From NCBI RefSeq assembly GCF_004920835.1, contig NZ_QFHO01000009.1, positions 62,001 to 126,000 of the forward strand: 64,000 nucleotides of DNA. Direction: 5' to 3'. This DNA comes from Stenotrophomonas maltophilia. Its GTDB lineage: Bacteria > Pseudomonadota > Gammaproteobacteria > Xanthomonadales > Xanthomonadaceae. The stretch's first letter is position 1, and each line of letters starts with the position of its first letter. This document shows positions 1 to 64,000 of this stretch, piece by piece. Made by a program: the position numbers and the translations under genes. Below the pieces are notes generated by a model. It saw only the letters and a program-made list of their open reading frames with translations. It was not told where the DNA came from and ran no database searches.

Positions 1-1329
1 AGAGGTTAGGTTGCCGATGTCAATCACAATGTAGAACGCTTGGGTCGTCCCTTCCGCACCTTTGTAAGCTTCAAGTTGCTTTGTGTAGCCAGCAACAAGC
101 TTTGAGTTTGTGGATCGCTTGAGTTCAGCGAGAACCTTAACATTGGCGCCGTTGGACATCTTGAAGTCTACCGGCCCACATCCTGCGTCTGACTCGGGGG
201 ATAGGTCGAGGTTGTTCGCCTCGCAGTAAGCAGCCGCGACTGCGTAAAATAGGCGCTGCATTGCCTTCTCTAAGCGGGCTGTTGTCAATTTTTCGTTCCA
301 CAGCTCTTTCCAGAGTCCCTTGTCCTCAATTAGCGACTTGAACTTGTCGATTATTTTCGTCACGGCATCCGTCGCTTCGGCCAGATTTAACGTCCGTCCA
401 GAGTATTGATGCAGTGACAATGGCTCTGTGGCTGCTATGCGCTTTCTTAGCTCTGCCGGATATATCTCGCCGCGATGGTCATTCTTCAGGTCGTAAGGGG
501 CATCCGCCGCAGCGCGAACCAAGTCCAGAAGCATTTCAAAAGAGGTTTTGCTTTTAAGGGCGATCTTAAGTGTCTCATCCTTGTCGCGTCTCGTTTTCGC
601 CCGCCAGATGTCGCCAATCTGAGCGCTCACTCTATTCTTAAGGTCTTCGGTTACCTGAGCAGCTTCGCTTATCGCGCTCCAGTCGGCAGCAATCGGAAGG
701 TCTCTAACGATGTCGCGCGGAACCAGGAGGATTGGCTCGCTGGGCTTAAGCGGGTTCCACGGGAGCTGGTGCTTCTTGCCGGCCAGCGTAAAAGCTTGAA
801 CTTGGATTTCGAGCTGCGTGCATGCCCTAAGTGTAAATGCAGCTAAGCAGTCGACCAGTATGTTGGTCGTCATATCGCTGATGCGGTCTGGGCCCACTCC
901 TGCTTCAAACAAGCAGAGAACCATGAAAAGGTTGGGATCCCGAACTCCAATGGAAATGGCTTGCTTGGCGTTGATAGCCAAGTTGTCTATAAGTTGCGAG
1001 CCAAACCCCGAGCCGGAAGTCCCGCTCGAGTAGCCAAGATGAGTGTAGGGGACTTCGTGAAATTTCAGTAGATTTCTGGCGGACCTATCTGCGAGGTCGC
1101 CGCCTTGCTTCGATTCTGCAAGCAGGGCACATATGTTCTCAAACCTCGAGGTGTACGCTTCGGTTGCGCACTGAGCAAACTCGTCGTCTGATGCATCATC
1201 CAGAAGGAGTGGGTCGATGAAGAGGTTGGTGTCACAATTGAGTGTCACATCAATCGCACCCACAGATTCCAGTTGCGTCTGGGTGACCTTCCACGCCATC
1301 GAAAGTGTTACTGGTTCATTAGAGGTCAT
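1..1329 (-). CDS. PD-(D/E)xK nuclease-like protein, C-terminus cut by window edge
   Basis: Reading the minus strand from ATG at 1329 gives 443 uninterrupted codons that run off the left edge, so the gene is partial. AAGGA lies just upstream of the ATG. I do not recognise the family. The visible C-terminal part has the layout of a PD-(D/E)xK nuclease core: GPVDF with D388, then LAELK with E402 and K404, then Q418 and Y422 in a QLEAY helix, followed by a hydrophobic strand (FYIVIDIG). The first 350 residues look like a mixed alpha/beta scaffold with a Gly/Ser-rich stretch (GYSSGTSGSG). An anti-phage or mobile-element nuclease is a reasonable inference from the fold and the island context. Substrate and partners are unknown, and a partner could lie left of the window. 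Confidence 0.8.
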   Translation of the reverse strand, partial: MTSNEPVTLSMAWKVTQTQLESVGAIDVTLNCDTNLFIDPLLLDDASDDEFAQCATEAYTSRFENICALLAESKQGGDLADRSARNLLKFHEVPYTHLGYSSGTSGSGFGSQLIDNLAINAKQAISIGVRDPNLFMVLCLFEAGVGPDRISDMTTNILVDCLAAFTLRACTQLEIQVQAFTLAGKKHQLPWNPLKPSEPILLVPRDIVRDLPIAADWSAISEAAQVTEDLKNRVSAQIGDIWRAKTRRDKDETLKIALKSKTSFEMLLDLVRAAADAPYDLKNDHRGEIYPAELRKRIAATEPLSLHQYSGRTLNLAEATDAVTKIIDKFKSLIEDKGLWKELWNEKLTTARLEKAMQRLFYAVAAAYCEANNLDLSPESDAGCGPVDFKMSNGANVKVLAELKRSTNSKLVAGYTKQLEAYKGAEGTTQAFYIVIDIGNLTS

Positions 1330-1778
1330 CGCGATTCCTTCAGATCCAAGCTTGTCCGTTTGAGAAGGGCAAGCGGTTCTTCCGTTAACAGAGCAAGTGC
1401 ACGAATATCTTGTTGCTGAGTTTGGACCTGCCGTCAGTGCTTCTCACTACTGAATCACTTGCTCCAATGACCAAGCACTCATTGCCATTGCGGAGTTGAG
1501 TAGTCCCATCGCCAGTGGGCTCACACCCATTTGGTTTTTCCCAATAGGTCGGAAGGTCTGGATTTTTTTGAGTACGATCCGTTGGCTTCGGCGGCCCGGC
1601 ACGGTTCACCCAAGATCATTCGCGTTATGGCATGAACTGTGACGGCGGTCAAGTTGCCGAGCCCCTTGTTCTGTTTTTGGGGATTTAGGTGCGCGGCACT
1701 GCGGACGATCCTCATCCAAACACCGCCTCGCATCCTGTCCTAAGTTGGCTCTATCGCCACTTACGGACAACCCGCCCG
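1330..1778. other. Intergenic region between nuclease-like gene and integrase
   Basis: No convincing gene. The best candidate is a weak minus-strand ORF at 1385-1609 (74 codons, GTG start) with no recognisable domain and no good ribosome binding site. The region probably holds the divergent promoters of the flanking genes. No complete tRNA is seen here. Confidence 0.4.
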
Positions 1779-2981
1779 ATGTCATCCGTCCTCACCAAGC
1801 GCATCGTTCTCACCGCTGAGCCCCGAGAGCGCCCCTATGAGCTCAGGGACGCTCAGGTTCGCGGCCTGATCCTGCGTGTGCAGCCTTCAGGGCATAAGGC
1901 TTGGATCGTGACCTGGGCGCACGGTAAGCGTCGTACCTTGGGGTCGGTCGAACATCTGACACTTGATCAGGCCCGTGACCAAGCCCGGCAGGCCGTTGCT
2001 GAGTACGTTCAGTCGGGATTGCCAGCGCTCGCAAAGACCAAGCCCACCAGTTGCACTCTCGAAGTGCTCCTTAACGACCACTTCGAACCCTGGGCGATAG
2101 CTGAGCTCAAAGGTGGTCGTCAGTACCCGGACCGCATCCGATCGGTGTTCCCGTGGCTGCTGCGTCGCCAGATCATCGAAATTGACGTTCCCACAATGGA
2201 GCGATGGTGGCGCGGTCGTGTCACTGGCCCTGACGCAGTCACCAAGGCTACCGCAGCGCGCGACTTTGCTTGCCTGCGGTCTGCCTTGTCTCGGGCCGTT
2301 GAGTGGAAGCTGATCGAGACGAACCCCTTGATGGGCATGCGTCAGCGATCAGCCGCGAGCCGCAAGGTCGTTCGGTTCCTGTCCCCGGATGAAGAAGCGA
2401 TGCTCCGGGCCGCGCTGGCAGCGCGCGATCTAGCTGGGGTTGAGGGGAGGGCGAACGCGAATGCGGCCCGACGTAAGTACCGGCAAGCGGTTCTGCCTGA
2501 CTTGCCGATGGACGGTTATGTCGATCACCTGACCCCGGTGGTCCTTACAGCCATCAATACCGGCATGCGGCGGGGTGAGCTGCTGTCGATGACATGGGCT
2601 GATATCAATTGGGAAGCCAAGATGCTGACCATTCGCGCAGAGAACGCGAAGTCCGGTAGGCAGCGTCACATTCCATTGAACACCGAAGCCATGGAAGTCC
2701 TGCAGCGTTGGGCCGGTCAAGCGGGTGAGCGACGTGCGGGCAAGGTGTTCGACGTGACCGATATCAAAAAAGGGTGGCGCAAGCTGATTGCAGATGCCCG
2801 CATTGAACAGTTCCGGTTCCATGACCTGCGGCACCACTTCGCATCGCGTCTGGTGCGGGCAGGGGTGGACCTAAACACTGTGCGCGAACTGCTAGGCCAT
2901 GCAGACATCACTATGACTCTTCGCTACGCACACTTAGCCCCTGACACTTTGGCGGCGGCTGTTGCCAAGTTGGCGGCGTGA
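1779..2981 (+). CDS. Tyrosine recombinase integrase, P4/DUF4102 type
   Basis: A 400-residue site-specific recombinase that would integrate and excise the island at a tRNA gene. The N-terminal part (about residues 5-90, with GLILRVQPSG and ARDQARQAV) matches the arm-binding DUF4102 domain of P4-type integrases. A SAM-like core-binding domain follows, then the catalytic domain. All catalytic residues are visible: R264 in TGMRRGE, K in the AKSGRQRHIPL strand, H348 and R351 in HDLRH, H374 in LLGHADI, and nucleophile Y383 in LRYAHL. I chose ATG 1779 because the frame is open 30 codons further upstream but that stretch does not resemble an integrase N-terminus. The gene points right, toward the Xre gene. 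It probably acts on the tRNA-Thr tail at 10878. Confidence 0.95.
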   Translation: MSSVLTKRIVLTAEPRERPYELRDAQVRGLILRVQPSGHKAWIVTWAHGKRRTLGSVEHLTLDQARDQARQAVAEYVQSGLPALAKTKPTSCTLEVLLNDHFEPWAIAELKGGRQYPDRIRSVFPWLLRRQIIEIDVPTMERWWRGRVTGPDAVTKATAARDFACLRSALSRAVEWKLIETNPLMGMRQRSAASRKVVRFLSPDEEAMLRAALAARDLAGVEGRANANAARRKYRQAVLPDLPMDGYVDHLTPVVLTAINTGMRRGELLSMTWADINWEAKMLTIRAENAKSGRQRHIPLNTEAMEVLQRWAGQAGERRAGKVFDVTDIKKGWRKLIADARIEQFRFHDLRHHFASRLVRAGVDLNTVRELLGHADITMTLRYAHLAPDTLAAAVAKLAA

Positions 2982-2986
2982 GAGCG

Positions 2987-3391
2987 CTATTCCCGCTGCT
3001 CGCCAGCCAAACGCTCGAGCTCTTCCCGCATCCTTTGGCGCTCCCCAGAGGGAAGCTTGGCGAAAGCCAAGATCGCTGCAGCCAGGTCATCGTCTTCAGC
3101 GAATAGATAGGCGACCGGTACATCCAATGCCTTGGCTAACTCCGCAGCCTTGGTCATGTCGGCTTGGTTTCGTTCGCGCTCGTACCTGTTGATCAGCACG
3201 GCACCCCGGTTCTTGTCCTGATCCCTATCCACCAGCGCCCCCAGCGCGCGCTGGGACAGCCCGCGCAGTGCTCGAGCTTCGGAGAGCCGCTTGGAAAACG
3301 TTGCAGTAATGACAGTGGGCGAGGGCACGCGGAGGTAACGGTCTGTGAACCTGCAGCAGCATGGGCCATATACCTGATCAGTAGAAGTCAT
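2987..3391 (-). CDS. Xre/Cro-CI family transcriptional repressor
   Basis: A helix-turn-helix DNA-binding protein, convergent with the integrase gene and likely the regulator of the island's integrase or excision functions. The HTH domain is clear: FSKRLSEARALRGLSQRALG, followed by INRYERERNQ and AAELAKALDVPVAYLF. The C-terminal tail is short, helical and charged, and lacks a LexA-type peptidase domain. The start is uncertain. ATG at 3391 lies 9 bases after a TATACT on the minus strand, which would suit a leaderless mRNA as seen for lambda cI, but the 20 residues it adds before the HTH are cysteine-rich and unusual. GTG at 3328 is the alternative. Neither has a clear Shine-Dalgarno sequence. 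Confidence 0.85.
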   Translation of the reverse strand: MTSTDQVYGPCCCRFTDRYLRVPSPTVITATFSKRLSEARALRGLSQRALGALVDRDQDKNRGAVLINRYERERNQADMTKAAELAKALDVPVAYLFAEDDDLAAAILAFAKLPSGERQRMREELERLAGEQRE

Positions 3392-3409
3392 TACCATATC
3401 AGTATATGG
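3366..3409. promoter_or_regulatory. Candidate repressor operator pair
   Basis: CCATATCAGTATATGG (3394-3409) is a perfect inverted repeat of six bases around a CAGT spacer. A related CCATATAC half-site lies at 3366. The palindrome overlaps a minus-strand TATACT and sits directly at the 5' end of the Xre gene, so autoregulation is the simplest reading. Confidence 0.55.
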
Positions 3410-3477
3410 CGTTGTGCGAGGTATGACTGGCCGCAAGGGGTGGCCGGGCCCGTCAGCGCTCAGTCGGGGACGTTGGG

Positions 3478-4011
3478 ATGAAGAACCGGATTACGCATTT
3501 TGCCGTCATGTCGTTGGTGCTGACTGCTGTTGTTCCCGGGGAGGTAGTGGCTCAACAACAGCGGTCATACGACCGTTTCAAGGATCGAACCTCGTACGAG
3601 GCCAAAGTGGAGCTATCGGAGCTGTCCAAGACCAGCAGGGGCATTTCTCTGAGCCTGCAGAGCGTGGTAGACGGAGACCGCGCTGTAACGAAGTCGGACT
3701 CTTTCACCGTTTCGGCCATCGTCACCTTCAACATGTCCTATGACGTTCGCTGTGCCGGTACGGGCTTTGACATGCTCGTGGACGGAAGGGCTGTTTCGCT
3801 TCCCAGCGACATGCCCGCTTTCAATCGATATGAGTACGCCATCCTTTCCTTCGGCAAGAAGATGACCTTGGCAGAAGCAGGGGCTTTCGCTGGTGCCAAA
3901 AGGATCGAGGTCCGGGTCTGCGATACCGAATACAGCCTAGATGACGAGCAGCGCGCTGCGCTGCGCGATCTGGTCAAAGACGCGCAGATGGGTAGTTCAA
4001 CCGGTGGCTGA
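3478..4011 (+). CDS. Secreted protein of unknown function
   Basis: A 177-residue protein I do not recognise. The first 25 residues form a Sec signal peptide (basic start, hydrophobic VMSLVLTAVV, probable cleavage after VVA), so the mature protein should be periplasmic or secreted. The rest looks mostly beta-stranded with two cysteines (VRCAG and VRVCD) that could form a disulfide, and a charged helical C-terminus (DDEQRAALRDLVKD). It is followed after 40 bases by a small membrane protein gene in the same direction, and the two probably share a transcript ending at 4450. Confidence 0.7.
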   Translation: MKNRITHFAVMSLVLTAVVPGEVVAQQQRSYDRFKDRTSYEAKVELSELSKTSRGISLSLQSVVDGDRAVTKSDSFTVSAIVTFNMSYDVRCAGTGFDMLVDGRAVSLPSDMPAFNRYEYAILSFGKKMTLAEAGAFAGAKRIEVRVCDTEYSLDDEQRAALRDLVKDAQMGSSTGG

Positions 4012-4051
4012 TGTCGGAAACCCCCGCACATCCCATCATGGAGGAGAGAAC

Positions 4052-4393
4052 ATGCAAACCAGCGATCCAGCAACTAACCTTTATCAATGCCCGGCTTGCC
4101 GTGCTGCCATCCCCTCGGGTAGATCATCCGCGAAGTGTCCTAAGTGCTATGCGGACCTGCCCAAGGCAATTGTTGAATCGAATCGTGCGAGCGCGAACGC
4201 CCGGGAAGAGCGTGGCTCGACAGCGGCGTGTGTGGCATTGGGGCTAGTCGCACTCGCCATTGGGCTCTACTTCCTGATCAACCCCTCAGCAAACGGTTAC
4301 GGCAATATTGCCAACATGCATGCGCTCGCAGTGGGGCAAGCACTGACCATTGCTGGGGCTGTGTTCCTGGGGCTTGGTATCCGCCCTCGTTGA
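4052..4393 (+). CDS. Small zinc-ribbon membrane protein
   Basis: A 113-residue protein with a double-psi of cysteines at the N-terminus (YQCPACRA and AKCPKCYAD), typical of a short zinc ribbon. Two membrane helices follow (VALGLVALAIGLYFLI and ALTIAGAVFLGLGI). ATG 4052 is preceded by GGAGGAG at the right distance. The open frame continues upstream into the previous gene, but the Shine-Dalgarno sequence supports this start. The function is unknown. The architecture suggests a membrane-anchored adaptor with the ribbon in the cytoplasm. It resembles the 8070-8408 gene in layout (ribbon plus two helices), but the order of domains is reversed. Confidence 0.7.
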   Translation: MQTSDPATNLYQCPACRAAIPSGRSSAKCPKCYADLPKAIVESNRASANAREERGSTAACVALGLVALAIGLYFLINPSANGYGNIANMHALAVGQALTIAGAVFLGLGIRPR

Positions 4394-4415
4394 GCGACTA
4401 AATACATCCCAACCG

Positions 4416-4450
4416 GGCCCGCTGATGGCAACGTCAGCGGGCCTTTCTAT
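4416..4450 (+). terminator. Rho-independent terminator
   Basis: Perfect 10-bp stem GGCCCGCTGA / TCAGCGGGCC with an 8-base loop, followed by TTTCT. It lies 23 bases after the zinc-ribbon membrane protein gene. Confidence 0.85.
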
Positions 4451-4798
4451 GTCAGTTGATGCACCATCTGGCTGCTGTCTCAGTCGCCGGGTTAGCAGCA
4501 TCGAGTAGGCGCTCTAGGATCGCGCTACCGATCAATGTGGGGCTGTCCGAGGACTGTCGATGCAGGGGTGTAGCTGCTTCACCAGGCGAGCCTTGTGCAG
4601 CGATTGGCGCATTGGCAGACATTGGGCTTTTAGTGCGGATGCGGATGAGTTGCGTCCAAAACACGAAGTCCTAGGTGGTTCGCAAAAGTCGCAGTGCATA
4701 AGCGGCGAAGTGGCGTCGTCGGCAGAATCACTCCATACATAGCATGACGCACCGTGCTGACTGTCGTGCGATCGCCTGCTACGTGTATGCCTGCGACA
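4451..4798. other. Intergenic region, no gene seen
   Basis: No reading frame here has a plausible start site and protein-like composition on either strand. The short plus-strand frame at 4456-4674 has no ribosome binding site and no hydrophobic or domain pattern. Confidence 0.4.
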
Positions 4799-5296
4799 TC
4801 AGGGAGCCCGCATGTACTTTGCCCTCTCCTCAATCCGCCTTTTCTCCCGTGCAGTGTTGAGCTTTTTGATCGTCTCGAACAATTGTTGCCACTCTAGCGG
4901 CGACAGATCGCATTTGGCCCTCTCGAAGCAATCCTCCCAGTCAGCAGCTGCCTGGGCAAGCAGGACTCGCCCCTCCTGCCTGATTTGAAGTCCACGAGAC
5001 CGGTCATCCAACGGCCTGTCCTCTAGAAGTTCTTCTCTGATCAATCGGGCGACGAGAGACGACATCGACGAAGGCGCAACTTTCATGAGCCGGGCCAAGC
5101 TGGCTCGGGTCAGTGGTCTTGCCTTGGAGGAATCGGCCCGAGCTATCGCATCTAGCACCATTAACGCGGGGGTGGAGAGCTTGATGGGCTTGTATAGCAA
5201 TAGCTCTGCATCCAACTCGCCGGTCAAGTCATTAGCAAGGATCAGGAGTTCCTTGAATTCAGCATGCGATAGGGGGGTGTAGGGTGCGGTTGCCAT
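4799..5296 (-). CDS. MarR-like winged-helix regulator
   Basis: A 165-residue DNA-binding protein. The middle section (about residues 60-115) is a winged helix: LTRASLARLMKVAPSSMSSL forms the helix-turn-helix with its recognition helix, and the wing is marked by LDDRSRG, the place of the conserved DxRSR/G of MarR proteins. The N- and C-terminal helices (DLTGELDAELLLY and QQLFETIKKLNTAREK) would form the dimer interface. No ligand can be deduced. It is divergent from the gene at 5412 across 115 bases, so self-regulation and control of that gene are likely but not shown. Confidence 0.75.
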   Translation of the reverse strand: MATAPYTPLSHAEFKELLILANDLTGELDAELLLYKPIKLSTPALMVLDAIARADSSKARPLTRASLARLMKVAPSSMSSLVARLIREELLEDRPLDDRSRGLQIRQEGRVLLAQAAADWEDCFERAKCDLSPLEWQQLFETIKKLNTAREKRRIEERAKYMRAP

Positions 5297-5411
5297 ACCG
5301 CATTTTAGGTTGGCGGACTATTCGACTTCAATGAGTCCCCCAAATTATTCGCCCTCAATATTGCTTTCGACGGAGGCCGCCGGCAACCGCGACAAAAGAA
5401 GGGAAAATTCA

Positions 5412-5864
5412 ATGAAGAAGAATAGCTGCATCGAGCGCTCGACCCGCCTGTTTGCTGCGCAGCGCGAAGGTAACGAGGCATCTCGCGTCGCCCAGTACAG
5501 CATTGCTGAGGAAATCATGGGCCCGGAATCGCTTTCTGCGGAAGATTGCTGCAAGGCGCGACGGGATTCTGCGTGTCGCGACATGACTGCTTTTGAGGCA
5601 ACGATGGAGTTCGCCAAGGTGATCCAGCTCAACACGGGTGCCGCTGATCGTCGCTACGACCTGCGTGTCTGCGACGAACCGATGTTTCGCGCTATCTGGA
5701 GGGCCCGTCAGCTGGTTGACATGACGGGCATCAACTACCGCGACTACGTTCGGCGTGCTGTGACCTACCTGCGCCACTGCGGCAAGAAGCGCATCACTCC
5801 CGCAATGCTTGTCTCTGCTGAAGTGCAGCTGCACGTGATGGAGCTCGACGCCGTCAGTCGCTGA
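5412..5864 (+). CDS. Unknown protein with a WRAR-type domain shared with the 6167 gene
   Basis: A 150-residue soluble protein I do not recognise. ATG 5412 follows AGAAGGGA and is preferred over the upstream open frame, which is low in protein character. Residues about 89-120 (EPMFRAIWRARQLVDMTGIN, then YRDYVRRAVTYL) align closely with residues about 132-163 of the protein encoded at 6167 (RSVITSLWRARQKADELGMP, then YDLFCEVVMERW). The two proteins therefore share a helical domain centred on an invariant WRARQ. The N-terminal half has no such match and contains several cysteines (EDCCKARRDSAC). The gene is divergent from the MarR-like regulator. Confidence 0.65.
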   Translation: MKKNSCIERSTRLFAAQREGNEASRVAQYSIAEEIMGPESLSAEDCCKARRDSACRDMTAFEATMEFAKVIQLNTGAADRRYDLRVCDEPMFRAIWRARQLVDMTGINYRDYVRRAVTYLRHCGKKRITPAMLVSAEVQLHVMELDAVSR

Positions 5865-5944
5865 GGTCCGAGCCGGTAGCGGCCCTTGCCGACCATGTTG
5901 GGTGCGGAGGGGACCCTCTGCGCCTAACGGCACTAAGGAGCGTG

Positions 5945-6037
5945 ATGGCTAGGGATGGCCTGGGACCAGGTGAAGTTCAGGCTGTCACGTTTGGCGATAG
6001 CGCCATCCAACCGCTTGGGGGTCGTTCCCTCATCTGA
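5945..6037 (+). CDS. Possible 30-residue small ORF
   Basis: ATG at 5945 is preceded by a strong Shine-Dalgarno sequence (TAAGGAG with a 4-base spacer) and opens a frame of 30 codons ending in TGA at 6035. The peptide is not hydrophobic and has no recognised motif. It lies 130 bases before the 6167 gene and could be a leader peptide, a genuine small protein or the remnant of a larger gene. Confidence 0.3.
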   Translation: MARDGLGPGEVQAVTFGDSAIQPLGGRSLI

Positions 6038-6106
6038 CTCGCGTCAATCCATTGCGCGCCCGCAGCGGAAGCGTTCGGGCGCGCCGTGCGCTAGTGAACA
6101 TAAGAA

Positions 6107-6139
6107 GACCGGCGATTTCATCGACCCGGTCGGTATAAC
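6107..6139 (+). promoter_or_regulatory. Inverted repeat and -10-like element before the 6167 gene
   Basis: GACCGG (6107) and CCGGTC (6126) form an inverted repeat around 13 bases, followed at once by TATAAC (6134), a plausible -10 about 30 bases upstream of the ATG. A repressor binding here would block the promoter. The -35 is not convincing. Confidence 0.35.
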
Positions 6140-6166
6140 ACTGTCTCTATCGAGGAGGGCAGGAGA

Positions 6167-7240
6167 ATGGCTAGGAACAAGAAGTCGGGCGCGACGGGCG
6201 GGAAGGTAAAGGTGAAACGGCCTAACCCGGCCCGAAAGAAGGCGTCTGCGAAGAGCGTGATGGAGGCGCAGAGCAGGGATGCCTCGTATCAACGCGCGCT
6301 GAAGTCGGCTGATCCCGTGAAGCGACAGGTGGGAGAGCTGGTCTTCCAGCGCACGTACATCGATAAAGGCTTGCTTGCCAAAGAGGCATTGTTGCTTCGC
6401 ACCCGTTGGATCGGGAACCGCTACATGTCCCCGGTGCAGGCCACGCAGGCGTTCACGGAGGCATACATCGCTGCGTACCGTGCTGCTTGGGCGCGTCACT
6501 TTGACTATTCCGAAGCGCCGCACAAGCAGCCCTGTATGCCAAGTCTCGCATTGAACGACAGGTCGGTTATTACCAGCTTGTGGCGGGCCCGTCAGAAGGC
6601 TGACGAACTGGGAATGCCGTACGATCTGTTCTGCGAGGTCGTCATGGAACGATGGATTGTGGGCCGGAAGGCGAAGCGCCCACCATTGCCAAACCAGCTG
6701 ACTTCCGGGAAGTTGTTCGGTGTATGGATGCGAGGACACCCCACCTGGGCTGAGACTAGTGAACGGTTGTTCTTGCCCGCTTGGGATCGGCGCTTCTTTA
6801 TGGAGCCGTCTGGAGAAGATCCCGTGCATGCTGCGGCAATGCGGGCATTGAGTGCCGATGTGCTGCACGCAAAGGACCGCCCCGCCCGATTGGCGCGGTA
6901 TCTTGGGGCTGGTGGACCGCTGACAGAGGCGCGTGCCAAGGCGATGTTTGAAGCAGACATGGTCCGGGATGCGCTAGCGATGGTCGCCGTGCCTGCTGAG
7001 GTCAACGAAGCGCCTGAAGGATACGTTCCGGCGTGCATCGGCAATCGTAACGACGTGCGGGATATGCCGTGTCACAACTGCCCATTCGCCGTGCAGTGCT
7101 CGAGCGTAAAGCGGAAGGTGACACGCGCGCTGAACGCGGCAGGCACCTCTGGCGATCCCCGTGCGGACAGGAGGCGTGAGCAGAACCGGAACAGCCAGCG
7201 CAAGCATCGCGAGGAGCAACGGCGAAAACTGGCTGCATAG
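6167..7240 (+). CDS. Unknown basic protein with WRAR-type domain and WhiB-like cysteine motif
   Basis: A 357-residue protein preceded by a strong ribosome binding site (GGAGGGCAGGAG). The first 45 residues are rich in Lys/Arg, as is the last 25 (RRREQNRN and KHREEQRRK), which suggests nucleic-acid binding. Residues about 132-163 repeat the WRARQ domain of the 5412 protein. Four cysteines near the C-terminus, C290, C302, C305 and C311 (CHNCPFAVQC), have the C-Xn-C-X2-C-X5-C spacing that binds an iron-sulfur cluster in actinobacterial WhiB proteins. This is a motif resemblance, not proof of homology, and a zinc site is also possible. The function is unknown. A DNA-binding island regulator is a reasonable guess. 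Confidence 0.7.
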   Translation: MARNKKSGATGGKVKVKRPNPARKKASAKSVMEAQSRDASYQRALKSADPVKRQVGELVFQRTYIDKGLLAKEALLLRTRWIGNRYMSPVQATQAFTEAYIAAYRAAWARHFDYSEAPHKQPCMPSLALNDRSVITSLWRARQKADELGMPYDLFCEVVMERWIVGRKAKRPPLPNQLTSGKLFGVWMRGHPTWAETSERLFLPAWDRRFFMEPSGEDPVHAAAMRALSADVLHAKDRPARLARYLGAGGPLTEARAKAMFEADMVRDALAMVAVPAEVNEAPEGYVPACIGNRNDVRDMPCHNCPFAVQCSSVKRKVTRALNAAGTSGDPRADRRREQNRNSQRKHREEQRRKLAA

Positions 7241-7256
7241 CGAGCGCCAATAAGGT

Positions 7257-7628
7257 CTTATGAGCGCAAACGAGCTTGCTTGTCAGCGGCCCCATAAGAG
7301 CTATAAATCAAGAGCAACTACCTTCTCTTTGAGAAGGTAGATATTTATTGGGATGCCAACGTTGATGTCCCGTGACTGGTCCCATCGGTACTCGGGCCTT
7401 CGGCCCTCGCACCTCGGGTCCAGATGCGCGCCCCTTCGGGGACGCGCAGAAAATTATAGCCGGGGTTGTGTGGAGAGCGCGCCTCGGAGTCATTGAGGAT
7501 GACCTGTAAGCCTCTGTGTTGAATCCCACCGGTGTTTGCGTAGGGGTGTCGCTGGCCGGTCCTGCAGCGCGCTCAGCGAGCTTCTGGTGAGCCCTGGCGA
7601 GCATCCTGCAGGCCGCTTATGAGCGCAA
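7257..7628. repeat. Pair of 13-bp direct repeats
   Basis: CTTATGAGCGCAA occurs at 7257-7269 and again at 7616-7628, same orientation, bracketing the hairpin-rich segment. The first copy also pairs with CATAAGA near 7291, giving a 7-bp stem (TCTTATG / CATAAGA). The length is short enough that chance cannot be excluded. Confidence 0.45.
7310..7450 (-). ncRNA. Possible structured RNA (strand uncertain)
   Basis: In a gene-free stretch of 830 bases, three hairpins lie in a row: a perfect 10-bp stem with a 3-base loop (7318-7340, CTACCTTCTC / GAGAAGGTAG), a 5-bp stem (7394-7406, GGGCC / GGCCC) and a long stem with one mismatch (7425-7448, TGCGCG / CGCGCA enclosing CCC / GGG). On the minus strand the two inner loops both read CGAAG, and a perfect TATAAT lies at 7458-7453, just before the outer hairpin. 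The perfect stem near 7318 would then be the 3' end. No good -35 or long T-run is seen, so transcription is a hypothesis. Confidence 0.35.
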
Positions 7629-7666
7629 CCTCCCGGCAATCACTGTGATGTATAGATTGCTCGCCC

Positions 7667-7843
7667 ATGTATGCAGTGTTTATGACGATCCACATGACAC
7701 ATGGTCGATTCGATGGCTACCCGGATGATCATGTCGATTGTTGTGAACCGCAGTTGTCATTGATCCACGGCGAAATTGGCCACGAGGTTGCACGGGGACT
7801 TGGTCGTGAAAGCGCGCTTTGGAGGTCCCGCATGCGGATGTAA
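7667..7843 (+). CDS. Possible 58-residue small ORF
   Basis: ATG 7667 to TAA 7841 encodes 58 residues, beginning MYAVFMTIHMTHGRFDGYPD and ending in a basic tail. It has no clear Shine-Dalgarno sequence and no recognised domain. Apart from this frame and the hairpins, the 7241-8069 stretch contains nothing I can call. Confidence 0.2.
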   Translation: MYAVFMTIHMTHGRFDGYPDDHVDCCEPQLSLIHGEIGHEVARGLGRESALWRSRMRM

Positions 7844-8069
7844 AGCGCATACGAAGCGCTATCAAAGTCCATGTGCCCTAAGCCTAACGTGCAACGTGTG
7901 GGCGGCGGTGTACGAGCTCGTGCCTGCAACCGCAAGACGTGGTGGCCATGTATGAAGCGTACGGTGGTGTTCGATCTTGTACGGGCGGTAAAGAATGTGT
8001 TCCTTTCAAGTCTCATCCCCTGCGACCGATATGCTCAAGGATGCATAAAACAATCAGCGGGACGGCTAC

Positions 8070-8408
8070 ATGGATCGTTGGACGTGGATGATAGTAAGGA
8101 TGTATGCGCCCGCACTTGGGGCCTTGGCGCTGGGGTTGCTGCTGATGCTGCCGTTGGGAATGCTCCGGGAGAGTCCGGTGCTTGCAGGGGTGTATGCGAT
8201 GGCGCGATGGCTCCCTGCGTTGGCTATCGCGGTATCGGTCACCCTTGCACTTGTCGCTACTCTAAGGCTTTGGCGCTGGGATCAAGGGCGCAGCGCTTTG
8301 GTTTGCGAATGCGGTGGCTTACTGGGACGGGAGCGTCCTGGGCGTTTTGGTGCATATCGAAAGTGTCTCGCCTGCAACCGTAACGTCAATGAGAGGTACT
8401 ACACGTAG
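8070..8408 (+). CDS. Small membrane protein with C-terminal zinc ribbon
   Basis: A 112-residue protein with two membrane helices (about residues 13-32, APALGALALGLLLMLPLG, and 48-66, LPALAIAVSVTLALVATL). A cytoplasmic-looking C-terminal ribbon follows, with two cysteine pairs, CEC in LVCECGG and CLAC in YRKCLACNRN, about 18 residues apart. I preferred this frame over the longer overlapping plus-strand frame at 7871-8383 because only this one shows membrane segments and paired cysteines. The function is unknown. It is the second zinc-ribbon membrane protein in the island. Confidence 0.6.
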   Translation: MDRWTWMIVRMYAPALGALALGLLLMLPLGMLRESPVLAGVYAMARWLPALAIAVSVTLALVATLRLWRWDQGRSALVCECGGLLGRERPGRFGAYRKCLACNRNVNERYYT

Positions 8409-8777
8409 GTTCGGTCTCGAGGCGCATACACCGCAAGCCGCTGTCCGCCTTGAAAGTAGGTGTGAGTCCAACCTGGCTTTCCATGGGGCTTCACGGGCCC
8501 GAATCGGCTCAAAGTGACGGCTACTTGGCTTACAAGGCACTTATCGGCACCCTGGTTGCCAGTTGGGGTTGGCTAAGTCGTTGATCCAAAAGGACGCATG
8601 ACCATCTGTGGTGCCATGAGTAACTGCATCAGTACTGCGCGGGTCGTTCGCGCGGTCTCTATGAAATTCGATCAAGGTGGATGAGGTTCATTCGTATTTG
8701 GTTTGGTACAGAAACGGCTGGCGAGCATACGTTCTACCCAGCTAAAGTACATGCGTGATAAATGCAGGGACAGGCAT
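8409..8777. other. Intergenic region upstream of the OLD-family gene
   Basis: No gene or strong hairpin is seen in this stretch. It presumably contains the promoter of the OLD-family gene. The open frame of that gene extends to 8703, but the extra residues are unlike the family N-terminus. Confidence 0.4.
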
Positions 8778-10709
8778 ATGTCGAATAGATCAAAGCTGGT
8801 GCGCATGACTGTGCGCAATATTGGATGCATTGGCAGCAGTGGCGTCAAAATCCAACTTGATGATGTTGTGTGCTTGGTGGGGCGCAACAATGCGGGCAAG
8901 TCCACAATCCTGAGAGCGTACGAGCTTGCAAAGGGGTCGCAGACCTTTATGGCGTCTCGGGATCGCTGCCTCTCAGCACCCACGCAGGAGGCATCTGAAG
9001 TCGAGCTCGAAGTCCACATTCCGGAAGGCATCGGGAATGTAGATCCTAAGTGGAAGACTAAGCAAGGCGATCTCTTGGTGGTTCGTAGTCGTTGGCAGTG
9101 GGCCGCGCCTGATTTCAAGCCTGTCCGCACGACGTGGGACCCCGAAGGTGGGCCCGATGGAAATGGCGGCTGGGCCGAGGATGGCAAAGCCGGGGGGGCT
9201 GATAATGTGTTCAGCGCCAGACTTCCGCGTCCTCTCCGCATAGGTTCGCTCGATGACGCGGAAAAGACGGAGAGTAGTCTGCTGACATTGGCGCTGGCAC
9301 CACTGTTGGCAATGATTGAAAAAGAGCGAAGCAACAGAGAGTCCGAACTGGCAAGAGCAATCAATGAAGTCGCGACCAAGGTCAATGGTATAAGTGCGAC
9401 CCATCAGAACCACTTCAACGCCATTGCCGGGAATCTCACCACTGGCTTTAAGCGCGTTTTCCCGAAGTTGGATGTTCGACTGGAAGTAGGGGCGGCGCCG
9501 TTTGCGCCGAAGATTGATTCCCTGGTCAAAGACGGCTCTGGTCTTCGCATCAAAGATGGTAATGCGAATACTACTTTGAGTCAGTAAGGAACCGGAGCGC
9601 GGCGAGCGTTGTTTTGGGCGATGTTACAAGTCCATAACGAGATGACGCGAGAAAGGGAGCTGCGGGATGAGTACAAAAAATCTTTGCAGAAATTGATAGC
9701 AGAGGAGAGGAAAAAGAAGGCGAATGCGGATGATGTAAGGATCGGTGAGTTGCAAACTCTCCTTGCCGCTCATGAGGAAGGTGCGGCAATACCACAAAGC
9801 CCCGATGATCCCGCGCTGCCTGGGTATCTCTTGCTGATCGACGAGCCGGAGAATGCGCTTCATCCGATGGCTGCGCGCGCTGCACAACGTCACCTCTACA
9901 AGCTTGCAGAGAGCGCAGATTGGCAGGTCATGATGACGACGCACTCTCCGTATTTTGTAAATCCTCTCGAAGATCACACTACTATTGTACGGTTGGAACG
10001 CAAAGAGGGAAATGACAGTAGCCCAATTGAGCCGAAAACATATAGGTCAGATTCCATACAATTTGAGGGTGATGACAAGAAAAGGCTTCAGGCCCTGCAG
10101 CACATTGATCCTAGCCTTGCGGAGATTTTTTTCGGGTCGTACCCCGTTTTAGTTGAGGGCGATACCGAGCACGCCGCGTTTCTAGCATCTATCGTCGAGG
10201 CGCAGCACCGCCTGATGGAGCAGGTCACCATCGTGCGAGCTAGAGGGAAAGCCATTCTTGTGGCTTTAATTTCCATCATGCGCCATTTCAAGATTGATTT
10301 CGGTGTAGTGCACGACTGCGATCCGCCGTACACCTCCGAGGGCAACGCGAATGGCATGTGGACGCAGAACGGGAGGATTCACGATGCAATCATCGCAGCT
10401 CGAGCTGATGGTGTAAAAGTCAGGCACCGCGTCAGTATTCCCGATTTCGAGCGGTTCCTTGGCGGGTCAGAGGAGTCAAAGGACAAGCCTTTGAACACGT
10501 ACAGGAGGGTCGCTGACGACGAGTTGCTCGCTGAGCGTGTGCAGGTGCTCCTGGGTGATTTGTTAGAGAGCGAGCAGCATGAGCCCTTCCCTGAAACGAA
10601 ACTTCCTCCCAATGCGGACTATCTTTTCACGTTGAAGGAGTTGGTAAGCACTTGGGCTGCGGATAACGGTATGCTTTCAAGTCTTCGATACAAAGGTAAA
10701 GACGGCTGA
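8778..10709 (+). pseudogene. OLD-family ATPase/TOPRIM nuclease, interrupted by an in-frame stop
   Basis: Read through one stop codon, this frame gives 643 residues of an OLD-family protein, an ABC-type ATPase joined to a TOPRIM nuclease, known in several anti-phage systems. The Walker A is GRNNAGKST (residues 35-43), the Walker B is LLLIDEPE with D355 and E356, followed by TTHSPYF, the switch histidine. The TOPRIM acidic residues are E460 in PVLVEGDTE and D513/D515 in VHDCDPP. TAA at 9585-9587 replaces codon 270, between LSQ and GTGARRALFWAM, inside the ABC signature region. The frame is unchanged on both sides, so a single CAA-to-TAA change explains it. The 5' piece alone has Walker A only, and the 3' piece has everything else. 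ATG 9621 could restart translation but has no Shine-Dalgarno sequence. Confidence 0.85.
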
Positions 10710-10877
10710 CTAGCGTGTAGGCGGTTCGTTGGGTTGCTAAGTATCTCTCCGGCGATGCTTTGCGCGGGATTGGTACTTGGCTTAAGGGGCACTTTCCGGC
10801 CCAGGCAGGGAGGTATTCGATGGTCAATGCATTGATGTGTAACGTTTATTTGCCTTGCCGAGGGGGGCTAGGCTGGG

Positions 10878-10922
10878 TTCGTAATGCGTAGGTCGCAGGT
10901 TCGACTCCTGTTTCCGGCACCA
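10878..10922 (+). other. tRNA-Thr(CGT) 3' fragment, likely attR of the island
   Basis: The 45 bases start with the anticodon loop TTCGTAA (anticodon CGT), continue through the 3' anticodon stem TGCGT, a T-arm with GCAGG TTCGACT CCTGT, and end in TTCCGGCACCA. The same half of Escherichia coli thrW, a known integration hotspot, reads almost identically. The 5' side of the anticodon stem is replaced by unrelated sequence, so no tRNA is made here. This is what a P4-type integrase leaves at the far end of an island. Confidence 0.8.
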
Positions 10923-10932
10923 GTTGCAATGA

Positions 10933-10962
10933 AAAGCCCCGGCCTTGGTCGGGGCTTTTTTT
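10933..10962 (+). terminator. Terminator behind the tRNA-Thr tail
   Basis: AAAGCCCCG / CGGGGCTTT stem followed by seven T. It belonged to the original tRNA and was copied with it at 12463. Confidence 0.85.
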
Positions 10963-10969
10963 GTGCTTT

Positions 10970-11036
10970 GGTAGCGCCGGGCCATGCCCGGCGGAATGCC
11001 GGCCCCAGTAGTGGCAGCCCATGGCTGGCAGCCCCT
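10970..11036. repeat. SMAG-type palindromes
   Basis: GGTAGCGCCGGGCCATGCCCGGCG followed by a second GTAG palindrome (GGCAGCCCATGGCTGGCAGCC). A diverged version is at 12501-12560 in module copy 2. Confidence 0.6.
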
Positions 11037-11174
11037 AATTTCCGAATCTCGCGGCCAGCCCGGCTTCCCAGGCGCTTAGCGCCGCGCCCTGTTCCCGATC
11101 TGGAAACCGCACCCGGCCATTCCTGTGCTATGAATACACGGCCTTGCTTCAAGGCACTTTCAGGGATTGGAAGG

Positions 11175-12131
11175 ATGCGCAGGTTCGGGGGAACTGCAGG
11201 CGGTGTGTCGACCAGCTTCAGGGGAGTTGAAGATCAAATTCACAAGCTGGGTGCCTTAGGCGCTTGGCTGTGCTGCGTGCTGCTGATCGGCCTTGGCGTG
11301 TCGCCAGCCGCAGTTGCCCAGACGACGGTCACGTACATCCACACGGACGCGTTGGGCTCGGTCGTGGCTGAAAGCGATGCCAACGGCAACGTGATCAAGC
11401 GCTATGACTACGAGCCCTACGGCGCCGTGGTAGGTGGTCAGGTCACGGACGGACCGGGGTATACCGGGCATGTGAGCGATGCGGCCACCGGGCTGAGCTA
11501 CATGCAGCAGCGGTACATGGATCCGCAGCTGGGTGTGTTCCTGTCGGTGGATCCTGTGACGGCGTATGAGCAACCGGTTGGGCAGTTCAATCGCTATCGG
11601 TACGCGAACGGGAATCCGTACAGGTTCACGGATCCAGACGGGCGGGAGAGTGGTGCAGCCTTCAAGGTAGTCAACGACGCCACGAATGGGCAGCCGATTA
11701 CTCCACCGCCCAAAAATCCAAGCGACAGACTCGGGCCGGCAATTGGCGCTGCACTGACAGCAGTTCTGGCCGCTCCAGTGCTGGCAGAGGTAGGTCTGGT
11801 CGCAATGGCAAATCCAGGAGCAGTTGCCACGGCAGCCGAAATTGGTGCAGGAGCTGCTGGTGTCACGGGCACCTCTGGCGCGGTGGCGGGAAAGATCACC
11901 GGGTACACGAAGCATGGGTTGAATCAGGCGATCTCCCGCGATGGTGGCAGAGGTGTTTCTGCAAAGGCCATACTATCGGCGGTAAAAGACCCTGCGAAGG
12001 TCGCCGAGCAGGTCGGTGGCAGGACTGCTTACACCGGGAAAGATGCGAAGGTAGTCCTGAATGGTGAGGGGAAGGTCATAACTGCCATTCCAAGAAGCAG
12101 CGATGGGTTGAGAGACCCGAAGGTGAAGTGA
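11175..12131 (+). CDS. Mini-Rhs toxin 1 (signal peptide, Rhs core, nuclease-like tail)
   Basis: A 318-residue protein. After 24 residues comes a hydrophobic signal segment (GAWLCCVLLIGLGVSPAAVA, likely cleaved before QTT). A single Rhs/YD core segment (YIHTDALGSVV, YDYEPYG, YMDPQLGVFLSVDP) ends at the DPDGRE junction where Rhs proteins are normally cut. The remaining 155 residues are unique: a Gly/Ala-rich segment, then TKHGLNQAIS and GKDAKVVLNGEGKVITAIP, a pattern seen in small RNase-type polymorphic toxins, which I infer with low confidence. Usual Rhs proteins have over a thousand residues of YD repeats, and here all but one are missing. ATG 11175 is in the place shared with copy 2; ATG 11130 is an in-frame alternative. 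The immunity candidate starts one base after the stop. Confidence 0.8.
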   Translation: MRRFGGTAGGVSTSFRGVEDQIHKLGALGAWLCCVLLIGLGVSPAAVAQTTVTYIHTDALGSVVAESDANGNVIKRYDYEPYGAVVGGQVTDGPGYTGHVSDAATGLSYMQQRYMDPQLGVFLSVDPVTAYEQPVGQFNRYRYANGNPYRFTDPDGRESGAAFKVVNDATNGQPITPPPKNPSDRLGPAIGAALTAVLAAPVLAEVGLVAMANPGAVATAAEIGAGAAGVTGTSGAVAGKITGYTKHGLNQAISRDGGRGVSAKAILSAVKDPAKVAEQVGGRTAYTGKDAKVVLNGEGKVITAIPRSSDGLRDPKVK

Positions 12132-12132
12132 A

Positions 12133-12390
12133 ATGAAACGGTCTATCTCGTCCCGTCTGCATTCTCTGTTGGTTGAAATCGCAGCGAAGCACAGCCTTCA
12201 CTTGCCTGAAGAGGGCATCAAGCACCTTGTCAAACAGGACCGCGAGTCGCTGATCGATGCATTAGTGCAAGAGTTTTCGGAGACCGGTTTGGGATCTGAC
12301 GATGAGCCTAATCAACGAGGCGTCGAGATCGAAGAGATCATCGATTTCGTTGGCGCTATCGCTAATCAGACTGATGCGTCCAGCGACTAG
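12133..12390 (+). CDS. Putative immunity protein for mini-Rhs toxin 1
   Basis: An 85-residue acidic, helical protein with no recognised family. Its start is one base after the stop of toxin 1, so the two are translationally coupled, the usual layout of a toxin and its immunity protein. The C-terminal half is strongly acidic (SDDEPNQ, VEIEEIIDF), which would suit binding a basic nuclease domain. The assignment rests on position and size only. Confidence 0.6.
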   Translation: MKRSISSRLHSLLVEIAAKHSLHLPEEGIKHLVKQDRESLIDALVQEFSETGLGSDDEPNQRGVEIEEIIDFVGAIANQTDASSD

Positions 12391-12421
12391 GCAATGGTTT
12401 ATTTGGAGTCGTAGGCGGCTG

Positions 12422-12495
12422 GGTCGCAGGTTCGACTCCTGTTTCCGGCACCAGTTGCAATGAAAAGCCCCGGCCTCTAGTTGGGGCTTTTTTTT
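12422..12495 (+). repeat. Second copy of tRNA-Thr tail and terminator
   Basis: Bases 12422-12453 repeat the tRNA T-arm and acceptor end with CCA, identical to 10891-10922. The terminator (AAAAGCCCC / GGGGCTTTT with eight T) follows at 12463-12495. The copy lacks the anticodon loop, so it is shorter than the one at 10878 and marks the 5' edge of the duplicated module. Confidence 0.85.
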
Positions 12496-12705
12496 GTGCT
12501 CTGGTAGTGCTGGCCGTTGGCCGGCACCCCCAGTAGTGCCAGCCCATGGCTAGCAGCCCGCGATTCCCGAACCTCGCGGCCTGCTGGCCCCCCGGCTTCT
12601 CAGGAGCCTAGCTCCTAGCACTGTTCCTGACCCGGAAACCGCAGCTGGCCATTCCTGTGCCATGAATACCAGCCTTGCTTCAAGGCTCTTTCAGGGATTG
12701 GAAGG

Positions 12706-13677
12706 ATGCGCAGGTTTGGGGGAGCTGCAGGCAGCGTGTCTACCTGCTTTAGGGGATTTGAAGATCGAATTCGCCAGCTTGGCGCCATAGGTGCTTGGCT
12801 GTGCTGCGTGCTGCTGATCGGCCTTGGCCTGTCGCCAGTCGTAGTTGCTCAGACGACGGTCACCTACATCCACACGGACGCTTTGGGCTCGGTTGTGGCC
12901 GAGAGCGATGCCAGCGGCAACGTAATCAAGCGCTATGACTACGAGCCCTACGGTGCCGTGGTGGGTGGTCCGGTCACGGATGGACCGGGGTATACCGGGC
13001 ATGTGAGCGACTCGGCCACTGGTCTGAGTTACATGCAGCAGCGGTACATGGATCCGCAGTTGGGCGTGTTCCTGTCGGTTGATCCGGTGGTGGTTGATGC
13101 GAGGTCTGGTGCGAAGTTCAATCGATACGCTTACGCCTTGAGCAATCCATACAAATTCATCGACCCGGACGGTCGTGATGAAGAGTGGTTCTCAAACGTT
13201 GATCAGATGGGGAACCCTGGCTTCGGGAATGAGCTCGGAGACGATGCTTTTCACTACAATGGGAAGGCTCTCATAGCTGTGGGCATAGGTGGTCCAACGC
13301 TACCAGGCATTCTTCGAGCGATCGCTGCCCCCTTTGCCAGGGCTGCCGCAGCAGAGATGCGAGGTCGCACCGTTGCTGGAGTGAAGGTTGGGGATAGCCC
13401 TGCTGATACCAGGTTGGCGCTGGAGGAGGCTGGGTTCATGGGTACACGGATATCAAACGAAGCAGGCACGGAATCGGGAACGCTTCACAATGTGCCGTCT
13501 ATGAAGATGGACGTTAGAGTCATGGATGGAGGGCCGAAGCATTCACCTAGAATATCGGTGACCCGAGAAGGTAATCCGCGTCAGCCCGTGAATCCTGAAA
13601 ATGGGAAGAACTTCGGCAATATTCCCAAGGGTGAGCAGCGCACGAGAAGTCATATCTACTATCGAGAGAAGCCGTGA
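12706..13677 (+). CDS. Mini-Rhs toxin 2 (signal peptide, Rhs core, unknown tail)
   Basis: A 323-residue protein with the same front end as copy 1: a signal segment (GAWLCCVLLIGLGLSP), then one Rhs core, then NPYKFIDPDGRD at the junction. The unique tail of about 170 residues has a hydrophobic stretch (AVGIGGPTLPGILRAIAA) and a globular end (PSMKMDVRVMDGGPKHSP, QRTRSHIYYREKP) whose family I do not recognise. A nuclease or other toxin activity is inferred only from the Rhs arrangement. The stop codon overlaps the ATG of the next gene (TGATG). GGAAGG directly before ATG 12706 is rather close for a ribosome binding site. Confidence 0.75.
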   Translation: MRRFGGAAGSVSTCFRGFEDRIRQLGAIGAWLCCVLLIGLGLSPVVVAQTTVTYIHTDALGSVVAESDASGNVIKRYDYEPYGAVVGGPVTDGPGYTGHVSDSATGLSYMQQRYMDPQLGVFLSVDPVVVDARSGAKFNRYAYALSNPYKFIDPDGRDEEWFSNVDQMGNPGFGNELGDDAFHYNGKALIAVGIGGPTLPGILRAIAAPFARAAAAEMRGRTVAGVKVGDSPADTRLALEEAGFMGTRISNEAGTESGTLHNVPSMKMDVRVMDGGPKHSPRISVTREGNPRQPVNPENGKNFGNIPKGEQRTRSHIYYREKP

Positions 13678-14180
13678 TGGCGAAAATCAAGAAGATGGAA
13701 GTTGATGTGGTGGCCGCACGCTCGAGCCTAGAGGGGATGCTGCTTGGTTCATATCTTGATTCATTCAACGTAAGTAGTCTCAATATAACGTTGAGGTTGA
13801 TCAACACCTCGGCGTGCCCTGGTAGATTGCTTTACGTGGATATGAGCTTCTCATGCGCGGCCATTGTTCGTGATTGTGGCATCTCTTCCGGCAATGTAGC
13901 GAAACTTGATTTCTTTGTGGGGAGGGCGGCATTTCTCCCCAGGGTCTATGAAAAGATTGGAGTTGAGATATCTAGTGTAGAGCTCGATTTCGAAGGTCGG
14001 CTTGTTCTTTCTATGGATGATTCAGTCCTCGAATTGGCTGTCACGGACGAGGATATGGAGCTTGAGAGCTCTGTCTGGCAAGTCGTGATGGAGGGGGGGG
14101 CTGGTTCTGGACTATCTTTGGGTGGCTCTATCTCCTGTGTTTCAACTGGCAACGCTGTCATGTTCATGTTCGGTGCTTGA
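13677..14180 (+). CDS. Putative immunity protein for mini-Rhs toxin 2
   Basis: A 167-residue protein, mostly beta-stranded and acidic in its C-terminal half (LAVTDEDMELESS). It is not a family I recognise. It overlaps the toxin 2 stop by one base, so expression is coupled. The base composition is clearly lower in GC than the core genome, consistent with transfer. It was identified as an immunity gene by position. Confidence 0.55.
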   Translation: MAKIKKMEVDVVAARSSLEGMLLGSYLDSFNVSSLNITLRLINTSACPGRLLYVDMSFSCAAIVRDCGISSGNVAKLDFFVGRAAFLPRVYEKIGVEISSVELDFEGRLVLSMDDSVLELAVTDEDMELESSVWQVVMEGGAGSGLSLGGSISCVSTGNAVMFMFGA

Positions 14181-14261
14181 TGTGCGAGTGCTGCGTGGCA
14201 AGATATTCCCTGTGCGATGAATGCCCAGCCTTGCTTCAAGGCTCTTTCAGGGATTGGAAGG

Positions 14262-15246
14262 ATGCGCAGGTTCGGGGGAGCTGCAGGCGGTGTGCCTACA
14301 CTGCTTTAGGGGATTTGAAGATCGAATTCGCCAGCTTGGCGCCATAGGTGCTTGGCTGTGCTGCGTGCTGCTGATCGGCTTTGGCTTGTCGCCAGCCGCA
14401 ATCGCCCAGGAGACGGTCACCTACATCCACCCGGACGCCTTGGGCTCGGTTGTGGCCGAGAGCGATGCCAACGGCAACGTGATCAAACGCTATGACTAAG
14501 AGCCCTACCGGGCAGTGGTAGGCGGTCAGGTCACGGACGGGCCTGGCTATACAGGGCATGTGAGCGACTCGGCTACCGGGCTGAGTTACATGCGGCAGCG
14601 GTACATGGATCCGCAGTTTGGGGTGTTCCTGTCGGTGGATCCGGTGACGGCGTATGAACAGCCTGTTGGACAGTTCAATCGATACCGGTATGCGAACGGG
14701 AATCCTTGCAAGTTCAAAGATCCTGACCGGCGCATTGTCAAAACCGTATGGGACGTTGCAAACATCGTAATGGGCGCGACCTGTGCCTACTCGAACTTTA
14801 GCCAAGGTAATGTTGGGGCGGGTATTGTCGACTCAATCGGCGTGGCGATTGATGCGACGGCAGCTGCAGTGTCCTTTGTTCGCGGAGGCGCGGGTGCGGC
14901 AATCAAGGCCGCCAGGGGACTTGAGAAGGCTGTTGACGGTGCGCGCACAGCAGACAAATTCGGCGGCGCGGGCAAGATGGTTGGAGATCTTCCAAAGCCA
15001 CCCACGGGGCCGGGGTCAGTTCCAGTAGCACAACGAGACCCACAGCGGTTGCTCACTGATTCCGCACGAGAATCCAAGCGAGCTGCACAAGGTGGACAGT
15101 GCGCGACGGGCTGCGGGACGTCAATTGATCGGAGCAATTCCGCCGGGCATCATGTCGAGCGACACGCCGACGGTGGTCCTACAACATCCTCCAATCATGC
15201 CGAGGTCTGTTTGGACTGCCACAAGCAATTGCACGGGAGAGATTAG
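14262..15246 (+). pseudogene. Mini-Rhs copy 3 with HNH-nuclease tail, disrupted
   Basis: The front module is broken twice. Compared with copy 2, one extra base near 14300 (GCCTACACTGC against GTCTACCTGC) shifts the normal frame into an early stop, though a shifted start at 14221 reaches the core. Then TAC becomes TAA at 14497-14499 inside the YDYEPYG motif. The frame after it is open from 14500 to 15246. The tail is a clear HNH-type nuclease toxin: CATGCG, then GHHVERHADGG with the catalytic His pair, Asn in SNHAEV, and CLDCHKQLHG, giving the two zinc-binding cysteine pairs. The tail itself is undamaged. Translation from GTG 14515 could yield a cytoplasmic nuclease without its signal peptide. 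Confidence 0.8.
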
Positions 15247-15248
15247 CA

Positions 15249-15620
15249 ATGAATGAGGTGACCATAGCTAAAGATGGTGAGAACGAGATTGCGGTGCCGC
15301 AAGCTTGGCGGCCCACGTTCGCAGCCATCGTTGATGCGCTGATCCAAGGGGGCGAACCATCGCTACCGCAGGTAACCCTTCAGGCCCCAGATGTGTGGGC
15401 AGGCGCGCAAGAGAGCATTCGCGCGTATGGCGCACACTTGAAAAGGTTGCCAGACGAATCCTGGAACTCTTCCGTATGCATTTGGTATGGAGATTTTTGG
15501 AATGTTCTGGTTGATCTTTACACAGAAGAGGAGGGGAGGAGCGATCTTGTGCTTCAGGCTCATGTGTACGAAGTTGGCGATGGATATCGATACGAGGTGG
15601 TTTTGGTATACGTGCCGTAG
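15249..15620 (+). CDS. Putative immunity protein for the HNH toxin
   Basis: A 123-residue protein that starts two bases after the HNH stop. The motif VDLYTEEEGRSDLVL resembles the core of a small uncharacterised family (I recall DUF7668) found next to toxins, though I cannot confirm this here. It is acidic, as expected for an inhibitor of a DNA-cutting enzyme. The frame is intact while the toxin upstream is disrupted, which fits selection to keep protection against sibling cells that still carry an active toxin. Confidence 0.65.
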   Translation: MNEVTIAKDGENEIAVPQAWRPTFAAIVDALIQGGEPSLPQVTLQAPDVWAGAQESIRAYGAHLKRLPDESWNSSVCIWYGDFWNVLVDLYTEEEGRSDLVLQAHVYEVGDGYRYEVVLVYVP

Positions 15621-15661
15621 AACCTGTGAGTCCGTTCGAATTTCATCGGTTTTCAGATTAA

Positions 15662-15997
15662 GTGGTGACTGAACTGGCGGCTACATGGAGTGTTGTGGTT
15701 TCTGCCGGTGCCCAGACGGTCACCTACATCCACACGGACGCGCTGGGCTCGGTTGTGGCTGAGAGCGATGCCAACGGCAACGTGATCAAGCGCTATGACT
15801 ATGAGCCCTACGGGGCAGTGGTAGGCGGTCAGGTCACGGATGGCCCGGGGTACACCGGGCATGTGAGCGATGCGGCCACCGGGCTGAGCTACATGCAGCA
15901 GCGGTACATGGATCCGCAGCTAGCTAGGTTCGCTCTGGGCGCAACAATCTTGGTCGTAAACGAAAAGCTCCGGCCTTGGTCGGAGCTTTCTGTTTAA
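15662..15997 (+). pseudogene. Mini-Rhs copy 4, core fragment without toxin
   Basis: An open frame of 111 codons that has the Rhs core from YIHTDALGS to YMDPQL, then leaves homology and ends after 25 unrelated residues in a terminator. It has neither the usual signal peptide (the first 16 residues are unrelated) nor a toxin tail. It is most likely a leftover of recombination between copies, and could serve as a donor of homology for switching tails. Confidence 0.75.
15963..15992 (+). terminator. Terminator closing the array
   Basis: AAAGCTCCG / CGGAGCTTT stem with loop GCCTTGGT, then CTGTTT. It is a diverged version of the terminators at 10933 and 12463, so the array starts and ends with related terminators. 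Confidence 0.7.
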
Positions 15998-16046
15998 GCA
16001 TTTGAGGCAATCGCTAGTCAACGGCTTGGTCGATGGGAATACGACC

Positions 16047-16382
16047 TCATTGGCGCCTCACAATCACCGCATCCCGCGCCAACCAGCACGCGAGCTGCCG
16101 CAGGTACCCGCCCACAGCACCGGCCAGCACACCCAGCAGCAACCGCCGCAACACGCGCGCCGATCGCAGGCCAGCCTCCCGCAACCAAGGCAGCATCGCC
16201 ATCACCTGTGCACCCAGCAACAGCGCCAGCACATCCAGCCCCAGCGCATCCATCACCGGCAACAACGGCAGCAGATCCGGATTGCAGGCCAATACGATCA
16301 CCAGCAGGGTACCGAGCACAGCCATCACGCGGCGCCCAGCGGGCAGGGTGGTCCAGTGCAGCAGTCTGGCAATCAGGCGCAT
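16047..16382 (-). CDS. Small inner-membrane protein
   Basis: A 111-residue hydrophobic protein with about three membrane helices (VMAVLGTLLVIVLAC, DALGLDVLALLLGAQVMAML and LLLGVLAGAVGGYL). ATG 16382 is chosen because AAGGAA precedes it. The frame is open for 11 more codons upstream, inside the preceding gene's end. It lies 14 bases after the GyrI-like gene in the same direction and is probably co-transcribed. The function is unknown. Confidence 0.65.
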   Translation of the reverse strand: MRLIARLLHWTTLPAGRRVMAVLGTLLVIVLACNPDLLPLLPVMDALGLDVLALLLGAQVMAMLPWLREAGLRSARVLRRLLLGVLAGAVGGYLRQLACWLARDAVIVRRQ

Positions 16383-16395
16383 GGCGTTCCTTGTG

Positions 16396-17028
16396 TCATG
16401 GGCGTGAGCCCTCACCAGAGCGCAAGCGCACCGGCTGCCGCAGCACGGTCTTCAACCGAGCAGCTTCGGTCCTGCGCGGGTCGCTCAGGTAGATCTCGTG
16501 ATGGGGGCCGGCAAAGGCATATCCCAGTGCAGGCATCAGCTCGTCATGAAGATGCGCCAGGATCGGCCCCTCGTCATCGTAGGCACCCACATGCAGGGTC
16601 TGCAGGCAGAGACCTTCCTCGAGCGTTTCATGGCGAAGGCTGGCCGGCGCCTCACCCAGCTTCTTCCGCGCCTTGCCGAGGGCTGCTTCCAGCTGCGCTG
16701 GACTGATCCCTTCCGGCGTACGGATCATCACCGTCCACACCCACTCATCCTTGCGGCGTGCCACGAAACTGGCGGGATCCTCAGCCGTCCACAGCGCTTC
16801 CAAGGGCGGCACCACGTAGTCCTGTCCGTCGGCTTTCAACGCGAACTTCAGCGCATAGCTCACCGCGTACAGCCACTGCACCGCCTGCAGGTAGGCCGGG
16901 GCGGTGTTCGGGTCGCCGAGGCCGTCGACCATCAGGTAGGGCAGCGGCGGTACGTTCACCGTCACGAACCGGCCCGCCGGGGGCTGGTACAGCGCGCGAT
17001 CGCGTCGCTTGAAGTCGATCTTGTCCAT
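16396..17028 (-). CDS. GyrI-like small-molecule-binding domain protein
   Basis: A 210-residue cytoplasmic protein of the GyrI-like/SOUL-type fold group that binds small molecules in multidrug regulators, here without a DNA-binding domain. Typical sequence features are YLMVDGLGDPN near the start, WTVMIRTPEGI in the middle and LHVGAYDDEGPILAHLHDE followed by HHEIYLSDPRR near the end. ATG 17028 has a strong GGAGGAAGG ribosome binding site, while the open frame upstream is not protein-like. Its ligand is unknown. Confidence 0.8.
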   Translation of the reverse strand: MDKIDFKRRDRALYQPPAGRFVTVNVPPLPYLMVDGLGDPNTAPAYLQAVQWLYAVSYALKFALKADGQDYVVPPLEALWTAEDPASFVARRKDEWVWTVMIRTPEGISPAQLEAALGKARKKLGEAPASLRHETLEEGLCLQTLHVGAYDDEGPILAHLHDELMPALGYAFAGPHHEIYLSDPRRTEAARLKTVLRQPVRLRSGEGSRP

Positions 17029-17380
17029 GGGCCTTCCTCCTGCGTGGAGCATCCCATGTCCATGCCCCGGCAAACATGCCTGAACAGGTTCAGTCGACTT
17101 TGCCGAACCCGGTCGGAGCCCCCGCCATCGCCCGGTGCCAGGATGCTGCGCTCGGGCGTTCTGCCCGCCATGCCACGCAGTGCGACAACGTGTCGCAGTC
17201 AGAATCAGGCCTTTCCTGCGCTCGATCATTGTCAATGCCTTTCTTAAATGGTGCGTGACGGCCTAAAATTGAAAGGCTGACTCGACCCCACCTCCCTGCC
17301 TGTCTTCCGGACAGGTGGGACCGGCTTTGGCCGGAACAGGCAGGACGGGGAACGGCATTCCCTCGCAATTGGATCGACCG
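17029..17380. other. Intergenic region upstream of cyoA, with competing hairpins
   Basis: No gene. Two inverted repeats (CCTGTC / GACAGG at 17299-17315, CCGGC / GCCGG at 17321-17334) lie inside a larger pairing of CCTGCCTG (17295) with CAGGCAGG (17337). The larger and the first small stem share bases, so they cannot form together. They end about 37 bases before the cyoA start and could influence its expression. Confidence 0.45.
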
Positions 17381-18421
17381 ATGATTCCGTTGAAAACCCT
17401 TGGGCGCTGGTTGCGCCCGGGCCTGCTGCTGTCGTTGCTGGTGATGCTCACCGGCTGCGATGCCGTGGCCATCCTCAGTCCGAAGGGCCAGATCGGCCAT
17501 GATGAGAAGACCCTGCTGATCACGGCTACCGTGCTCATGCTGCTGGTCGTCATCCCGGTCATCATCATGACCCTGACCTTCGCGTGGAAGTATCGCGCCT
17601 CCAACACCAAGGCCCGCTACGAGCCGAAGTGGTCCCACTCGACGGCGATCGAGGTGGTGGTGTGGTCCATTCCCTGCATGATCGTGCTGGTGCTGGCGGT
17701 CCTGACCTGGCGTTCGTCGCACGCGCTGGACCCGTACAAGCCGCTGGAATCGGACGTCAAGCCGGTCACCATCGAGGCGATCTCGCTGGACTGGAAGTGG
17801 CTGTTCATCTATCCGGAAGAGAAGGTGGCGGTCGTCAACGAAATCAAGTTCCCGGTCAACACGCCGCTGAACTTCAAGATCACGTCCGATACGGTGATGA
17901 ATGCCTTCTTCATCCCGCACCTGGGCAGCATGATCTACTCGATGGCTGCGATGGAGACCAAGCTCCATCTGATCGCCAACGAGACCGGTGAATTCCCGGG
18001 CATGTCCTCGCACTACAGCGGCGCGGGCTTCGCCAAGATGCATTTCACCGCCTACTCGGTCACCGATGCCGAATACCGCCAGTGGCTGGACCAGGTCCGC
18101 GCCGGCGATCAGACCCTGGACAAGGCTTCGTTCAAGGCCCTGGGTGATGCGCGCAACGCCGAGTGGTATCCGGTCACCTACTTCGGCAAGACCGAAGAAG
18201 GCCTGTTCGACTGGGTCCTCGCCAAGCACATGGGCGACAACAAGCATTACGGCATGAAGCACTCGCACGCCGGTGCCGCCGCTGCCGATGCTGCCAGCCA
18301 TGAAGCGCACGAGGGCCATGCCCCCAGTGATGCACATGATTCCAAGGAATCGGGTGAAAACCTGGATGCCAACGAACACGAACACGCAGGCCATGCCGGC
18401 CACGCGGGCTCGGGAGAATGA
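17381..18421 (+). CDS. cyoA: Cytochrome o ubiquinol oxidase subunit II
   Basis: Subunit II of the proton-pumping quinol oxidase that reduces oxygen with electrons from ubiquinol. The 346-residue protein has a lipoprotein signal (LLVMLTGC), two membrane helices ([19 protein letters not shown] and [20 protein letters not shown]), then the periplasmic cupredoxin-like domain ([13 protein letters not shown]). The CuA ligands of cytochrome c oxidases are absent, as expected for quinol oxidases. The last 55 residues are rich in His, Asp and Glu ([14 protein letters not shown]), which is unusual for the family. ATG 17381 was chosen for the lipobox position. The stop overlaps the cyoB start. Confidence 0.95.
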
Positions 18422-20421
18422 ACATGTTGGGAAAACTCTCTATTGAGTCGATCCCCCACGATCCGATCGTCCTGACGACGTTGATCGGCGCAGTACTGGG
18501 TGGCCTGGGCGTGATGGCCCTGATCACCAAGTTCAAGCTGTGGGGCTATCTGTGGAAGGAGTGGTTCACCTCGGTGGATCACAAGAAGATCGGCGTGATG
18601 TACCTCATCGTCGCCTTCGTCATGCTGCTGCGCGGTTTCTCCGACGCGATCATGATGCGTACCCAGCAGGCCCTTGCCGTCGGCGGGTCCGAGGGTTACC
18701 TGCCGCCGCACCACTACGATCAGATCTTCACCGCCCACGGCGTGATCATGATCTTCTTCGTGGCGATGCCGCTGATCACCGGCCTGATGAACCTGGCCGT
18801 GCCGCTGCAGATCGGTGCGCGCGACGTCGCGTTCCCGTTCGTCAACTCGCTCAGCTTCTGGCTGTTCGTGTCCGGCGCGGTGCTGATCATGCTGTCGCTG
18901 TGGATCGGTGAGTTCGCTGCCACCGGCTGGCTGGCGTTCCCACCACTGTCGGGCATCGAATACAGTCCAAGCGTCGGCATGGACTACTACATCTGGGGTC
19001 TACAGGTCGCAGGCCTGGGTACCACGCTGAGCGGTATCAACTTCTTCATCACCATCCTGAAGATGCGTACCCCCAGCATGAAGCTGATGCAGATGCCGGT
19101 GTTCACCTGGACTGCCCTGGTGACCAACGTGCTGATCGTCGCTGCCTTCCCGGTGCTGACCATCACCCTGGTGCTGCTGACCCTGGACCGTTACCTGGGT
19201 ACGCACTTCTTCACCAATGACGGTGGCGGCAACGCCATGCTGTACATCAACCTGATCTGGATCTGGGGTCACCCGGAAGTCTATATCCTGGTGCTGCCGG
19301 CCTTCGGTGTGTTCTCCGAAGTCATCGCGACCTTCTCGCGCAAAGCGCTGTTCGGCTACAAGGGCATGGTCTACGCCACCGCCTGCATCGGCGTGCTGTC
19401 GTTCATCGTGTGGCTGCACCACTTCTTCACCATGGGTTCGGGTGCCAACGTCAATGCCTTCTTCGGCATCACGACGATGATCATCTCGATCCCGACCGGC
19501 GTGAAGATCTTCAACTGGCTGTTCACCATGTTCCGCGGTCGCGTGCAGTTCACCACGCCCGTGCTGTGGACCATCGGCTTCATGGTCACCTTCACCATCG
19601 GCGGCATGACCGGCGTGATGCTGGCGATCCCGGCCATCGACTTCGTGCTGCACAACAGCCTGTTCCTGATCGCCCACTTCCACAACGTCATCATCGGCGG
19701 CGTGGTGTTCGGCATGTTCGCCGGCATCACCTACTGGTGGCCGAAGATGTTCGGCTTCCGCCTCAATGAGTTCTGGGGCAAGTGCGCGTTCTGGTGCTGG
19801 TTCATCGGCTTCTACGTGACCTTCATGCCGATGTACGTGCTGGGCTTCATGGGCATGACCCGTCGTCTGCAGAGCACGGTCAACCCGGCCTACGAGCCGC
19901 TGCTGCTGGTGGCTGCCGCAGGTGCCTTCATCGTGGGTGCCGGCATCCTGTGCCAGATCATCCAGGTGGCCGTGTCGATCCGCGACCGCAAGAAGACCGC
20001 CGACCTGACCGGCGACCCGTGGGATGCCCGTACGCTGGAGTGGGAAACCTCTTCGCCGCCGGCCTTCTACAACTTCGGCAGCCTGCCGGAAGTCACCGAG
20101 CTGGACGATTTCTGGGAGCGCAAGCAGCGTGGTGAAGCCTGGCCGAAGCCGGCCAAGTACACCGACATCCACATGCCGCGCAACACCGGCACGGGCGTTG
20201 TCATCGGTGCCTTCAGCCTGGTGTTCGGCTTCGCGATGATCTGGCACATCTGGTGGCTGGCCATCGTCGGCTTCGTCGGCATGATCGCCACGTTCATCTA
20301 CCGCACCTTCGACCAGGACGTGGACTACTGGGTCCCGGCTGCCGAGGTGGAACGCATCGAGAACGAACACCGCAAGCACCTGGAATCCCAGGGCCTGGTG
20401 AAGTCGGAGCTGAAGGCATGA
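18418..20421 (+). CDS. cyoB: Cytochrome o ubiquinol oxidase subunit I
   Basis: The catalytic 667-residue subunit, carrying low-spin heme and the heme-copper centre, with about 15 membrane helices. The copper ligands are visible as WGHPEVYIL (His and the cross-linked Tyr) and WLHHFFTMG (two His), and the heme ligands as [11 protein letters not shown] and [12 protein letters not shown]. The length matches the usual size. It starts four bases before the end of cyoA, so the two are translationally coupled. No upstream regulator is visible. Confidence 0.98.
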
Positions 20422-21056
20422 GCACCAATACCTCGACCCTGAGCCACGGGCACGCCGCGCAAGCGGCGGCCCATGGCCATGACGACCACGAGCACCACGA
20501 CACCGGCGGCAACACCGTCTTCGGTTTCTGGGTGTACCTGATGAGCGACTGCCTCATCTTCGCCTCGCTGTTCGCCACCTATGTGGTGCTGGCCGGCGGT
20601 ACCGATGGTGGCCCGACCGCGAAGGACCTGTTCGAACTGCCGTTCGTGGCATGGGAAACCGCGCTGCTGCTGACCTCCTCGCTGACCTTCGGCCTGGGCA
20701 TGATTGCCATGCACCGCAAGCAGATGGGGCAGATGTACCTGTGGCTGGGCATTACCTGGCTGCTGGGCTTCGGCTTCATGTGCATGGAAGTGTGGGAATT
20801 CCAGCACCTGATCCATCAGGGCTATGGTCCGGACCGTAGTGCCTTCCTGTCGGCGTTCTTCGCCCTGGTCGGTACCCACGGCCTGCACGTCAGCGCCGGC
20901 CTGCTGTGGCTGCTGGTGATGTTCGTGCAGCTGAAGAAGTACGGCCTGACCCCGACCAACAAGACCCGCATGGCGTGCCTGAGCCTGTTCTGGCACTTCC
21001 TGGACCTGATCTGGATCGGCGTGTTCTCCGTCGTCTACCTCAATGGAGCGCTGTAA
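20418..21056 (+). CDS. cyoC: Cytochrome o ubiquinol oxidase subunit III
   Basis: A 212-residue membrane subunit with five helices (starting [21 protein letters not shown], with later WEFQHLI and [15 protein letters not shown]), needed for assembly of the oxidase. The first 30 residues are full of histidine ([18 protein letters not shown]), longer and more His-rich than in E. coli. ATG 20418 overlaps the cyoB stop by four bases (ATGA), so the two genes are coupled. Confidence 0.97.
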
Positions 21057-21397
21057 TGGCACATGACAACCATGCACACGACCATGCCGCCGGCGGCGAA
21101 AGCCATGGCAGCGTGAAGTCGTACCTGATCGGCTTCGTGCTGGCGGTGGTGCTGACCGTCATCCCGTTCTGGATGGTGATGTCGGGCGACTTCTCGCGCA
21201 CCGTCAACGGTGTGGTGATCGCGATCACCGCGGTACTGCAGATGCTGGTCCACCTGGTGTTCTTCCTGCACCTGGACCGCTCTTCGGAAAGCCGCTGGAA
21301 CGTCAACGCTGCGGCCTTCACCGTGGTGGTGATCGGCATCATCGTGGTCGGTACCCTGTGGGTCATGCACAACATGAACGTGCACATGATGCACTGA
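21056..21397 (+). CDS. cyoD: Cytochrome o ubiquinol oxidase subunit IV
   Basis: A 113-residue subunit with three helices (YLIGFVLAVVLTVIPFWMVM, VVIAITAVLQMLVHLVFFLHL, FTVVVIGIIVVGTLWVMHN), required for stability of the copper site. The first 20 residues are again His-rich ([18 protein letters not shown]). Start and cyoC stop overlap by one base (TAATG). The operon closes with the terminator at 21424. No cyoE (heme O synthase) gene follows, so that enzyme must be encoded elsewhere. Confidence 0.95.
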   Translation: MAHDNHAHDHAAGGESHGSVKSYLIGFVLAVVLTVIPFWMVMSGDFSRTVNGVVIAITAVLQMLVHLVFFLHLDRSSESRWNVNAAAFTVVVIGIIVVGTLWVMHNMNVHMMH

Positions 21398-21423
21398 CGT
21401 CTTCGCGACGTTGCCACGCAGAA

Positions 21424-21449
21424 AGGCCGCCCTCGGGCGGCCTTTTTGT
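21424..21449 (+). terminator. Terminator of the cyo operon
   Basis: Stem AAAGGCCGCCC / GGGCGGCCTTT with a three-base loop, followed by TTTT; 27 bases after the cyoD stop. Confidence 0.9.
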
Positions 21450-21454
21450 TTACT

Positions 21455-21572
21455 GGTAGCGCCGGGCCATGCCCGGCGACGCATCAATGCCGCCGGGCAT
21501 GGCAGGTATGTGGTGGTAGTGCCGGCCGCTGGCCGGCAATTGCGGGAAGCCGGCCAGCGGCCGGCTCTACCC
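21455..21572. repeat. SMAG repeat cluster
   Basis: Two families in tandem: GTAGCGCCGGGCCATGCCCGGCG with its inverted partner, then GTAGTGCCGGCCGCTGGCCGGCA with its partner GCCGGCCAGCGGCCGGCTCTACC. Each pair can fold into long stems. Confidence 0.85.
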
Positions 21573-21606
21573 GTAGATCCACGGCATGCGTGGATGAACC
21601 GCCGGG

Positions 21607-23664
21607 TCAACCCACCCGGCGCAGGAACTCGTCTGCTTCCATCGGCCGCCCCAGGTGGTAGCCCTGCAACTGGTCACAGCCCAGTTCGCTCAGGTACTCA
21701 CGCTGCGCCTGGGTCTCCACGCCTTCGGCCACAACCTGCAACTGCAAGGTGCGGCCCAGCGCGATGATCGACGACACGATGGCTGCGTCCTCGTCGTTGC
21801 GTTCCAGGTCATGCACGAACGCGCGGTCGATCTTGAGTTCGGTGGCCGGCATCCGCTTCAGGTACAGCAGACTGGAGTAGCCGGTGCCGAAATCGTCGAT
21901 GGCGATATGCACGCCCATCGCGGTCAGATCGTTGAGGATCGCCAGGCTGGCGTCGACATCCTTCATCGCCGTGGTCTCGGTGATTTCCAGGGTCAGCCGC
22001 GCCGGTTCGATCCGGTGCCGCTGCAGCACCTCGCGCACGCTGTCCAGCAGCGCCGGCGAGGCGAACTGCAGCGGCGACAGGTTCACCGCCATCGACCATT
22101 CCGTATGCCCGGCCTCGTGCCAGGCGCGCAGCTGCGCACAGGCGCGGTCCAGTACCCAGTCGCCGATCGGCAGGATCAGGCCGCTGCGCTCGGCGATGGG
22201 AATGAACACATCCGGGGCCAGCAGGCCCAGTTCCGGGTGCTGCCAGCGCAGCAGCGCCTCGGCGCCGGTAGCCGGTGCGCCGGCGGCCGGGAACTTCGGC
22301 TGGTAGTGCAGCAGCAGCTCGTCACGCGCGATCGCCTTGCGCAGGTCCTGCAGCAGGCGCAGCTGGCGGTTGGCACTGAGCTGCATCGACGGGGTGAAGA
22401 AGGTATAGCCGTTACGGCCGGTTTCCTTGGTGTGGTACATCGCCGCGTCGGCGTGCGCCATCAGCTCGCGCTCGTTGCTGGCATCGTCCGGGTACAGGGC
22501 GATGCCGAGACTGGCGCTGACCTGCAGTTCGGCCGCATCCAGCGTGAACGGCTCGCCGGCGGCGGCGATGATGCGTTCGGCCACCACCACCGCGTCGTCC
22601 GGGATATCGATGGCCAGCACGATCACGAACTCGTCGCCGCCGAGTCGGGCGAAGGTGTCCTGCGGCCGCAGCAGGCCGCCGATGCGCTGTGCCACCGCCA
22701 CCAGCAGGCGGTCGCCCAATTGGTGGCCGTAGGCATCGTTGACCGCCTTGAAGCCGTCCAGGTCGCAGAACATCACCGCCACCGCGCGGCCACGACGGTG
22801 CGCCTTCTCGATGGCCTGCTCGATGCGGTCCTGCAGCAGCATGCGGTTCGGCAGCTGGGTCAACGGGTCATGCAGGGCGGCCTGGATCAGCTTGTCGTTG
22901 GCGTGCGCCAGCGAATCGGCCAGCAGGCCGGTGCGCACGCGCATCTGCCGGTCGAACAGCGAGGCGACCAGAGCGATGCCCAGCGTGGCCACGGTGGTGA
23001 CGATCACCAGCACCGCCAGCCAGCGGGTGTCGATGCCGCCACTGCCGACCGCGCCGCAGATGCTGCCTTCAGGGAAACGTGCGGCGGCCATGCCGGTGTA
23101 ATGCATGCCAACGATGGCCAGGCCCATCACCAGCGAGGCCAGGGCGCGCAGGCGCAGCGTGTTGCGCTGCTCGGCCCGCAGCCGGAAGGCGATCCACAGC
23201 GCCGCACCTGCGGCACCGATGGCCACCGCAATGGAGGCGGCGAACCAGCCTGGGTGATATTCGATACCCGGCTGCATGCGCATCGCGGCCATGCCCAGGT
23301 AGTGCATGGTGGCGATGCCCAGCCCCATCAGCACCGCCCCGGCCAGCAACCGTCGCCAGGGCAGGCTGGGCCGCGACACCAGCCATAGTGCATAGGCCGA
23401 AGCACCGATCGACACTGCCAGCGAGTACAGGGTGATGCCGAGGTCGTAGCCGACCGGGATCGGCAGGTCGAAGGCGAGCATGCCGATGAAGTGCATCGAC
23501 CAGATGCCCAGGCCCATCGCCGCCGCGCCACCGGCCAGCCACCAGCGCGCCACGCGGCCTTCGGCCGTGGCCAGCCGGCCGGCCATGTCCAGCGCCGTGT
23601 ACGAAGCAAGAATGGCCACCAGCAGGGAGATGGTGACCAGGCTCTGACTGTAACTGCCAGTCAT
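21607..23664 (-). CDS. MHYT-GGDEF-EAL cyclic-di-GMP enzyme
   Basis: A 685-residue membrane protein that makes or breaks cyclic-di-GMP. The N-terminal MHYT sensor has seven helices with the three signature motifs WSMHFIGM, TMHYLGMA and GMHYTGMA, thought to bind copper and sense oxygen, CO or NO. The GGDEF domain has an intact RLGGDEFVIV and the EAL domain an intact GAEALLRW, plus DDFGTGYSSL, so both activities are possible. ATG 23664 gives the correct MHYT start (MTGSYSQSLV). Placement directly beside the terminal oxidase operon may be chance, though both deal with oxygen. Confidence 0.95.
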   Translation of the reverse strand: MTGSYSQSLVTISLLVAILASYTALDMAGRLATAEGRVARWWLAGGAAAMGLGIWSMHFIGMLAFDLPIPVGYDLGITLYSLAVSIGASAYALWLVSRPSLPWRRLLAGAVLMGLGIATMHYLGMAAMRMQPGIEYHPGWFAASIAVAIGAAGAALWIAFRLRAEQRNTLRLRALASLVMGLAIVGMHYTGMAAARFPEGSICGAVGSGGIDTRWLAVLVIVTTVATLGIALVASLFDRQMRVRTGLLADSLAHANDKLIQAALHDPLTQLPNRMLLQDRIEQAIEKAHRRGRAVAVMFCDLDGFKAVNDAYGHQLGDRLLVAVAQRIGGLLRPQDTFARLGGDEFVIVLAIDIPDDAVVVAERIIAAAGEPFTLDAAELQVSASLGIALYPDDASNERELMAHADAAMYHTKETGRNGYTFFTPSMQLSANRQLRLLQDLRKAIARDELLLHYQPKFPAAGAPATGAEALLRWQHPELGLLAPDVFIPIAERSGLILPIGDWVLDRACAQLRAWHEAGHTEWSMAVNLSPLQFASPALLDSVREVLQRHRIEPARLTLEITETTAMKDVDASLAILNDLTAMGVHIAIDDFGTGYSSLLYLKRMPATELKIDRAFVHDLERNDEDAAIVSSIIALGRTLQLQVVAEGVETQAQREYLSELGCDQLQGYHLGRPMEADEFLRRVG

Positions 23665-23813
23665 TTCGGATCCAGTGGGGGAGGGAGGGGCGCCCGCAAG
23701 GCGCACGCCCGCGACCCCTATCGGCGCAGGTGGGCGGGACTTGAGCGGTCGCAGCAGCTGCGACCCGGCTCGGCTATCCTGCCACGCCTGTTCCCGTTGC
23801 TGGAAATCATCCG

Positions 23814-25292
<1,479 letters not shown>

Positions 25293-25300
25293 CCGATTAC

Positions 25301-27157
25301 ATGCAGGACACCGCACTCACCGCCCCCAACGCCGAAATTCGTCGCGCCGGGGTCGATCTCAATGGACTGATGACGGTGCTGGGCAAGCACCTGTATTCCA
25401 CCCCGGTGGTGGCGCTGCGCGAGCTGGTGCAGAACGCGCACGACTCGATCATCCGCCGTCGCATTGAACAGCCTGGCGTCGAGGTGCCCTCGCGCATTTC
25501 GGTGCAGGTCGATGCCGCCGCTGGCGTGCTGCGCATCAGCGATACCGGCGCCGGCCTGACCCGCCAGGAGATCCATGATTACCTGGCCACTGTCGGCGTT
25601 GGCTACACCCGTGGCCTGCGCCAGGGCGGCGAGGACGATGAAGGCCTGATCGGCATGTTCGGCCTCGGCTTCCTCTCTGCCTTCGTGCTGGCGCGCCGGG
25701 TCAGCGTGCGCACTACCTCGTACCAGACGCCGGAGCTGGGGCACCTGTACGTGTCCAGCAACGCCGAGCAGTACACCGTCAGCGAAATGCCGGCGCGTGC
25801 GGTCGGCACCGAGGTGGAGCTGGAGCTGCATCCGGATTTCCTGCCGCTGGCCAACGAAGCACGCCTGCACGAGGTGCTGGGCCGCTACTGCGCGCTGCTG
25901 TCCGAGCCGATCTTCATCGGTGCCGGGGCCGAGGCGCTCAACCCTGAGCCGCCGCCGTGGCGCGGCCAGGGGGAGGTCGCCGTGCATCCGGTGCAGGCGC
26001 GGCGCCAGGCGCTGCAGTTCGCGGCGCGCTTCGAGCATGATTTCGAGCCCATCGTGACCGTGCCGCTGCGCGCGGACGGCAGCAGCGATGCCACAGGCAT
26101 GTTATGGGTGCAGGACGGTGCCACCTACGGCACCAGCGACAATCGCAACCTGTCGGTGTTCGTGCGCGGGATGCTGCTGGACGACGATGCGCGCGACCTG
26201 CTGCCGCCGTGGGCCGGCTTCATTGGCGGTGTGATTGAATCCTCGCGGCTGACGCCCACCGCCAGCCGCGAAGACCTGCAGCGTGACGACCAGTACCGCG
26301 CCGTGCAGCATGCACTGCTGGAAGCGCTGATCGATGGCCTGGCCGACGTTGCACGGCAACAGCCGGAAGCCTGGCGGCGCGTGCTGAGCCGCCACAACGA
26401 GGCACTGCTGGGCGCGGCGCTGTGTGATGACCGCCTGTTCGAACTGCTGCTGGAGCATGTGCGCGTGCCGACCTCGCAAGGCGACCTGCCGGCCAGCGCG
26501 TTGCCGGCGCGTGGCGCGGTGCACGTCATCCTCGACAACGGCGGCGGCTTCGAGGAAATGCTGTTCCGCGCAATGGGCGTACCGGTGGCACACGGCCATC
26601 GCTATGCGGTGGTGCCGTTCCTGCGGCGCTGGGCCCAGGCCAAGGGGTTGCGTCTGGTCGAACTCGGCACCGAGCAGGGCAACCGCGCGCTGTTCCGTAC
26701 CGATGACAGCCTTGATGAGACGCAGCTGGCGTGGCTGCGCGAGCAGCTGGGCGATGGTGAACAGCTGCTGCCGGCACGCTTCAGCCCGGAGGCGCTGCCG
26801 GTGGTGGTGGTGCCCGACCGCGAGGCCGAGCTGAAGCAGCGCCTGGAAGACGACGAGAACGACAAGCGCGTTTCAATGGCGGCGCTGCGCCTGGCCCGGC
26901 AGTTCACCGCGCGCATCGAATCGCGTGCGCCGTCGCGGCTGTACCTCAATCTCGACAACCCGGCGGTGCAGGCCCTGCTGCGCGCCCAGCGCGACGGCCA
27001 TCCGCAGGCCGAAGCCGCTGCACGCCTGTTGCGTTCGTTGAAGATCATTGTCGCCGCGCAGGGCCGTCCGCTGGCCCGCACGGCTGCCACGCCGGGCCCG
27101 GATCTCAATGGCGCCTTCGCCGATATTGCCGGTGCCCTGCAGCAGATGCTGCGCTGA
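25301..27157 (+). CDS. HSP90-family protein (HtpG-like)
   Basis: A 618-residue chaperone-like ATPase. The GHKL fold is clear: LRELVQNAHDSIIRRR (with the Asn that binds magnesium), ISDTGAGLTRQEI and IGMFGLGFLSAF. The middle domain has LFVRGMLLDD-like text (LSVFVRGMLLDDDARDLLP), as in HtpG. Overall similarity to HtpG is limited and this is a shorter side branch, with a C-terminal dimerisation part of about 120 residues. ATG 25301 follows CAGGAG. The frame is open far upstream across radA, but only as a shadow. It pairs with the TPR protein that starts 47 bases later. Confidence 0.9.
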   Translation: MQDTALTAPNAEIRRAGVDLNGLMTVLGKHLYSTPVVALRELVQNAHDSIIRRRIEQPGVEVPSRISVQVDAAAGVLRISDTGAGLTRQEIHDYLATVGVGYTRGLRQGGEDDEGLIGMFGLGFLSAFVLARRVSVRTTSYQTPELGHLYVSSNAEQYTVSEMPARAVGTEVELELHPDFLPLANEARLHEVLGRYCALLSEPIFIGAGAEALNPEPPPWRGQGEVAVHPVQARRQALQFAARFEHDFEPIVTVPLRADGSSDATGMLWVQDGATYGTSDNRNLSVFVRGMLLDDDARDLLPPWAGFIGGVIESSRLTPTASREDLQRDDQYRAVQHALLEALIDGLADVARQQPEAWRRVLSRHNEALLGAALCDDRLFELLLEHVRVPTSQGDLPASALPARGAVHVILDNGGGFEEMLFRAMGVPVAHGHRYAVVPFLRRWAQAKGLRLVELGTEQGNRALFRTDDSLDETQLAWLREQLGDGEQLLPARFSPEALPVVVVPDREAELKQRLEDDENDKRVSMAALRLARQFTARIESRAPSRLYLNLDNPAVQALLRAQRDGHPQAEAAARLLRSLKIIVAAQGRPLARTAATPGPDLNGAFADIAGALQQMLR

Positions 27158-27204
27158 GCACCCCCCCTCTCATCCAGCCTTCGCTAGACAGGAGCATTTA
27201 CCCC

Positions 27205-29511
27205 ATGGACATCTGGAACTGGGTCGAAAAACTGCAGGGTGACCTGCGCCAGGCCGGCCAGGCGCAGAACGCGCACCTGCTGAACCGCCTCGCCGACGAG
27301 GTCAGCGAACTGCAGGTCGACCGCGTCGACGCACTGCTGCCCGAAGCGCGTGCGCTGGGCAAGGCGCTGGACAACCCCTGGGTCGACGTCTACGTCGGCC
27401 ACTGGGCACTGCGCAACCGCGTCGGCAACCGCGTCGAAGGCGAAAGCGCGCTGGGCGAAGCCGTGGCGCTGTTCGAGCGTGCACACCGCGAGGACACCCT
27501 GGAGTGCCCGCAGTCGATCTGCGTGACCCAGGACCTGGCCGCCTGCTACGGCAACATCGATGGCCCGGGCTGGGTGCCGGAACGTATCGAGGTGTGCGAT
27601 GAAACACTGGGTCGCATCGACCCGAGCTGGGCCTGCTTCCAGTGCCTGAGTTGCGAGAAGGCCGATGCACTGCTTGACGATGGTCGCGGCCAGGACGCGC
27701 TGGACTACCTGCAGGTGCAGTCGGATGCGATCGAAGCCTGCGGCAAGGAAGTGTTCGACAGCTTCCCGGAGATGCAGATCAAGATCCTGCTGGGCATGGG
27801 CCGCGCCGAAGAAGCGCTGGTACTGATCGAGAAGCGCGAGGCCGAAGTGGCCGCGTCCGGCGAGTACGAGCCGGCCAACTGTACGGTGCCGCGCCGCTTG
27901 TCCAAAGCCTGGGCGCTGGCTCAATTGGGCCGCGACGAAGAGGCGCTGCAGCAGCTGGTGCCGTGGAGCGAGCTGACGCCGACATACTGGCGGCTGTGGG
28001 CGAACACAGCTGCCGCACTATGCCAGCGTGATCCGACGCGCAATACCTGGGACCTGGGCACGCGCTTCAATACCATCATCGAACACTTCGCCCGCGTCGG
28101 CTCGCACCGCCTGCTGATCGAGGTGGCCGCGCTGAGCCTGGAGCTGGCCCTGCAGCGTGGCGCGCGCTGGGTCGCGCAGCGCCAGCTGGAGCTTGCCCGT
28201 AGCCATCTGGCGCAGCTGCGCCAGGACCGCGGTGCGGCTGCGCTGGTGGCGGGCCTGGCTGCGCGCATCGATGCGTTGCCGGAGGTCGCACCGCTGCCGG
28301 TGCCGGCCGCTGAACTGCTGGCTTGGCTGAACGAGCAGGGGGAGCAGAATCAGTCGCGCGATCCCGAACGTGAGGCGCAGTGGCTGCTGCAGGCACAGGC
28401 GCAGCTGCCAGATGATGAGGCGCTGGCAGAAATGGCCGCCTCCGCGCTGAGCGCCTGTGGTGCACAGACGGAAGCGCGCGCATTGCTGTGGCGCTTCGTG
28501 CGCGCGCACACGCAGGATGATGGCCCGGCCGCCTACACGCTGATGCGCTGGCTGGCCGAGCAGGGCGACGACGACGGCCTGCGCCTGCTGGCGGATACCT
28601 ATCGCGGCAGTGTGCCGGTGTTTGCGCACTGGTGCGAGGTGCAGCGCGCCCGCCGCGTGTCGGACTGGCCGGCGCTGGAGCAGGCCGCGCAGGCGCTGCT
28701 GGCGGCCTCGCCGGGCTCGCATGGCGCGCGCGGCACGCTGGCGCGGATGTACATGGAAACCGGTCGCTTCAGCGAGGCGCAGGCCAGCTATGCGCAGCTG
28801 GTGGAGTTGCTGGAAGAACCCAGCGCCGCGTACTGGGACCACATGAGTGCGGCCAGCGCGGCACGCGACTGGGACGCGGTGCGTCGCTCGGCGGCGGCGA
28901 TCGGCATGGAGCTGTCCAGCCAGGACGGCGTGGTCGAGGAGCCGTGGGGTTGGGTGATCATCCGCAGCGAAGAGAACGGCGAGCCGATGGAGTACTACGC
29001 ACGCCGTAGTGGCCCGGTGACCGCACGCATCGTCGAGAACGCGCCGGCCAATCGTGCGCAGCAGGTGGGCGACTGGGTGGTGTTCGACGCTGCGCTGGTG
29101 CATCCGGCGCCGGAGGAAGAGGAAGCGCGCGAGCATTTCATCCCGACCTATGCGCAGGTGCATGTGCTGGAGCGCGGCGGCTTTGCCCGCAGCTGGCTGG
29201 TCGACGGCGCGCACCCGGGCGAAGACGCGTGGAATGCCTTCGTCGAAGCCGCCGAGGCGCAGGGCTGGAAGGTGTGGTCGCACAGCCGTGCGGACTACAC
29301 CGTGACCGATCCGGACATGGAGGAGGGCACCCTGCCAGGCGTGCTGTTCACCGTCGCCCAGCCGCAGGATCATGCGCCGCTGGCGCTGCACCGCCTCCTG
29401 CAGCAGGAGACCGCGAAGTGGCCGCACCCGCACTGCTGGCTGCGCCTGGCCGAGGCCTGTGACCAGGATCGCCAGCCGCACCTGGACGTGATCGAGCGTT
29501 ACGGGTTGTAA
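27205..29511 (+). CDS. Large TPR-repeat protein, partner of the HSP90-like gene
   Basis: A 768-residue soluble protein made mostly of helical hairpins with tetratricopeptide character, for example ALLDDGRGQDALDYLQVQ, ILLGMGRAEEALVLIEKR and LARMYMETGRFSEAQASYAQ. The last 200 residues differ and contain beta-strand segments (WGWVIIRSEENGEP, YAQVHVLERGGFARSW). It starts 47 bases after the HSP90-like gene and surely shares its transcript. By analogy with eukaryotic HSP90 and its TPR co-chaperones a direct interaction is likely, although the HSP90-like protein here lacks a MEEVD tail. Clients are unknown. Confidence 0.8.
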   Translation: MDIWNWVEKLQGDLRQAGQAQNAHLLNRLADEVSELQVDRVDALLPEARALGKALDNPWVDVYVGHWALRNRVGNRVEGESALGEAVALFERAHREDTLECPQSICVTQDLAACYGNIDGPGWVPERIEVCDETLGRIDPSWACFQCLSCEKADALLDDGRGQDALDYLQVQSDAIEACGKEVFDSFPEMQIKILLGMGRAEEALVLIEKREAEVAASGEYEPANCTVPRRLSKAWALAQLGRDEEALQQLVPWSELTPTYWRLWANTAAALCQRDPTRNTWDLGTRFNTIIEHFARVGSHRLLIEVAALSLELALQRGARWVAQRQLELARSHLAQLRQDRGAAALVAGLAARIDALPEVAPLPVPAAELLAWLNEQGEQNQSRDPEREAQWLLQAQAQLPDDEALAEMAASALSACGAQTEARALLWRFVRAHTQDDGPAAYTLMRWLAEQGDDDGLRLLADTYRGSVPVFAHWCEVQRARRVSDWPALEQAAQALLAASPGSHGARGTLARMYMETGRFSEAQASYAQLVELLEEPSAAYWDHMSAASAARDWDAVRRSAAAIGMELSSQDGVVEEPWGWVIIRSEENGEPMEYYARRSGPVTARIVENAPANRAQQVGDWVVFDAALVHPAPEEEEAREHFIPTYAQVHVLERGGFARSWLVDGAHPGEDAWNAFVEAAEAQGWKVWSHSRADYTVTDPDMEEGTLPGVLFTVAQPQDHAPLALHRLLQQETAKWPHPHCWLRLAEACDQDRQPHLDVIERYGL

Positions 29512-29523
29512 GCGTGATATCGG

Positions 29524-29589
29524 GCAGTGCCGGCCGCTGGCCGGCAACGCCATGAGATCCTGTGTTGCCGGCCAGCGGCCGGCACTACC
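29524..29589. repeat. SMAG repeat pair
   Basis: GCCGGCCGCTGGCCGGCAA and its reverse complement enclose about 20 bases, giving a long stem between the TPR gene and the next small gene. The second arm ends 15 bases before that gene's ATG. Confidence 0.85.
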
Positions 29590-29603
29590 TCAAGGAGATA
29601 TAC

Positions 29604-30068
29604 ATGCGAAAGACAGGGATGTTCGTGATCGCCGGGCTGCTGCTGGCCCCCGCCGTGCAGGCCGCGCCGGCCTGCCAGGAACCAGTGGCTGTGGCCCGTG
29701 CCTTCTACGAGGCAACCACCGGCAATGGCGATCTGCTGGAACCGCCGCCGGCGCTGGTCAGCCCGGCCTTCGTCAAGGCCCTGCGTGGCGAGCGCGCCTG
29801 CCAGACGCGTGAGGAAGGCATCTGCACCATCGATTCCGATCCGTGGCTGGACGCCCAGGATGGTGACATCGACAGCCCGGTGCGATACAGCTGGAAAGAG
29901 ATCTCGGCCACTACGGGCCAGGTTGAAATGCGCTATTCGGTATGGAATACGGCCTACCTGACCCGCCTGCCGATGGTGCGCGAAGGCCAGGGCTGCTGGC
30001 AGGTGGACGACATCCTCACCAACAGCGGTCGTTCGGTACGCAGGATCCTGGCCCAGCCGGTGCCCTGA
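29604..30068 (+). CDS. Small secreted protein, possibly DUF3828-like
   Basis: A 154-residue protein with a clear signal peptide (MRKTGMFVIAGLLLAPAVQA, cut before APA). The mature part starts with VARAFYEATTG, has four or more cysteines and ends with GCWQVDDILTNSGRSVRRIL, a layout seen in secreted DUF3828-type proteins; I am only moderately sure of the family. AAGGAGATATAC before ATG 29604 is an excellent ribosome binding site, supplied at the edge of the SMAG repeat. Confidence 0.75.
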   Translation: MRKTGMFVIAGLLLAPAVQAAPACQEPVAVARAFYEATTGNGDLLEPPPALVSPAFVKALRGERACQTREEGICTIDSDPWLDAQDGDIDSPVRYSWKEISATTGQVEMRYSVWNTAYLTRLPMVREGQGCWQVDDILTNSGRSVRRILAQPVP

Positions 30069-30115
30069 ACTGCCGACGGCATCCACGCATGGCGTGGAGC
30101 TACTCCATGTGCGAT

Positions 30116-30137
30116 TGCCGGCCAGCGGCCGGCACGC
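30116..30137. repeat. Single SMAG arm
   Basis: One copy of GCCGGCCAGCGGCCGGC at the 3' ends of two convergent genes, a plausible bidirectional stop signal. Confidence 0.7.
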
Positions 30138-30139
30138 CT

Positions 30140-30934
30140 TTATCGCGAATGCCCGAACACCAGTTCGATCACGAACTGGCTGCCGAAGAACGCCAGCAAC
30201 AGCAACAGCATCGCCGCCAGCGTCCAGTGCACCGCTTTCATGCCGCGCCAGCCGTAGCGTCGGCGGCCGATCAGCAGCACACCGAATACGATCCACGACA
30301 GCACGCTCAGCACGGTCTTGTGCACCAGCTTCTGCGCCAGCAGGTCGTCGACGAACAGCACGCCGGTGACCAGGGTCAGGGTCAGCAGCGCGAAGCCGAC
30401 GGTGATCACCCGGAACAGCAGCGATTCCAGGTCGGCCAGCGGCGGCAGCGCCCGCAGCCACGGGCGGAACTCGCGGCGACGCAGGGCGCGCTCCTGCAGC
30501 CACAGCATGATCGCCAGCAGCGCGGCGATGCTCAGCGTGGCGTAGGCCAGCAGCGCCAGCCAGGCGTGGCTGGCCAGGCGCCAGCCCAGCACCCTGCTCG
30601 GTTCGTGGCCGTAGCCGTGGTAGGCCAGCAGCAGTACCGCGGCCAGCGGGAACACCACCACGCCCAGTGCCGACATGCGCCCGCGCGCACCGACCAGCGA
30701 GGTCAGCCAGGCCATGCCCAGGCCGACCAGCGACAGTGCGGCGAAGAAGTGCATGTCCGGCCCGCCGTTGGTGCGCATCGCCACCATCACGTGGTAGCCG
30801 CCATGCAGCAGCATCGCCGGCAGTGCCGGCCACAGCCAGACCGGGGAGCCGGTGGTTTCATCGCGGCCGAGCGCGCGCACCAGCAGGACACTGGCAGCCA
30901 GGTAGAGCAGGACGGCGATGAGAACGATTGTCAT
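30140..30934 (-). CDS. ypjD: CcsA/YpjD-type inner-membrane cytochrome assembly protein
   Basis: A 264-residue protein with eight hydrophobic segments, from the cytochrome c assembly (CcsA/HemX) family. Typical sites are the conserved His in SHAWLALLAYATLSIAALLA, the ERALRRREF loop, and the HKTVLSVLSWIVFGVLLIGR segment with its His. E. coli also has ypjD divergent from ffh, as here, across 120 bases, which supports the name. The exact role is unclear; heme handling is inferred from the family. Confidence 0.9.
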   Translation of the reverse strand: MTIVLIAVLLYLAASVLLVRALGRDETTGSPVWLWPALPAMLLHGGYHVMVAMRTNGGPDMHFFAALSLVGLGMAWLTSLVGARGRMSALGVVVFPLAAVLLLAYHGYGHEPSRVLGWRLASHAWLALLAYATLSIAALLAIMLWLQERALRRREFRPWLRALPPLADLESLLFRVITVGFALLTLTLVTGVLFVDDLLAQKLVHKTVLSVLSWIVFGVLLIGRRRYGWRGMKAVHWTLAAMLLLLLAFFGSQFVIELVFGHSR

Positions 30935-31056
30935 CGTTGCAGTTTCGCATACCCCCGCGGTGGTGGCGACGGCCGCAGCGTCGCAGTCCGGCGGGCAGGG
31001 CGGACCCGTTATACTGTGTGCCTTATTGTCCCCCGTTTTCAGACAGGTCGTACCGC

Positions 31057-32433
31057 ATGTTCGAGTCCCTGACCCAGCGCCTTTCCGGCACCATCGAGCG
31101 CCTGCGTGGCCGCGGCCGCCTGACCGAAGAGAACATCCGCGAGGCGACCCGCGAGGTCCGCATCGCGCTGCTCGAAGCCGACGTCGCGCTGCCCGTGGTG
31201 CAGGCCCTGATCGAGCGCATCAAGGTGCGTGCGGTCGGCCAGGAAGTGCTGAAGTCGCTGACCCCGGGCCAGGCCCTGATCAAGGTCGTGCGCGACGAGC
31301 TGACCGCGGTGATGGGCGCCGAAGCCAGCGACCTGAACCTGAATGTCCCGGCCCCGGCGATCATCCTGATGGCGGGCCTGCAGGGCGCCGGCAAGACCAC
31401 TACCGTGGGCAAGCTGGCCAAGCACCTGAAGGAAAAGCGCAAAAAGAAGGTGATGGTGGTCTCGGCCGACGTCTACCGTCCGGCCGCGATCGAACAGCTG
31501 AAGACCCTGGCCGAGCAGGTCGGCGTGCTGTTCTTCCCGTCCAGCGCCGACCAGAAGCCGGAAGCCATCGTCCGCGCCGCCATTGACGATGCGCGCAAGT
31601 CGTTCGTCGACGTGCTGCTGGTCGATACCGCCGGCCGCCTGGCCATCGACGAAGCGATGATGGCCGAGATCAAGGCCCTGCACGCGGCGGTCAACCCGGC
31701 CGAAACGCTGTTCGTGGTCGATGCCATGACCGGTCAGGACGCGGCCAACACCGCCAAGGCCTTCGGCGATGCGCTGCCGCTGACCGGCGTGGTGCTGACC
31801 AAGACCGACGGTGACGCGCGTGGCGGTGCCGCGCTGAGCGTGCGCTACATCACCGGCAAGCCGATCAAGTTCGTCGGTGTCAGCGAAAAGCCGGAAGGCC
31901 TGGACGTGTTCCATCCGGACCGTATCGCCAGCCGCATCCTCGACATGGGCGACGTGCTGTCGCTGGTCGAGCAGGTCGAGCAGCAGGTCGACAAGGACAA
32001 GGCCGCCAAGCTGGCCGAGAAGGTCGCCAAGGGCAAGAAGTTCGACCTGAACGACATGCGTGACCAGCTTGAGCAGATGCAGAACATGGGCGGCATCGGC
32101 GGCCTGATGGACAAGCTGCCGGGCCTGGGCAACATCCCCGACCACCTGAAGCAGCAGGTCAGCCAGGGCAAGGAAGTGCCGCGCATGATCGCCATCATCA
32201 GCTCGATGACCAAGAAGGAGCGGCGCAACCCGAACCTGCTCAATGGCTCGCGCCGCGCGCGCATCGCCAAGGGCTCGGGCGTGACCCCGGCTGACGTCAA
32301 CAAGCTCATGAAGCAGTACATGCAGATGGAAAAGATGATGAGCAAGATGGCCGGCGGCGGCATGAAGGGCATGATGCGAAGCATGAAGGGCATGATGGGT
32401 GCCATGGGCGGCCGCGGCATGCCGTTCCGTTGA
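31057..32433 (+). CDS. ffh: Signal recognition particle GTPase
   Basis: Binds 4.5S RNA and signal sequences on nascent proteins and targets them to FtsY at the membrane. The 458-residue protein has the N domain (LTQRLSGTIERLRGRGRL), the GTPase motifs GLQGAGKTT, DTAGRL and TKTDGDARGG, and a methionine-rich M domain ending with several Met clusters (KMMSKMAGGGMKGMMRSM). Length is normal. ATG 31057 gives the standard N-terminus MFESLTQRL. Confidence 0.98.
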   Translation: MFESLTQRLSGTIERLRGRGRLTEENIREATREVRIALLEADVALPVVQALIERIKVRAVGQEVLKSLTPGQALIKVVRDELTAVMGAEASDLNLNVPAPAIILMAGLQGAGKTTTVGKLAKHLKEKRKKKVMVVSADVYRPAAIEQLKTLAEQVGVLFFPSSADQKPEAIVRAAIDDARKSFVDVLLVDTAGRLAIDEAMMAEIKALHAAVNPAETLFVVDAMTGQDAANTAKAFGDALPLTGVVLTKTDGDARGGAALSVRYITGKPIKFVGVSEKPEGLDVFHPDRIASRILDMGDVLSLVEQVEQQVDKDKAAKLAEKVAKGKKFDLNDMRDQLEQMQNMGGIGGLMDKLPGLGNIPDHLKQQVSQGKEVPRMIAIISSMTKKERRNPNLLNGSRRARIAKGSGVTPADVNKLMKQYMQMEKMMSKMAGGGMKGMMRSMKGMMGAMGGRGMPFR

Positions 32434-32457
32434 TGCGGGCCCCGTCCGCACTCTGAT

Positions 32458-32531
32458 GTAGCGCCCGAGCCCATGCTCGGGCGGCGGCGCCGAGGCGCCG
32501 CATCAAACAGTCGAGCAAGCTCGACTCTACC
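32458..32531. repeat. Multi-hairpin GTAG repeat
   Basis: Three consecutive palindromes (CGCCCGAGCCCATGCTCGGGCG, GGCGCCGAGGCGCC, GTCGAGCAAGCTCGAC) between GTAG and CTACC. Another repeat family common in this genus, located after ffh. Confidence 0.7.
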
Positions 32532-32548
32532 CCCGTCCTGCGCGCACC

Positions 32549-33655
32549 ATGGAGGCCTGTCCGAAACGATGGGCCGCCATGCAGATGTCCGCTGTTGCTT
32601 CCCGCGCCGAGGCGTTCTGCCAGCGCTTCGACGTTTCCGTTCCGATCCTGCTGGCACCGATGGCCGGTGCCTGCCCGGTGCCGTTGTCGGCCGCGCTGGC
32701 CAATGCCGGCAGCATGGGCGCGATGGGCGCGGTGTTGTCGTCGCCAGTCGATATCGGCCGCTGGATGGATGACTTCCGCGCCGTCTCCACCGGCCCGGCG
32801 CAGGTGAACCTGTGGTTGCCGGACCCGGCAGCGACCCGTGACGTCGCCGCCGAGGCAGCCAGTCGTGCTTTCCTCGCGCAATGGGGACCGGATGTACCGG
32901 CCAGTGCTGCCGACGCCACGCCCGCCGGTTTCGAAGAACAGTTCGCAGCGCTGCTGGCCGCCTGCCCGGAGGTGGCCTCGACCATCATGGGCGTGCTTTC
33001 GCCGCGCCACGTGCAGCAACTGAAGGATGCGGGCATTGCCTGGATTGCCTGCGCGACCACGCTGTCTGAAGCGCGTGCTGCACAGGATGCTGGCGCCGAC
33101 GCGGTGGTGGCGCAGGGCGTGGAGGCCGGTGGTCATCGCGGTTCATTTGATCCGGCGATGGCCGAGCGTCAGCTGGTTGGACTGTTCGCGCTGCTGCCAC
33201 GCCTGGCCGACCACCTGCAGATTCCGGTGATCGCCGCCGGTGGCATTGCCGATGGCCGTGGCATTGCCGCCGCGCTCACCCTGGGTGCCAGCGCGGTGCA
33301 GATCGGCACTGCATTCCTGCGCACGCCCGAAGCGGCGATCGCTTCGGCGTGGGCCGATGGATTGGCGGCCAGCGAACCAGAAGACACCTGGCCGACCCGT
33401 GCTTTCAGTGGCCGCCTGGGTCGCGGCCTTGCCACGGCCTACGTGCGCGCTGCCGCCGCCGAAGGTGCGCCGGCGCCGCGCCCGTACCCGGTGCAGCGCG
33501 GCCTGACCGCGCCGATGCGCAAGCAGGCAGCGCAGGAAAACCGGTTGGCCGCAATGCAGGCCTGGGCCGGGCAATCGGCATGGATGGCGCCGGCACGACC
33601 GGCCGCCGAAGTGCTGCACGACATGTGGAGCCAGGCGCAGGCATTGCTGAAATGA
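32549..33655 (+). CDS. Nitronate monooxygenase-family flavoprotein
   Basis: A 368-residue FMN enzyme of the NMO/2-nitropropane dioxygenase TIM-barrel family, which oxidises alkyl nitronates. The motifs are [18 protein letters not shown] at the start, [11 protein letters not shown] (flavin phosphate and proposed catalytic His), [15 protein letters not shown] and [20 protein letters not shown]. The start could be ATG 32549, 32579 or 32585; none has a well-spaced Shine-Dalgarno sequence. The stop overlaps the start of the next gene by four bases. The true substrate is unknown. Confidence 0.9.
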
Positions 33656-34464
33656 CGGTGACCTGCAACGGCCGGCCAGCACAGGTCGAGGATCTGCTGC
33701 CAGCGCTGGTCAACTACGGCCACTTCACCTCGCTGCAGGTGCGGGGTGGGGCGGTGCAGGGACTGGACCTGCATCTGGCGCGGTTGTCGCACGCTACCCG
33801 TGAACTGTTCGGCAGCGAACTGGTTGTGGTGCAGCTGCAGGCCTGGATGGCGCAGGCCCTGCAGCTGGCTGGGCTGGCTGATGCCTCGCTGCGGGTGACG
33901 GTGTACTCGCGCCACTTCGATTTCCGCAATCCGCTGGCGGTGGTACCGGTGGACGTACTGGTGGCGGTGTCCTCGCCGGTGACGCTGGCCGCACCCAAGC
34001 GTGTGTGCAGCGTGGCCTGGCAGCGCGAACTGCCGCACATCAAGCATGTCGGCACCTTCGGCCTGTTCGCCGAGCGCCGCGCGGCAATGGCTGACGGTTT
34101 CGACGATGTGCTGTTCGTGACCGCCGATGGCGAAATGGGTGAAGGCAGCACCTGGAACCTGGCCTTGCACGATGGTGAGCGGCTGCTCTGGCCGCAGGCG
34201 CCAGCCCTGCGCGGTACCGCCGAGGCCTTGCTGAAGCAGCACTGGCCCGGCCCACAGGCCACGCGACCGCTGGCGCTGGCTGAACTGGGGGGTGTGAAGG
34301 CGGCCTTCGCCTGCAACGCCAGCGGCCTGTGGGCGCTGGACGCCATCGACGGGCATGCCCTGCCGGGTTCGCAGGCGCTGGCGGAACAGGGCAGGGCGGT
34401 GCTGGCGGCGGTGCCCTGGCGGGGATTGGGGTCAGATCCCTTGTCCCCTGCAAAAGGGATCTGA
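33652..34464 (+). CDS. Class IV aminotransferase, probably aminodeoxychorismate lyase (PabC-like)
   Basis: A 270-residue PLP enzyme of fold type IV. Visible signs are [20 protein letters not shown] at the start, [13 protein letters not shown] with the lysine that binds PLP, and [17 protein letters not shown] near the cofactor phosphate, which together point to PabC, the enzyme that makes 4-aminobenzoate for folate. The pab assignment is moderately sure since the family also contains D-amino acid aminotransferases. It overlaps the previous gene (ATGA). The last 12 codons are made by an inserted repeat (see 34428-34468). Confidence 0.75.
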
Positions 34465-34468
34465 CCCC
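34428..34468. repeat. GGGGTCAGATCCC inverted repeat that forms the 3' end of the pabC-like gene
   Basis: GGGGTCAGATCCCTT (34428) and AAAGGGATCTGACCCC are inverted around a short spacer. The stop codon of the upstream gene is inside the second arm, so the final residues are repeat-encoded. Confidence 0.85.
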
Positions 34469-34566
34469 GGCTGGCCAACCCCGGGGTTGGCTCCGGCCGA
34501 CACTGCCGCTATAATCGCCGGCTTACCGCGCCATCCTGGCGACTGGGCAATAGGAAAAAAAAGACC

Positions 34567-34827
34567 ATGGTCAAGATTCGACTGACCCGCGGCGGCGCCA
34601 AGAAGCGTCCGTTCTACCACATCATCGTGACCGACGTTCGCAGCGCCCGTGATGGCCGCAACATCGAGCGCGTCGGCTTCTACAACCCGGTTGCACAGGG
34701 TGGCGAGAAGCGCATCGAGCTGGATCTGGCCCGTGTTGACCATTGGGTCAAGAACGGCGCCCAGCCGACTGAAAAGGTCCGCAACCTGATCAAGGAAGCG
34801 GCCAAGTCCCAGGCCGCTGCGGCCTGA
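34567..34827 (+). CDS. rpsP: 30S ribosomal protein S16
   Basis: An 86-residue ribosomal protein that stabilises 16S rRNA during assembly. Sequence features are [19 protein letters not shown] and [14 protein letters not shown], with a normal length. It starts the canonical operon rpsP-rimM-trmD-rplS. Its stop is followed by a hairpin without a T-run. Confidence 0.99.
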
Positions 34828-34834
34828 TCCCGAA

Positions 34835-34855
34835 GGGCCGCGCCTGGCGCGGCCC
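34835..34855. other. Intercistronic hairpin between rpsP and rimM
   Basis: Perfect GGGCCGCG / CGCGGCCC stem with a five-base loop and no T-run. It could slow ribosomes or RNA polymerase and lower rimM output relative to rpsP. Confidence 0.6.
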
Positions 34856-34871
34856 GTCTGGTTGAACGCAG

Positions 34872-35384
34872 ATGAAAGATAACGAGCGCCGCATCCTGCT
34901 GGGCAGGATTGTCGGCGCTTTTGGTGTGCGCGGCGAAATAAAGCTCGAGTCCTGGACCGAGCCGCGTTCCGCTATTTTCCGTTACCAGCCGTGGATCCTG
35001 CGCAGCCCCAACGGGCAGGAATCGACGCTTGAAGGCGCCCGTGGCCGCGACAGCGGCAAGCATCTGGTGGCCCGTTTTCCGGGCATCGAAGATCGCGATA
35101 CGGTCGAGGCGATGCATGGCACCGAGGTCTACGTGGCCCGCAGTGCACTGCCACCGCCGAATGCCGATGAGTATTACTGGGTCGACCTTGAAGGCCTGGA
35201 TGTGAAGACCACCGAGGGCGTTGCCCTGGGCCAGGTCTCGCACCTGTTCAGCACCGGCGCCAACGATGTGGTGGTCGTGCGCGGCGATCGTGAGCGGATG
35301 ATTCCGTTCGTGTTGCCGGAGTTCGTCAAGTCGGTCGACTTCGAGGCCAACCTGGTCGTGGTCGACTGGGACCCCGAGTTCTGA
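34872..35384 (+). CDS. rimM: 16S rRNA processing protein RimM
   Basis: Binds S19 and helps mature the 30S head. The 170-residue protein has the N-terminal RimM fold ([20 protein letters not shown]) and a PRC-barrel domain ([14 protein letters not shown] to [15 protein letters not shown]). It is the second gene of the rpsP operon, 44 bases after it, and followed by trmD within 8 bases. Confidence 0.98.
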
Positions 35385-35392
35385 GTGTGAGC

Positions 35393-36151
35393 ATGCGTTT
35401 CGACGTCATCACCCTGTTCCCCGAGTTCCTCGCCCAGTCCGCCGGATTGGGCGTGGTCGGGCGTGCGCAGGAGAAGGGCCTGTTCAGCCTGCACGGCTGG
35501 AACCCCCGTGATTACGCTGAAGGCAACTACCGCCGGGTGGACGACCGTCCGTTCGGCGGTGGCCCGGGCATGGTGATGCTGATCGAGCCGCTGCAGGCCT
35601 GCCTGCAGGCGATCCGCGATGCTGATCCGACCCCGGCGCGGGTGATCCATCTCAGCCCGCAGGGTGCGCCGTTGACCCAGGCCAAAGTGCGGGAACTGGC
35701 GGCGTTGCCGCGCATGGTCCTGCTCTGCGGCCGCTACGAGGGCATCGACGAGCGCTTCCTGGAAGCCAATGTCGACGAGGAGATTTCCCTTGGCGATTAC
35801 GTGCTGTCCGGCGGTGAGCTGGGCGCGGCGGTGATCATCGACGCCGTGGCCCGTCTGCAGGACGGTGCCCTGAACGATGCTGAATCGGCCGCCCAGGACA
35901 GCTTCGAAGGTGACCTGGGCCTGCTCGACTGCCCGCATTACAGCCAGCCGGCCCAGCATCCGCTGGGTGACGTGCCGGAGGTGCTGCGCTCGGGCAACCA
36001 TGCGGCCATCGCCGCCTGGCGCCGCCAGCAGTCGCTGGTCCGGACCGCGCAGCGGCGCCCGGACCTGCTGGATGAACAGGTACTGGGCAAGGCCGACCGA
36101 AAACTCCTTGACCAGGCCCGCCAAGCCCGGAAACAGAAGGCCAGCCCCTAG
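35393..36151 (+). CDS. trmD: tRNA (guanine-37-N1)-methyltransferase
   Basis: Methylates G37 of tRNAs with G36, preventing +1 frameshifting. It has the SPOUT knot signature [15 protein letters not shown] and [12 protein letters not shown], with [12 protein letters not shown] near the front. ATG 35393 gives the common [11 protein letters not shown] start. A GTG two codons earlier (35387) is also possible. The length of about 252 residues is normal. The final codons overlap the terminator at 36140. Confidence 0.98.
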
Positions 36152-36168
36152 CGCAGGGCTGGCTTTTT
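36140..36168 (+). terminator. Terminator overlapping the end of trmD
   Basis: GCCAGCCC / GGGCTGGC stem, loop CTAGCGCA, followed by TTTTT. The first arm is within the last codons of trmD, so rplS probably also has its own promoter in 36169-36305. Confidence 0.85.
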
Positions 36169-36305
36169 CGGCTATCATGGGCAATTACCGCCAGCTTCGG
36201 CCGGCGCGCGCAGTACCCACAACAAACGTGCAGCACAGTCCAGTGACTGCATCAGCCTACGTTGTCGAAACGACACGCCCACCCGAACAAGAATCGGTGT
36301 AACCC

Positions 36306-36707
36306 ATGAGCAAGCTGAACAAGTCCATCGTCGCGGAATTCGAATCCGCCCAGATCACCCGCGAACTGCCGAAGTTCAGCCAGGGCGACACCGTTGTCGT
36401 CAACGTGAAGGTGAAGGAAGGTGCCCGCGAGCGCGTGCAGGCCTATGAAGGCGTTGTCATCGCGACCAAGAACGGCGGCCTGAACTCCTCGTTCACCGTC
36501 CGCAAGATCTCGCACGGCTACGGCGTCGAGCGCGTCTTCCAGACCCACAGCGCCATCATCGACTCGGTCGAAGTGAAGCGTCGTGGTAAGGTCCGCGCCG
36601 GCAAGCTGTACTACCTGCGTGGCCTGGAAGGCAAGGCTGCCCGCATCAAGGAAGACCTGGCTGCCGCTGCTGCCGCCAAGGCTGCCCGTCTGGCCGAAAA
36701 GGCCTGA
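36306..36707 (+). CDS. rplS: 50S ribosomal protein L19
   Basis: A 133-residue protein at the interface between subunits. It has [16 protein letters not shown] and [40 protein letters not shown] in the middle, and an Ala-rich helical tail longer than in E. coli ([16 protein letters not shown]). It follows trmD after 155 bases that hold a terminator and likely a promoter. Confidence 0.98.
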
Positions 36708-36731
36708 TAAACAACTTCGGTTGTTGCCGCG

Positions 36732-36757
36732 ACGGCCACCTTCGGGTGGCCGTTTGC
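36732..36757 (+). terminator. Terminator after rplS
   Basis: ACGGCCACC / GGTGGCCGT stem with TTCG loop, then TTGCG; a strong tetraloop hairpin but a short T-run. Confidence 0.75.
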
Positions 36758-36789
36758 GTTTCCGGCATCGCATCGGCCACGATCAGGCG

Positions 36790-37170
36790 ATGAACGAGAT
36801 CAACCCACGCTATCCCGCCGTGATCCAGTCGGCGTTGCGCTTCCTTGACGGCAAGGGGCTGGCGCGCGTGCAGTCGGCACCGTTGCTGCACCGGTTGTTG
36901 TGGCGCATGGGCATCGCACTGCCGCCGCCGATCCTGGCCGGCTTCGCCACCAACGCACTGGTGCAGGGCCTGCTGTTCGGGCTGTTCTGGACCGGACTGA
37001 TGTGGCTGATGTTGTGGCAGGGCAGCGAGCGCCCGCTGGTGCTGCTGTTGTTGGCCGGTCTGTTGGCCGGTGCCCTGTTCGGTATCGTGATGGCGGCCCT
37101 GATGCGCTCGCTGCGACGCCACCGCAAGCTACCGGACTGGCGGCAGTTCCTGGCCCGTCAGGCGGACTGA
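36790..37170 (+). CDS. DUF6404-family small membrane protein
   Basis: A 126-residue protein with the pattern of DUF6404: ALRFLDGKGL, then APLLHRLLWRMGIALPPP and FATNALVQG, ahead of two membrane helices (LLFGLFWTGLMWLMLW and LLLLAGLLAGALFGIVMAAL) and a basic tail. The function is unknown. No good partner is adjacent, and it stands alone between rplS and the DUF1801 pair. Confidence 0.75.
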   Translation: MNEINPRYPAVIQSALRFLDGKGLARVQSAPLLHRLLWRMGIALPPPILAGFATNALVQGLLFGLFWTGLMWLMLWQGSERPLVLLLLAGLLAGALFGIVMAALMRSLRRHRKLPDWRQFLARQAD

Positions 37171-37249
37171 GCCGATGGCGCACCGCGCCATGACCGACAG
37201 GCACCCGTCGCGCTAGGCTGCCGCTTCATCCTGATGGACGTGCCGTGCG

Positions 37250-37684
37250 ATGCCTGCCAAGCGAACCGCACCCTCCACCGCGCCCAAGCTGCTGTCCGGT
37301 GGTAACCCGCAGATCGCCAAGGGCGAGGGCGATGCTACGGTGCAGGCCTATATCGCGGCGATGCCGGACTGGAAGCGACCGCTCGGCGCGCGGTTGGATG
37401 CGCTGATCGAGCAGGCCGTGCCCGGCGTGCACAAGGCGGTGAAGTGGAATTCGCCGATGTATGCGGTTGCCAAGGGCGAGGGCTGGTTCCTCAGCTTCCA
37501 TTGCTTCACCCGCTACATCAAGGTGGCATTTTTCCGGGGCGCCGCACTGAAGCCGATACCGCCCGAGCCGTCCAGGAGCGCAGACACGCGCTACCTGCAC
37601 ATTGCACAGGACGGCGTGCTGGATGAAGCCCAATTCCTTGACTGGGTGCGCCAGGCCGCGGCATTGCCCGGCGAGCGCATGTAA
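37250..37684 (+). CDS. DUF1801-domain protein
   Basis: A 144-residue protein of the YdhG/DUF1801 family (YIAAMPDWKRPLGARLDALI, VKWNSPMYAVAKGEGWFLSF, IKVAFFRGAAL). Function in bacteria is unclear; the fold resembles that of iron chaperone frataxin, as a family remark. A short homologue follows 38 bases downstream, so the two form a tandem pair, likely co-transcribed. Confidence 0.85.
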   Translation: MPAKRTAPSTAPKLLSGGNPQIAKGEGDATVQAYIAAMPDWKRPLGARLDALIEQAVPGVHKAVKWNSPMYAVAKGEGWFLSFHCFTRYIKVAFFRGAALKPIPPEPSRSADTRYLHIAQDGVLDEAQFLDWVRQAAALPGERM

Positions 37685-37722
37685 GCCCACCGTTCCGATC
37701 TGCTTGCCGACGAGAACCGCTG

Positions 37723-38130
37723 ATGGCCACGCACGCGCCGAACCCTGATGATGCCGGAACCCCGGCTGCCGAACTGATCGATGCACGCATCGCCGAGCTG
37801 GGCGACTGGCGTGGCGAAACGCTGACGCGCGTGCGCGCGTTGATCCATGAAGCGCTGCCCGACGTGCAGGAAACCTGGAAGTGGCGCGGCACGCCGGTGT
37901 GGGAGCACGACGGCATCCTGTGCACTGGCGAAACCTACAAACAGGCGGTGAAGCTGACCTTCGCCCATGGTGCGGCGCTGGCCGACCCGAAAGGCCTGTT
38001 CAATGCCAGCCTGGAAGGCAACAGGCGACGTGCGATCGACATCCATGAAGGCGCGATGCCCGATGCCGCAGCGTTGAAGGCGCTGCTGCGCGAAGCGGCT
38101 AAGTTCAACGCGGCGAAAAAGAAGCGGTAG
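37723..38130 (+). CDS. DUF1801-domain protein, second of the tandem pair
   Basis: A 135-residue paralogue of the protein before it: IAELGDWRGETLTRVRALIH, TWKWRGTPVWEHDGILCTGE and VKLTFAHGAALADPKGLF. Sequence identity with the first copy is low, so it is an old duplication or a separate gain. The TAG stop is part of the GTAG that opens the adjoining SMAG repeat. Confidence 0.85.
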   Translation: MATHAPNPDDAGTPAAELIDARIAELGDWRGETLTRVRALIHEALPDVQETWKWRGTPVWEHDGILCTGETYKQAVKLTFAHGAALADPKGLFNASLEGNRRRAIDIHEGAMPDAAALKALLREAAKFNAAKKKR

Positions 38131-38205
38131 AGCCGGCCGCTGGCCGGCTGTTGCGCGATGCTTCCGGAGAGGCATGAAGCTGCCGGCCAGCGGCCGGCAC
38201 TACCG
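38127..38205. repeat. SMAG repeat pair
   Basis: GTAGAGCCGGCCGCTGGCCGGC and its reversed partner CCGGCCAGCGGCCGGCACTACC with a middle of about 30 bases. It begins at the stop codon of the DUF1801 gene and ends near the 3' end of the convergent MATE gene. Confidence 0.85.
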
Positions 38206-38227
38206 TGGTAATCACCGGCGGTCAGTA

Positions 38228-39700
38228 CTAACGTGGCGGCGCTGACTCCAGTGCGGCATCCGGGTCGGCCACCGGCGAGGGTGGGCAGGCCGGGATCTCC
38301 GACGGCGTGGCCAGTTCTTCGGCATGCGACGGCTTGCCGATCATCGTGGCCTTGCGCCAGCCACCCCAGCGGTAATACGCCAGCGACAGCAGCATCGACA
38401 CCAGCGAGCTGACCGGGAAGCTCCACCAGATCGCATCGGCGCCCCAGTACGGCTGCAGCAGCTCGGCGAACGGTACGCGCACGCCCCACAGCGAGCCGGC
38501 CAGGATCAGCAGCGGCGGAATCACCGCGCCGGTGGAGCGCACCACGCCGGAGATCACGAAGCTGACGCCGAAGAACAGGAACGAACCGATCACCACATGG
38601 TTGAGGTGGCGGGCGATGTCCAGCGCCTCGCTGGCCGGCGGCAGGAACAGCGCCAGCAGCTGCCGATCGAACAGCACCAGCGGCAGGATCAGCGCGCCGG
38701 TCAGCAGGAAGTTGAACAGCACGCCCTGCCGCGCGGTGCCGCGCACGCGGTCCCAGCGCTGTGCGCCGACGTTCTGCGCGGCCATCGTCGAGCACGCCGC
38801 ACCGATTGCCATCGCGGGCATCTGCAGGTAGTTCCACAATTGCAGCGCGGCGCCGTAACCGGCCCCGGTGTCGGTGCCGTACTGGTTGACCATGGTCATC
38901 AACAGGATCACCGATAGTGAGATCAGCACCATCTGCAGGCCCATCGGGACGCCCTTGATCACCAGCGCCTTGAGGATGGTCAGGTCGAGCTTGAGCAGGC
39001 GCATGTCGGCACGGCCCAGCCACAACGTGTGGCGCTTGTGCCGCATGTACAGCAGCAGGCCGGCCAGCGACAGCGTCTGCGCGACCAGCGTGGCCCAGGC
39101 CGATCCGGCGATACCCAGCGCGGGGAATGGTCCCATGCCGAAGATCAGCACCGGATTCAGCACGATGTCCAGCGCCACCGACACCATCAGGAAACGGAAC
39201 GGCGTGCGTGAATCACCGGCACCGCGCAGCGCGGCGGTGAGGAAGGCGAACGCGTACAGCGTCGGCATCGCCAGGAAGATGATCTGCAGGTAAGCCTCGG
39301 CCAGCGGCAGCGAGGCAGCCGGCGTGCCCATCGCTGCCAGCAGCGGATGCGCCATGAACCAGCCGGCGATGGCGATGATCACCGACAGGCCGATGAAGAA
39401 GGTGGCGCTGGTACCGACCACGCGCCGCGCCTGCGCGATGTCGCGCGCACCGATGGCCTGGCCGATCAGGATGGTCGAGGCCATGCCGAAGCCGAACACC
39501 GAGCCGATCAGGAAGAACATGATGTTGTTGGCGTTCGCGGTGGCGGTCAGTGCCGCCTCGCCGAGGAAGCGCCCCACCCATACCGCATTCACCGAACCGT
39601 TCAGCGACTGCGCGATGTTGCCGGCCAGGATCGGCAGGGAGAACAGCAGGAGATTGCGGCCGATCGGGCCGGAGGTCAGGTCAAGCGGCGCTTTGGCCAT
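38228..39700 (-). CDS. MATE-family efflux transporter
   Basis: A 490-residue membrane protein with twelve helices in two six-helix halves, exporting cationic compounds by exchange with Na+ or H+. It begins with DLTSGPIGRNLLLFSLPILAGNIAQ and has the internal repeat pattern (GVPMGLQMVLISLSVILLMT, MAIGAACSTMAAQNVGAQRW). ATG 39700 gives the family-typical start. The far longer open frame upstream is not protein-like. The substrate is unknown. Confidence 0.93.
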   Translation of the reverse strand: MAKAPLDLTSGPIGRNLLLFSLPILAGNIAQSLNGSVNAVWVGRFLGEAALTATANANNIMFFLIGSVFGFGMASTILIGQAIGARDIAQARRVVGTSATFFIGLSVIIAIAGWFMAHPLLAAMGTPAASLPLAEAYLQIIFLAMPTLYAFAFLTAALRGAGDSRTPFRFLMVSVALDIVLNPVLIFGMGPFPALGIAGSAWATLVAQTLSLAGLLLYMRHKRHTLWLGRADMRLLKLDLTILKALVIKGVPMGLQMVLISLSVILLMTMVNQYGTDTGAGYGAALQLWNYLQMPAMAIGAACSTMAAQNVGAQRWDRVRGTARQGVLFNFLLTGALILPLVLFDRQLLALFLPPASEALDIARHLNHVVIGSFLFFGVSFVISGVVRSTGAVIPPLLILAGSLWGVRVPFAELLQPYWGADAIWWSFPVSSLVSMLLSLAYYRWGGWRKATMIGKPSHAEELATPSEIPACPPSPVADPDAALESAPPR

Positions 39701-39762
39701 GGAGTGGTGATCGAATCCCGGGAGGCGCACACTAGCACCAAGCCGGTTTGCGGGATGTGGCA

Positions 39763-40002
39763 ATGCATCAACGACTGCGGGTGAAGCGGAGCATGGCGTT
39801 GGCCTTGATCGGCGTTGTACTGGCCGCATGTTCGACAGGTGACCGGCTGGGCGATACCCAGGTGCGGCCGACCGACCGTCCCGAGTGCCTGGTCGGCAGC
39901 CAGCGGCAGGACCTGTCCGCCGGTGTACCCACGTTGATCGGGGGCAGCGGCTGCCGCACCGACCCCGACCATCCGCGCCCTCTGAACAAGCCACCGGAGT
40001 AG
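39763..40002 (+). CDS. Small lipoprotein
   Basis: A short protein of about 79 residues with a lipobox (LIGVVLAACS) right after a basic, hydrophobic N-terminus, so it should be lipid-anchored after Cys. The mature part is about 55 polar, Pro-rich residues (DTQVRPTDRPECLVGSQRQ) with two more Cys. Several starts are possible (ATG 39763, GTG 39781, ATG 39793). It lies nine bases before hslR. Its function is unknown. Confidence 0.6.
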   Translation: MHQRLRVKRSMALALIGVVLAACSTGDRLGDTQVRPTDRPECLVGSQRQDLSAGVPTLIGGSGCRTDPDHPRPLNKPPE

Positions 40003-40011
40003 TCCGCACCG

Positions 40012-40419
40012 ATGCCTGAGCTTTCCCCGTTGTCGCCCAGTGTCCGCCTGGACATCTGGTTGTGGGCGGCCCGTTTCTTCAAGACCCGCAGCCTGGCCAA
40101 GCAGGCCATCGAGACCGGCAAGGTCAGCGTGGCCGGGCAGCGCCCGAAGTCCTCGCGCGCGGTACGCGTGGGTGAGCAGCTGCAGGTGGATCGTGGCGAG
40201 GAGCATTTCGAGATCCAGGTGCTGGGCCTGAGCGACCAGCGCGGGCCGGCGCCAACGGCACAGCAGCTGTATGCCGAGAGCGAGGCTTCGAAGGCGCGCC
40301 GTGCCGAACAGCGTGCACTGCGCATCGCGGCACGCGATGGTTTCCAGCCGCCGGAACACAAGCCGGACAAGCGCGCGCGGCGTTTGATCCGGGCGTTGGG
40401 CGACATCGACGCGCTGTAG
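40012..40419 (+). CDS. hslR: S4-domain heat-shock protein 15
   Basis: A 135-residue RNA-binding protein that in E. coli binds free 50S subunits with a nascent chain and helps recycle them. The S4 domain is clear: VRLDIWLWAARFFKTRSLAK and AGQRPKSSRAVRVGEQLQV. The C-terminal tail is basic (KPDKRARRLIRAL). It follows the lipoprotein gene closely and may be expressed with it. Confidence 0.92.
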   Translation: MPELSPLSPSVRLDIWLWAARFFKTRSLAKQAIETGKVSVAGQRPKSSRAVRVGEQLQVDRGEEHFEIQVLGLSDQRGPAPTAQQLYAESEASKARRAEQRALRIAARDGFQPPEHKPDKRARRLIRALGDIDAL

Positions 40420-40532
40420 CGAAATCCTGATTCCAACGGATTGTTCCTATCGCGGTGCGAAAGAGGGCGCCGGTCACGGTGCGTTCGGATTGCGCTGGGC
40501 AGGCTGGTTTTTCACCTATCGGAGGCCTGCCC

Positions 40533-41720
40533 ATGCGGCGTCTGCTGTTATGCCTGTCCCTGCTTGCTGCTGCGCCACTGCACGCTGCCGACATCACCTT
40601 CTGGGACGTACCGCAACGCGGTGGCAACAGCATGAACATGTCGCCTCCGGACCGGAAATACTTCGAGGCGCTGCGTGCGACCGGTGCGACCTGGGTGCGG
40701 CTGGTGCCGGACAAGTGGAAGGGGCAGGGCGGTCGTGACTTTCTGATCGGCAACGCCGATGACTATCGTGGACTGGTTCCGGCCGACCTGGCCACGCTGC
40801 GGCGGGTGCTGGATGACGCCGATGCGGCCGGGCTGAAAGTGGTGCTGACGCCGCTGTCGCTGCCGTTACTGCGCTGGAAGCAGCACAACGGCGATGTGGT
40901 CGACCAGCGCCTGTGGCAGTCCTTCGACAACCAGGAGCCCGCCCGGCGTTTCTGGCACGATCTGGCCACGGCGCTGAAGGATCATCCTGCCTTGGCCGCC
41001 TACAATCTCATCAATGAACCGGTGCCCGAATACGGTGCAGGCCTGGCCGAGCATGCGTCCAGCGAGGCGATGAAGCAGTGGTATGCCGGTGTGCAGGACG
41101 GCCCACGCGACCTGCGCCGCTTTTATTCCGGGTTGATCGCCAGCATCCGCGAGGTCGACGCCGCGATGCCGCTGATGCTGGATGCGGGCTGGTACGCCGC
41201 CGCCGACGGTTTCAACTACTGGCCGGCACCGTTGGCGGATTCGAAGCTGCTGTACAGCGTGCACATGTACGAGCCGTACGCGGCAACCAGTGCGCCGAAC
41301 CAGACGCGCGCCAAGCCCTGGCGTTATCCGGCACAGGTGCCGTTCGGTGGAGGCAGCGAGCGTTGGGATGCGGCGCGTGTACGCCGTTACCTGCAGCAGC
41401 CGATGACGTGGGCCGCCTCGCATGGTGTCGGTGCCAACCGCATGGTGGTGGCCGAATTCGGCTGCATGCGGCGATGGCCGGACTGCAGCCGCTACCTGCA
41501 GGATGTGCTGCAGGTGCTGGAACAGGACAAGGTGCACTGGGCCTTCTACGCCTTCCGCGAGGATGGCTGGGACGGCATGGACTACGAACTGGGCGACAAG
41601 CCGCTGCCGTGGTCGTACTGGCAGGCGCAGGAAAAGGGCCGCCATGTCGAGCCGCCGCGCTTGATGCAGGCGCCCTTGTTCGCACCGATCCTGCAGCGTT
41701 TGAAGGCGGGCAACCAGTAA
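40533..41720 (+). CDS. Secreted glycoside hydrolase family 5-type enzyme (cellulase-like)
   Basis: A 395-residue secreted (beta/alpha)8-barrel hydrolase. Signal peptide MRRLLLCLSLLAAAPLHA, cut before ADI. The acid/base Glu is in AYNLINEPVPEYG, and the nucleophile Glu is in MVVAEFGCMRRW, with YSVHMYEPYA and WAFYAFREDGW nearby, all GH5 positions. Substrate is not certain, but beta-glucan or mannan are usual. GGAGG precedes ATG 40533, which supports the start over the longer open frame. Confidence 0.9.
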   Translation: MRRLLLCLSLLAAAPLHAADITFWDVPQRGGNSMNMSPPDRKYFEALRATGATWVRLVPDKWKGQGGRDFLIGNADDYRGLVPADLATLRRVLDDADAAGLKVVLTPLSLPLLRWKQHNGDVVDQRLWQSFDNQEPARRFWHDLATALKDHPALAAYNLINEPVPEYGAGLAEHASSEAMKQWYAGVQDGPRDLRRFYSGLIASIREVDAAMPLMLDAGWYAAADGFNYWPAPLADSKLLYSVHMYEPYAATSAPNQTRAKPWRYPAQVPFGGGSERWDAARVRRYLQQPMTWAASHGVGANRMVVAEFGCMRRWPDCSRYLQDVLQVLEQDKVHWAFYAFREDGWDGMDYELGDKPLPWSYWQAQEKGRHVEPPRLMQAPLFAPILQRLKAGNQ

Positions 41721-41784
41721 GCCGCCGGGCATGGCCCGGCGCTACCCATGGAGATGCCGATAGCGCCGGCCCATGCCCGGCGAG
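41720..41784. repeat. SMAG-type palindrome pair
   Basis: GCCGCCGGGCATGGCCCGGCGCTACCC followed by TAGCGCCGGCCCATGCCCGGCG, lying between the convergent GH5 and DUF937 genes. Confidence 0.8.
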
Positions 41785-41792
41785 GCTTTCCG

Positions 41793-42383
41793 TCAGCGCT
41801 TGCCGCCGAGCAGGTTGCCGCCCAGCTTGAGCAGATCGCCCACGCCCAGCTGACCGTCACCGTCCTGGTCCAGCAGGCTGCCGAGCAGGCCACCCTGCTG
41901 CTGCACCTGCTGCTTTTCCTGGCCCAGGGCCTGGCTGAGCGAGCCGGCATCGGCCTGGCCGCCGCCCAGGCGCTGTGCCAGGAAGGCCATCACGATGGGA
42001 GCAAGGATCTGCAGCAGCTGGCTGGTGCGGCCACTGTCGAGCTGGGTGGCCTGGGCCAGGCCGGTTTCCACCTTCTGCTGGCTGCCGCCGAAGATGTGGC
42101 CGAGGATACCGGCGCCATCGCTGGCCGCACCGCCGCCGCCACCGCCCAGCACCGAACCGAGCACGCTGCCCAGGTCCAGGCCGCTGTGGTTGTTCTGCAA
42201 TGCGCCGAGCAGCGCCTGTGCGCCCTGTGGCTGCGAGGCGTTGTTGCCCAGCGCGCCCATCAGCACCGGCAGCGCGGCACTGATCGCGCCGGAAGCCTGG
42301 GTATCGCTGATGCCAAGCTGCTGCGACACCTGTTGCAGCGGGGCGCCCTGCAACTTGGTCAGAAGTTCATCGGTCAGGCTCAT
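41793..42383 (-). CDS. DUF937-domain protein with an EF-hand-like motif
   Basis: A 196-residue protein of the YidB/DUF937 type: LLTKLQGAPLQQVSQQLGIS, then ASGAISAALPVLMGALGNNA, a Gly-rich linker, and a C-terminal segment LLDQDGDGQLGVGDLLKLGG. This last has the DxDGDG calcium-loop shape of an EF-hand or dockerin, which is uncommon in plain DUF937 proteins. No signal peptide. Function unknown. Confidence 0.85.
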   Translation of the reverse strand: MSLTDELLTKLQGAPLQQVSQQLGISDTQASGAISAALPVLMGALGNNASQPQGAQALLGALQNNHSGLDLGSVLGSVLGGGGGGAASDGAGILGHIFGGSQQKVETGLAQATQLDSGRTSQLLQILAPIVMAFLAQRLGGGQADAGSLSQALGQEKQQVQQQGGLLGSLLDQDGDGQLGVGDLLKLGGNLLGGKR

Positions 42384-42433
42384 CTGGGGAATCCTCGATT
42401 GGGGTTGGGCGTGCAGAAGGTACGACGCGGACC

Positions 42434-42470
42434 GTTAAAACGGCGACGCCGCCTCACGGGGAGGCGGCGT
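42434..42470 (-). terminator. Terminator of the catalase gene
   Basis: Perfect 10-bp stem ACGCCGCCTC / GAGGCGGCGT with a five-base loop. Read on the minus strand it is followed by CGCCGTTTTAACGG, a short T-run. It lies 22 bases after the catalase stop. Confidence 0.75.
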
Positions 42471-42491
42471 GCCGTACGCAGGGGAGGGCGA

Positions 42492-44135
42492 TCAGAGCTC
42501 GATGTCTTCCGCACCCGGGGTCGCAGCGGGGAAGTCCGCGTCCGGCTGTGCAGGCTTGAACGGGTCGGACGGTTGGCCAGCCAGCGCCTTCAGGGCCGCA
42601 GCGATGCCGGCACCATAGGCCGGGTCGGCCTTGTTGCAGTTGTCGATGTGGCGCTGCTTGATGAAGTCCGGCGCATCGCCAAGGGCGCGGGCGGTGTTGG
42701 CGAACAAGCGGTCCTTCTGGGCCTGGTTGTAGCTGCGGAACAACGCACCGGGCTGGCTGAAGTAGTCGGCGTCGTCCTCACGGAAGTTCCAGAAGTCGGC
42801 GTCGCCCCGGATCTTCATCGGCGGCTCGCGGTATGCCGGCTGCTCCTGCCACTGGCCGTAGCTGTTCGGCTCGTAGTGCGGCAGGCCACCGTAGTTGCCA
42901 TCCACGCGCATCGCACCATCGCGGTGGTTGCTGTGCACCGGGCAGCGCGCCGCGTTCACCGGAATCTGGTGGTGGTTCACGCCCAGACGGTAACGCTGCG
43001 CATCGGAATAGGCGAACAGGCGTGCCTGCAGCATCTTGTCCGGCGACGGGCCGATGCCCGGCACCAGGTTGCTCGGTGCGAACGCCGACTGCTCCACGTC
43101 CTGGTACCAGTTGACCGGATTGCGGTTCAGTTCGAACTGGCCCACTTCGATCAGCGGGTAGTCGCTCTTCGGCCACACCTTGGTCAGGTCGAACGGATGC
43201 ACGCGGTAGGTTTCCGCATCCAGCTCCGGCATGACCTGGATGAACAGCTTCCACTTCGGGAAGTCGCCCTTCTCGATGGCGGCGAACAGGTCGCGGCCGT
43301 GGCTTTCGCGGTCATGGCCGACCAGGATCTGCGCCTGCGCGTCGGTCAGCGATTCGATGCCTTGCTGGCTGACGAAATGGAACTTGACCCAGAAGCGTTC
43401 GCTGTCGGCATTGGTGAAGCTGTAGGTATGCGAGCCGAAGCCGTGCATGTGGCGGAAGCTGCGCGGGATGCCGCGGTCGCTCATCACCACGGTCACCTGC
43501 AGCAGGGCTTCGGGCAGCAGCGTCCAGAAATCCCAGTTGTTGCGCGCGCTGCGCAGGTTGGTGTGCGGGTCGCGCTTGACCGCCTTGTTGAGGTCGGCGA
43601 ACTTGCGCGGGTCGCGCAGGAAGAACACCGGGGTGTTGTTGCCGACCAGGTCCCAGTTGCCTTCTTCGGTGTAGAACTTCAGCGCGAAGCCGCGGATGTC
43701 GCGCTCGGCGTCGGCGGCACCGCGCTCGCCGGCTACCGTGGTGAAGCGGGCGAACATCTCGGTCTGCTTGCCGACCTTCTCGAACAGCCTGGCGCGGGTG
43801 TACTTGCTGATGTCGTGGGTGACAGTGAAGGTGCCGAACGCGCCCGAGCCCTTGGCGTGCATGCGGCGCTCGGGAATGATCTCGCGGTTGAGGTTGGCCA
43901 GCTTTTCCAGCAGCCAGACGTCTTCCATCAGCAGCGGGCCGCGCGGGCCGGCGGTCTTGCTGTTCTGGTTGTCCACCACCGGTGCGCCGAAGGCCGTGGT
44001 CATCGGCGTGACCGGATCGTCACCATGCTTCTGCTCCGGCGTGGTGCTCAGCTCGCGCTGCTGCTGGGCGCCTTCCTCAGGCGACGGGGCGCTGTGGTAA
44101 GGGCACTTGGCGTTGTTGTTGTCGGACTGGCTCAT
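42492..44135 (-). CDS. katA: Monofunctional heme catalase
   Basis: Converts hydrogen peroxide to water and oxygen. The 547-residue protein is of the small-subunit catalase type with a short extended N-terminus. Catalytic His in [14 protein letters not shown], Asn in [10 protein letters not shown], and the heme-ligand Tyr in [15 protein letters not shown] are present, as are [13 protein letters not shown] and [21 protein letters not shown] precedes ATG 44135. A candidate OxyR site lies 79 bases upstream of the start. The gene name follows the E. coli/Xanthomonas-type small catalases and is moderately sure. Confidence 0.95.
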
Positions 44136-44213
44136 CGGCTGGCTCCTGGTGGCGGTGAAGACGTGGGAGAAACATCTTCACTCGACTTTAGCTATGGCCA
44201 GATGAAATGAATA

Positions 44214-44250
44214 ATCGAATGATTCATTCAGGTTGATAGATTCTGTCAAT
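44214..44250 (-). promoter_or_regulatory. Candidate OxyR-binding site upstream of catalase
   Basis: Four tetrads spaced by exactly seven bases, ATCG-N7-CATT-N7-ATAG-N7-CAAT, match the OxyR consensus ATAG-N7-CTAT-N7-ATAG-N7-CTAT in 12 or 13 of 16 positions. Location and target (catalase) make peroxide control likely. Confidence 0.45.
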
Positions 44251-44285
44251 TGGAACGCAGAATCAGATTTGCGCAACCTTTCGAT

Positions 44286-44312
44286 GGGCCTCCCGCAAGG
44301 CGGCGGGAGGCC
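44286..44312 (-). terminator. Hairpin after mutS, weak terminator
   Basis: GGCCTCCCGC / GCGGGAGGCC stem 17 bases after the mutS stop, without a T-run. It may only slow exonucleases. Confidence 0.35.
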
Positions 44313-44329
44313 ATGGGCGTGCGCTGCGG

Positions 44330-46945
44330 TTACAGCAGCGCCTTCAACCGGTACAACGCTTCCAGCGCCTGCTTCGGGGTCAGTTCGTCGGGGTCGATCG
44401 CGGCCAGTGCTTCCTGTGCCTTGCTCGACGGTGCCGCGAACAGGCCAAATTGCTGCGGTGCATCCAGCGCCTGCGGCGCCAGCTCGGCGGCATGGCTTTC
44501 ACCGCCGCGCTGCTCCAGCTCGGCCAGGCGGCGCCGTGCCTGCGCCACGGTGGCGCGCGGCAGACCGGCCAGCGCGGCCACCTGCAGGCCGAAGCTGCGG
44601 TTGGCCGGGCCATCCTTCACCGCATGCATGAACACCAGCGCCTCACTGTGCTCGACCGCATCCAGGTGCACGTTGGCGATGCCGCTGCGGCCGCCTTCGT
44701 GCTGCTCGTCGGCCAATGCGGTCAGTTCGAAGTAGTGGGTCGCGAACAGCGTGTAGCAGCGGTTCTCATAGGCGAGGTGGCGCGCCACGGCATCGGCCAG
44801 GGCCAGCCCGTCGTAGGTGGAGGTGCCACGACCGATCTCGTCCATCAGCACCAGCGAATGCGCGGTGGCGTGATGCAGGATGTAGCTGGTCTCGGCCATC
44901 TCGACCATGAAGGTCGACTGCCCGCGTGCCAGATCATCACCGGCGCCGATGCGGGTGAGGATACGGTCGATGGGGCCGATCAGCGCACGGCTGGCCGGCA
45001 CGAAGCTGCCGATGTGGGCCAGCAGCACGATCAGCGCGTTCTGCCGCATGTAGGTCGATTTACCACCCATGTTCGGGCCGGTGATGACCAGCATGCGACG
45101 GTCCGGATGCAGGTCCAGGTCGTTCGGTTCGAACGGCTGCTCGCGCACCGCCTCGACCACCGGGTGGCGGCCACGCTCGATCTTCAGGCAGGGCTCGGCC
45201 TGCAGTTCCGGGCGTGCCCAGTCCAGCGCCTGCGCGCGTTCGGCGAAGCCGGCCAGCACGTCCAGTTCGCTCAGCGCGGCAGCACACTGCTTCAGCGGTT
45301 CCAGCTGCCCGCCGAGGGTATCCAGCAGCTGCTCGTACAGGTACTTCTCGCGCGACAGCGAACGGTCGCGCGCGGACAGCACCTTGTCCTCGAAAGCCTT
45401 CAGCTCTTCGGTGATGTAGCGCTCGGCATTGGTCAGCGTCTGCCGGCGGGTATAGTGCACCGGGGCACGATCGGACTGGCCCTTGCTGATTTCGATGTAG
45501 TAGCCGTGCACGCGGTTGTAGCCCACCTTCAGGGTGGCAATACCGCTGCTTTCGCGCTCGCGTGCTTCCAGGTCGACCAGGAACTGGTCGGCATGGGTGG
45601 ACAGGCGGCGCAGTTCATCCAGCTCGGCATCGAAGCCGTCGGCCAGCACGCCACCATCGCTCAGCTTCAGCGGCGGCATCTCGGCGATGGCGCTGGCCAG
45701 CAGGTGCGCGCATTCGTCGTGCTCGCCGAGTGCGGCGTGCAGGGCCTGCAGGCGCGGCGAATCCAGCGGTGCCAGCACGTCGCGCACGGCTGGCAGCAGG
45801 CCGAGGCCATCACGCAGGGTAGAGAAGTCGCGCGGGCGCGCCGAGCGCAGGGCGACGCGGGTGAGGATGCGTTCGAGATCGCCGAGGCGACGGAACTGCT
45901 CGCGGATGTCAGCATCGCTGCCGCGGTCGATCAGCGTTTCCACTGCGTGGTGGCGCTGTACCAGTACCTCGCGCAGGCGCAGCGGGCGATGCAGCCAGCG
46001 CCGCAGCAGGCGTCCGCCCATCGGCGTCACCGTGCTGTCGAGCACGCCCAGCAGGGTGTTGCGGGTATCGCCGTCGACGCGCGTGTCCAGTTCCAGATGG
46101 CGGCGTGTTGCTGCATTCATCGCGATCGCTTCGCCGGCGGTTTCCATCGCGATGGAGGTCAGGTGCGGCAGGCGCTGCTTCTGGGTTTCCTCCACATAGC
46201 CGAGCAGGGCGCTGGCTGCTGCAGTGGCGCGCGGCTTGTCATCGATGCCGAAGCCGCTCAGATCATGCAGCTTGAAGAAGGCCAGCAGCTGGCGGCGCCC
46301 GCTGTCGGCGTCGAACAGCCACGGTGCGCGGCGGCGCACGCCGGTGCGCTGGCGCAGGAATTCCGGCCAGTTTTCCTCGTCGGGCACCAGCAGTTCGGCC
46401 GGTTCCAGCCGTGCCAGCTCGGCTTCCAGTGCGTCGTCGGTTTCCACCTCGTTGACCAGGAAGCGGCCACCGGCCAGGTCGGCCCACGCCAGGCCGTAAC
46501 CCTGCTTGCTGCGCGACAGCGCCATCAGCAGGGTGTCGCGGCGTTCATCCAGCAGGGCCTCGTCGGTGACCGTGCCGGGGGTGACGATGCGCACCACCTT
46601 GCGTTCGACCAGGCCCTTGGCCAGGGCCGGGTCGCCGATCTGTTCACAGATCGCCACCGATTCGCCCAGTGCCACCAGCCGTGCCAGGTAGCCTTCGTAG
46701 GCATGCACGGGTACGCCGGCCATCGGGATCGGCGCGCCGCCGGAGCTGCCGCGCTGGGTCAGGGTGATGTCCAGCAGCCGTGCCGCCTTGCGGGCGTCAT
46801 CGTAGAACAGCTCGTAGAAGTCACCCATGCGGAAGAACAGCAGCAGGTCCGGATGGTCGGACTTGGCCGCGAAGAACTGCTTCATCAGCGGGGTGTGGTC
46901 CTTGGACGCCTTGGCGTTGCTGGTGTTGTCTTTTGTATCAGTCAC
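44330..46945 (-). CDS. mutS: DNA mismatch repair protein MutS
   Basis: Recognises mismatches and small loops and starts methyl- or strand-directed repair with MutL. At 871 residues it has the usual length. The mismatch-binding domain has the conserved Phe-x-Glu ([11 protein letters not shown]), the ABC-type ATPase has [18 protein letters not shown], the signature STFMVEMAE, Walker [14 protein letters not shown] and the switch [10 protein letters not shown]-terminal clamp region is typical ([14 protein letters not shown]). It stands alone, with divergent O-antigen-type genes upstream. Confidence 0.99.
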
Positions 46946-47235
46946 TTGGGGCGTTTCGCGTCTTGGGCAGGGCGTCGGGGCGTGGCCATGCGACCACGGC
47001 CGGCAGGGCCGTTAGTGTAGCGACCTGGGGCGGTCGGTGATCCGCAGCGTCGGTGCTCCGGGCAGGGCCGTTGGCCGGGCTGTCTGCAGGCCAACGCCAC
47101 ACGCCCGTACACCTGTGGTTTGGTTGATTTCCGTAGGCCCCCACGGTAGTGTCAGCCCCGGCGATTTCCGCCAAACGGCCTCCATGGAAACCGGGGCAAC
47201 TCATCCCCGGGCGGGCGTTGATGGAAAGAACAAGC

Positions 47236-48513
47236 ATGACTGCAGCCAGCACGGCCGCCGAACCTCGTTACACCTGGCGTACCGTCCTGCTCAGCATTCT
47301 GGTCGCCCTTGTCCCGCTTGCCGGATCCGCACCCTACAACCTGCTGAAGGCGGTGCTGCTGCTGGCCCTGCTGGTCACCGGCGTGGTCCTGATCCGCCGC
47401 CAGCCCGATGTCCGACTGCGCTACCACATCGCCCGGTTCATCGTGATCGTCTGCTTGCTGCGCCTGGCCTACGCCTTCTACAGCATCGGCTGGCACGGCC
47501 TGCGCTGGAACGAACTGGACCTTCCGGCACAGACACTGATCTACCTGGGCACGGCCGCGGTGTTCGCCACCGCCCTGGACTGGCGACTGATCTGGAAGAT
47601 CTTCGCTTTGTCGACCCTGATCTTCGGTGGCTCGTGCATCGTGCAGCACCACATGATGGGGCTGGAACGCGCACATGGTTTCAGCGGTGGTGAGTGGACG
47701 GCCATCGAGTTCACCATGGTCACGCTGTGCATGGCGCTGTTTTCGGTCATCCGGCTGATCCAGCCGAACGTCCATCCGGCCGAGCGCTGGCTGCACGGCA
47801 TCGCCATCACGGTGGGCGTCTACGGTTCGATCCTGGCGCAGAGCCGGGGGCCGATCCTGGCGTTCATTCCCGCAATGCTGATGGTGATCGCCGTGCACGT
47901 CCGGCGCACCCGGCGCTGGCGCGGCGCGTTGGCCTTTGTCGGGGCGCTGGTCATCGGCGTGGCCGGTGCCACCAGCGTGCTGAACCACCAGGTCATCCAG
48001 CGCTTCGGTGAGGTCAGTGGCGAAATCTCCGGTTTCAGCCAGGAGAACGAGGTCGGCTCGGTCCGCGAGCGCATTGCAATGTGGGGCGTGGCGGTCGACG
48101 CCTTCGCGGAGCACCCGTTGGCCGGTGTCGGCCTGAACCAGTTCGGCACCTATGCACGCGAAGGTATCGCCCGCGGCGAGGTCTCCGATTCAATCGTACG
48201 TTACAACCACCCGCACAACGAATACCTGGAAGCGGCGGCGACCGGTGGTGTGCCGCTGTTGGTGATCATGCTGCTGATCTTCATCCTGCCCGGCATCCAC
48301 TTCGCGCGACGTCTCGGCCATGCCGATGAGACGACCGCGATGATCGCCACCGCAGGACTCGCAGTGGTCATTGTCTACGCACTCTCGGCGTTCACGGACA
48401 ACGTGTTCTACCGGGCGATGCCGCATTCGTTCTATTTCTACCTGGTGCTGGGCTTCATGCTGGCGACCGCATTGCCTGCGCGCAACCTGCACCGGGAAGG
48501 GAGTGCCCGCTGA
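47236..48513 (+). CDS. O-antigen ligase/polymerase-like membrane protein (Wzy_C)
   Basis: A 425-residue protein with about ten membrane helices and the Wzy_C features: LAQSRGPILAFIPAML, ERIAMWGVAVDAFAEHPLAG with the Arg and Trp, and VGLNQFGTYA followed by YNHPHNEYLEAAATGG, the periplasmic loop with its catalytic His. These are shared by WaaL ligases and O-antigen polymerases. Which role applies cannot be decided here. ATG 47236 was picked as the closest to GGAAAGA. It overlaps the next gene by one base. Confidence 0.9.
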   Translation: MTAASTAAEPRYTWRTVLLSILVALVPLAGSAPYNLLKAVLLLALLVTGVVLIRRQPDVRLRYHIARFIVIVCLLRLAYAFYSIGWHGLRWNELDLPAQTLIYLGTAAVFATALDWRLIWKIFALSTLIFGGSCIVQHHMMGLERAHGFSGGEWTAIEFTMVTLCMALFSVIRLIQPNVHPAERWLHGIAITVGVYGSILAQSRGPILAFIPAMLMVIAVHVRRTRRWRGALAFVGALVIGVAGATSVLNHQVIQRFGEVSGEISGFSQENEVGSVRERIAMWGVAVDAFAEHPLAGVGLNQFGTYAREGIARGEVSDSIVRYNHPHNEYLEAAATGGVPLLVIMLLIFILPGIHFARRLGHADETTAMIATAGLAVVIVYALSAFTDNVFYRAMPHSFYFYLVLGFMLATALPARNLHREGSAR

Positions 48514-49505
48514 TGGCACATATCCATCTGCTGGCCGCCGACAACCAGCGTGGCCTGTCCCATGACATCCAGGTGATCGAGCGCTCGCTGCAGCAGCTCG
48601 GGCACGAGGTGACCGTCAGCCGTCTTGATGCAGTGCGCAATGGCGGCGCCTGGAAGCTGCGCGGGATGCGCCTGCGCAGGCTGCTGGCCTCGTGGCTGAG
48701 CCTGGGCCGGAAGCCGGCACGGTTCGACATCAACATCTCGCTGGAGCATGTCCGGCCGGCAAGCTTCGGCCTGGCGAAGGTCAACCTGCTGATTCCGAAT
48801 CCGGAATGGGTGTCCGCACGCAGCCTGCGCATCCTGCCGCGGTTCGATGCACTGCTGACCAAGACCGAAGAAGCCACGCGCATCTTCAATGCACTTGGCC
48901 TGCGCGCGCTGGAGGTCGGCTTCTGCAGTCGTGACCGTCACGACCCTTCGGTGCCGCGCAAGCCGCGCAGCTTCCTGCATGCAGCCGGTACCAGTCGCAT
49001 GAAGGGCACGGCAACGCTGGTCGAGGTCTGGAAGCGCCATCCGGAGTGGCCGTTGCTGACCGTCCTGCGGGGTGGTCCTTCGGACGAGGACGAGGGCGGT
49101 GCCGCGAACCTGCGGATCGTCCGCGAGCGCCTGCTCGATGAGGAAGTGCGGCGCCTGCAGAACGAACATGCGTTCCACCTGTGCCTGTCGCAGACGGAAG
49201 GCTGGGGCCACTACCTGGTGGAGGCGATGAGCTGTGCGGCGGTGGTGATCACCTGCGATGGCGCGCCGATGAACCAGATGATCGACGACAGTCGTGGCAT
49301 CCTCGTTGCTGCCCATGAGGGCCAGCCCTGCCACCTGTCCAGGACCTGGCACGTGGACGAGGCGGCGCTGGAACAGGCCATCGAGCGTGCCTTGGCGATG
49401 GATGCGCTGGAGTGGAGCCGTTTGGGCGCGGATGCGCGCGCGTGGCATCTGGCCAGCGAGGTCGCGTTCCCGAAGCGGCTGGGTGAGGCCCTGGCCAAGC
49501 TCTGA
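48513..49505 (+). CDS. Glycosyltransferase (GT4-like)
   Basis: A 330-residue protein that shares an overlap (TGATG) with the ligase/polymerase-like gene, so both are expected to act on the same surface polysaccharide or LPS sugar. The C-terminal domain has the look of GT-B retaining enzymes: LHAAGTSRMKGTATLVEVWK, LCLSQTEGWGHYLVEAMSCA with the E-x7-E-like motif, and DDSRGILVA. The N-terminal domain is short. Donor and acceptor sugars are unknown. Confidence 0.85.
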   Translation: MAHIHLLAADNQRGLSHDIQVIERSLQQLGHEVTVSRLDAVRNGGAWKLRGMRLRRLLASWLSLGRKPARFDINISLEHVRPASFGLAKVNLLIPNPEWVSARSLRILPRFDALLTKTEEATRIFNALGLRALEVGFCSRDRHDPSVPRKPRSFLHAAGTSRMKGTATLVEVWKRHPEWPLLTVLRGGPSDEDEGGAANLRIVRERLLDEEVRRLQNEHAFHLCLSQTEGWGHYLVEAMSCAAVVITCDGAPMNQMIDDSRGILVAAHEGQPCHLSRTWHVDEAALEQAIERALAMDALEWSRLGADARAWHLASEVAFPKRLGEALAKL

Positions 49506-49532
49506 GGCGAACACGCTGTGGTTGGTGCGTGC

Positions 49533-49925
49533 TCAGGCGGGGACCAGCGTGACCTGCGGGTGGCCGTTGAAGATCTCCATCACGATCTCGAAGTAGGTCT
49601 GTCCCTGGCCCTGTTGCAGCGCCGCCAGCTGGTCGGCGATCACCGCGGTGTTGAAGGTGCCGGCCTGATCGAGTTTTGACTGCAGCCAGGCCTGGGTGGT
49701 CCTGCGGCCCAGTGCTTCGCGGCTGTGCTCGATGTCGCGCCACACAACCGTGGTGGAGGCATGACCAGCGAGAGCGCCGTAGCCACCCCACAGCAGATCA
49801 TCCAACGCGTCCAGGCTGGGTCCCAGCTGCCAGTCTTCGTCGGCCATGAACACGCGATTGATTTCCACGTAGAGACTGGCGATGTCGTTGATGGACGCGC
49901 CTTCGATGTGCAGGATCCGGGTCAT
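49533..49925 (-). CDS. Barstar-family protein, no barnase nearby
   Basis: A 130-residue protein with the barstar pattern: ILHIEGASINDIASLYVEIN, then QLGPSLDALDDLLWGGYG and VVWRDIEHSREALG, including the Asp-rich DALDDLLW that contacts barnase. ATG 49925 gives the family start. No ribonuclease gene is adjacent on either side. It is either an immunity gene kept against neighbours' RNases or has another role. Confidence 0.8.
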   Translation of the reverse strand: MTRILHIEGASINDIASLYVEINRVFMADEDWQLGPSLDALDDLLWGGYGALAGHASTTVVWRDIEHSREALGRRTTQAWLQSKLDQAGTFNTAVIADQLAALQQGQGQTYFEIVMEIFNGHPQVTLVPA

Positions 49926-50180
49926 CTGCCGACTGTAGCCGTCCCGGGCGTCGCCATGCCATGACATGCCCGGTCCGGGACAGTTCTGTCATGTGCAGAT
50001 AATCCAGGGTCATCGTGCACAGGGCCTGGCGTGATTATGGCGTTAAATCCATGTGATTTTCATCGGGCGCTGGCGTGTCAGCGGTATTCGATAAATGATA
50101 TGGCGCCATTATCCGCTTCTTTATTTTCTGACTACCTGCACAGTTTTATGTATTTGGATCGGTCCATATATAAAGTCCCG
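49926..50180. other. Intergenic region between barstar-like and chemoreceptor genes
   Basis: AT-rich in its right half, with no gene I can support apart from the sigma-28 promoter at 50181. Confidence 0.4.
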
Positions 50181-50207
50181 TAAAGTTTCCCGTCGCTGCG
50201 CCGCCAT
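50181..50207 (+). promoter_or_regulatory. Sigma-28 (FliA) promoter of the chemoreceptor gene
   Basis: TAAAGTTT (50181-50188), an exact match to the -35 consensus, then 11 bases and GCCGCCAT (50200-50207), five of eight for GCCGATAA. This sits 31 bases before the ATG of a methyl-accepting chemotaxis gene, a usual FliA target. Confidence 0.75.
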
Positions 50208-50238
50208 CGAACGTACGGCCACGATCAAGGGAATTGAG

Positions 50239-52461
50239 ATGCTTGCCTTACGTAATCTCCGTGTGGGATCCCGGCTTGGCGCCGGCTTCGGTCTGCTGCT
50301 GCTGTTCATCATGGCCATCGTCGGCCTCGTGCTGTATGGAAATCACCTGAAGTCCGCCCAGTTCGAGAAAGTGGTGGACGTCAACATGGTGAAGATGCGT
50401 TTGTTGAATGACATGCTTGATACCAACAACGCGGTGCTGATGCATCGCCGCCTGATGGTGATCAAGCGTGGTGACGAGTTCGACAAGGATTACCAGCGTG
50501 CCCAGGAGTTGTCGCGGACCTATGACGGTATCTGGGCCAAGTACATCAAGATTCCGCGTGATGCTACCGGCGACACCCTGGTTGCACGCATCGAGGCCGC
50601 CCGCAAGGCCACCGATGCGTCAACCCAGCAACTGCATGAGCGCATGAAGTCCGGGGATTTTGATGGCGCAGCGAAGGAGCTGCTGGCCGAGCACGGATTG
50701 GCAACGGCCTGGAATGAATCCATTTCGGCCCTGCTGCGCCATCAGGAAACGCTGACCGAACGCAGCCGCGAAGAGTACCGCGCAACAGAATCGTGGACCG
50801 GCACGCTATCGATCGCGTTCGGGGCACTGAGCCTGTTGCTGGGCACGTTGGCGGCCTGGGCGATCACCCGCAGCCTGACCCGCCCGCTGGAAGGAGCGGT
50901 GAAGCTGGCCGATGGCATCGCCAATGGCCGTCTGGACAGCAGCATCGACGCCACCGGCAATGACGAGGTGACCCAGCTGCTGAAGTCGATGCAGCGCATG
51001 CAGGCACAGTTGCAGTCGGTGATGGCGGCACAGGGCGAGCTGGCCCGCCAGCACGATGCCGGCAGCCTCAGCTACCGCATGGATGAAAGCGCGTTCCCCG
51101 GCGACTACGGGCGCATGGTGCACGAGACCAATGCGCTGGTCGGCTCGCACGTGCAGGTGCAGAACCGCTTGATCGAGGTGATGAAGCACTACGCGCGTGG
51201 CGACCTGTCGGTGGACATGGATCCATTGCCCGGCGAGAAGGCGGCGATCACCCAGGCGATGGATGAGACCAAGAGCAGCCTGTCGGCGATCAACAGCGAG
51301 ATCCGCCGCTTGGCAACCGCCGCTGCGGCAGGTGACTTCAGCCTGCGTGGTGACGAGGATCGCTTCGCCTACGATTTCCGCGACATGGTGGCGGGGCTCA
51401 ATCGCCTGATGCAGACCACCGACGAGAACCTGGTACAGGTCTCGACCCTGCTGCAGGCCATCTCGCGCGGTGACCTGACCGTGCGCATGCAGGGCGATTT
51501 CCATGGTGTGTTCGCGCGCATGCGTGATGACTGCAATGCCACGGTCGATCAGCTCAAGCAGATCGTCGGTCGCATCCAGGCCAGTGCATCCAGCATCAAC
51601 CTTGCGGCAGGTGAGATCGCCTCGGGCAACACCGACCTGTCGCGGCGTACCGAGCAGCAGGCGGCGAACCTGGAAGAGACGGCGGCATCGATGGAGGAGC
51701 TGACCTCCACCGTGAAGCAGAATGCCGAGCATGCACGCCAGGCCAACCAGCTCGCCATCGGCGCGCATGGTGTCGCCTCGCAGGGCGGCGAGGTGGTTGG
51801 CCAGGTGGTCACCACGATGACGGCCATCGAGGCGTCGTCGAAGAAGATCGCTGAGATCATCTCGGTCATCGACGGTATCGCGTTCCAGACCAATATCCTG
51901 GCGTTGAACGCCGCGGTGGAAGCCGCGCGTGCCGGCGAGCAGGGCAGGGGGTTTGCGGTGGTTGCCAGCGAGGTACGCACACTGGCGCAGCGTTCGGCAG
52001 GCGCGGCCAAGGAGATCAAGGGCCTGATCGAAGACTCGGTCGGCAAGGTCGCCGACGGATCGGCCCTGGTCCGCCAGGCCGGCACCACGATGGGTGAGAT
52101 CGTGGCCTCCGTGCAGCGGGTGACCGACATCATGGCCGACATCTCCGCCGCCTCGCAGGAGCAGAGCTCGGGTATCGAGCAGGTCAACCAGGCGGTGGTG
52201 CAGATGGACGAGACCACCCAGCAGAACGCGGCCCTGGTGGAAGAAGCGAGCGCCGCCGCACGCTCGATGGAGGAGCAGTCCAACCTGCTGGCCGAGGCGG
52301 TATCGGTATTCCGCACCGGCGCAATGACGGCCGCAGCTGCGGTACGCCCGGCCTTGGCTGCAGTGGCTGCCACTGTTAGCCCGGTGCGCCGTTCTGCACC
52401 GCTGTCGCCACGCATCGAACCGACGCTGGCGGCCAATGCGGGCGGCTGGGAAGAGTTCTAG
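50239..52461 (+). CDS. Methyl-accepting chemotaxis protein
   Basis: A 740-residue receptor. Membrane helix 1 (residues about 15-34), a periplasmic helical bundle of about 150 residues ([20 protein letters not shown] to [15 protein letters not shown]), helix 2 (about 195-212), a HAMP domain ([20 protein letters not shown]), an extended HAMP-like region ([16 protein letters not shown]) and the signalling tip ([20 protein letters not shown]). The last residues, GGWEEF, resemble the xWxxF tail that binds CheR/CheB in some receptors. Ligand unknown. Confidence 0.95.
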
Positions 52462-52634
52462 CAGGGTTGAAATGCCGGCAGGGAGACGGCGCCCATCGCG
52501 ATGGCTGATCGCGATGGGCGCGAATTTTCTTCCTGAACGGCTGATGGCCGATGAAGTGGCGGACACATGCATTTCACTTCCGGTTGCCAACCGCGGGAGG
52601 AAACTTGTGCCATACCGGACCTCAGGAGATGGCC

Positions 52635-52997
52635 ATGAAGACTTCGACCCGATTGCTTGTGCTGGGCACGCTGCTGGCGGCATCGTCCGTTGCCGGCGCA
52701 CAGACCTACGGACCACGTGATGAAGGACGCAAGTTCAATGACGGCAGCCGCGTGGTCTGCAAGAACGTGGAAGTGCAGCGCAACTCGCGCGACCCGAACC
52801 GCATCACGGGTACCGCGACTGGCGCCGTGATCGGTGGCCTGCTCGGCAACCAGGTCGGCGGCGGCAACGGCAAGAAGCTGGCCACCGTGGCGGGTGCCGT
52901 CGCCGGTGGTGCGGCGGGCCGCCAGATCCAGGGCAACAGCCAGCAGAAGAATGGTGATCGCGTGGTTGAACGCCGCTGTGAGCGCGTCTACCGCTGA
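52635..52997 (+). CDS. Glycine-zipper 2TM-domain protein
   Basis: A 120-residue exported protein. Signal peptide (MKTSTRLLVLGTLLAASSVAGA), then a soluble stretch with one Cys (VVCKNVEVQRN) and a glycine-zipper pair (ATGAVIGGLLGNQVGGGNGK and VAGAVAGGAAGRQIQGNSQQ) that would insert in the outer or inner membrane, as in the SlyB/Rickettsia 17 kDa antigen group. The Cys is not in a lipobox. AGGAG precedes ATG 52635. Function is probably envelope integrity. Confidence 0.85.
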   Translation: MKTSTRLLVLGTLLAASSVAGAQTYGPRDEGRKFNDGSRVVCKNVEVQRNSRDPNRITGTATGAVIGGLLGNQVGGGNGKKLATVAGAVAGGAAGRQIQGNSQQKNGDRVVERRCERVYR

Positions 52998-53067
52998 TTG
53001 ATCGACCCGTCACCCCTTCCACACTGCAGTACTCGGACGCCGGCCCCACGCCGGCGTTCGTCGTTAT

Positions 53068-53148
53068 GCAAAAAGGGGACGGAGGGGATTAAGTCGCAAT
53101 CCCCCAACCGGCCGCTTACGACTTAATCCCCTCCGTCCCCTTTTTTGC
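53068..53148. repeat. Long GGGGACGGAGGGGATTAAGTCG inverted repeat at the end of the ABC permease gene
   Basis: Two arms of about 29 bases (GCAAAAAGGGGACGGAGGGG continued by ATTAAGTCG) at 53068-53096 and 53119-53148, inverted around a 22-base spacer. The second arm encodes the last residues of the permease gene at 53116 (AKKGTEGIKS) and its stop lies in the loop edge. Confidence 0.9.
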
Positions 53149-54243
53149 GAGGAGGCGCCAGGCGGCGAGGGCACCGTAGAGCAGCAGCAGGGTGCTGAGG
53201 GTGATCAGCTCGTGGCTGACTTCCGCAAGACTGGCATCCATCTGGTTCAGGCGCACCATCAGGTTGATGCCCGAGGTGGTCGGCAGCAACTGCGCCAGCC
53301 AGACCAGCGGTTGCGGCGTCATCACCGCCGGCCACGACAGGTTGGCCAGGAAGAACAGCGGGATCGAGGTGGCAATGATGTACTGGAACGCACGCTCGCG
53401 GGTGCGGAAGAAGCTGCCGACGAACAGGCCGAACGCCACCGTGGCGGCGATGAACAAGGTGCCGCCCAGCAGCTGGCCCAGCGGGTTGCCGCCGCGCGGA
53501 TAGTCCTGCACCCAGGCGGTGAAACCGGCGTAGTAGAACAGGCCGAACAGTCCGATCAGGCCGAAGCCCAATGCCATGCCCCCCAAAGTCGGGAGGTCGA
53601 AGCGCAGTCGCCGGCCGAGTGCGAGGCGGCGGCCGCCGAGCAGGACGCCGATGCCCATCAGCAGCGTCTGGTGCACGATCAGCTCGGCCACGCCGGGCAC
53701 GATGGCGCTGCCGTAGCCTTCCTGGGTGTTGTACAGCGGGCGCTGCACCAGGGTGATCGGTGGTGCCTGCGGCGCGCCCATGAAGGCGGCCTGGCCGACC
53801 ACGGCGTCACGCCCGAAGGCACCCAGTGCATCGGCCACGCTGCCCAGCACCCAGCTGGCGCGGCCCAGGTAGGCACCGTTGCCGAGCAGCACCAGCTTGG
53901 CAGGATGGCCGCGCAGGATGTCGCGCTCCAGGTTGGCCGGGATCAGCACGACGCCTTCGGCGTGGCCGGCTTCCAGCTGTTGGCGTGCGCTGTCGATGTC
54001 GGCCGGTTGCCCGACCACGCGCGCGACCCGCAGCGCATCGAGCTTGCGCAGCAGTTCGCGGCTGGTCGCGCTGTGGTCTTCATCCACCACCAGCACCGGC
54101 AGGTTGCCGGCCACCTGGTGGCGGTATGCGGCCGGGTAGAAGAACGAATACAGGATCACCGCGCCGACCATCACCACGATCGCATAGCGGTCGCACAGCA
54201 CCGCCATCAGGGTCTGCCGCAGGCTGCGCCACAGTGCGCTCAT
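53116..54243 (-). CDS. ABC-2-type transporter permease (YhhJ/YbhR-like), second in operon
   Basis: A 375-residue membrane protein with one N-terminal helix (IVVMVGAVILYSFFYP), a large periplasmic domain (LPVLVVDEDHSATSRELLRK to NTQEGYGSAIVPG), and five C-terminal helices (ELIVHQTLLMGIGVLLGGRR, TVAFGLFVGSFFRTRERAFQ). It is probably one of a pair of permeases that work with a HlyD-like adaptor and TolC to export drugs or lipids. No ATP-binding gene is in view, so the ATPase is elsewhere or absent. The last ten codons come from an inserted repeat. Confidence 0.9.
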   Translation of the reverse strand: MSALWRSLRQTLMAVLCDRYAIVVMVGAVILYSFFYPAAYRHQVAGNLPVLVVDEDHSATSRELLRKLDALRVARVVGQPADIDSARQQLEAGHAEGVVLIPANLERDILRGHPAKLVLLGNGAYLGRASWVLGSVADALGAFGRDAVVGQAAFMGAPQAPPITLVQRPLYNTQEGYGSAIVPGVAELIVHQTLLMGIGVLLGGRRLALGRRLRFDLPTLGGMALGFGLIGLFGLFYYAGFTAWVQDYPRGGNPLGQLLGGTLFIAATVAFGLFVGSFFRTRERAFQYIIATSIPLFFLANLSWPAVMTPQPLVWLAQLLPTTSGINLMVRLNQMDASLAEVSHELITLSTLLLLYGALAAWRLLAKKGTEGIKS

Positions 54244-55427
54244 GCGTCGGCCCCTGCCGGTTGTGCGGCCTCGGGCGCACGCGCGAAGGCGATCAGGCGC
54301 AGCCCACCGATGCCGCCGGCTACGACTGACATCAGCAGCAGCGTGGCCAGCGGCCACGACGAGACCAGCAGCGGCGAACCGATGAACTGCTGCTGGGTCT
54401 GCAGCTTGATGTAGGCGCTCAGTGGCAGCAGCTGGTGCCAGATGCGGGTGAACAACGGGCCGTCCAGCACCGGGAAGGTCGCGCTGGAGAACGCCAGCGC
54501 GGTGCCGATGCTGAGGCCGACCGCGGACAGCGCGGTGCCCATGTCGCGGGTGACGCCGACGAAGAACAGCGCGTAGGCGGCGGTAGCCAGATAGAACAAG
54601 GGTTGTGCGAGCAGCAGCAGGAGCACGCTGCCCGCCACGCCATCGCCGCGCAGCCAGGCGAGGTAGCCGATGCCGAGTGCGCCATACACCGAGAACAGCA
54701 GGATGTATGGCGCGACCTTGCCGGCGATCGCCGGCCACGGCGTGCGGCCCAGCCAGGCGCGCAGGGTGCCGTCGCGGATCTCGCGGCCGAGGCTGCCGGC
54801 CACGGCAAGCGCCAGTACCAGTGACAGTACCGCCGGGAAGATCAGCGGCAGCAGGAACAGTTCGTAGCTGCGTGCAGGGTTGTAGAGGATGTCCGACTGC
54901 ACCGCGATCGGCACCGCACGCAGCTTGCCCGGGCCGACCTGCAGGCCGATGCGCTCGCGCAGCAGGCGCGCGTTCCAGGCCGAGACCGCGTCGCCGATAT
55001 CGCGCGCAGCGGATTGTCCAGTGGTCATGTAGGTAGCGTTGTAATAGGCGAACACCGTGCCCTGGCGGCCACGCAGCGCCTGCCGGGTGACGTCGCGCGG
55101 CACCAGCACGATGGCGAACACGTCCAGGCTGCGCAGCTGCGAGCGTGCGTCTTCCAGGTTCGCCGGCTGGCTGGCGATGCGCACGCCGGGACTGGCATCG
55201 AGCATACGCAGCAGCAGGCGGCTGTCGCTGCTGTGGTCGAGGTCGACCACGGAGATCGGGATGTCGCGCATCACCGAGGGCGTGAACATCCACGCCATCA
55301 CGGCCAGCATCAACAGCGGCAGCAAGGTGACCAGCATCAGATCGGCGCGGCTGCCGCGCAGCGCACGCAGTTCGCGCCGCCAGGAGCCGGCGAAGCCGCC
55401 GCGGTCGGGGCTCAGTGCTGGGGCCAT
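54240..55427 (-). CDS. ABC-2-type transporter permease, first in operon
   Basis: A 395-residue permease of the same design: a helix (LMLVTLLPLLMLAVMAWMF), the periplasmic loop (IPISVVDLDHSSDSRLLLRM) and C-terminal helices (SYELFLLPLIFPAVLSLVLA, ATAAYALFFVGVTRDMGTAL). ATG 55427 fits the family start and overlaps the HlyD-like gene by 16 bases. Its stop overlaps the second permease. The pair likely forms a heterodimer. Confidence 0.9.
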   Translation of the reverse strand: MAPALSPDRGGFAGSWRRELRALRGSRADLMLVTLLPLLMLAVMAWMFTPSVMRDIPISVVDLDHSSDSRLLLRMLDASPGVRIASQPANLEDARSQLRSLDVFAIVLVPRDVTRQALRGRQGTVFAYYNATYMTTGQSAARDIGDAVSAWNARLLRERIGLQVGPGKLRAVPIAVQSDILYNPARSYELFLLPLIFPAVLSLVLALAVAGSLGREIRDGTLRAWLGRTPWPAIAGKVAPYILLFSVYGALGIGYLAWLRGDGVAGSVLLLLLAQPLFYLATAAYALFFVGVTRDMGTALSAVGLSIGTALAFSSATFPVLDGPLFTRIWHQLLPLSAYIKLQTQQQFIGSPLLVSSWPLATLLLMSVVAGGIGGLRLIAFARAPEAAQPAGADA

Positions 55428-56425
55428 GCGAACAGCACGCTCATGCCCGGGCGGAAGCCCTCGATGCGGCGTACCGGGCGCACCCGCACCTCGAAGCTGC
55501 GGACGTCGTAGCCGGACGACTGGCGGGTGGTACGCCAGGTTGCATAGTCGCCGGCCGGGTTGATGAAGTAGACCTCGAATTCGCCGTCCTGGCCGAGCGC
55601 CGGCACGCTGCCGCGCAGCTTGCTGCCGACCTTCAGGCCCTGCATCTGCGATTCGCGCAGGTTCATCGCCACCCACATGCGATCAATGTCGACCAGGGTG
55701 AACACCGGGTAGCCGGCCGGCACCAGTTCGCCCGGGTCGGCCATGCGCTTGTTGATCTCGCCGGCCACCGGTGCGCGCCCTTCCACCTCGACACGCGCAG
55801 CGTTGACTTCGGCCACCGCGCCCTGTGCCTGCTGCACCTGGCCCTGCGCGGCACGCTTGTCCTGCTCGCGTGCACCGGCCAACGCCATGTCGTACTGCGC
55901 GCGGGCGGCACGTGCCAGTTCGCGCGAACTGGTGGCCTGGGCATGCGCTTCATCGCGCTTCTGCCGGGTCATCACTCCTTCGTTGAACAGGTTCTGCACG
56001 CGCCGGTAGGTGGCTTCAGCCAGCGTCGCACCGGCTTCGGCCCGCTTCCAGTTCGCTTCGGCTGCGCGGATGTCTTCGCTGCGCGCGCCTTCGTCGGCCT
56101 TGTCGGCCACCGCCTGTGCGGCGGCCAATGCACCGTGCGCCTGCTGTTCCTTGGCGGCCACTTCGGGGCTGTCGAGCAGGAACAGCACCTGCCCGGGCTG
56201 CACGCGGTCGCCCTCGCGCACCTTCAGCTCGGCCACGCGCGCGGTGATCTTGGCGGCCACGTTGATGGTGTCCGCATCGGCCATGCCCTGGATCTGGTCG
56301 CCTGGGCTGCGCCAGGCCAGCCACAGGCCGAGCACCACCACGACCAGCAGCACCACTATCAGGATCGGTCCCAACCGGCGCTTGCCCGGGGGCGTCGTCG
56401 CATCGTCGTGCAGCACATCACTCAT
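55412..56425 (-). CDS. HlyD-family membrane-fusion protein
   Basis: A 337-residue adaptor with one N-terminal helix (RLGPILIVVLLVVVVLGLWL), a biotinyl-lipoyl-like segment (NVAAKITARVAELKVREGD), a long coiled coil (AEANWKRAEAGATLAEATYR to AQGQVQQAQGAVAEVNAARV) and a beta-barrel part (APVAGEINKRMADPGELVPA). It bridges inner-membrane permeases and TolC in the same operon, overlapping both neighbours. Confidence 0.93.
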   Translation of the reverse strand: MSDVLHDDATTPPGKRRLGPILIVVLLVVVVLGLWLAWRSPGDQIQGMADADTINVAAKITARVAELKVREGDRVQPGQVLFLLDSPEVAAKEQQAHGALAAAQAVADKADEGARSEDIRAAEANWKRAEAGATLAEATYRRVQNLFNEGVMTRQKRDEAHAQATSSRELARAARAQYDMALAGAREQDKRAAQGQVQQAQGAVAEVNAARVEVEGRAPVAGEINKRMADPGELVPAGYPVFTLVDIDRMWVAMNLRESQMQGLKVGSKLRGSVPALGQDGEFEVYFINPAGDYATWRTTRQSSGYDVRSFEVRVRPVRRIEGFRPGMSVLFAWPQH

Positions 56426-57818
56426 GGTCGATCACCTCGTCCGCACGGCGCCGGAATTCTTCGAAACGGTCCATCTGTCCACTTATCTCCAGCAACTGTG
56501 CCAGCGCAATATCGTATTGATAGGCGGCCTGCGCGCGCTCGACGCGGGCGCCGCCGAGGCCGAGCCGTGCATCGATCACATCCAGCGAGGTGGCCTGGCC
56601 CTCGCGGAACGCCAACTCCTGCAGGCGCAGGTTTTCCTGTGCCTGGGCAATGCTGCTGTCGAGCAGCACGTACTGCTGACGCGCGGTTTCCAGCTCGTTC
56701 CAGGCCTTGCGCACGCCCAGCGCGACCTGGTTCTCGGCCTCACGCAGGCCCGCTTCGGCCTGGTCCTGCTGCGCACGCGCGGCGCTGATCTGCGCCGGTC
56801 GCGAGTTTGGCGACAGGAAGGTGTACTTCAGGCCGATGCCGAACGCCCAGTCCGGATCGGTCAGCATCTCGTCGCGGCGACGGAAGTCGTACTGGCCGAA
56901 GGCGAAGATCTGCGGTTTCAGCTTGGCCTGCTGCACGCGCACGCCCTGTTCGGCCTGCGCCACCATCGCCCGCAGGCGTGCGATCTGCGGCTGGCGTGCC
57001 TGCGCGGTGCGCTCGAAGCTGGTGACCGGATCCAGCGGCACGCGCTGCACGAACAGCGGTGATACCGGCTGTACTTCGCCACCACTGCGCAGCAGTGTGG
57101 CCAGCGCCGCCTTCAGCGTGGCCAGGTCGTTCATTGTCTTCTGGTACTCGCGCTCGGCCTTGTCGCGGGCCACGGTGGCCTGCAGGCGCTGTGCACGGGT
57201 GGCGAAGCCCTCACGTTCCAGCTTCTCCGCGTCGGACAGGTGGCGGTTGAGGCCATCGCGCACGTCGCGCCGCACCTCCACCGCCTGCTCGGCCAGGCGC
57301 TGGCCGAAATAGGCCTGGGCCAGCTGCACGGTCAGCGATTGGCGTTGAGCCTCGCGCTCGGCGCTGGCCTGCTCGTGGGCAGCGCTGGCGGCACGTTGCG
57401 CGGCCGGAATCACGCCGCCGGTGTACAACGGCAGCACCGCAGTGACCACGGGCCGGGTACGCCAGTCGCGTTCGGTGAATGACAGCGGCGAGTCGATGCC
57501 ATAGGCCTCGGCCACCGGCGCCAGCGAACCCAGTGGCAGGGTGAGGGTCTTCTGGAACTGCAGGCGGCGTACCTCGCCGGTGATCTCCGGCAGGCGCAGC
57601 AGGCGCGTGGCTTCCTGCAGGTCCTGCTTGTTGCGTACGGCGGCATCGGAGGCGGCCAGTGCGTCGGAGACCTGCTCCAGCCGCTGCCGAGCCTGTTCCC
57701 AGTCCAATGCGGGTGCATCGGTGAGAGTCTGCGCCGCTGCAGCCAGTGGCAGGCAGGCTGCCAGCGCCAGCGCGGCCTTCGCGCAGTGCATCCTTGTACG
57801 TCGGCCGATCACGCCCAT
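56418..57818 (-). CDS. TolC-family outer-membrane efflux protein
   Basis: The first gene of the efflux operon: 466 residues with a signal peptide (ALALAACLPLAAAAQ), two OEP repeats with long helices (AHEQASAEREAQRQSLTVQL, QAYFGQRLAEQAVEV and QPQIARLRAMVAQAEQGVRV), and NLRLQELAFREGQATSLDVI, the typical late TolC motif. It overlaps the HlyD-like gene by eight bases. No local repressor is adjacent; the LysR-type gene to its right belongs to argO. Confidence 0.92.
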   Translation of the reverse strand: MGVIGRRTRMHCAKAALALAACLPLAAAAQTLTDAPALDWEQARQRLEQVSDALAASDAAVRNKQDLQEATRLLRLPEITGEVRRLQFQKTLTLPLGSLAPVAEAYGIDSPLSFTERDWRTRPVVTAVLPLYTGGVIPAAQRAASAAHEQASAEREAQRQSLTVQLAQAYFGQRLAEQAVEVRRDVRDGLNRHLSDAEKLEREGFATRAQRLQATVARDKAEREYQKTMNDLATLKAALATLLRSGGEVQPVSPLFVQRVPLDPVTSFERTAQARQPQIARLRAMVAQAEQGVRVQQAKLKPQIFAFGQYDFRRRDEMLTDPDWAFGIGLKYTFLSPNSRPAQISAARAQQDQAEAGLREAENQVALGVRKAWNELETARQQYVLLDSSIAQAQENLRLQELAFREGQATSLDVIDARLGLGGARVERAQAAYQYDIALAQLLEISGQMDRFEEFRRRADEVIDHE

Positions 57819-57896
57819 GCCGTCCCAATGGTGAAGAAGTGCGCAAACGGTAGTGCGCGCGGCGTGAAGCCCGGGTCTGCGGTCATTGGATTGTCC

Positions 57897-58790
57897 TCAT
57901 CGTAGGGTGCCGCTGGCCGCAGTGCGCAGTGCCTGGGTGATGTGCTGCAGCGTGCTTGAGCGTACGGCGGCATGCTGCCAGTACAACGGCACATCGAGCC
58001 AGCGGCGGGGTTCCAGTACCACCACGCGGCCCGCGCGCACGGCGGGCGCGACCAGGGTTTCCGGGGCCATGCCCCAGCCGAGTCCGCACCCAGCGGCTTC
58101 GACGAAACCGGTGGAGGAAGGCAGGTAGTGTAGCGGTGGCTGCAGGCGGGCGCGGGTCAGGCGCCGCACGAAGCGCCATTGCAGTTCATCCTTGCGGTTG
58201 AACACCAGCATCGGTGCGCGCGCCAGTGCCGCAGCCTGCATGCCGTCGCTGAAGTACTGGCGGGCGAAGCCGGGCGAGGCGACAGCGTGGTAGCGCATCG
58301 CGCCGAGCGGGTGCACGTTGCAGCCTTTCACCGGCTGGCTTTCGGCGGTGACCGCGCCGAGCACGCTGCCATCGCGCAGCAGCTGCAGGGTGTGATCCTG
58401 GTCGTCCATGCGCAGGTCGAACAGGTAGCCATGGCGCTGGTGCAGTTCGGCGATGGCTGGCACGAACCAGGTATCAAGCGAGTCGTCATTGACCGCCAAG
58501 GGGATCGGTGTGCGCGCGGCATCGCTGCCGCGTTCGGGCAACAGCTCGGCCAGTGCCTCGGCCTCCAGCGCCTGCATCGGCCGTACCCGGCGCAGCAGCG
58601 CTTCACCTGCGGCGGTGGGCCGGCACGGTGCCTGGCGCACGACCAGCACCTGGCCGAGCCGATCCTCCAGTGCCTTGATCCGCTGCGAAAGTGCCGACGG
58701 GCTGATCGACAGGCGGCGTGCCCCAGCCTCGAAGCTGCCCTCTTCCAGCACCGCAGCGAAGGCGGCAAGTTGCGGATGTACCAGGTCCAC
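57897..58790 (-). CDS. argP: LysR-family regulator ArgP
   Basis: A 297-residue regulator with a HTH near the start (LAAFAAVLEEGSFEAGARRL, SISPSALSQRIKALE) and an effector-binding domain (LDTWFVPAIAELHQRHGYLF). It stands divergent to the LysE/ArgO-type exporter across 107 bases, the classic arrangement in which ArgP activates argO when arginine is high (lysine blocks it). Length is normal. Confidence 0.92.
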   Translation of the reverse strand: MDLVHPQLAAFAAVLEEGSFEAGARRLSISPSALSQRIKALEDRLGQVLVVRQAPCRPTAAGEALLRRVRPMQALEAEALAELLPERGSDAARTPIPLAVNDDSLDTWFVPAIAELHQRHGYLFDLRMDDQDHTLQLLRDGSVLGAVTAESQPVKGCNVHPLGAMRYHAVASPGFARQYFSDGMQAAALARAPMLVFNRKDELQWRFVRRLTRARLQPPLHYLPSSTGFVEAAGCGLGWGMAPETLVAPAVRAGRVVVLEPRRWLDVPLYWQHAAVRSSTLQHITQALRTAASGTLR

Positions 58791-58897
58791 GCGGAAGCCT
58801 CTTCAGTTTTTCTGCACAGGATAAAGAAAAAACAGATTGTCTTAACAGGACCGTTGGCCGCACCCTGCGCGTCCCTTCACTGCCTGGCCCGTCCCTG
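58791..58897. promoter_or_regulatory. Divergent argP-argO control region
   Basis: AT-rich stretch (GGATAAAGAAAAAACAGATTG around 58820) between the divergent genes, the likely ArgP-binding region. I see no clean T-N11-A palindrome I would fix exactly. Confidence 0.5.
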
Positions 58898-59518
58898 ATG
58901 TGGATTGCCGCTACCGCCGCCGGCCTGTTCGCAGGCGCCGGCCTGATCATCGCCATCGGTGCGCAGAACGCCTTCGTGCTGCGCCAGGGCCTGCAGCAGC
59001 ATCATGTGGGAACAGTGGTACTGGCCTGCGCCGGCGCAGACATCATGCTGATCCTGGCCGGCGTGGGCGGGATGGGCGCGCTGGTGCTGCAGTGGCCGCT
59101 GCTGCTGCAGGTGCTGCGCTTCGGTGGCGCGGCATTCCTGCTCTGGTACGGCCTGCAGGCGGGGCTGCGTGCGTGGCAGGGTGGCAGTGCGCTGGCCGCC
59201 GCCAAGGCGCAGGGCGGCAGTGGACGGCAGGTGCTGATGACCTGCCTGGCCTTCACCCTGCTCAACCCGCACGTCTATCTGGATACCGTCGTGCTGCTGG
59301 GCAGCCTGTCCACGCGTTACCCCGGCGATCTGCGCTGGGCCTTCGCCGCCGGTGCCTGCGTTGCAAGCGTGGCCTGGTTCTGCACATTGGGCTATGGCGC
59401 GCGCATCCTGCAGCCGGTGTTCCACAGGCCGGCTGCGTGGCGTGTGCTCGACGCAGGCGTGGCGGTCTTCATGTTCTGCCTCGCCACGCTGCTGCTGTTG
59501 CGTCCGCTCTCGCCATGA
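58898..59518 (+). CDS. argO: LysE/ArgO-family arginine exporter
   Basis: A 206-residue membrane protein with six helices that exports arginine (and the analogue canavanine). It has the family start (GLFAGAGLIIAIGAQNAFVL) with the RQGLQ motif, LNPHVYLDTVVLLGSL in the middle and a late GYGARILQPVF. Controlled by the divergent argP. Confidence 0.93.
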   Translation: MWIAATAAGLFAGAGLIIAIGAQNAFVLRQGLQQHHVGTVVLACAGADIMLILAGVGGMGALVLQWPLLLQVLRFGGAAFLLWYGLQAGLRAWQGGSALAAAKAQGGSGRQVLMTCLAFTLLNPHVYLDTVVLLGSLSTRYPGDLRWAFAAGACVASVAWFCTLGYGARILQPVFHRPAAWRVLDAGVAVFMFCLATLLLLRPLSP

Positions 59519-59614
59519 GTGCATGACGCACGCCGGTGTTGCGTGTGTGTTCCACCGATACGGTTCACGCGGCCGGGTGCTGCGCGTTTGAGTTGTACCC
59601 CGTGCATATGCTGA

Positions 59615-61813
59615 TCACAGCGGGAGCTCCCATTGCAGGCGAAGACCGGGCACGGAACGTCGGATGTTGCGAAGTACCTGCGATCCGCCTTCGTCGAAAC
59701 GCCACTGGCCGGTCTCGAGGTCCTGCGCCAACAGGTTCGAGGCGGTCAAGCGCAGCTTGCCGCGCCGTTCGCTTGCGTACTGCGCCCAAGCCTCCAGCTC
59801 GCGTCGATAGGACGTGATGTCCAGCTCGCTCAGGCTGTAGCGTATTCTGCCTCCGCTGCGATGGGTGTACGCCAGGCCACTGCTCCAGCGCGATGAAATG
59901 CGGTAATCGAGCGACGCACTGGCGGTGAATGGCACCTGGTCTTCGATCCGATTGTCAGGCCCGGGAATATCCCTGACCCGGGAGTGGTTCCAGGTGGCGT
60001 TGCCGCGCAGCTCGATATCCGGACCTCTGCGGTACAGACGAGCCAGCGGCATCCTGCCATCCATTTCGATTCCCCAGGCCATGGCGCGCGTACCGTTGAC
60101 CGGCGTCGATAGCCAACGCCCTTCACGCAGGATGGTTTCATTGCGGATCGGCGCGTCGATGCGGCGCAGGTAACCGCCGATGCTCCCCTGTGTATCTTCA
60201 CGGCCATGCATTTCCCAGGCCGCATCCAGACCCCAGGCCAGCTCCGGACGCAGCGCTGGATTCCCGATCTCGTCGGGGTTCAGTGGGCGGTTGTTGGTGG
60301 AGGTATACGGCCGCGGGACCAGTGAGCGCAGCGCCGGTGCGCGGAAACTGCGGCTCAGTGATACCCGTAGCTGGTCCTTGCCCTTTGCGCGCTTCCAGAG
60401 ACCCTGCAGGACCGGCGTGAAAACGTTGGCCCGGTGACGCATCGCAGCGAAGCCACGCCCTTCGCTGCGGGTCTGCAGTTGTTCCCAGCGACCGCCGACA
60501 TAGAAGGCGCTGCGCGTTCCCAGTGGGAACTCGTCCTGCGCATAGACGGCGATGCGGTGCAGGCGCGCATCAAAGGAAAGGTCGCTGATCGTCGATGGTT
60601 CATCCGGGGAATACCGGAGTTGCTGCAGGCGTGATTCGCGGCGCGAATCCATGCTGCTTTCGGCACCGACCTGCAATGTATGGCGACCCCGCGCCGGCAG
60701 AGTCCACTGCACGCGGGTAGTGCCGCCCAGCACATGCAGCTGCGCATCGGTGCGATCGAGAAGGTTGTCCTGCTGCCCCGCATCCTGTCCCTGCTCGCGG
60801 AAGCGGTAGTTTTCGCGGTTGCCATCCAGTGCCAGACGCAGGTTCAGGCTGCCGCCGTCCGGTAGCTCCTTCTCCCATTCCGCGCTGGCCTGGCCCTGGT
60901 CAAGGCGCAGGCGCGTGCGCTGCTGGTAATGTGGAGTACGCAGTTCCGCACCCAGCGCCGTTTCCCAATCGATGTACATGTCGCGACGGAAGTCGGATGC
61001 ATCCACCAGGGCCTGCAGTGAAAGAGTGGTGTCCTCGCTGGTTCTGAGCGTCAGTGAGGGGGCGAGCGAGACGCTGTCACGATGCCCGGTGGCGCGCAGG
61101 CGGGATTGTCGATGCAGCAACGGCGCGCCAACACCATCCCAAGCATCTTCTCTGCTGCGTTCCTCCACCAGGAAGCCACGGGCAGTAGCTGTGGCGGTCA
61201 GTGCAAGATCTCGGTCCAGGCCGGCATGGGTCTGCCGCCAGCTTGCCGATGGGGTGCTGCGACCCTGATTTTCGGCCCATGAAAGTGTCAGTCGCTGGCT
61301 GTCTTTTGCAATCGGCGCGCGGGTGACGATGTTGAGTGTACCGGCGACGGCACCCATGCCCTGGTCAGCAGTAGGCGCGCGCAGGATTTCGATGCGCTCG
61401 ATCAGATCGGTGGCCAGCGAGTCCAGGCTGAAGCCAGCGGGCGTACGCTGGCCGTCCAGCAGGATCTGCGTGTAGCCGGTGCCCAGGCCGCGTAGTGATA
61501 CGCTGCCTGGGCGGCCCGGAGCACCACTGGAAACGCTGATGCCGGGCAAGCGCTTGAGTGCCTCCAGCAGGTCGGTGTCGCCATGCCGTTGCAGTGCCTC
61601 GCGGTCCACCACGATGCGACTCGCGGTGTCGTCACGGCGAGCATCGTAACGCTCGGCTTGGACGTGCACTGCATCCAGATCGGTCGTGTTTGAAGGGGCG
61701 GGTGTCGTTGGTGGAAGGGCCGCAGCATTCGCTGGCGCCATCAGGCAGCCAATAGTGAGCCACATGCCAGTGTGTGGCCGCAGCGTTGTCGGGGAAGGCG
61801 ATGATCGTCGCAT
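59615..61813 (-). CDS. TonB-dependent outer-membrane receptor
   Basis: A 732-residue beta-barrel receptor with a signal peptide (GMWLTIGCLMAPANAAA), a plug domain (DLDAVHVQAERYDARRDDT, GDTDLLEALKRLPGISVSSG, LRGLGTGYTQILLDGQRTP) and the barrel ending in the aromatic-poor but typical LRLQWELPL. Such receptors take up iron chelates, vitamins or sugars; the ligand cannot be told. No partner transport genes are adjacent. Confidence 0.93.
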   Translation of the reverse strand: MRRSSPSPTTLRPHTGMWLTIGCLMAPANAAALPPTTPAPSNTTDLDAVHVQAERYDARRDDTASRIVVDREALQRHGDTDLLEALKRLPGISVSSGAPGRPGSVSLRGLGTGYTQILLDGQRTPAGFSLDSLATDLIERIEILRAPTADQGMGAVAGTLNIVTRAPIAKDSQRLTLSWAENQGRSTPSASWRQTHAGLDRDLALTATATARGFLVEERSREDAWDGVGAPLLHRQSRLRATGHRDSVSLAPSLTLRTSEDTTLSLQALVDASDFRRDMYIDWETALGAELRTPHYQQRTRLRLDQGQASAEWEKELPDGGSLNLRLALDGNRENYRFREQGQDAGQQDNLLDRTDAQLHVLGGTTRVQWTLPARGRHTLQVGAESSMDSRRESRLQQLRYSPDEPSTISDLSFDARLHRIAVYAQDEFPLGTRSAFYVGGRWEQLQTRSEGRGFAAMRHRANVFTPVLQGLWKRAKGKDQLRVSLSRSFRAPALRSLVPRPYTSTNNRPLNPDEIGNPALRPELAWGLDAAWEMHGREDTQGSIGGYLRRIDAPIRNETILREGRWLSTPVNGTRAMAWGIEMDGRMPLARLYRRGPDIELRGNATWNHSRVRDIPGPDNRIEDQVPFTASASLDYRISSRWSSGLAYTHRSGGRIRYSLSELDITSYRRELEAWAQYASERRGKLRLTASNLLAQDLETGQWRFDEGGSQVLRNIRRSVPGLRLQWELPL

Positions 61814-61921
61814 GGTCGTGCAGTTCCTTTGTCACGGCGGGACAGCGGGCCGCAGCAGGTCCTCCCGCGGCCGGGTATCGAAACGATGCATGGAGGCGGC
61901 GGCAGAGCGCCGATCAGTGCA

Positions 61922-63391
61922 TTACTGCAGCCAGTCCTGGGGGTCCACTCGTGTTCCGTTGCGCAGCAGTTCCATGTGCAGGTGTGGGCCGGTGGTGCGC
62001 CCCGTGTTGCCGCTGCGGGCGATGGGATCGCCCCTGCGCACGCGCTGGCCTGGCTGTACGGCGAAGTCCTGCAGGTGCGCAAACAGCGACTGCCAGCCAG
62101 CGCCATGATCAATCACGACAACCGTGCCGTAGTTGGCGCCATCGGGATAGGCGTGGGTGGCAGCGATCACTGTGCCGTCGGCGGGGGCGAGCACGGCGGT
62201 GCCTCGGCGCGCGGCGAAGTCGGTGCCGCGATGGGCGCGCTGGCGGAAGTCGGAAACATGACCGAATACGCTGGTAACCCGCGTATTGGACAGCGGCGCA
62301 GCGAATGAAGGGGCTGGCGGCAGCGCTTCTTCCAGGACTGTTACTGATGTGACCGGCAATGGCAGCGGAAGAGACGGCGGCCCTGCCATCGCGGCGGCTT
62401 GGACGGTGGCCAGACCGACCGTGCAGGCGGCGCCCAGCGCGACCAGCAGCAGGACGCTGGTGATACCGGGGCGGCGACCCGCATCGCCCTGCAGCATATG
62501 CTGCAGGCGTAGCTGGTGGCCGCCGAAATCGCGATGGGTCAGGGCACTGGCTGGTTGCTCTCCCGTAGCATGGCGAAGTGTCTGGATATAGGCGTGGGCC
62601 AACAGGCGGCCATCGTTGCTGGCGCCCCCCTCGGCCAGTGCACGCGCATCGCATTGCAACTCGGCGGCCAGCTGCACGCGCGCGGCAATGCGTCGTACGA
62701 ACGGATTGAACCAGTACAGCGCACCGACCAGTCGCATCAATGCAGCGCGCTGGGGATCGCGGCGCTGCAGATGGGCCGCCTCATGGCCAATGACCAGGCG
62801 TAGCGTTCGATCCGGCAGGGCCAGGCTGGCCGCCGGCAGGATGATCTGTGGTTGCGGCCTGCACAGGGCAAACGGCGTGCCGTTGCCGGCTACAAAACGC
62901 AGCGCGACCCCTTTCTGCTGCAGCTCCCGCATGATCTGGCGCGATTGCGGTCCCGGCAGTTGCATTGACTGCAGCGGCTGACTCTCGCGCAACAGGGCGC
63001 GCAGCCGGCGGCTGGCCAACGCCCACCGAGCGAGGGCCAGCAGGGCCCCTGCGATATGGACGGTCAGCAGCAGTGGCGTCAGCCAGGCCATCAAGGGTTC
63101 GGTCGCCGCGAGTGCAGGCAGCTGCACGGACAGCAGTGCGCCGGTGCCGCTGTCCAGCGCAACCGGCAATGTGCTGGACAGCTCCTGCAGCGGCGCGGCC
63201 TGCATCGGCAGCATCAGCGCCAGCAAGGGGGGCAGCACAGCGCACAACCACGCCCCCAGCCAGAAACGCGCCGACGCATGCGAGAGCCCGAGCTGGCGCT
63301 GCAACAGTTGCGCGCCGTACCAGACCAGGCCAGCCCCGAACAGGCTTGCAGTGAGGCTGATCATCCACAGGCCGGTTGATGACAGGCTCAT
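61922..63391 (-). CDS. BlaR1/MecR1-type M56 metallopeptidase fused to an M23 domain
   Basis: A 489-residue protein. The N-terminal half is an M56 membrane metallopeptidase with helices and the HEAAH zinc motif (LVIGHEAAHLQRRDPQRAAL), followed by another helix (ITSVLLLVALGAACTVGLAT). The C-terminal half is an M23 endopeptidase domain with HRGTDFAARRGT, AHLQDF and GPHLHMEL, the zinc-binding H-x3-D and HxH, here intact. In classical BlaR1 the C-terminus is a penicillin-binding domain; here it is replaced by a wall-cutting domain. It overlaps the blaI-like gene by four bases. Confidence 0.92.
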   Translation of the reverse strand: MSLSSTGLWMISLTASLFGAGLVWYGAQLLQRQLGLSHASARFWLGAWLCAVLPPLLALMLPMQAAPLQELSSTLPVALDSGTGALLSVQLPALAATEPLMAWLTPLLLTVHIAGALLALARWALASRRLRALLRESQPLQSMQLPGPQSRQIMRELQQKGVALRFVAGNGTPFALCRPQPQIILPAASLALPDRTLRLVIGHEAAHLQRRDPQRAALMRLVGALYWFNPFVRRIAARVQLAAELQCDARALAEGGASNDGRLLAHAYIQTLRHATGEQPASALTHRDFGGHQLRLQHMLQGDAGRRPGITSVLLLVALGAACTVGLATVQAAAMAGPPSLPLPLPVTSVTVLEEALPPAPSFAAPLSNTRVTSVFGHVSDFRQRAHRGTDFAARRGTAVLAPADGTVIAATHAYPDGANYGTVVVIDHGAGWQSLFAHLQDFAVQPGQRVRRGDPIARSGNTGRTTGPHLHMELLRNGTRVDPQDWLQ

Positions 63392-63771
63392 GGCTGGTCC
63401 TCGTCGCCCTGGAGCAGCAGCGCCTGCAGTTGCTCGATTTCCTTGTCGCTCAGCAGGCGGCTTTCGGCGAAGGCCTGGGTCGGCAGCGGCCCGTCGATCT
63501 CCAGTACGCGGCGAGCGAAGTCGGCACTGAGTGCGGCCAGGGTGGCCACCTTGCCGACCTGGGCGCTGTAGACATTCAGGCCGTGCTGGCTGCCCTCTTT
63601 CACCAGCCCCTTGTCGACCATCCTTTCCAGCGTCTTGCGCGTGGACGAATACGACCAGTCCAGTGCAGCAGCTGCCGCGTTGTGCAGTTCACGCGCACTG
63701 CAGGCGCCATCGCGCCACAGGCACTTCAACAACTCCAGTTCGGCGTTCGAAGGTGTTGGGGGGCGGGGCAT
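63388..63771 (-). CDS. BlaI/MecI-family repressor
   Basis: A 127-residue winged-helix repressor (NAELELLKCLWRDGACSARE, WSYSSTRKTLERMVDKGLVK) that in the classical system is cleaved after the M56 partner senses a signal. Its start at 63771 is chosen for MPRPPTPSNAELELL. The operator at 63807 is 36 bases upstream. Start overlap with the M56 gene means one unit. Confidence 0.92.
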   Translation of the reverse strand: MPRPPTPSNAELELLKCLWRDGACSARELHNAAAAALDWSYSSTRKTLERMVDKGLVKEGSQHGLNVYSAQVGKVATLAALSADFARRVLEIDGPLPTQAFAESRLLSDKEIEQLQALLLQGDEDQP

Positions 63772-63806
63772 GGCCAGACCTGTGCGTGCGATTGATGTCG
63801 CGAGTG

Positions 63807-63822
63807 TGCGACATCTGTCGCA
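63807..63822. promoter_or_regulatory. BlaI-type operator
   Basis: TGCGACATCTGTCGCA is an almost perfect dyad (seven-base arms around TC) with the ACAnnTGT core of BlaI/MecI/CopY operators. A diverged half (GATGTCGCG) lies at 63794. Confidence 0.7.
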
Positions 63823-63862
63823 TGTCATGCAAGAGGGGCATCGAGGCGAGGAAGTACTGAGG

Positions 63863-64000
63863 TCAGTCGATCGCCATCCGGTCGATGACGCACAACGGCG
63901 TTTCGCCGGGGCGCAGGGTCAATACGCGCACGCCGCTGCGGGTGACCGCCACGGTGTGCTCGAACTGCGCCGACAGCTTGCCGTCGCGGGTGTAGACCGG
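63863..64000 (-). CDS. map: Methionine aminopeptidase type I, C-terminal end
   Basis: The last 45 codons before TGA 63863 read [20 protein letters not shown], matching the final metal-ligand Glu segment (QFEHT) of type I methionine aminopeptidases. The body of the gene lies right of the window. The enzyme removes N-terminal Met from new proteins. Confidence 0.9.

What the first reader, a model, noticed from the sequence alone, without database searches (positions are those of the whole stretch)
8778..10709. OLD-family defence-type nuclease broken by one TAA in its ABC signature
The same frame is open on both sides of a single TAA at 9585; all ATPase and TOPRIM motifs are otherwise intact. One C-to-T change explains it. 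Possible readings are recent inactivation of a costly defence gene, an on/off state within the population, suppression, or a sequencing error. The lack of further decay suggests that the event is recent.
Basis: seen in the sequence. Interest (0 to 1): 0.65.

Follow-up and report, generated by a model that had tools for sequence, protein, structure and literature searches.

The report
Freshly broken phage-defence gene on island
A stand-alone OLD-type phage-defence gene, sitting in the cargo slot of a small mobile island whose defence cargo differs between host species, has been cut in two by a single stop codon so recently that nothing else in it has visibly decayed; this is an ordinary loss of function in an informative setting.

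Summary
Frame 8778-10709 (+) encodes an OLD-type ABC-ATPase/Toprim protein of 643 codons, interrupted by one TAA at 9585 (codon 270), between Walker A and the rest of the ATPase. It is the only disabling change found. Of 145 alignment columns invariant in 29 other copies, the focal copy departs at one, the stop; this bounds neutral decay at about 0.5-0.85% divergence.

All 30 relatives compared have a sense codon there. None of 65 tRNAs reads UAA, and no repeat or donor copy for a reversible switch was found. Neither fragment holds a whole ATPase. Most likely this is a recently inactivated class 1-like OLD gene; an assembly error cannot be excluded.

The setting is the more useful result. The gene fills the cargo slot of a tRNA-Thr-integrated element. 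The backbone (1697-8655) is intact and 94.6% identical to a congener's; sister elements carry genes matching Hachiman, RT-TIR, restriction and methylase models in the same slot. Five of 41 relatives elsewhere are broken by other lesions, so loss recurs; whether selection drives it is not shown.

The parts
8778..10709 (+). Interrupted OLD-type gene (643 codons plus final stop)
9585..9587 (+). The single in-frame TAA, codon 270
8778..9587 (+). Fragment 1 (269 aa): Walker A only
9588..10709 (+). Fragment 2 (373 codons): signature-equivalent region, Walker B, H-loop, Toprim; no Walker A; nearest internal start candidates TTG 9609 and ATG 9621 have unremarkable Shine-Dalgarno energies
8880..8906 (+). 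Walker A, residues 35-43
   Evidence: motif name recalled, Pfam AAA_15 match
9588..9617 (+). Signature-equivalent stretch, residues 271-280, directly after the stop
   Evidence: motif name recalled
9831..9866 (+). Walker B, residues 352-363
   Evidence: motif name recalled
10143..10181 (+). Toprim glutamate motif, residues 456-468
   Evidence: motif name recalled
10311..10322 (+). Toprim DxD motif, residues 512-515
   Evidence: motif name recalled
1697..8655 (.). Conserved backbone of the integrative element, 94.6% identical over 6962 nt to a congener's element (L148); homology ends at 8638-8655 in the six sister elements that match the slot-side end at 88% or more
1779..2981 (+). Tyrosine integrase with Arm-DNA-bind_3 domain
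8656..10874 (.). Cargo slot, filled here by the OLD gene
10878..10960 (+). Copy of the 3' end of tRNA-Thr(CGT) plus its terminator, 97.6% identical: attachment-site repeat at the end of the element (the intact tRNA ends 2862 bases before the window)
1..1329 (-). Gene (480 aa, runs on to window -113) weakly matching PADLOC candidate defence protein PDC-M36A, between the degenerate left repeat and the backbone

Best explanation
This is a recently inactivated allele of a stand-alone (class 1-like) OLD nuclease gene. An integrative element carried the gene into the chromosome at tRNA-Thr(CGT), as the cargo of its variable defence slot. One nonsense substitution then ended translation at codon 270. 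The ribosome makes a 269-residue fragment that holds Walker A but no Walker B, signature-equivalent region or Toprim domain, so no working ATPase-nuclease is made. Shown: the frame, the stop, conservation of everything else, the element's ends and its intact backbone. Inferred: loss of function, recency in time, order of events, and that the intact protein was an anti-phage nuclease.
For: Open frame on both sides and complementary profile matches. Best PADLOC model 'Old' 7.8e-65, next best 4.7e-24. Best sequence match among solved structures and best fold match both TsOLD, 6p74. All 30 relatives compared read a sense codon at the column. Of 145 invariant columns the focal copy departs at one, the stop; the five other copies whose nearest relative is likewise below 70% identity depart at 1 to 5. 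With no other stop, frameshift or invariant-residue change, decay is bounded at about 0.5-0.85%. Eight backbone genes are open and match sister copies over their whole length. Element ends and boundary. Walker A lies before the stop and the other motifs listed after it. In P2 Old the Toprim metal-binding residues and the Walker A lysine were all required to kill recBC- cells (PMC10568477, section on class 1).
Against: Draft assembly of 81 contigs, no reads, no second strain of the species; one base may be an error. OLD proteins can tolerate damage: in E. coli YbjD the Toprim domain is dispensable and even a Walker A mutant kept the anti-phage phenotype, with more toxicity (PMC13261556, passages). 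There, however, deletion of the ATPase domain abolished it, and neither fragment here contains a whole ATPase domain. The fold match to TsOLD is of the whole layout with a large rmsd (10.8, TM-scores 0.47 and 0.58).
Confidence: 0.82

Rival explanations
1. The stop is a base-call or assembly error and the gene is intact and working.
For: Single position; every other constrained residue is intact, which an error would also produce; draft genome of 81 contigs.
Against: The eight backbone genes tested are open and full length and long frames run through the rest of the window, so there is no sign of a general error burden; a relative (L020, Comamonas suwonensis) independently shows the same kind of lone nonsense lesion, though that too is a draft scaffold.
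Confidence: 0.1
2. Two-fragment protein: translation restarts after the stop and the Walker A fragment and the Walker B/Toprim fragment reassemble into a working enzyme, as separate lobes of ABC heads can in Rad50/SMC-type proteins (recalled).
For: The break falls between Walker A and the signature-equivalent helix; in-frame starts TTG 9609 and ATG 9621 follow closely; all constrained residues in both halves are intact.
Against: Shine-Dalgarno energies of -6.9 and -3.7 are unremarkable against random positions (10% quantile -7.5, median -4.2); the strongest of the 13 downstream candidates shown, TTG 9750 at -7.6, only just passes the 10% quantile and would start at residue 325. None of the relatives examined is split at this place.
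Confidence: 0.04
3. Reversible population state or nonsense suppression keeps some full-length protein.
For: Residue conservation alone cannot exclude low-level readthrough.
Against: None of the 65 tRNAs found has an anticodon for UAA; no direct repeat of 10 bases or more in 9300-9900; no donor copy in the genome.
Confidence: 0.03

Closest known systems
Class 1 OLD nucleases (P2 Old, Thermus scotoductus OLD 6p74, E. coli YbjD)
   Same: N-terminal ABC ATPase, C-terminal Toprim, single gene with no helicase or reverse transcriptase found beside the focal copy; best profile, sequence and fold matches
   Different: 643 residues against 528 for the TsOLD chain; an invariant QQG at the signature-equivalent site in the relatives compared; sits among defence genes, while class 1 is described as not found near other candidate defence genes (PMC10568477, section on class 1); interrupted here
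Gabija GajA (class 2 OLD)
   Same: ATPase-Toprim layout and fold
   Different: No GajB-type helicase next to the gene; weaker PADLOC matches (best GajA 1.8e-23)
PARIS AriA/AriB
   Same: ATPase plus Toprim chemistry; AriA is the second-best PADLOC model
   Different: PARIS keeps the two on separate proteins (recalled; AriB as a Toprim nuclease in the abstract start of PMC12409363); here one frame is cut inside the ATPase
P2/P4 hotspots that carry anti-phage genes (PMC9122126, abstract start in the search listing)
   Same: Variable slot in a mobile element that holds defence genes
   Different: Backbone matches PHROGs for integrases, repressors and unknown families only (8 backbone proteins); no relation to P2 or P4 was tested beyond that
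Defence islands of Stenotrophomonas maltophilia (PMC11680222, passages and section 3.6)
   Same: Defence islands mostly flanked by or containing tRNA genes, some with putative phage satellites; one island (#9) is reported to hold old_exonuclease in four related strains
   Different: That the present host is of that genus is my guess, and I could not match the tRNA-Thr element to one of its numbered islands

Membership tests
Class 1 OLD nuclease | N-terminal ABC ATPase with Walker A and Walker B | tested here: met
   (in the read-through protein)
Class 1 OLD nuclease | C-terminal Toprim domain with acidic residues | tested here: met
   PF20469 match above the curated cut-off; Glu and DxD motifs among invariant columns
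Class 1 OLD nuclease | Single gene, no UvrD-type helicase or reverse transcriptase partner | tested here: met
   Met for the focal copy: backbone genes without such domains upstream, attachment repeat downstream. Inconclusive for relatives: neither appears among the 25 families shown of 72 found in 69 neighbours of 30 loci, a cut list
Class 1 OLD nuclease | One continuous polypeptide | tested here: not met
   TAA at codon 270: inactive allele of a member, not a working member
Class 1 OLD nuclease | ATPase, nuclease or anti-phage activity | not testable with these tools
   none
Gabija (class 2 OLD) | GajB helicase beside GajA | tested here: not met
tRNA-targeted integrative element with defence cargo | Tyrosine integrase, tRNA target and direct repeats at the ends | tested here: met
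   the left-hand repeat at window -510 is degenerate (80% identical)
tRNA-targeted integrative element with defence cargo | Conserved backbone with exchanged cargo in relatives | tested here: met
   only 4 of the 14 congener regions keep the slot-side backbone
tRNA-targeted integrative element with defence cargo | Excision and transfer | not testable with these tools
   none

The most novel reading that the evidence does not exclude
An undescribed family of tRNA-Thr(CGT) elements shuttles interchangeable defence systems between species of this genus. Hosts keep the element but switch off incompatible cargo by point mutation. The interrupted OLD gene would be a snapshot of that edit, with backbone and attachment sites still fit to move and the cargo alone dead.
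Probability: 0.3. Interest if true: 0.55.

Novelty: new member of a known kind. Interest (0 to 1): 0.33.

Why it matters
Defence genes are thought to be gained and lost quickly (recalled), but loss is mostly seen as absence of the gene. Here the element, its ends and its backbone survive and only the cargo carries a disabling change, so an early step of loss is visible. A set of similar backbones with different cargo would let the cost of one defence gene be compared with others in the same slot. If the stop is an error, the locus is still a usable new OLD homologue in an exchangeable defence slot.

Tried and rejected
Suppressor tRNA: 65 tRNA matches in the own genome, all 65 named by ARAGORN; one has a stop-codon anticodon, tRNA-Sec(UCA). 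Rejected within the draft assembly.

RecBCD deficiency as the cost of the gene: the frames holding the RecC domain (1171 aa) and RecB (1278 aa) are open, so not supported. RecD was not tested.

Phase variation: no direct repeat of 10 bases or more in 9300-9900, one short palindrome at 9870-9883; two homopolymer runs (A6, A5) start 88 and 124 bases past the stop and leave the frame intact.

Programmed or conserved readthrough: rejected, since all 30 relatives compared have a sense codon.

Conserved partner gene: none shared by all loci. An nSTAND3 NTPase is the most frequent neighbour family, 6 of 69 scanned; 69 of the 100 neighbouring ORFs listed were scanned, mostly the shorter ones dropped.

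Other alleles of the same gene: a pattern scan of viral contigs found 0; genus, family, class and phylum samples held none closer; of the plasmid collection's two records at 80-90% identity, the one shown (Caballeronia sp. SBC1) covers 49 residues at 83.7%, and the other was not seen.

Papers: full-text searches. Searches returned 0 papers. Nothing describing this element was recognised in the listings, which is weak evidence: most subscription papers are not held, I read only parts of four papers, and the host genus used in two searches (Stenotrophomonas) is my guess from gene content.

Full report
OBSERVATION. The window sequence was read directly. Translating 8778-10709 on the + strand gives 643 codons and a final stop with one internal stop, TAA at 9585-9587, codon 270. 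The halves match complementary stretches of the same models: PADLOC 'Old' positions 3-243 with the first and 257-462 with the second, 7.8e-65 for the read-through protein, next best model (AriA) 4.7e-24; Pfam AAA_15 and AAA_21 on both sides and OLD-like_TOPRIM after the stop. Among solved structures the profile's best match is Thermus scotoductus OLD, 6p74, 1.1e-23, also the top Foldseek match of the model (mean pLDDT 80.1; E 3e-21, TM-scores 0.47 and 0.58, rmsd 10.8). GajA structures come next in both.

WHERE THE STOP FALLS. Walker A is residues 35-43; the signature-equivalent stretch (271-280), Walker B (352-363), the H-loop (387-391) and the Toprim motifs (456-468, 512-515) lie after the stop (motif names recalled). 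In the model a helix begins at residue 272. So the first fragment has half an ATPase site and the second the other half plus the nuclease.

IS IT AN ISOLATED LESION? I compared the focal copy with 30 relatives whose matches are full length or nearly so (one of them, L020, itself interrupted elsewhere), from plasmid records and one-genome-per-species contigs. All 30 have a sense codon at the column. Leaving out the most distant relative (L039), 145 columns are invariant in the other 29; the focal copy departs from one, the stop itself. In the same leave-one-out test the other copies depart from 0 to 5, and the five whose nearest relative is below 70% identity (L010, L016, L030, L036, L038; the focal copy's is at 70%) depart from 1 to 5. 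If the gene had been free to drift, the lack of any further stop, frameshift or invariant-residue change puts a 95% bound of about 10-16 substitutions, 0.51-0.85% of its length, depending on the assumed transition bias and indel rate (both are assumptions). Synonymous and variable sites are not informative without a close relative.

DO RELATIVES BREAK TOO? Leaving out the focal copy, I hold 41 loci of this subfamily: 29 from genome contigs, 5 further ones of the 6 fetched from plasmids (of 71 plasmid records with any match; the sixth, L010, duplicates L031), and 7 that match over nearly the whole length among 19 viral-contig loci (three of the seven have the same identity to the query and may be one sequence). 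Five of 41 are broken: L020 by one in-frame TAG at residue 444; L012 by a frameshift with an IS3 transposase gene directly behind it; L041, whose match ends at residue 239; L042 and L043, matching only residues 30-122 and 44-122 although their contigs run on. None shares the focal lesion. Not counted: L147 from the phylum sample, which is open (it may repeat one of the 29), two Rhizobium plasmid copies that I did not fetch, and short high-identity matches in plasmid records, of which one was seen, 49 residues at 83.7% in Caballeronia sp. SBC1. Loss is thus recurrent, but I have no matched control rate for other genes and do not claim an excess. The subfamily is rare: 1 of 369 class genomes (the own) and 2 of 398 phylum genomes (the own and L147's) at E<=1e-80.

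CAN THE STOP BE BYPASSED? 65 tRNA genes were found in the 4.56 Mb, 81-contig genome; ARAGORN named all 65 and one, tRNA-Sec, has a stop-codon anticodon, UCA. No direct repeat flanks the stop and the genome has no second copy to recombine with (26% partial match only). In-frame starts at 9609 (TTG) and 9621 (ATG) have Shine-Dalgarno energies of -6.9 and -3.7 against a 10% quantile of -7.5 and a median of -4.2 at random positions; a later one, TTG 9750, reaches -7.6; the gene's own start has -5.1. Restart is possible but there is no positive sign of it.

SETTING. An intact tRNA-Thr(CGT) ends 2862 bases before the window. Copies of its 3' end plus terminator lie at window 10878-10960 (97.6%), 12422-12495 (92%) and, degenerate, at -510 to -441 (80%). 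A tyrosine integrase of the Arm-DNA-bind_3 type lies at 1779-2981. Window 1697-8655 is 94.6% identical over 6962 nt to an element at the same tRNA in another species of the genus (L148), and the eight backbone proteins tested match L148 over their whole length. In the six sister elements that match the slot-side end of the backbone at 88% or more (L148, L154, L157, L179, L180, L181) identity ends at window 8638-8655; the more distant L161 ends at 8393. Beyond that point the content is replaced: PLD/DrmC-like plus RT-TIR in L148, with reading frames of the same or similar size in L179; HamA and HamB plus a PLD/DrmC-like protein in L154; an HD protein and an N6/N4 methylase with others in L157, with frames of the same sizes in L180; type IIG restriction-methylase plus Ppl in L161 (PADLOC and Pfam model matches). 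L181 reaches a contig end. The OLD gene occupies this slot alone, 122 bases after the boundary and 168 bases before the repeat. A marker protein for the backbone's slot-side end (window 8070-8405) is found in 16 of 91 genus genomes at E<=1e-10, at 92% identity or more in 7 including the own. Backbone genes are open, so the only disabling change found in the element is in the cargo; the PDC-M36A-like gene has no close relative here against which its integrity could be judged (26% match to L148).

Against a simple picture: of the 14 congener regions first examined, chosen because one search listed a second tRNA-end match near the tRNA and so not a random sample, only 4 (L148, L154, L157, L161) keep the slot-side backbone; five (L150, L151, L152, L155, L158) share only integrase-side stretches of it (L155 also 5578-5860), L156 shares 48 bases of it, and the other four (L149, L153, L159, L160) only the tRNA end and neighbouring RHS-like DNA. 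The L179-L181 set was then chosen for carrying the marker protein; the two more distant carriers fetched with them, L182 and L183, share almost none of the backbone DNA (131 bases in L182, none listed for L183).

Between the tRNA and the degenerate repeat lies a TIR-domain gene (L044:18556-19431), and window -113..1329 holds a protein weakly matching candidate defence family PDC-M36A (1.1e-10).

BASE COMPOSITION. The OLD frame has 53.4% GC and GC3 58.5%, against GC3 85-92% for five window genes taken as conserved (names recalled from their translations) and 68-70% for two backbone genes, in line with acquisition from elsewhere.

HOW IT WORKS AND WHAT IS LOST. By family, an intact protein would be a class 1-like ATPase-Toprim nuclease. 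For P2 Old the Toprim metal-binding residues and the Walker A lysine were all required to kill recBC- cells (PMC10568477, section on class 1). In YbjD the Toprim domain is dispensable and a Walker A mutant keeps the anti-phage phenotype with more toxicity, but deletion of the ATPase domain abolishes it (PMC13261556, passages). So it is unlikely, not excluded, that a fragment here works alone. Why the gene was lost is open. The recBC-linked killing of P2 Old gets no support, since RecB and RecC frames are open here; general toxicity on expression, reported for YbjD, remains possible.

PRIOR WORK. A survey of S. maltophilia defence islands reports tRNA genes within or beside most of them, putative phage satellites in some, old_exonuclease in one island of related strains, and systems that may be inactive (PMC11680222, passages and section 3.6). 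If the host is of that genus, which I infer but did not test, this element may fall among those islands.

VERDICT. A real, isolated and recent nonsense lesion in a mobile class 1-like OLD gene, with assembly error the main rival. By itself it is ordinary; the exchangeable defence slot around it is the part worth following.

Noticed in passing
window 1697-8655 with slot 8656-10874; sister elements in L148, L154, L157, L161, L179, L180, L181: Small tRNA-Thr(CGT) integrative element with a conserved backbone and interchangeable defence cargo across species of the genus; a second variable stretch lies around window 4740-5578.
   Followed up: partly
L018:3503-5806, L025:8321-10393, L027:8071-10335, L028:8151-10430, L029:8119-10431: These five neighbouring genes of OLD relatives are related to one another; PF20720 (nSTAND3 NTPase) matches 6 of 69 scanned neighbours and I take these five to be among the six. 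Possible recurrent pair, absent from the focal slot.
   Followed up: partly
L020:6531-6533: OLD relative in Comamonas suwonensis interrupted by a single in-frame TAG at residue 444, otherwise open: an independent lone nonsense lesion in the same family.
   Followed up: yes
L042 and L043: OLD remnants in Aliiruegeria lutimaris and Celeribacter baekdonensis whose matches both end at residue 122.
   Followed up: no
window 11059-15931: Tandem copies of an RHS-like region (families of 3 and 4 copies, 74-93% identical to the reference copy, spacing about 1.3-1.6 kb); the tRNA-end repeat is also repeated at 12422-12496.
   Followed up: no
L044:17928-19434: DUF4760 protein followed by a TIR-domain protein between the tRNA-Thr and a degenerate attachment repeat: a probable second, smaller defence insertion.
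   Followed up: partly
G000:C13:9465-9555 (L145): The genome carries a tRNA-Sec gene.
   Followed up: no
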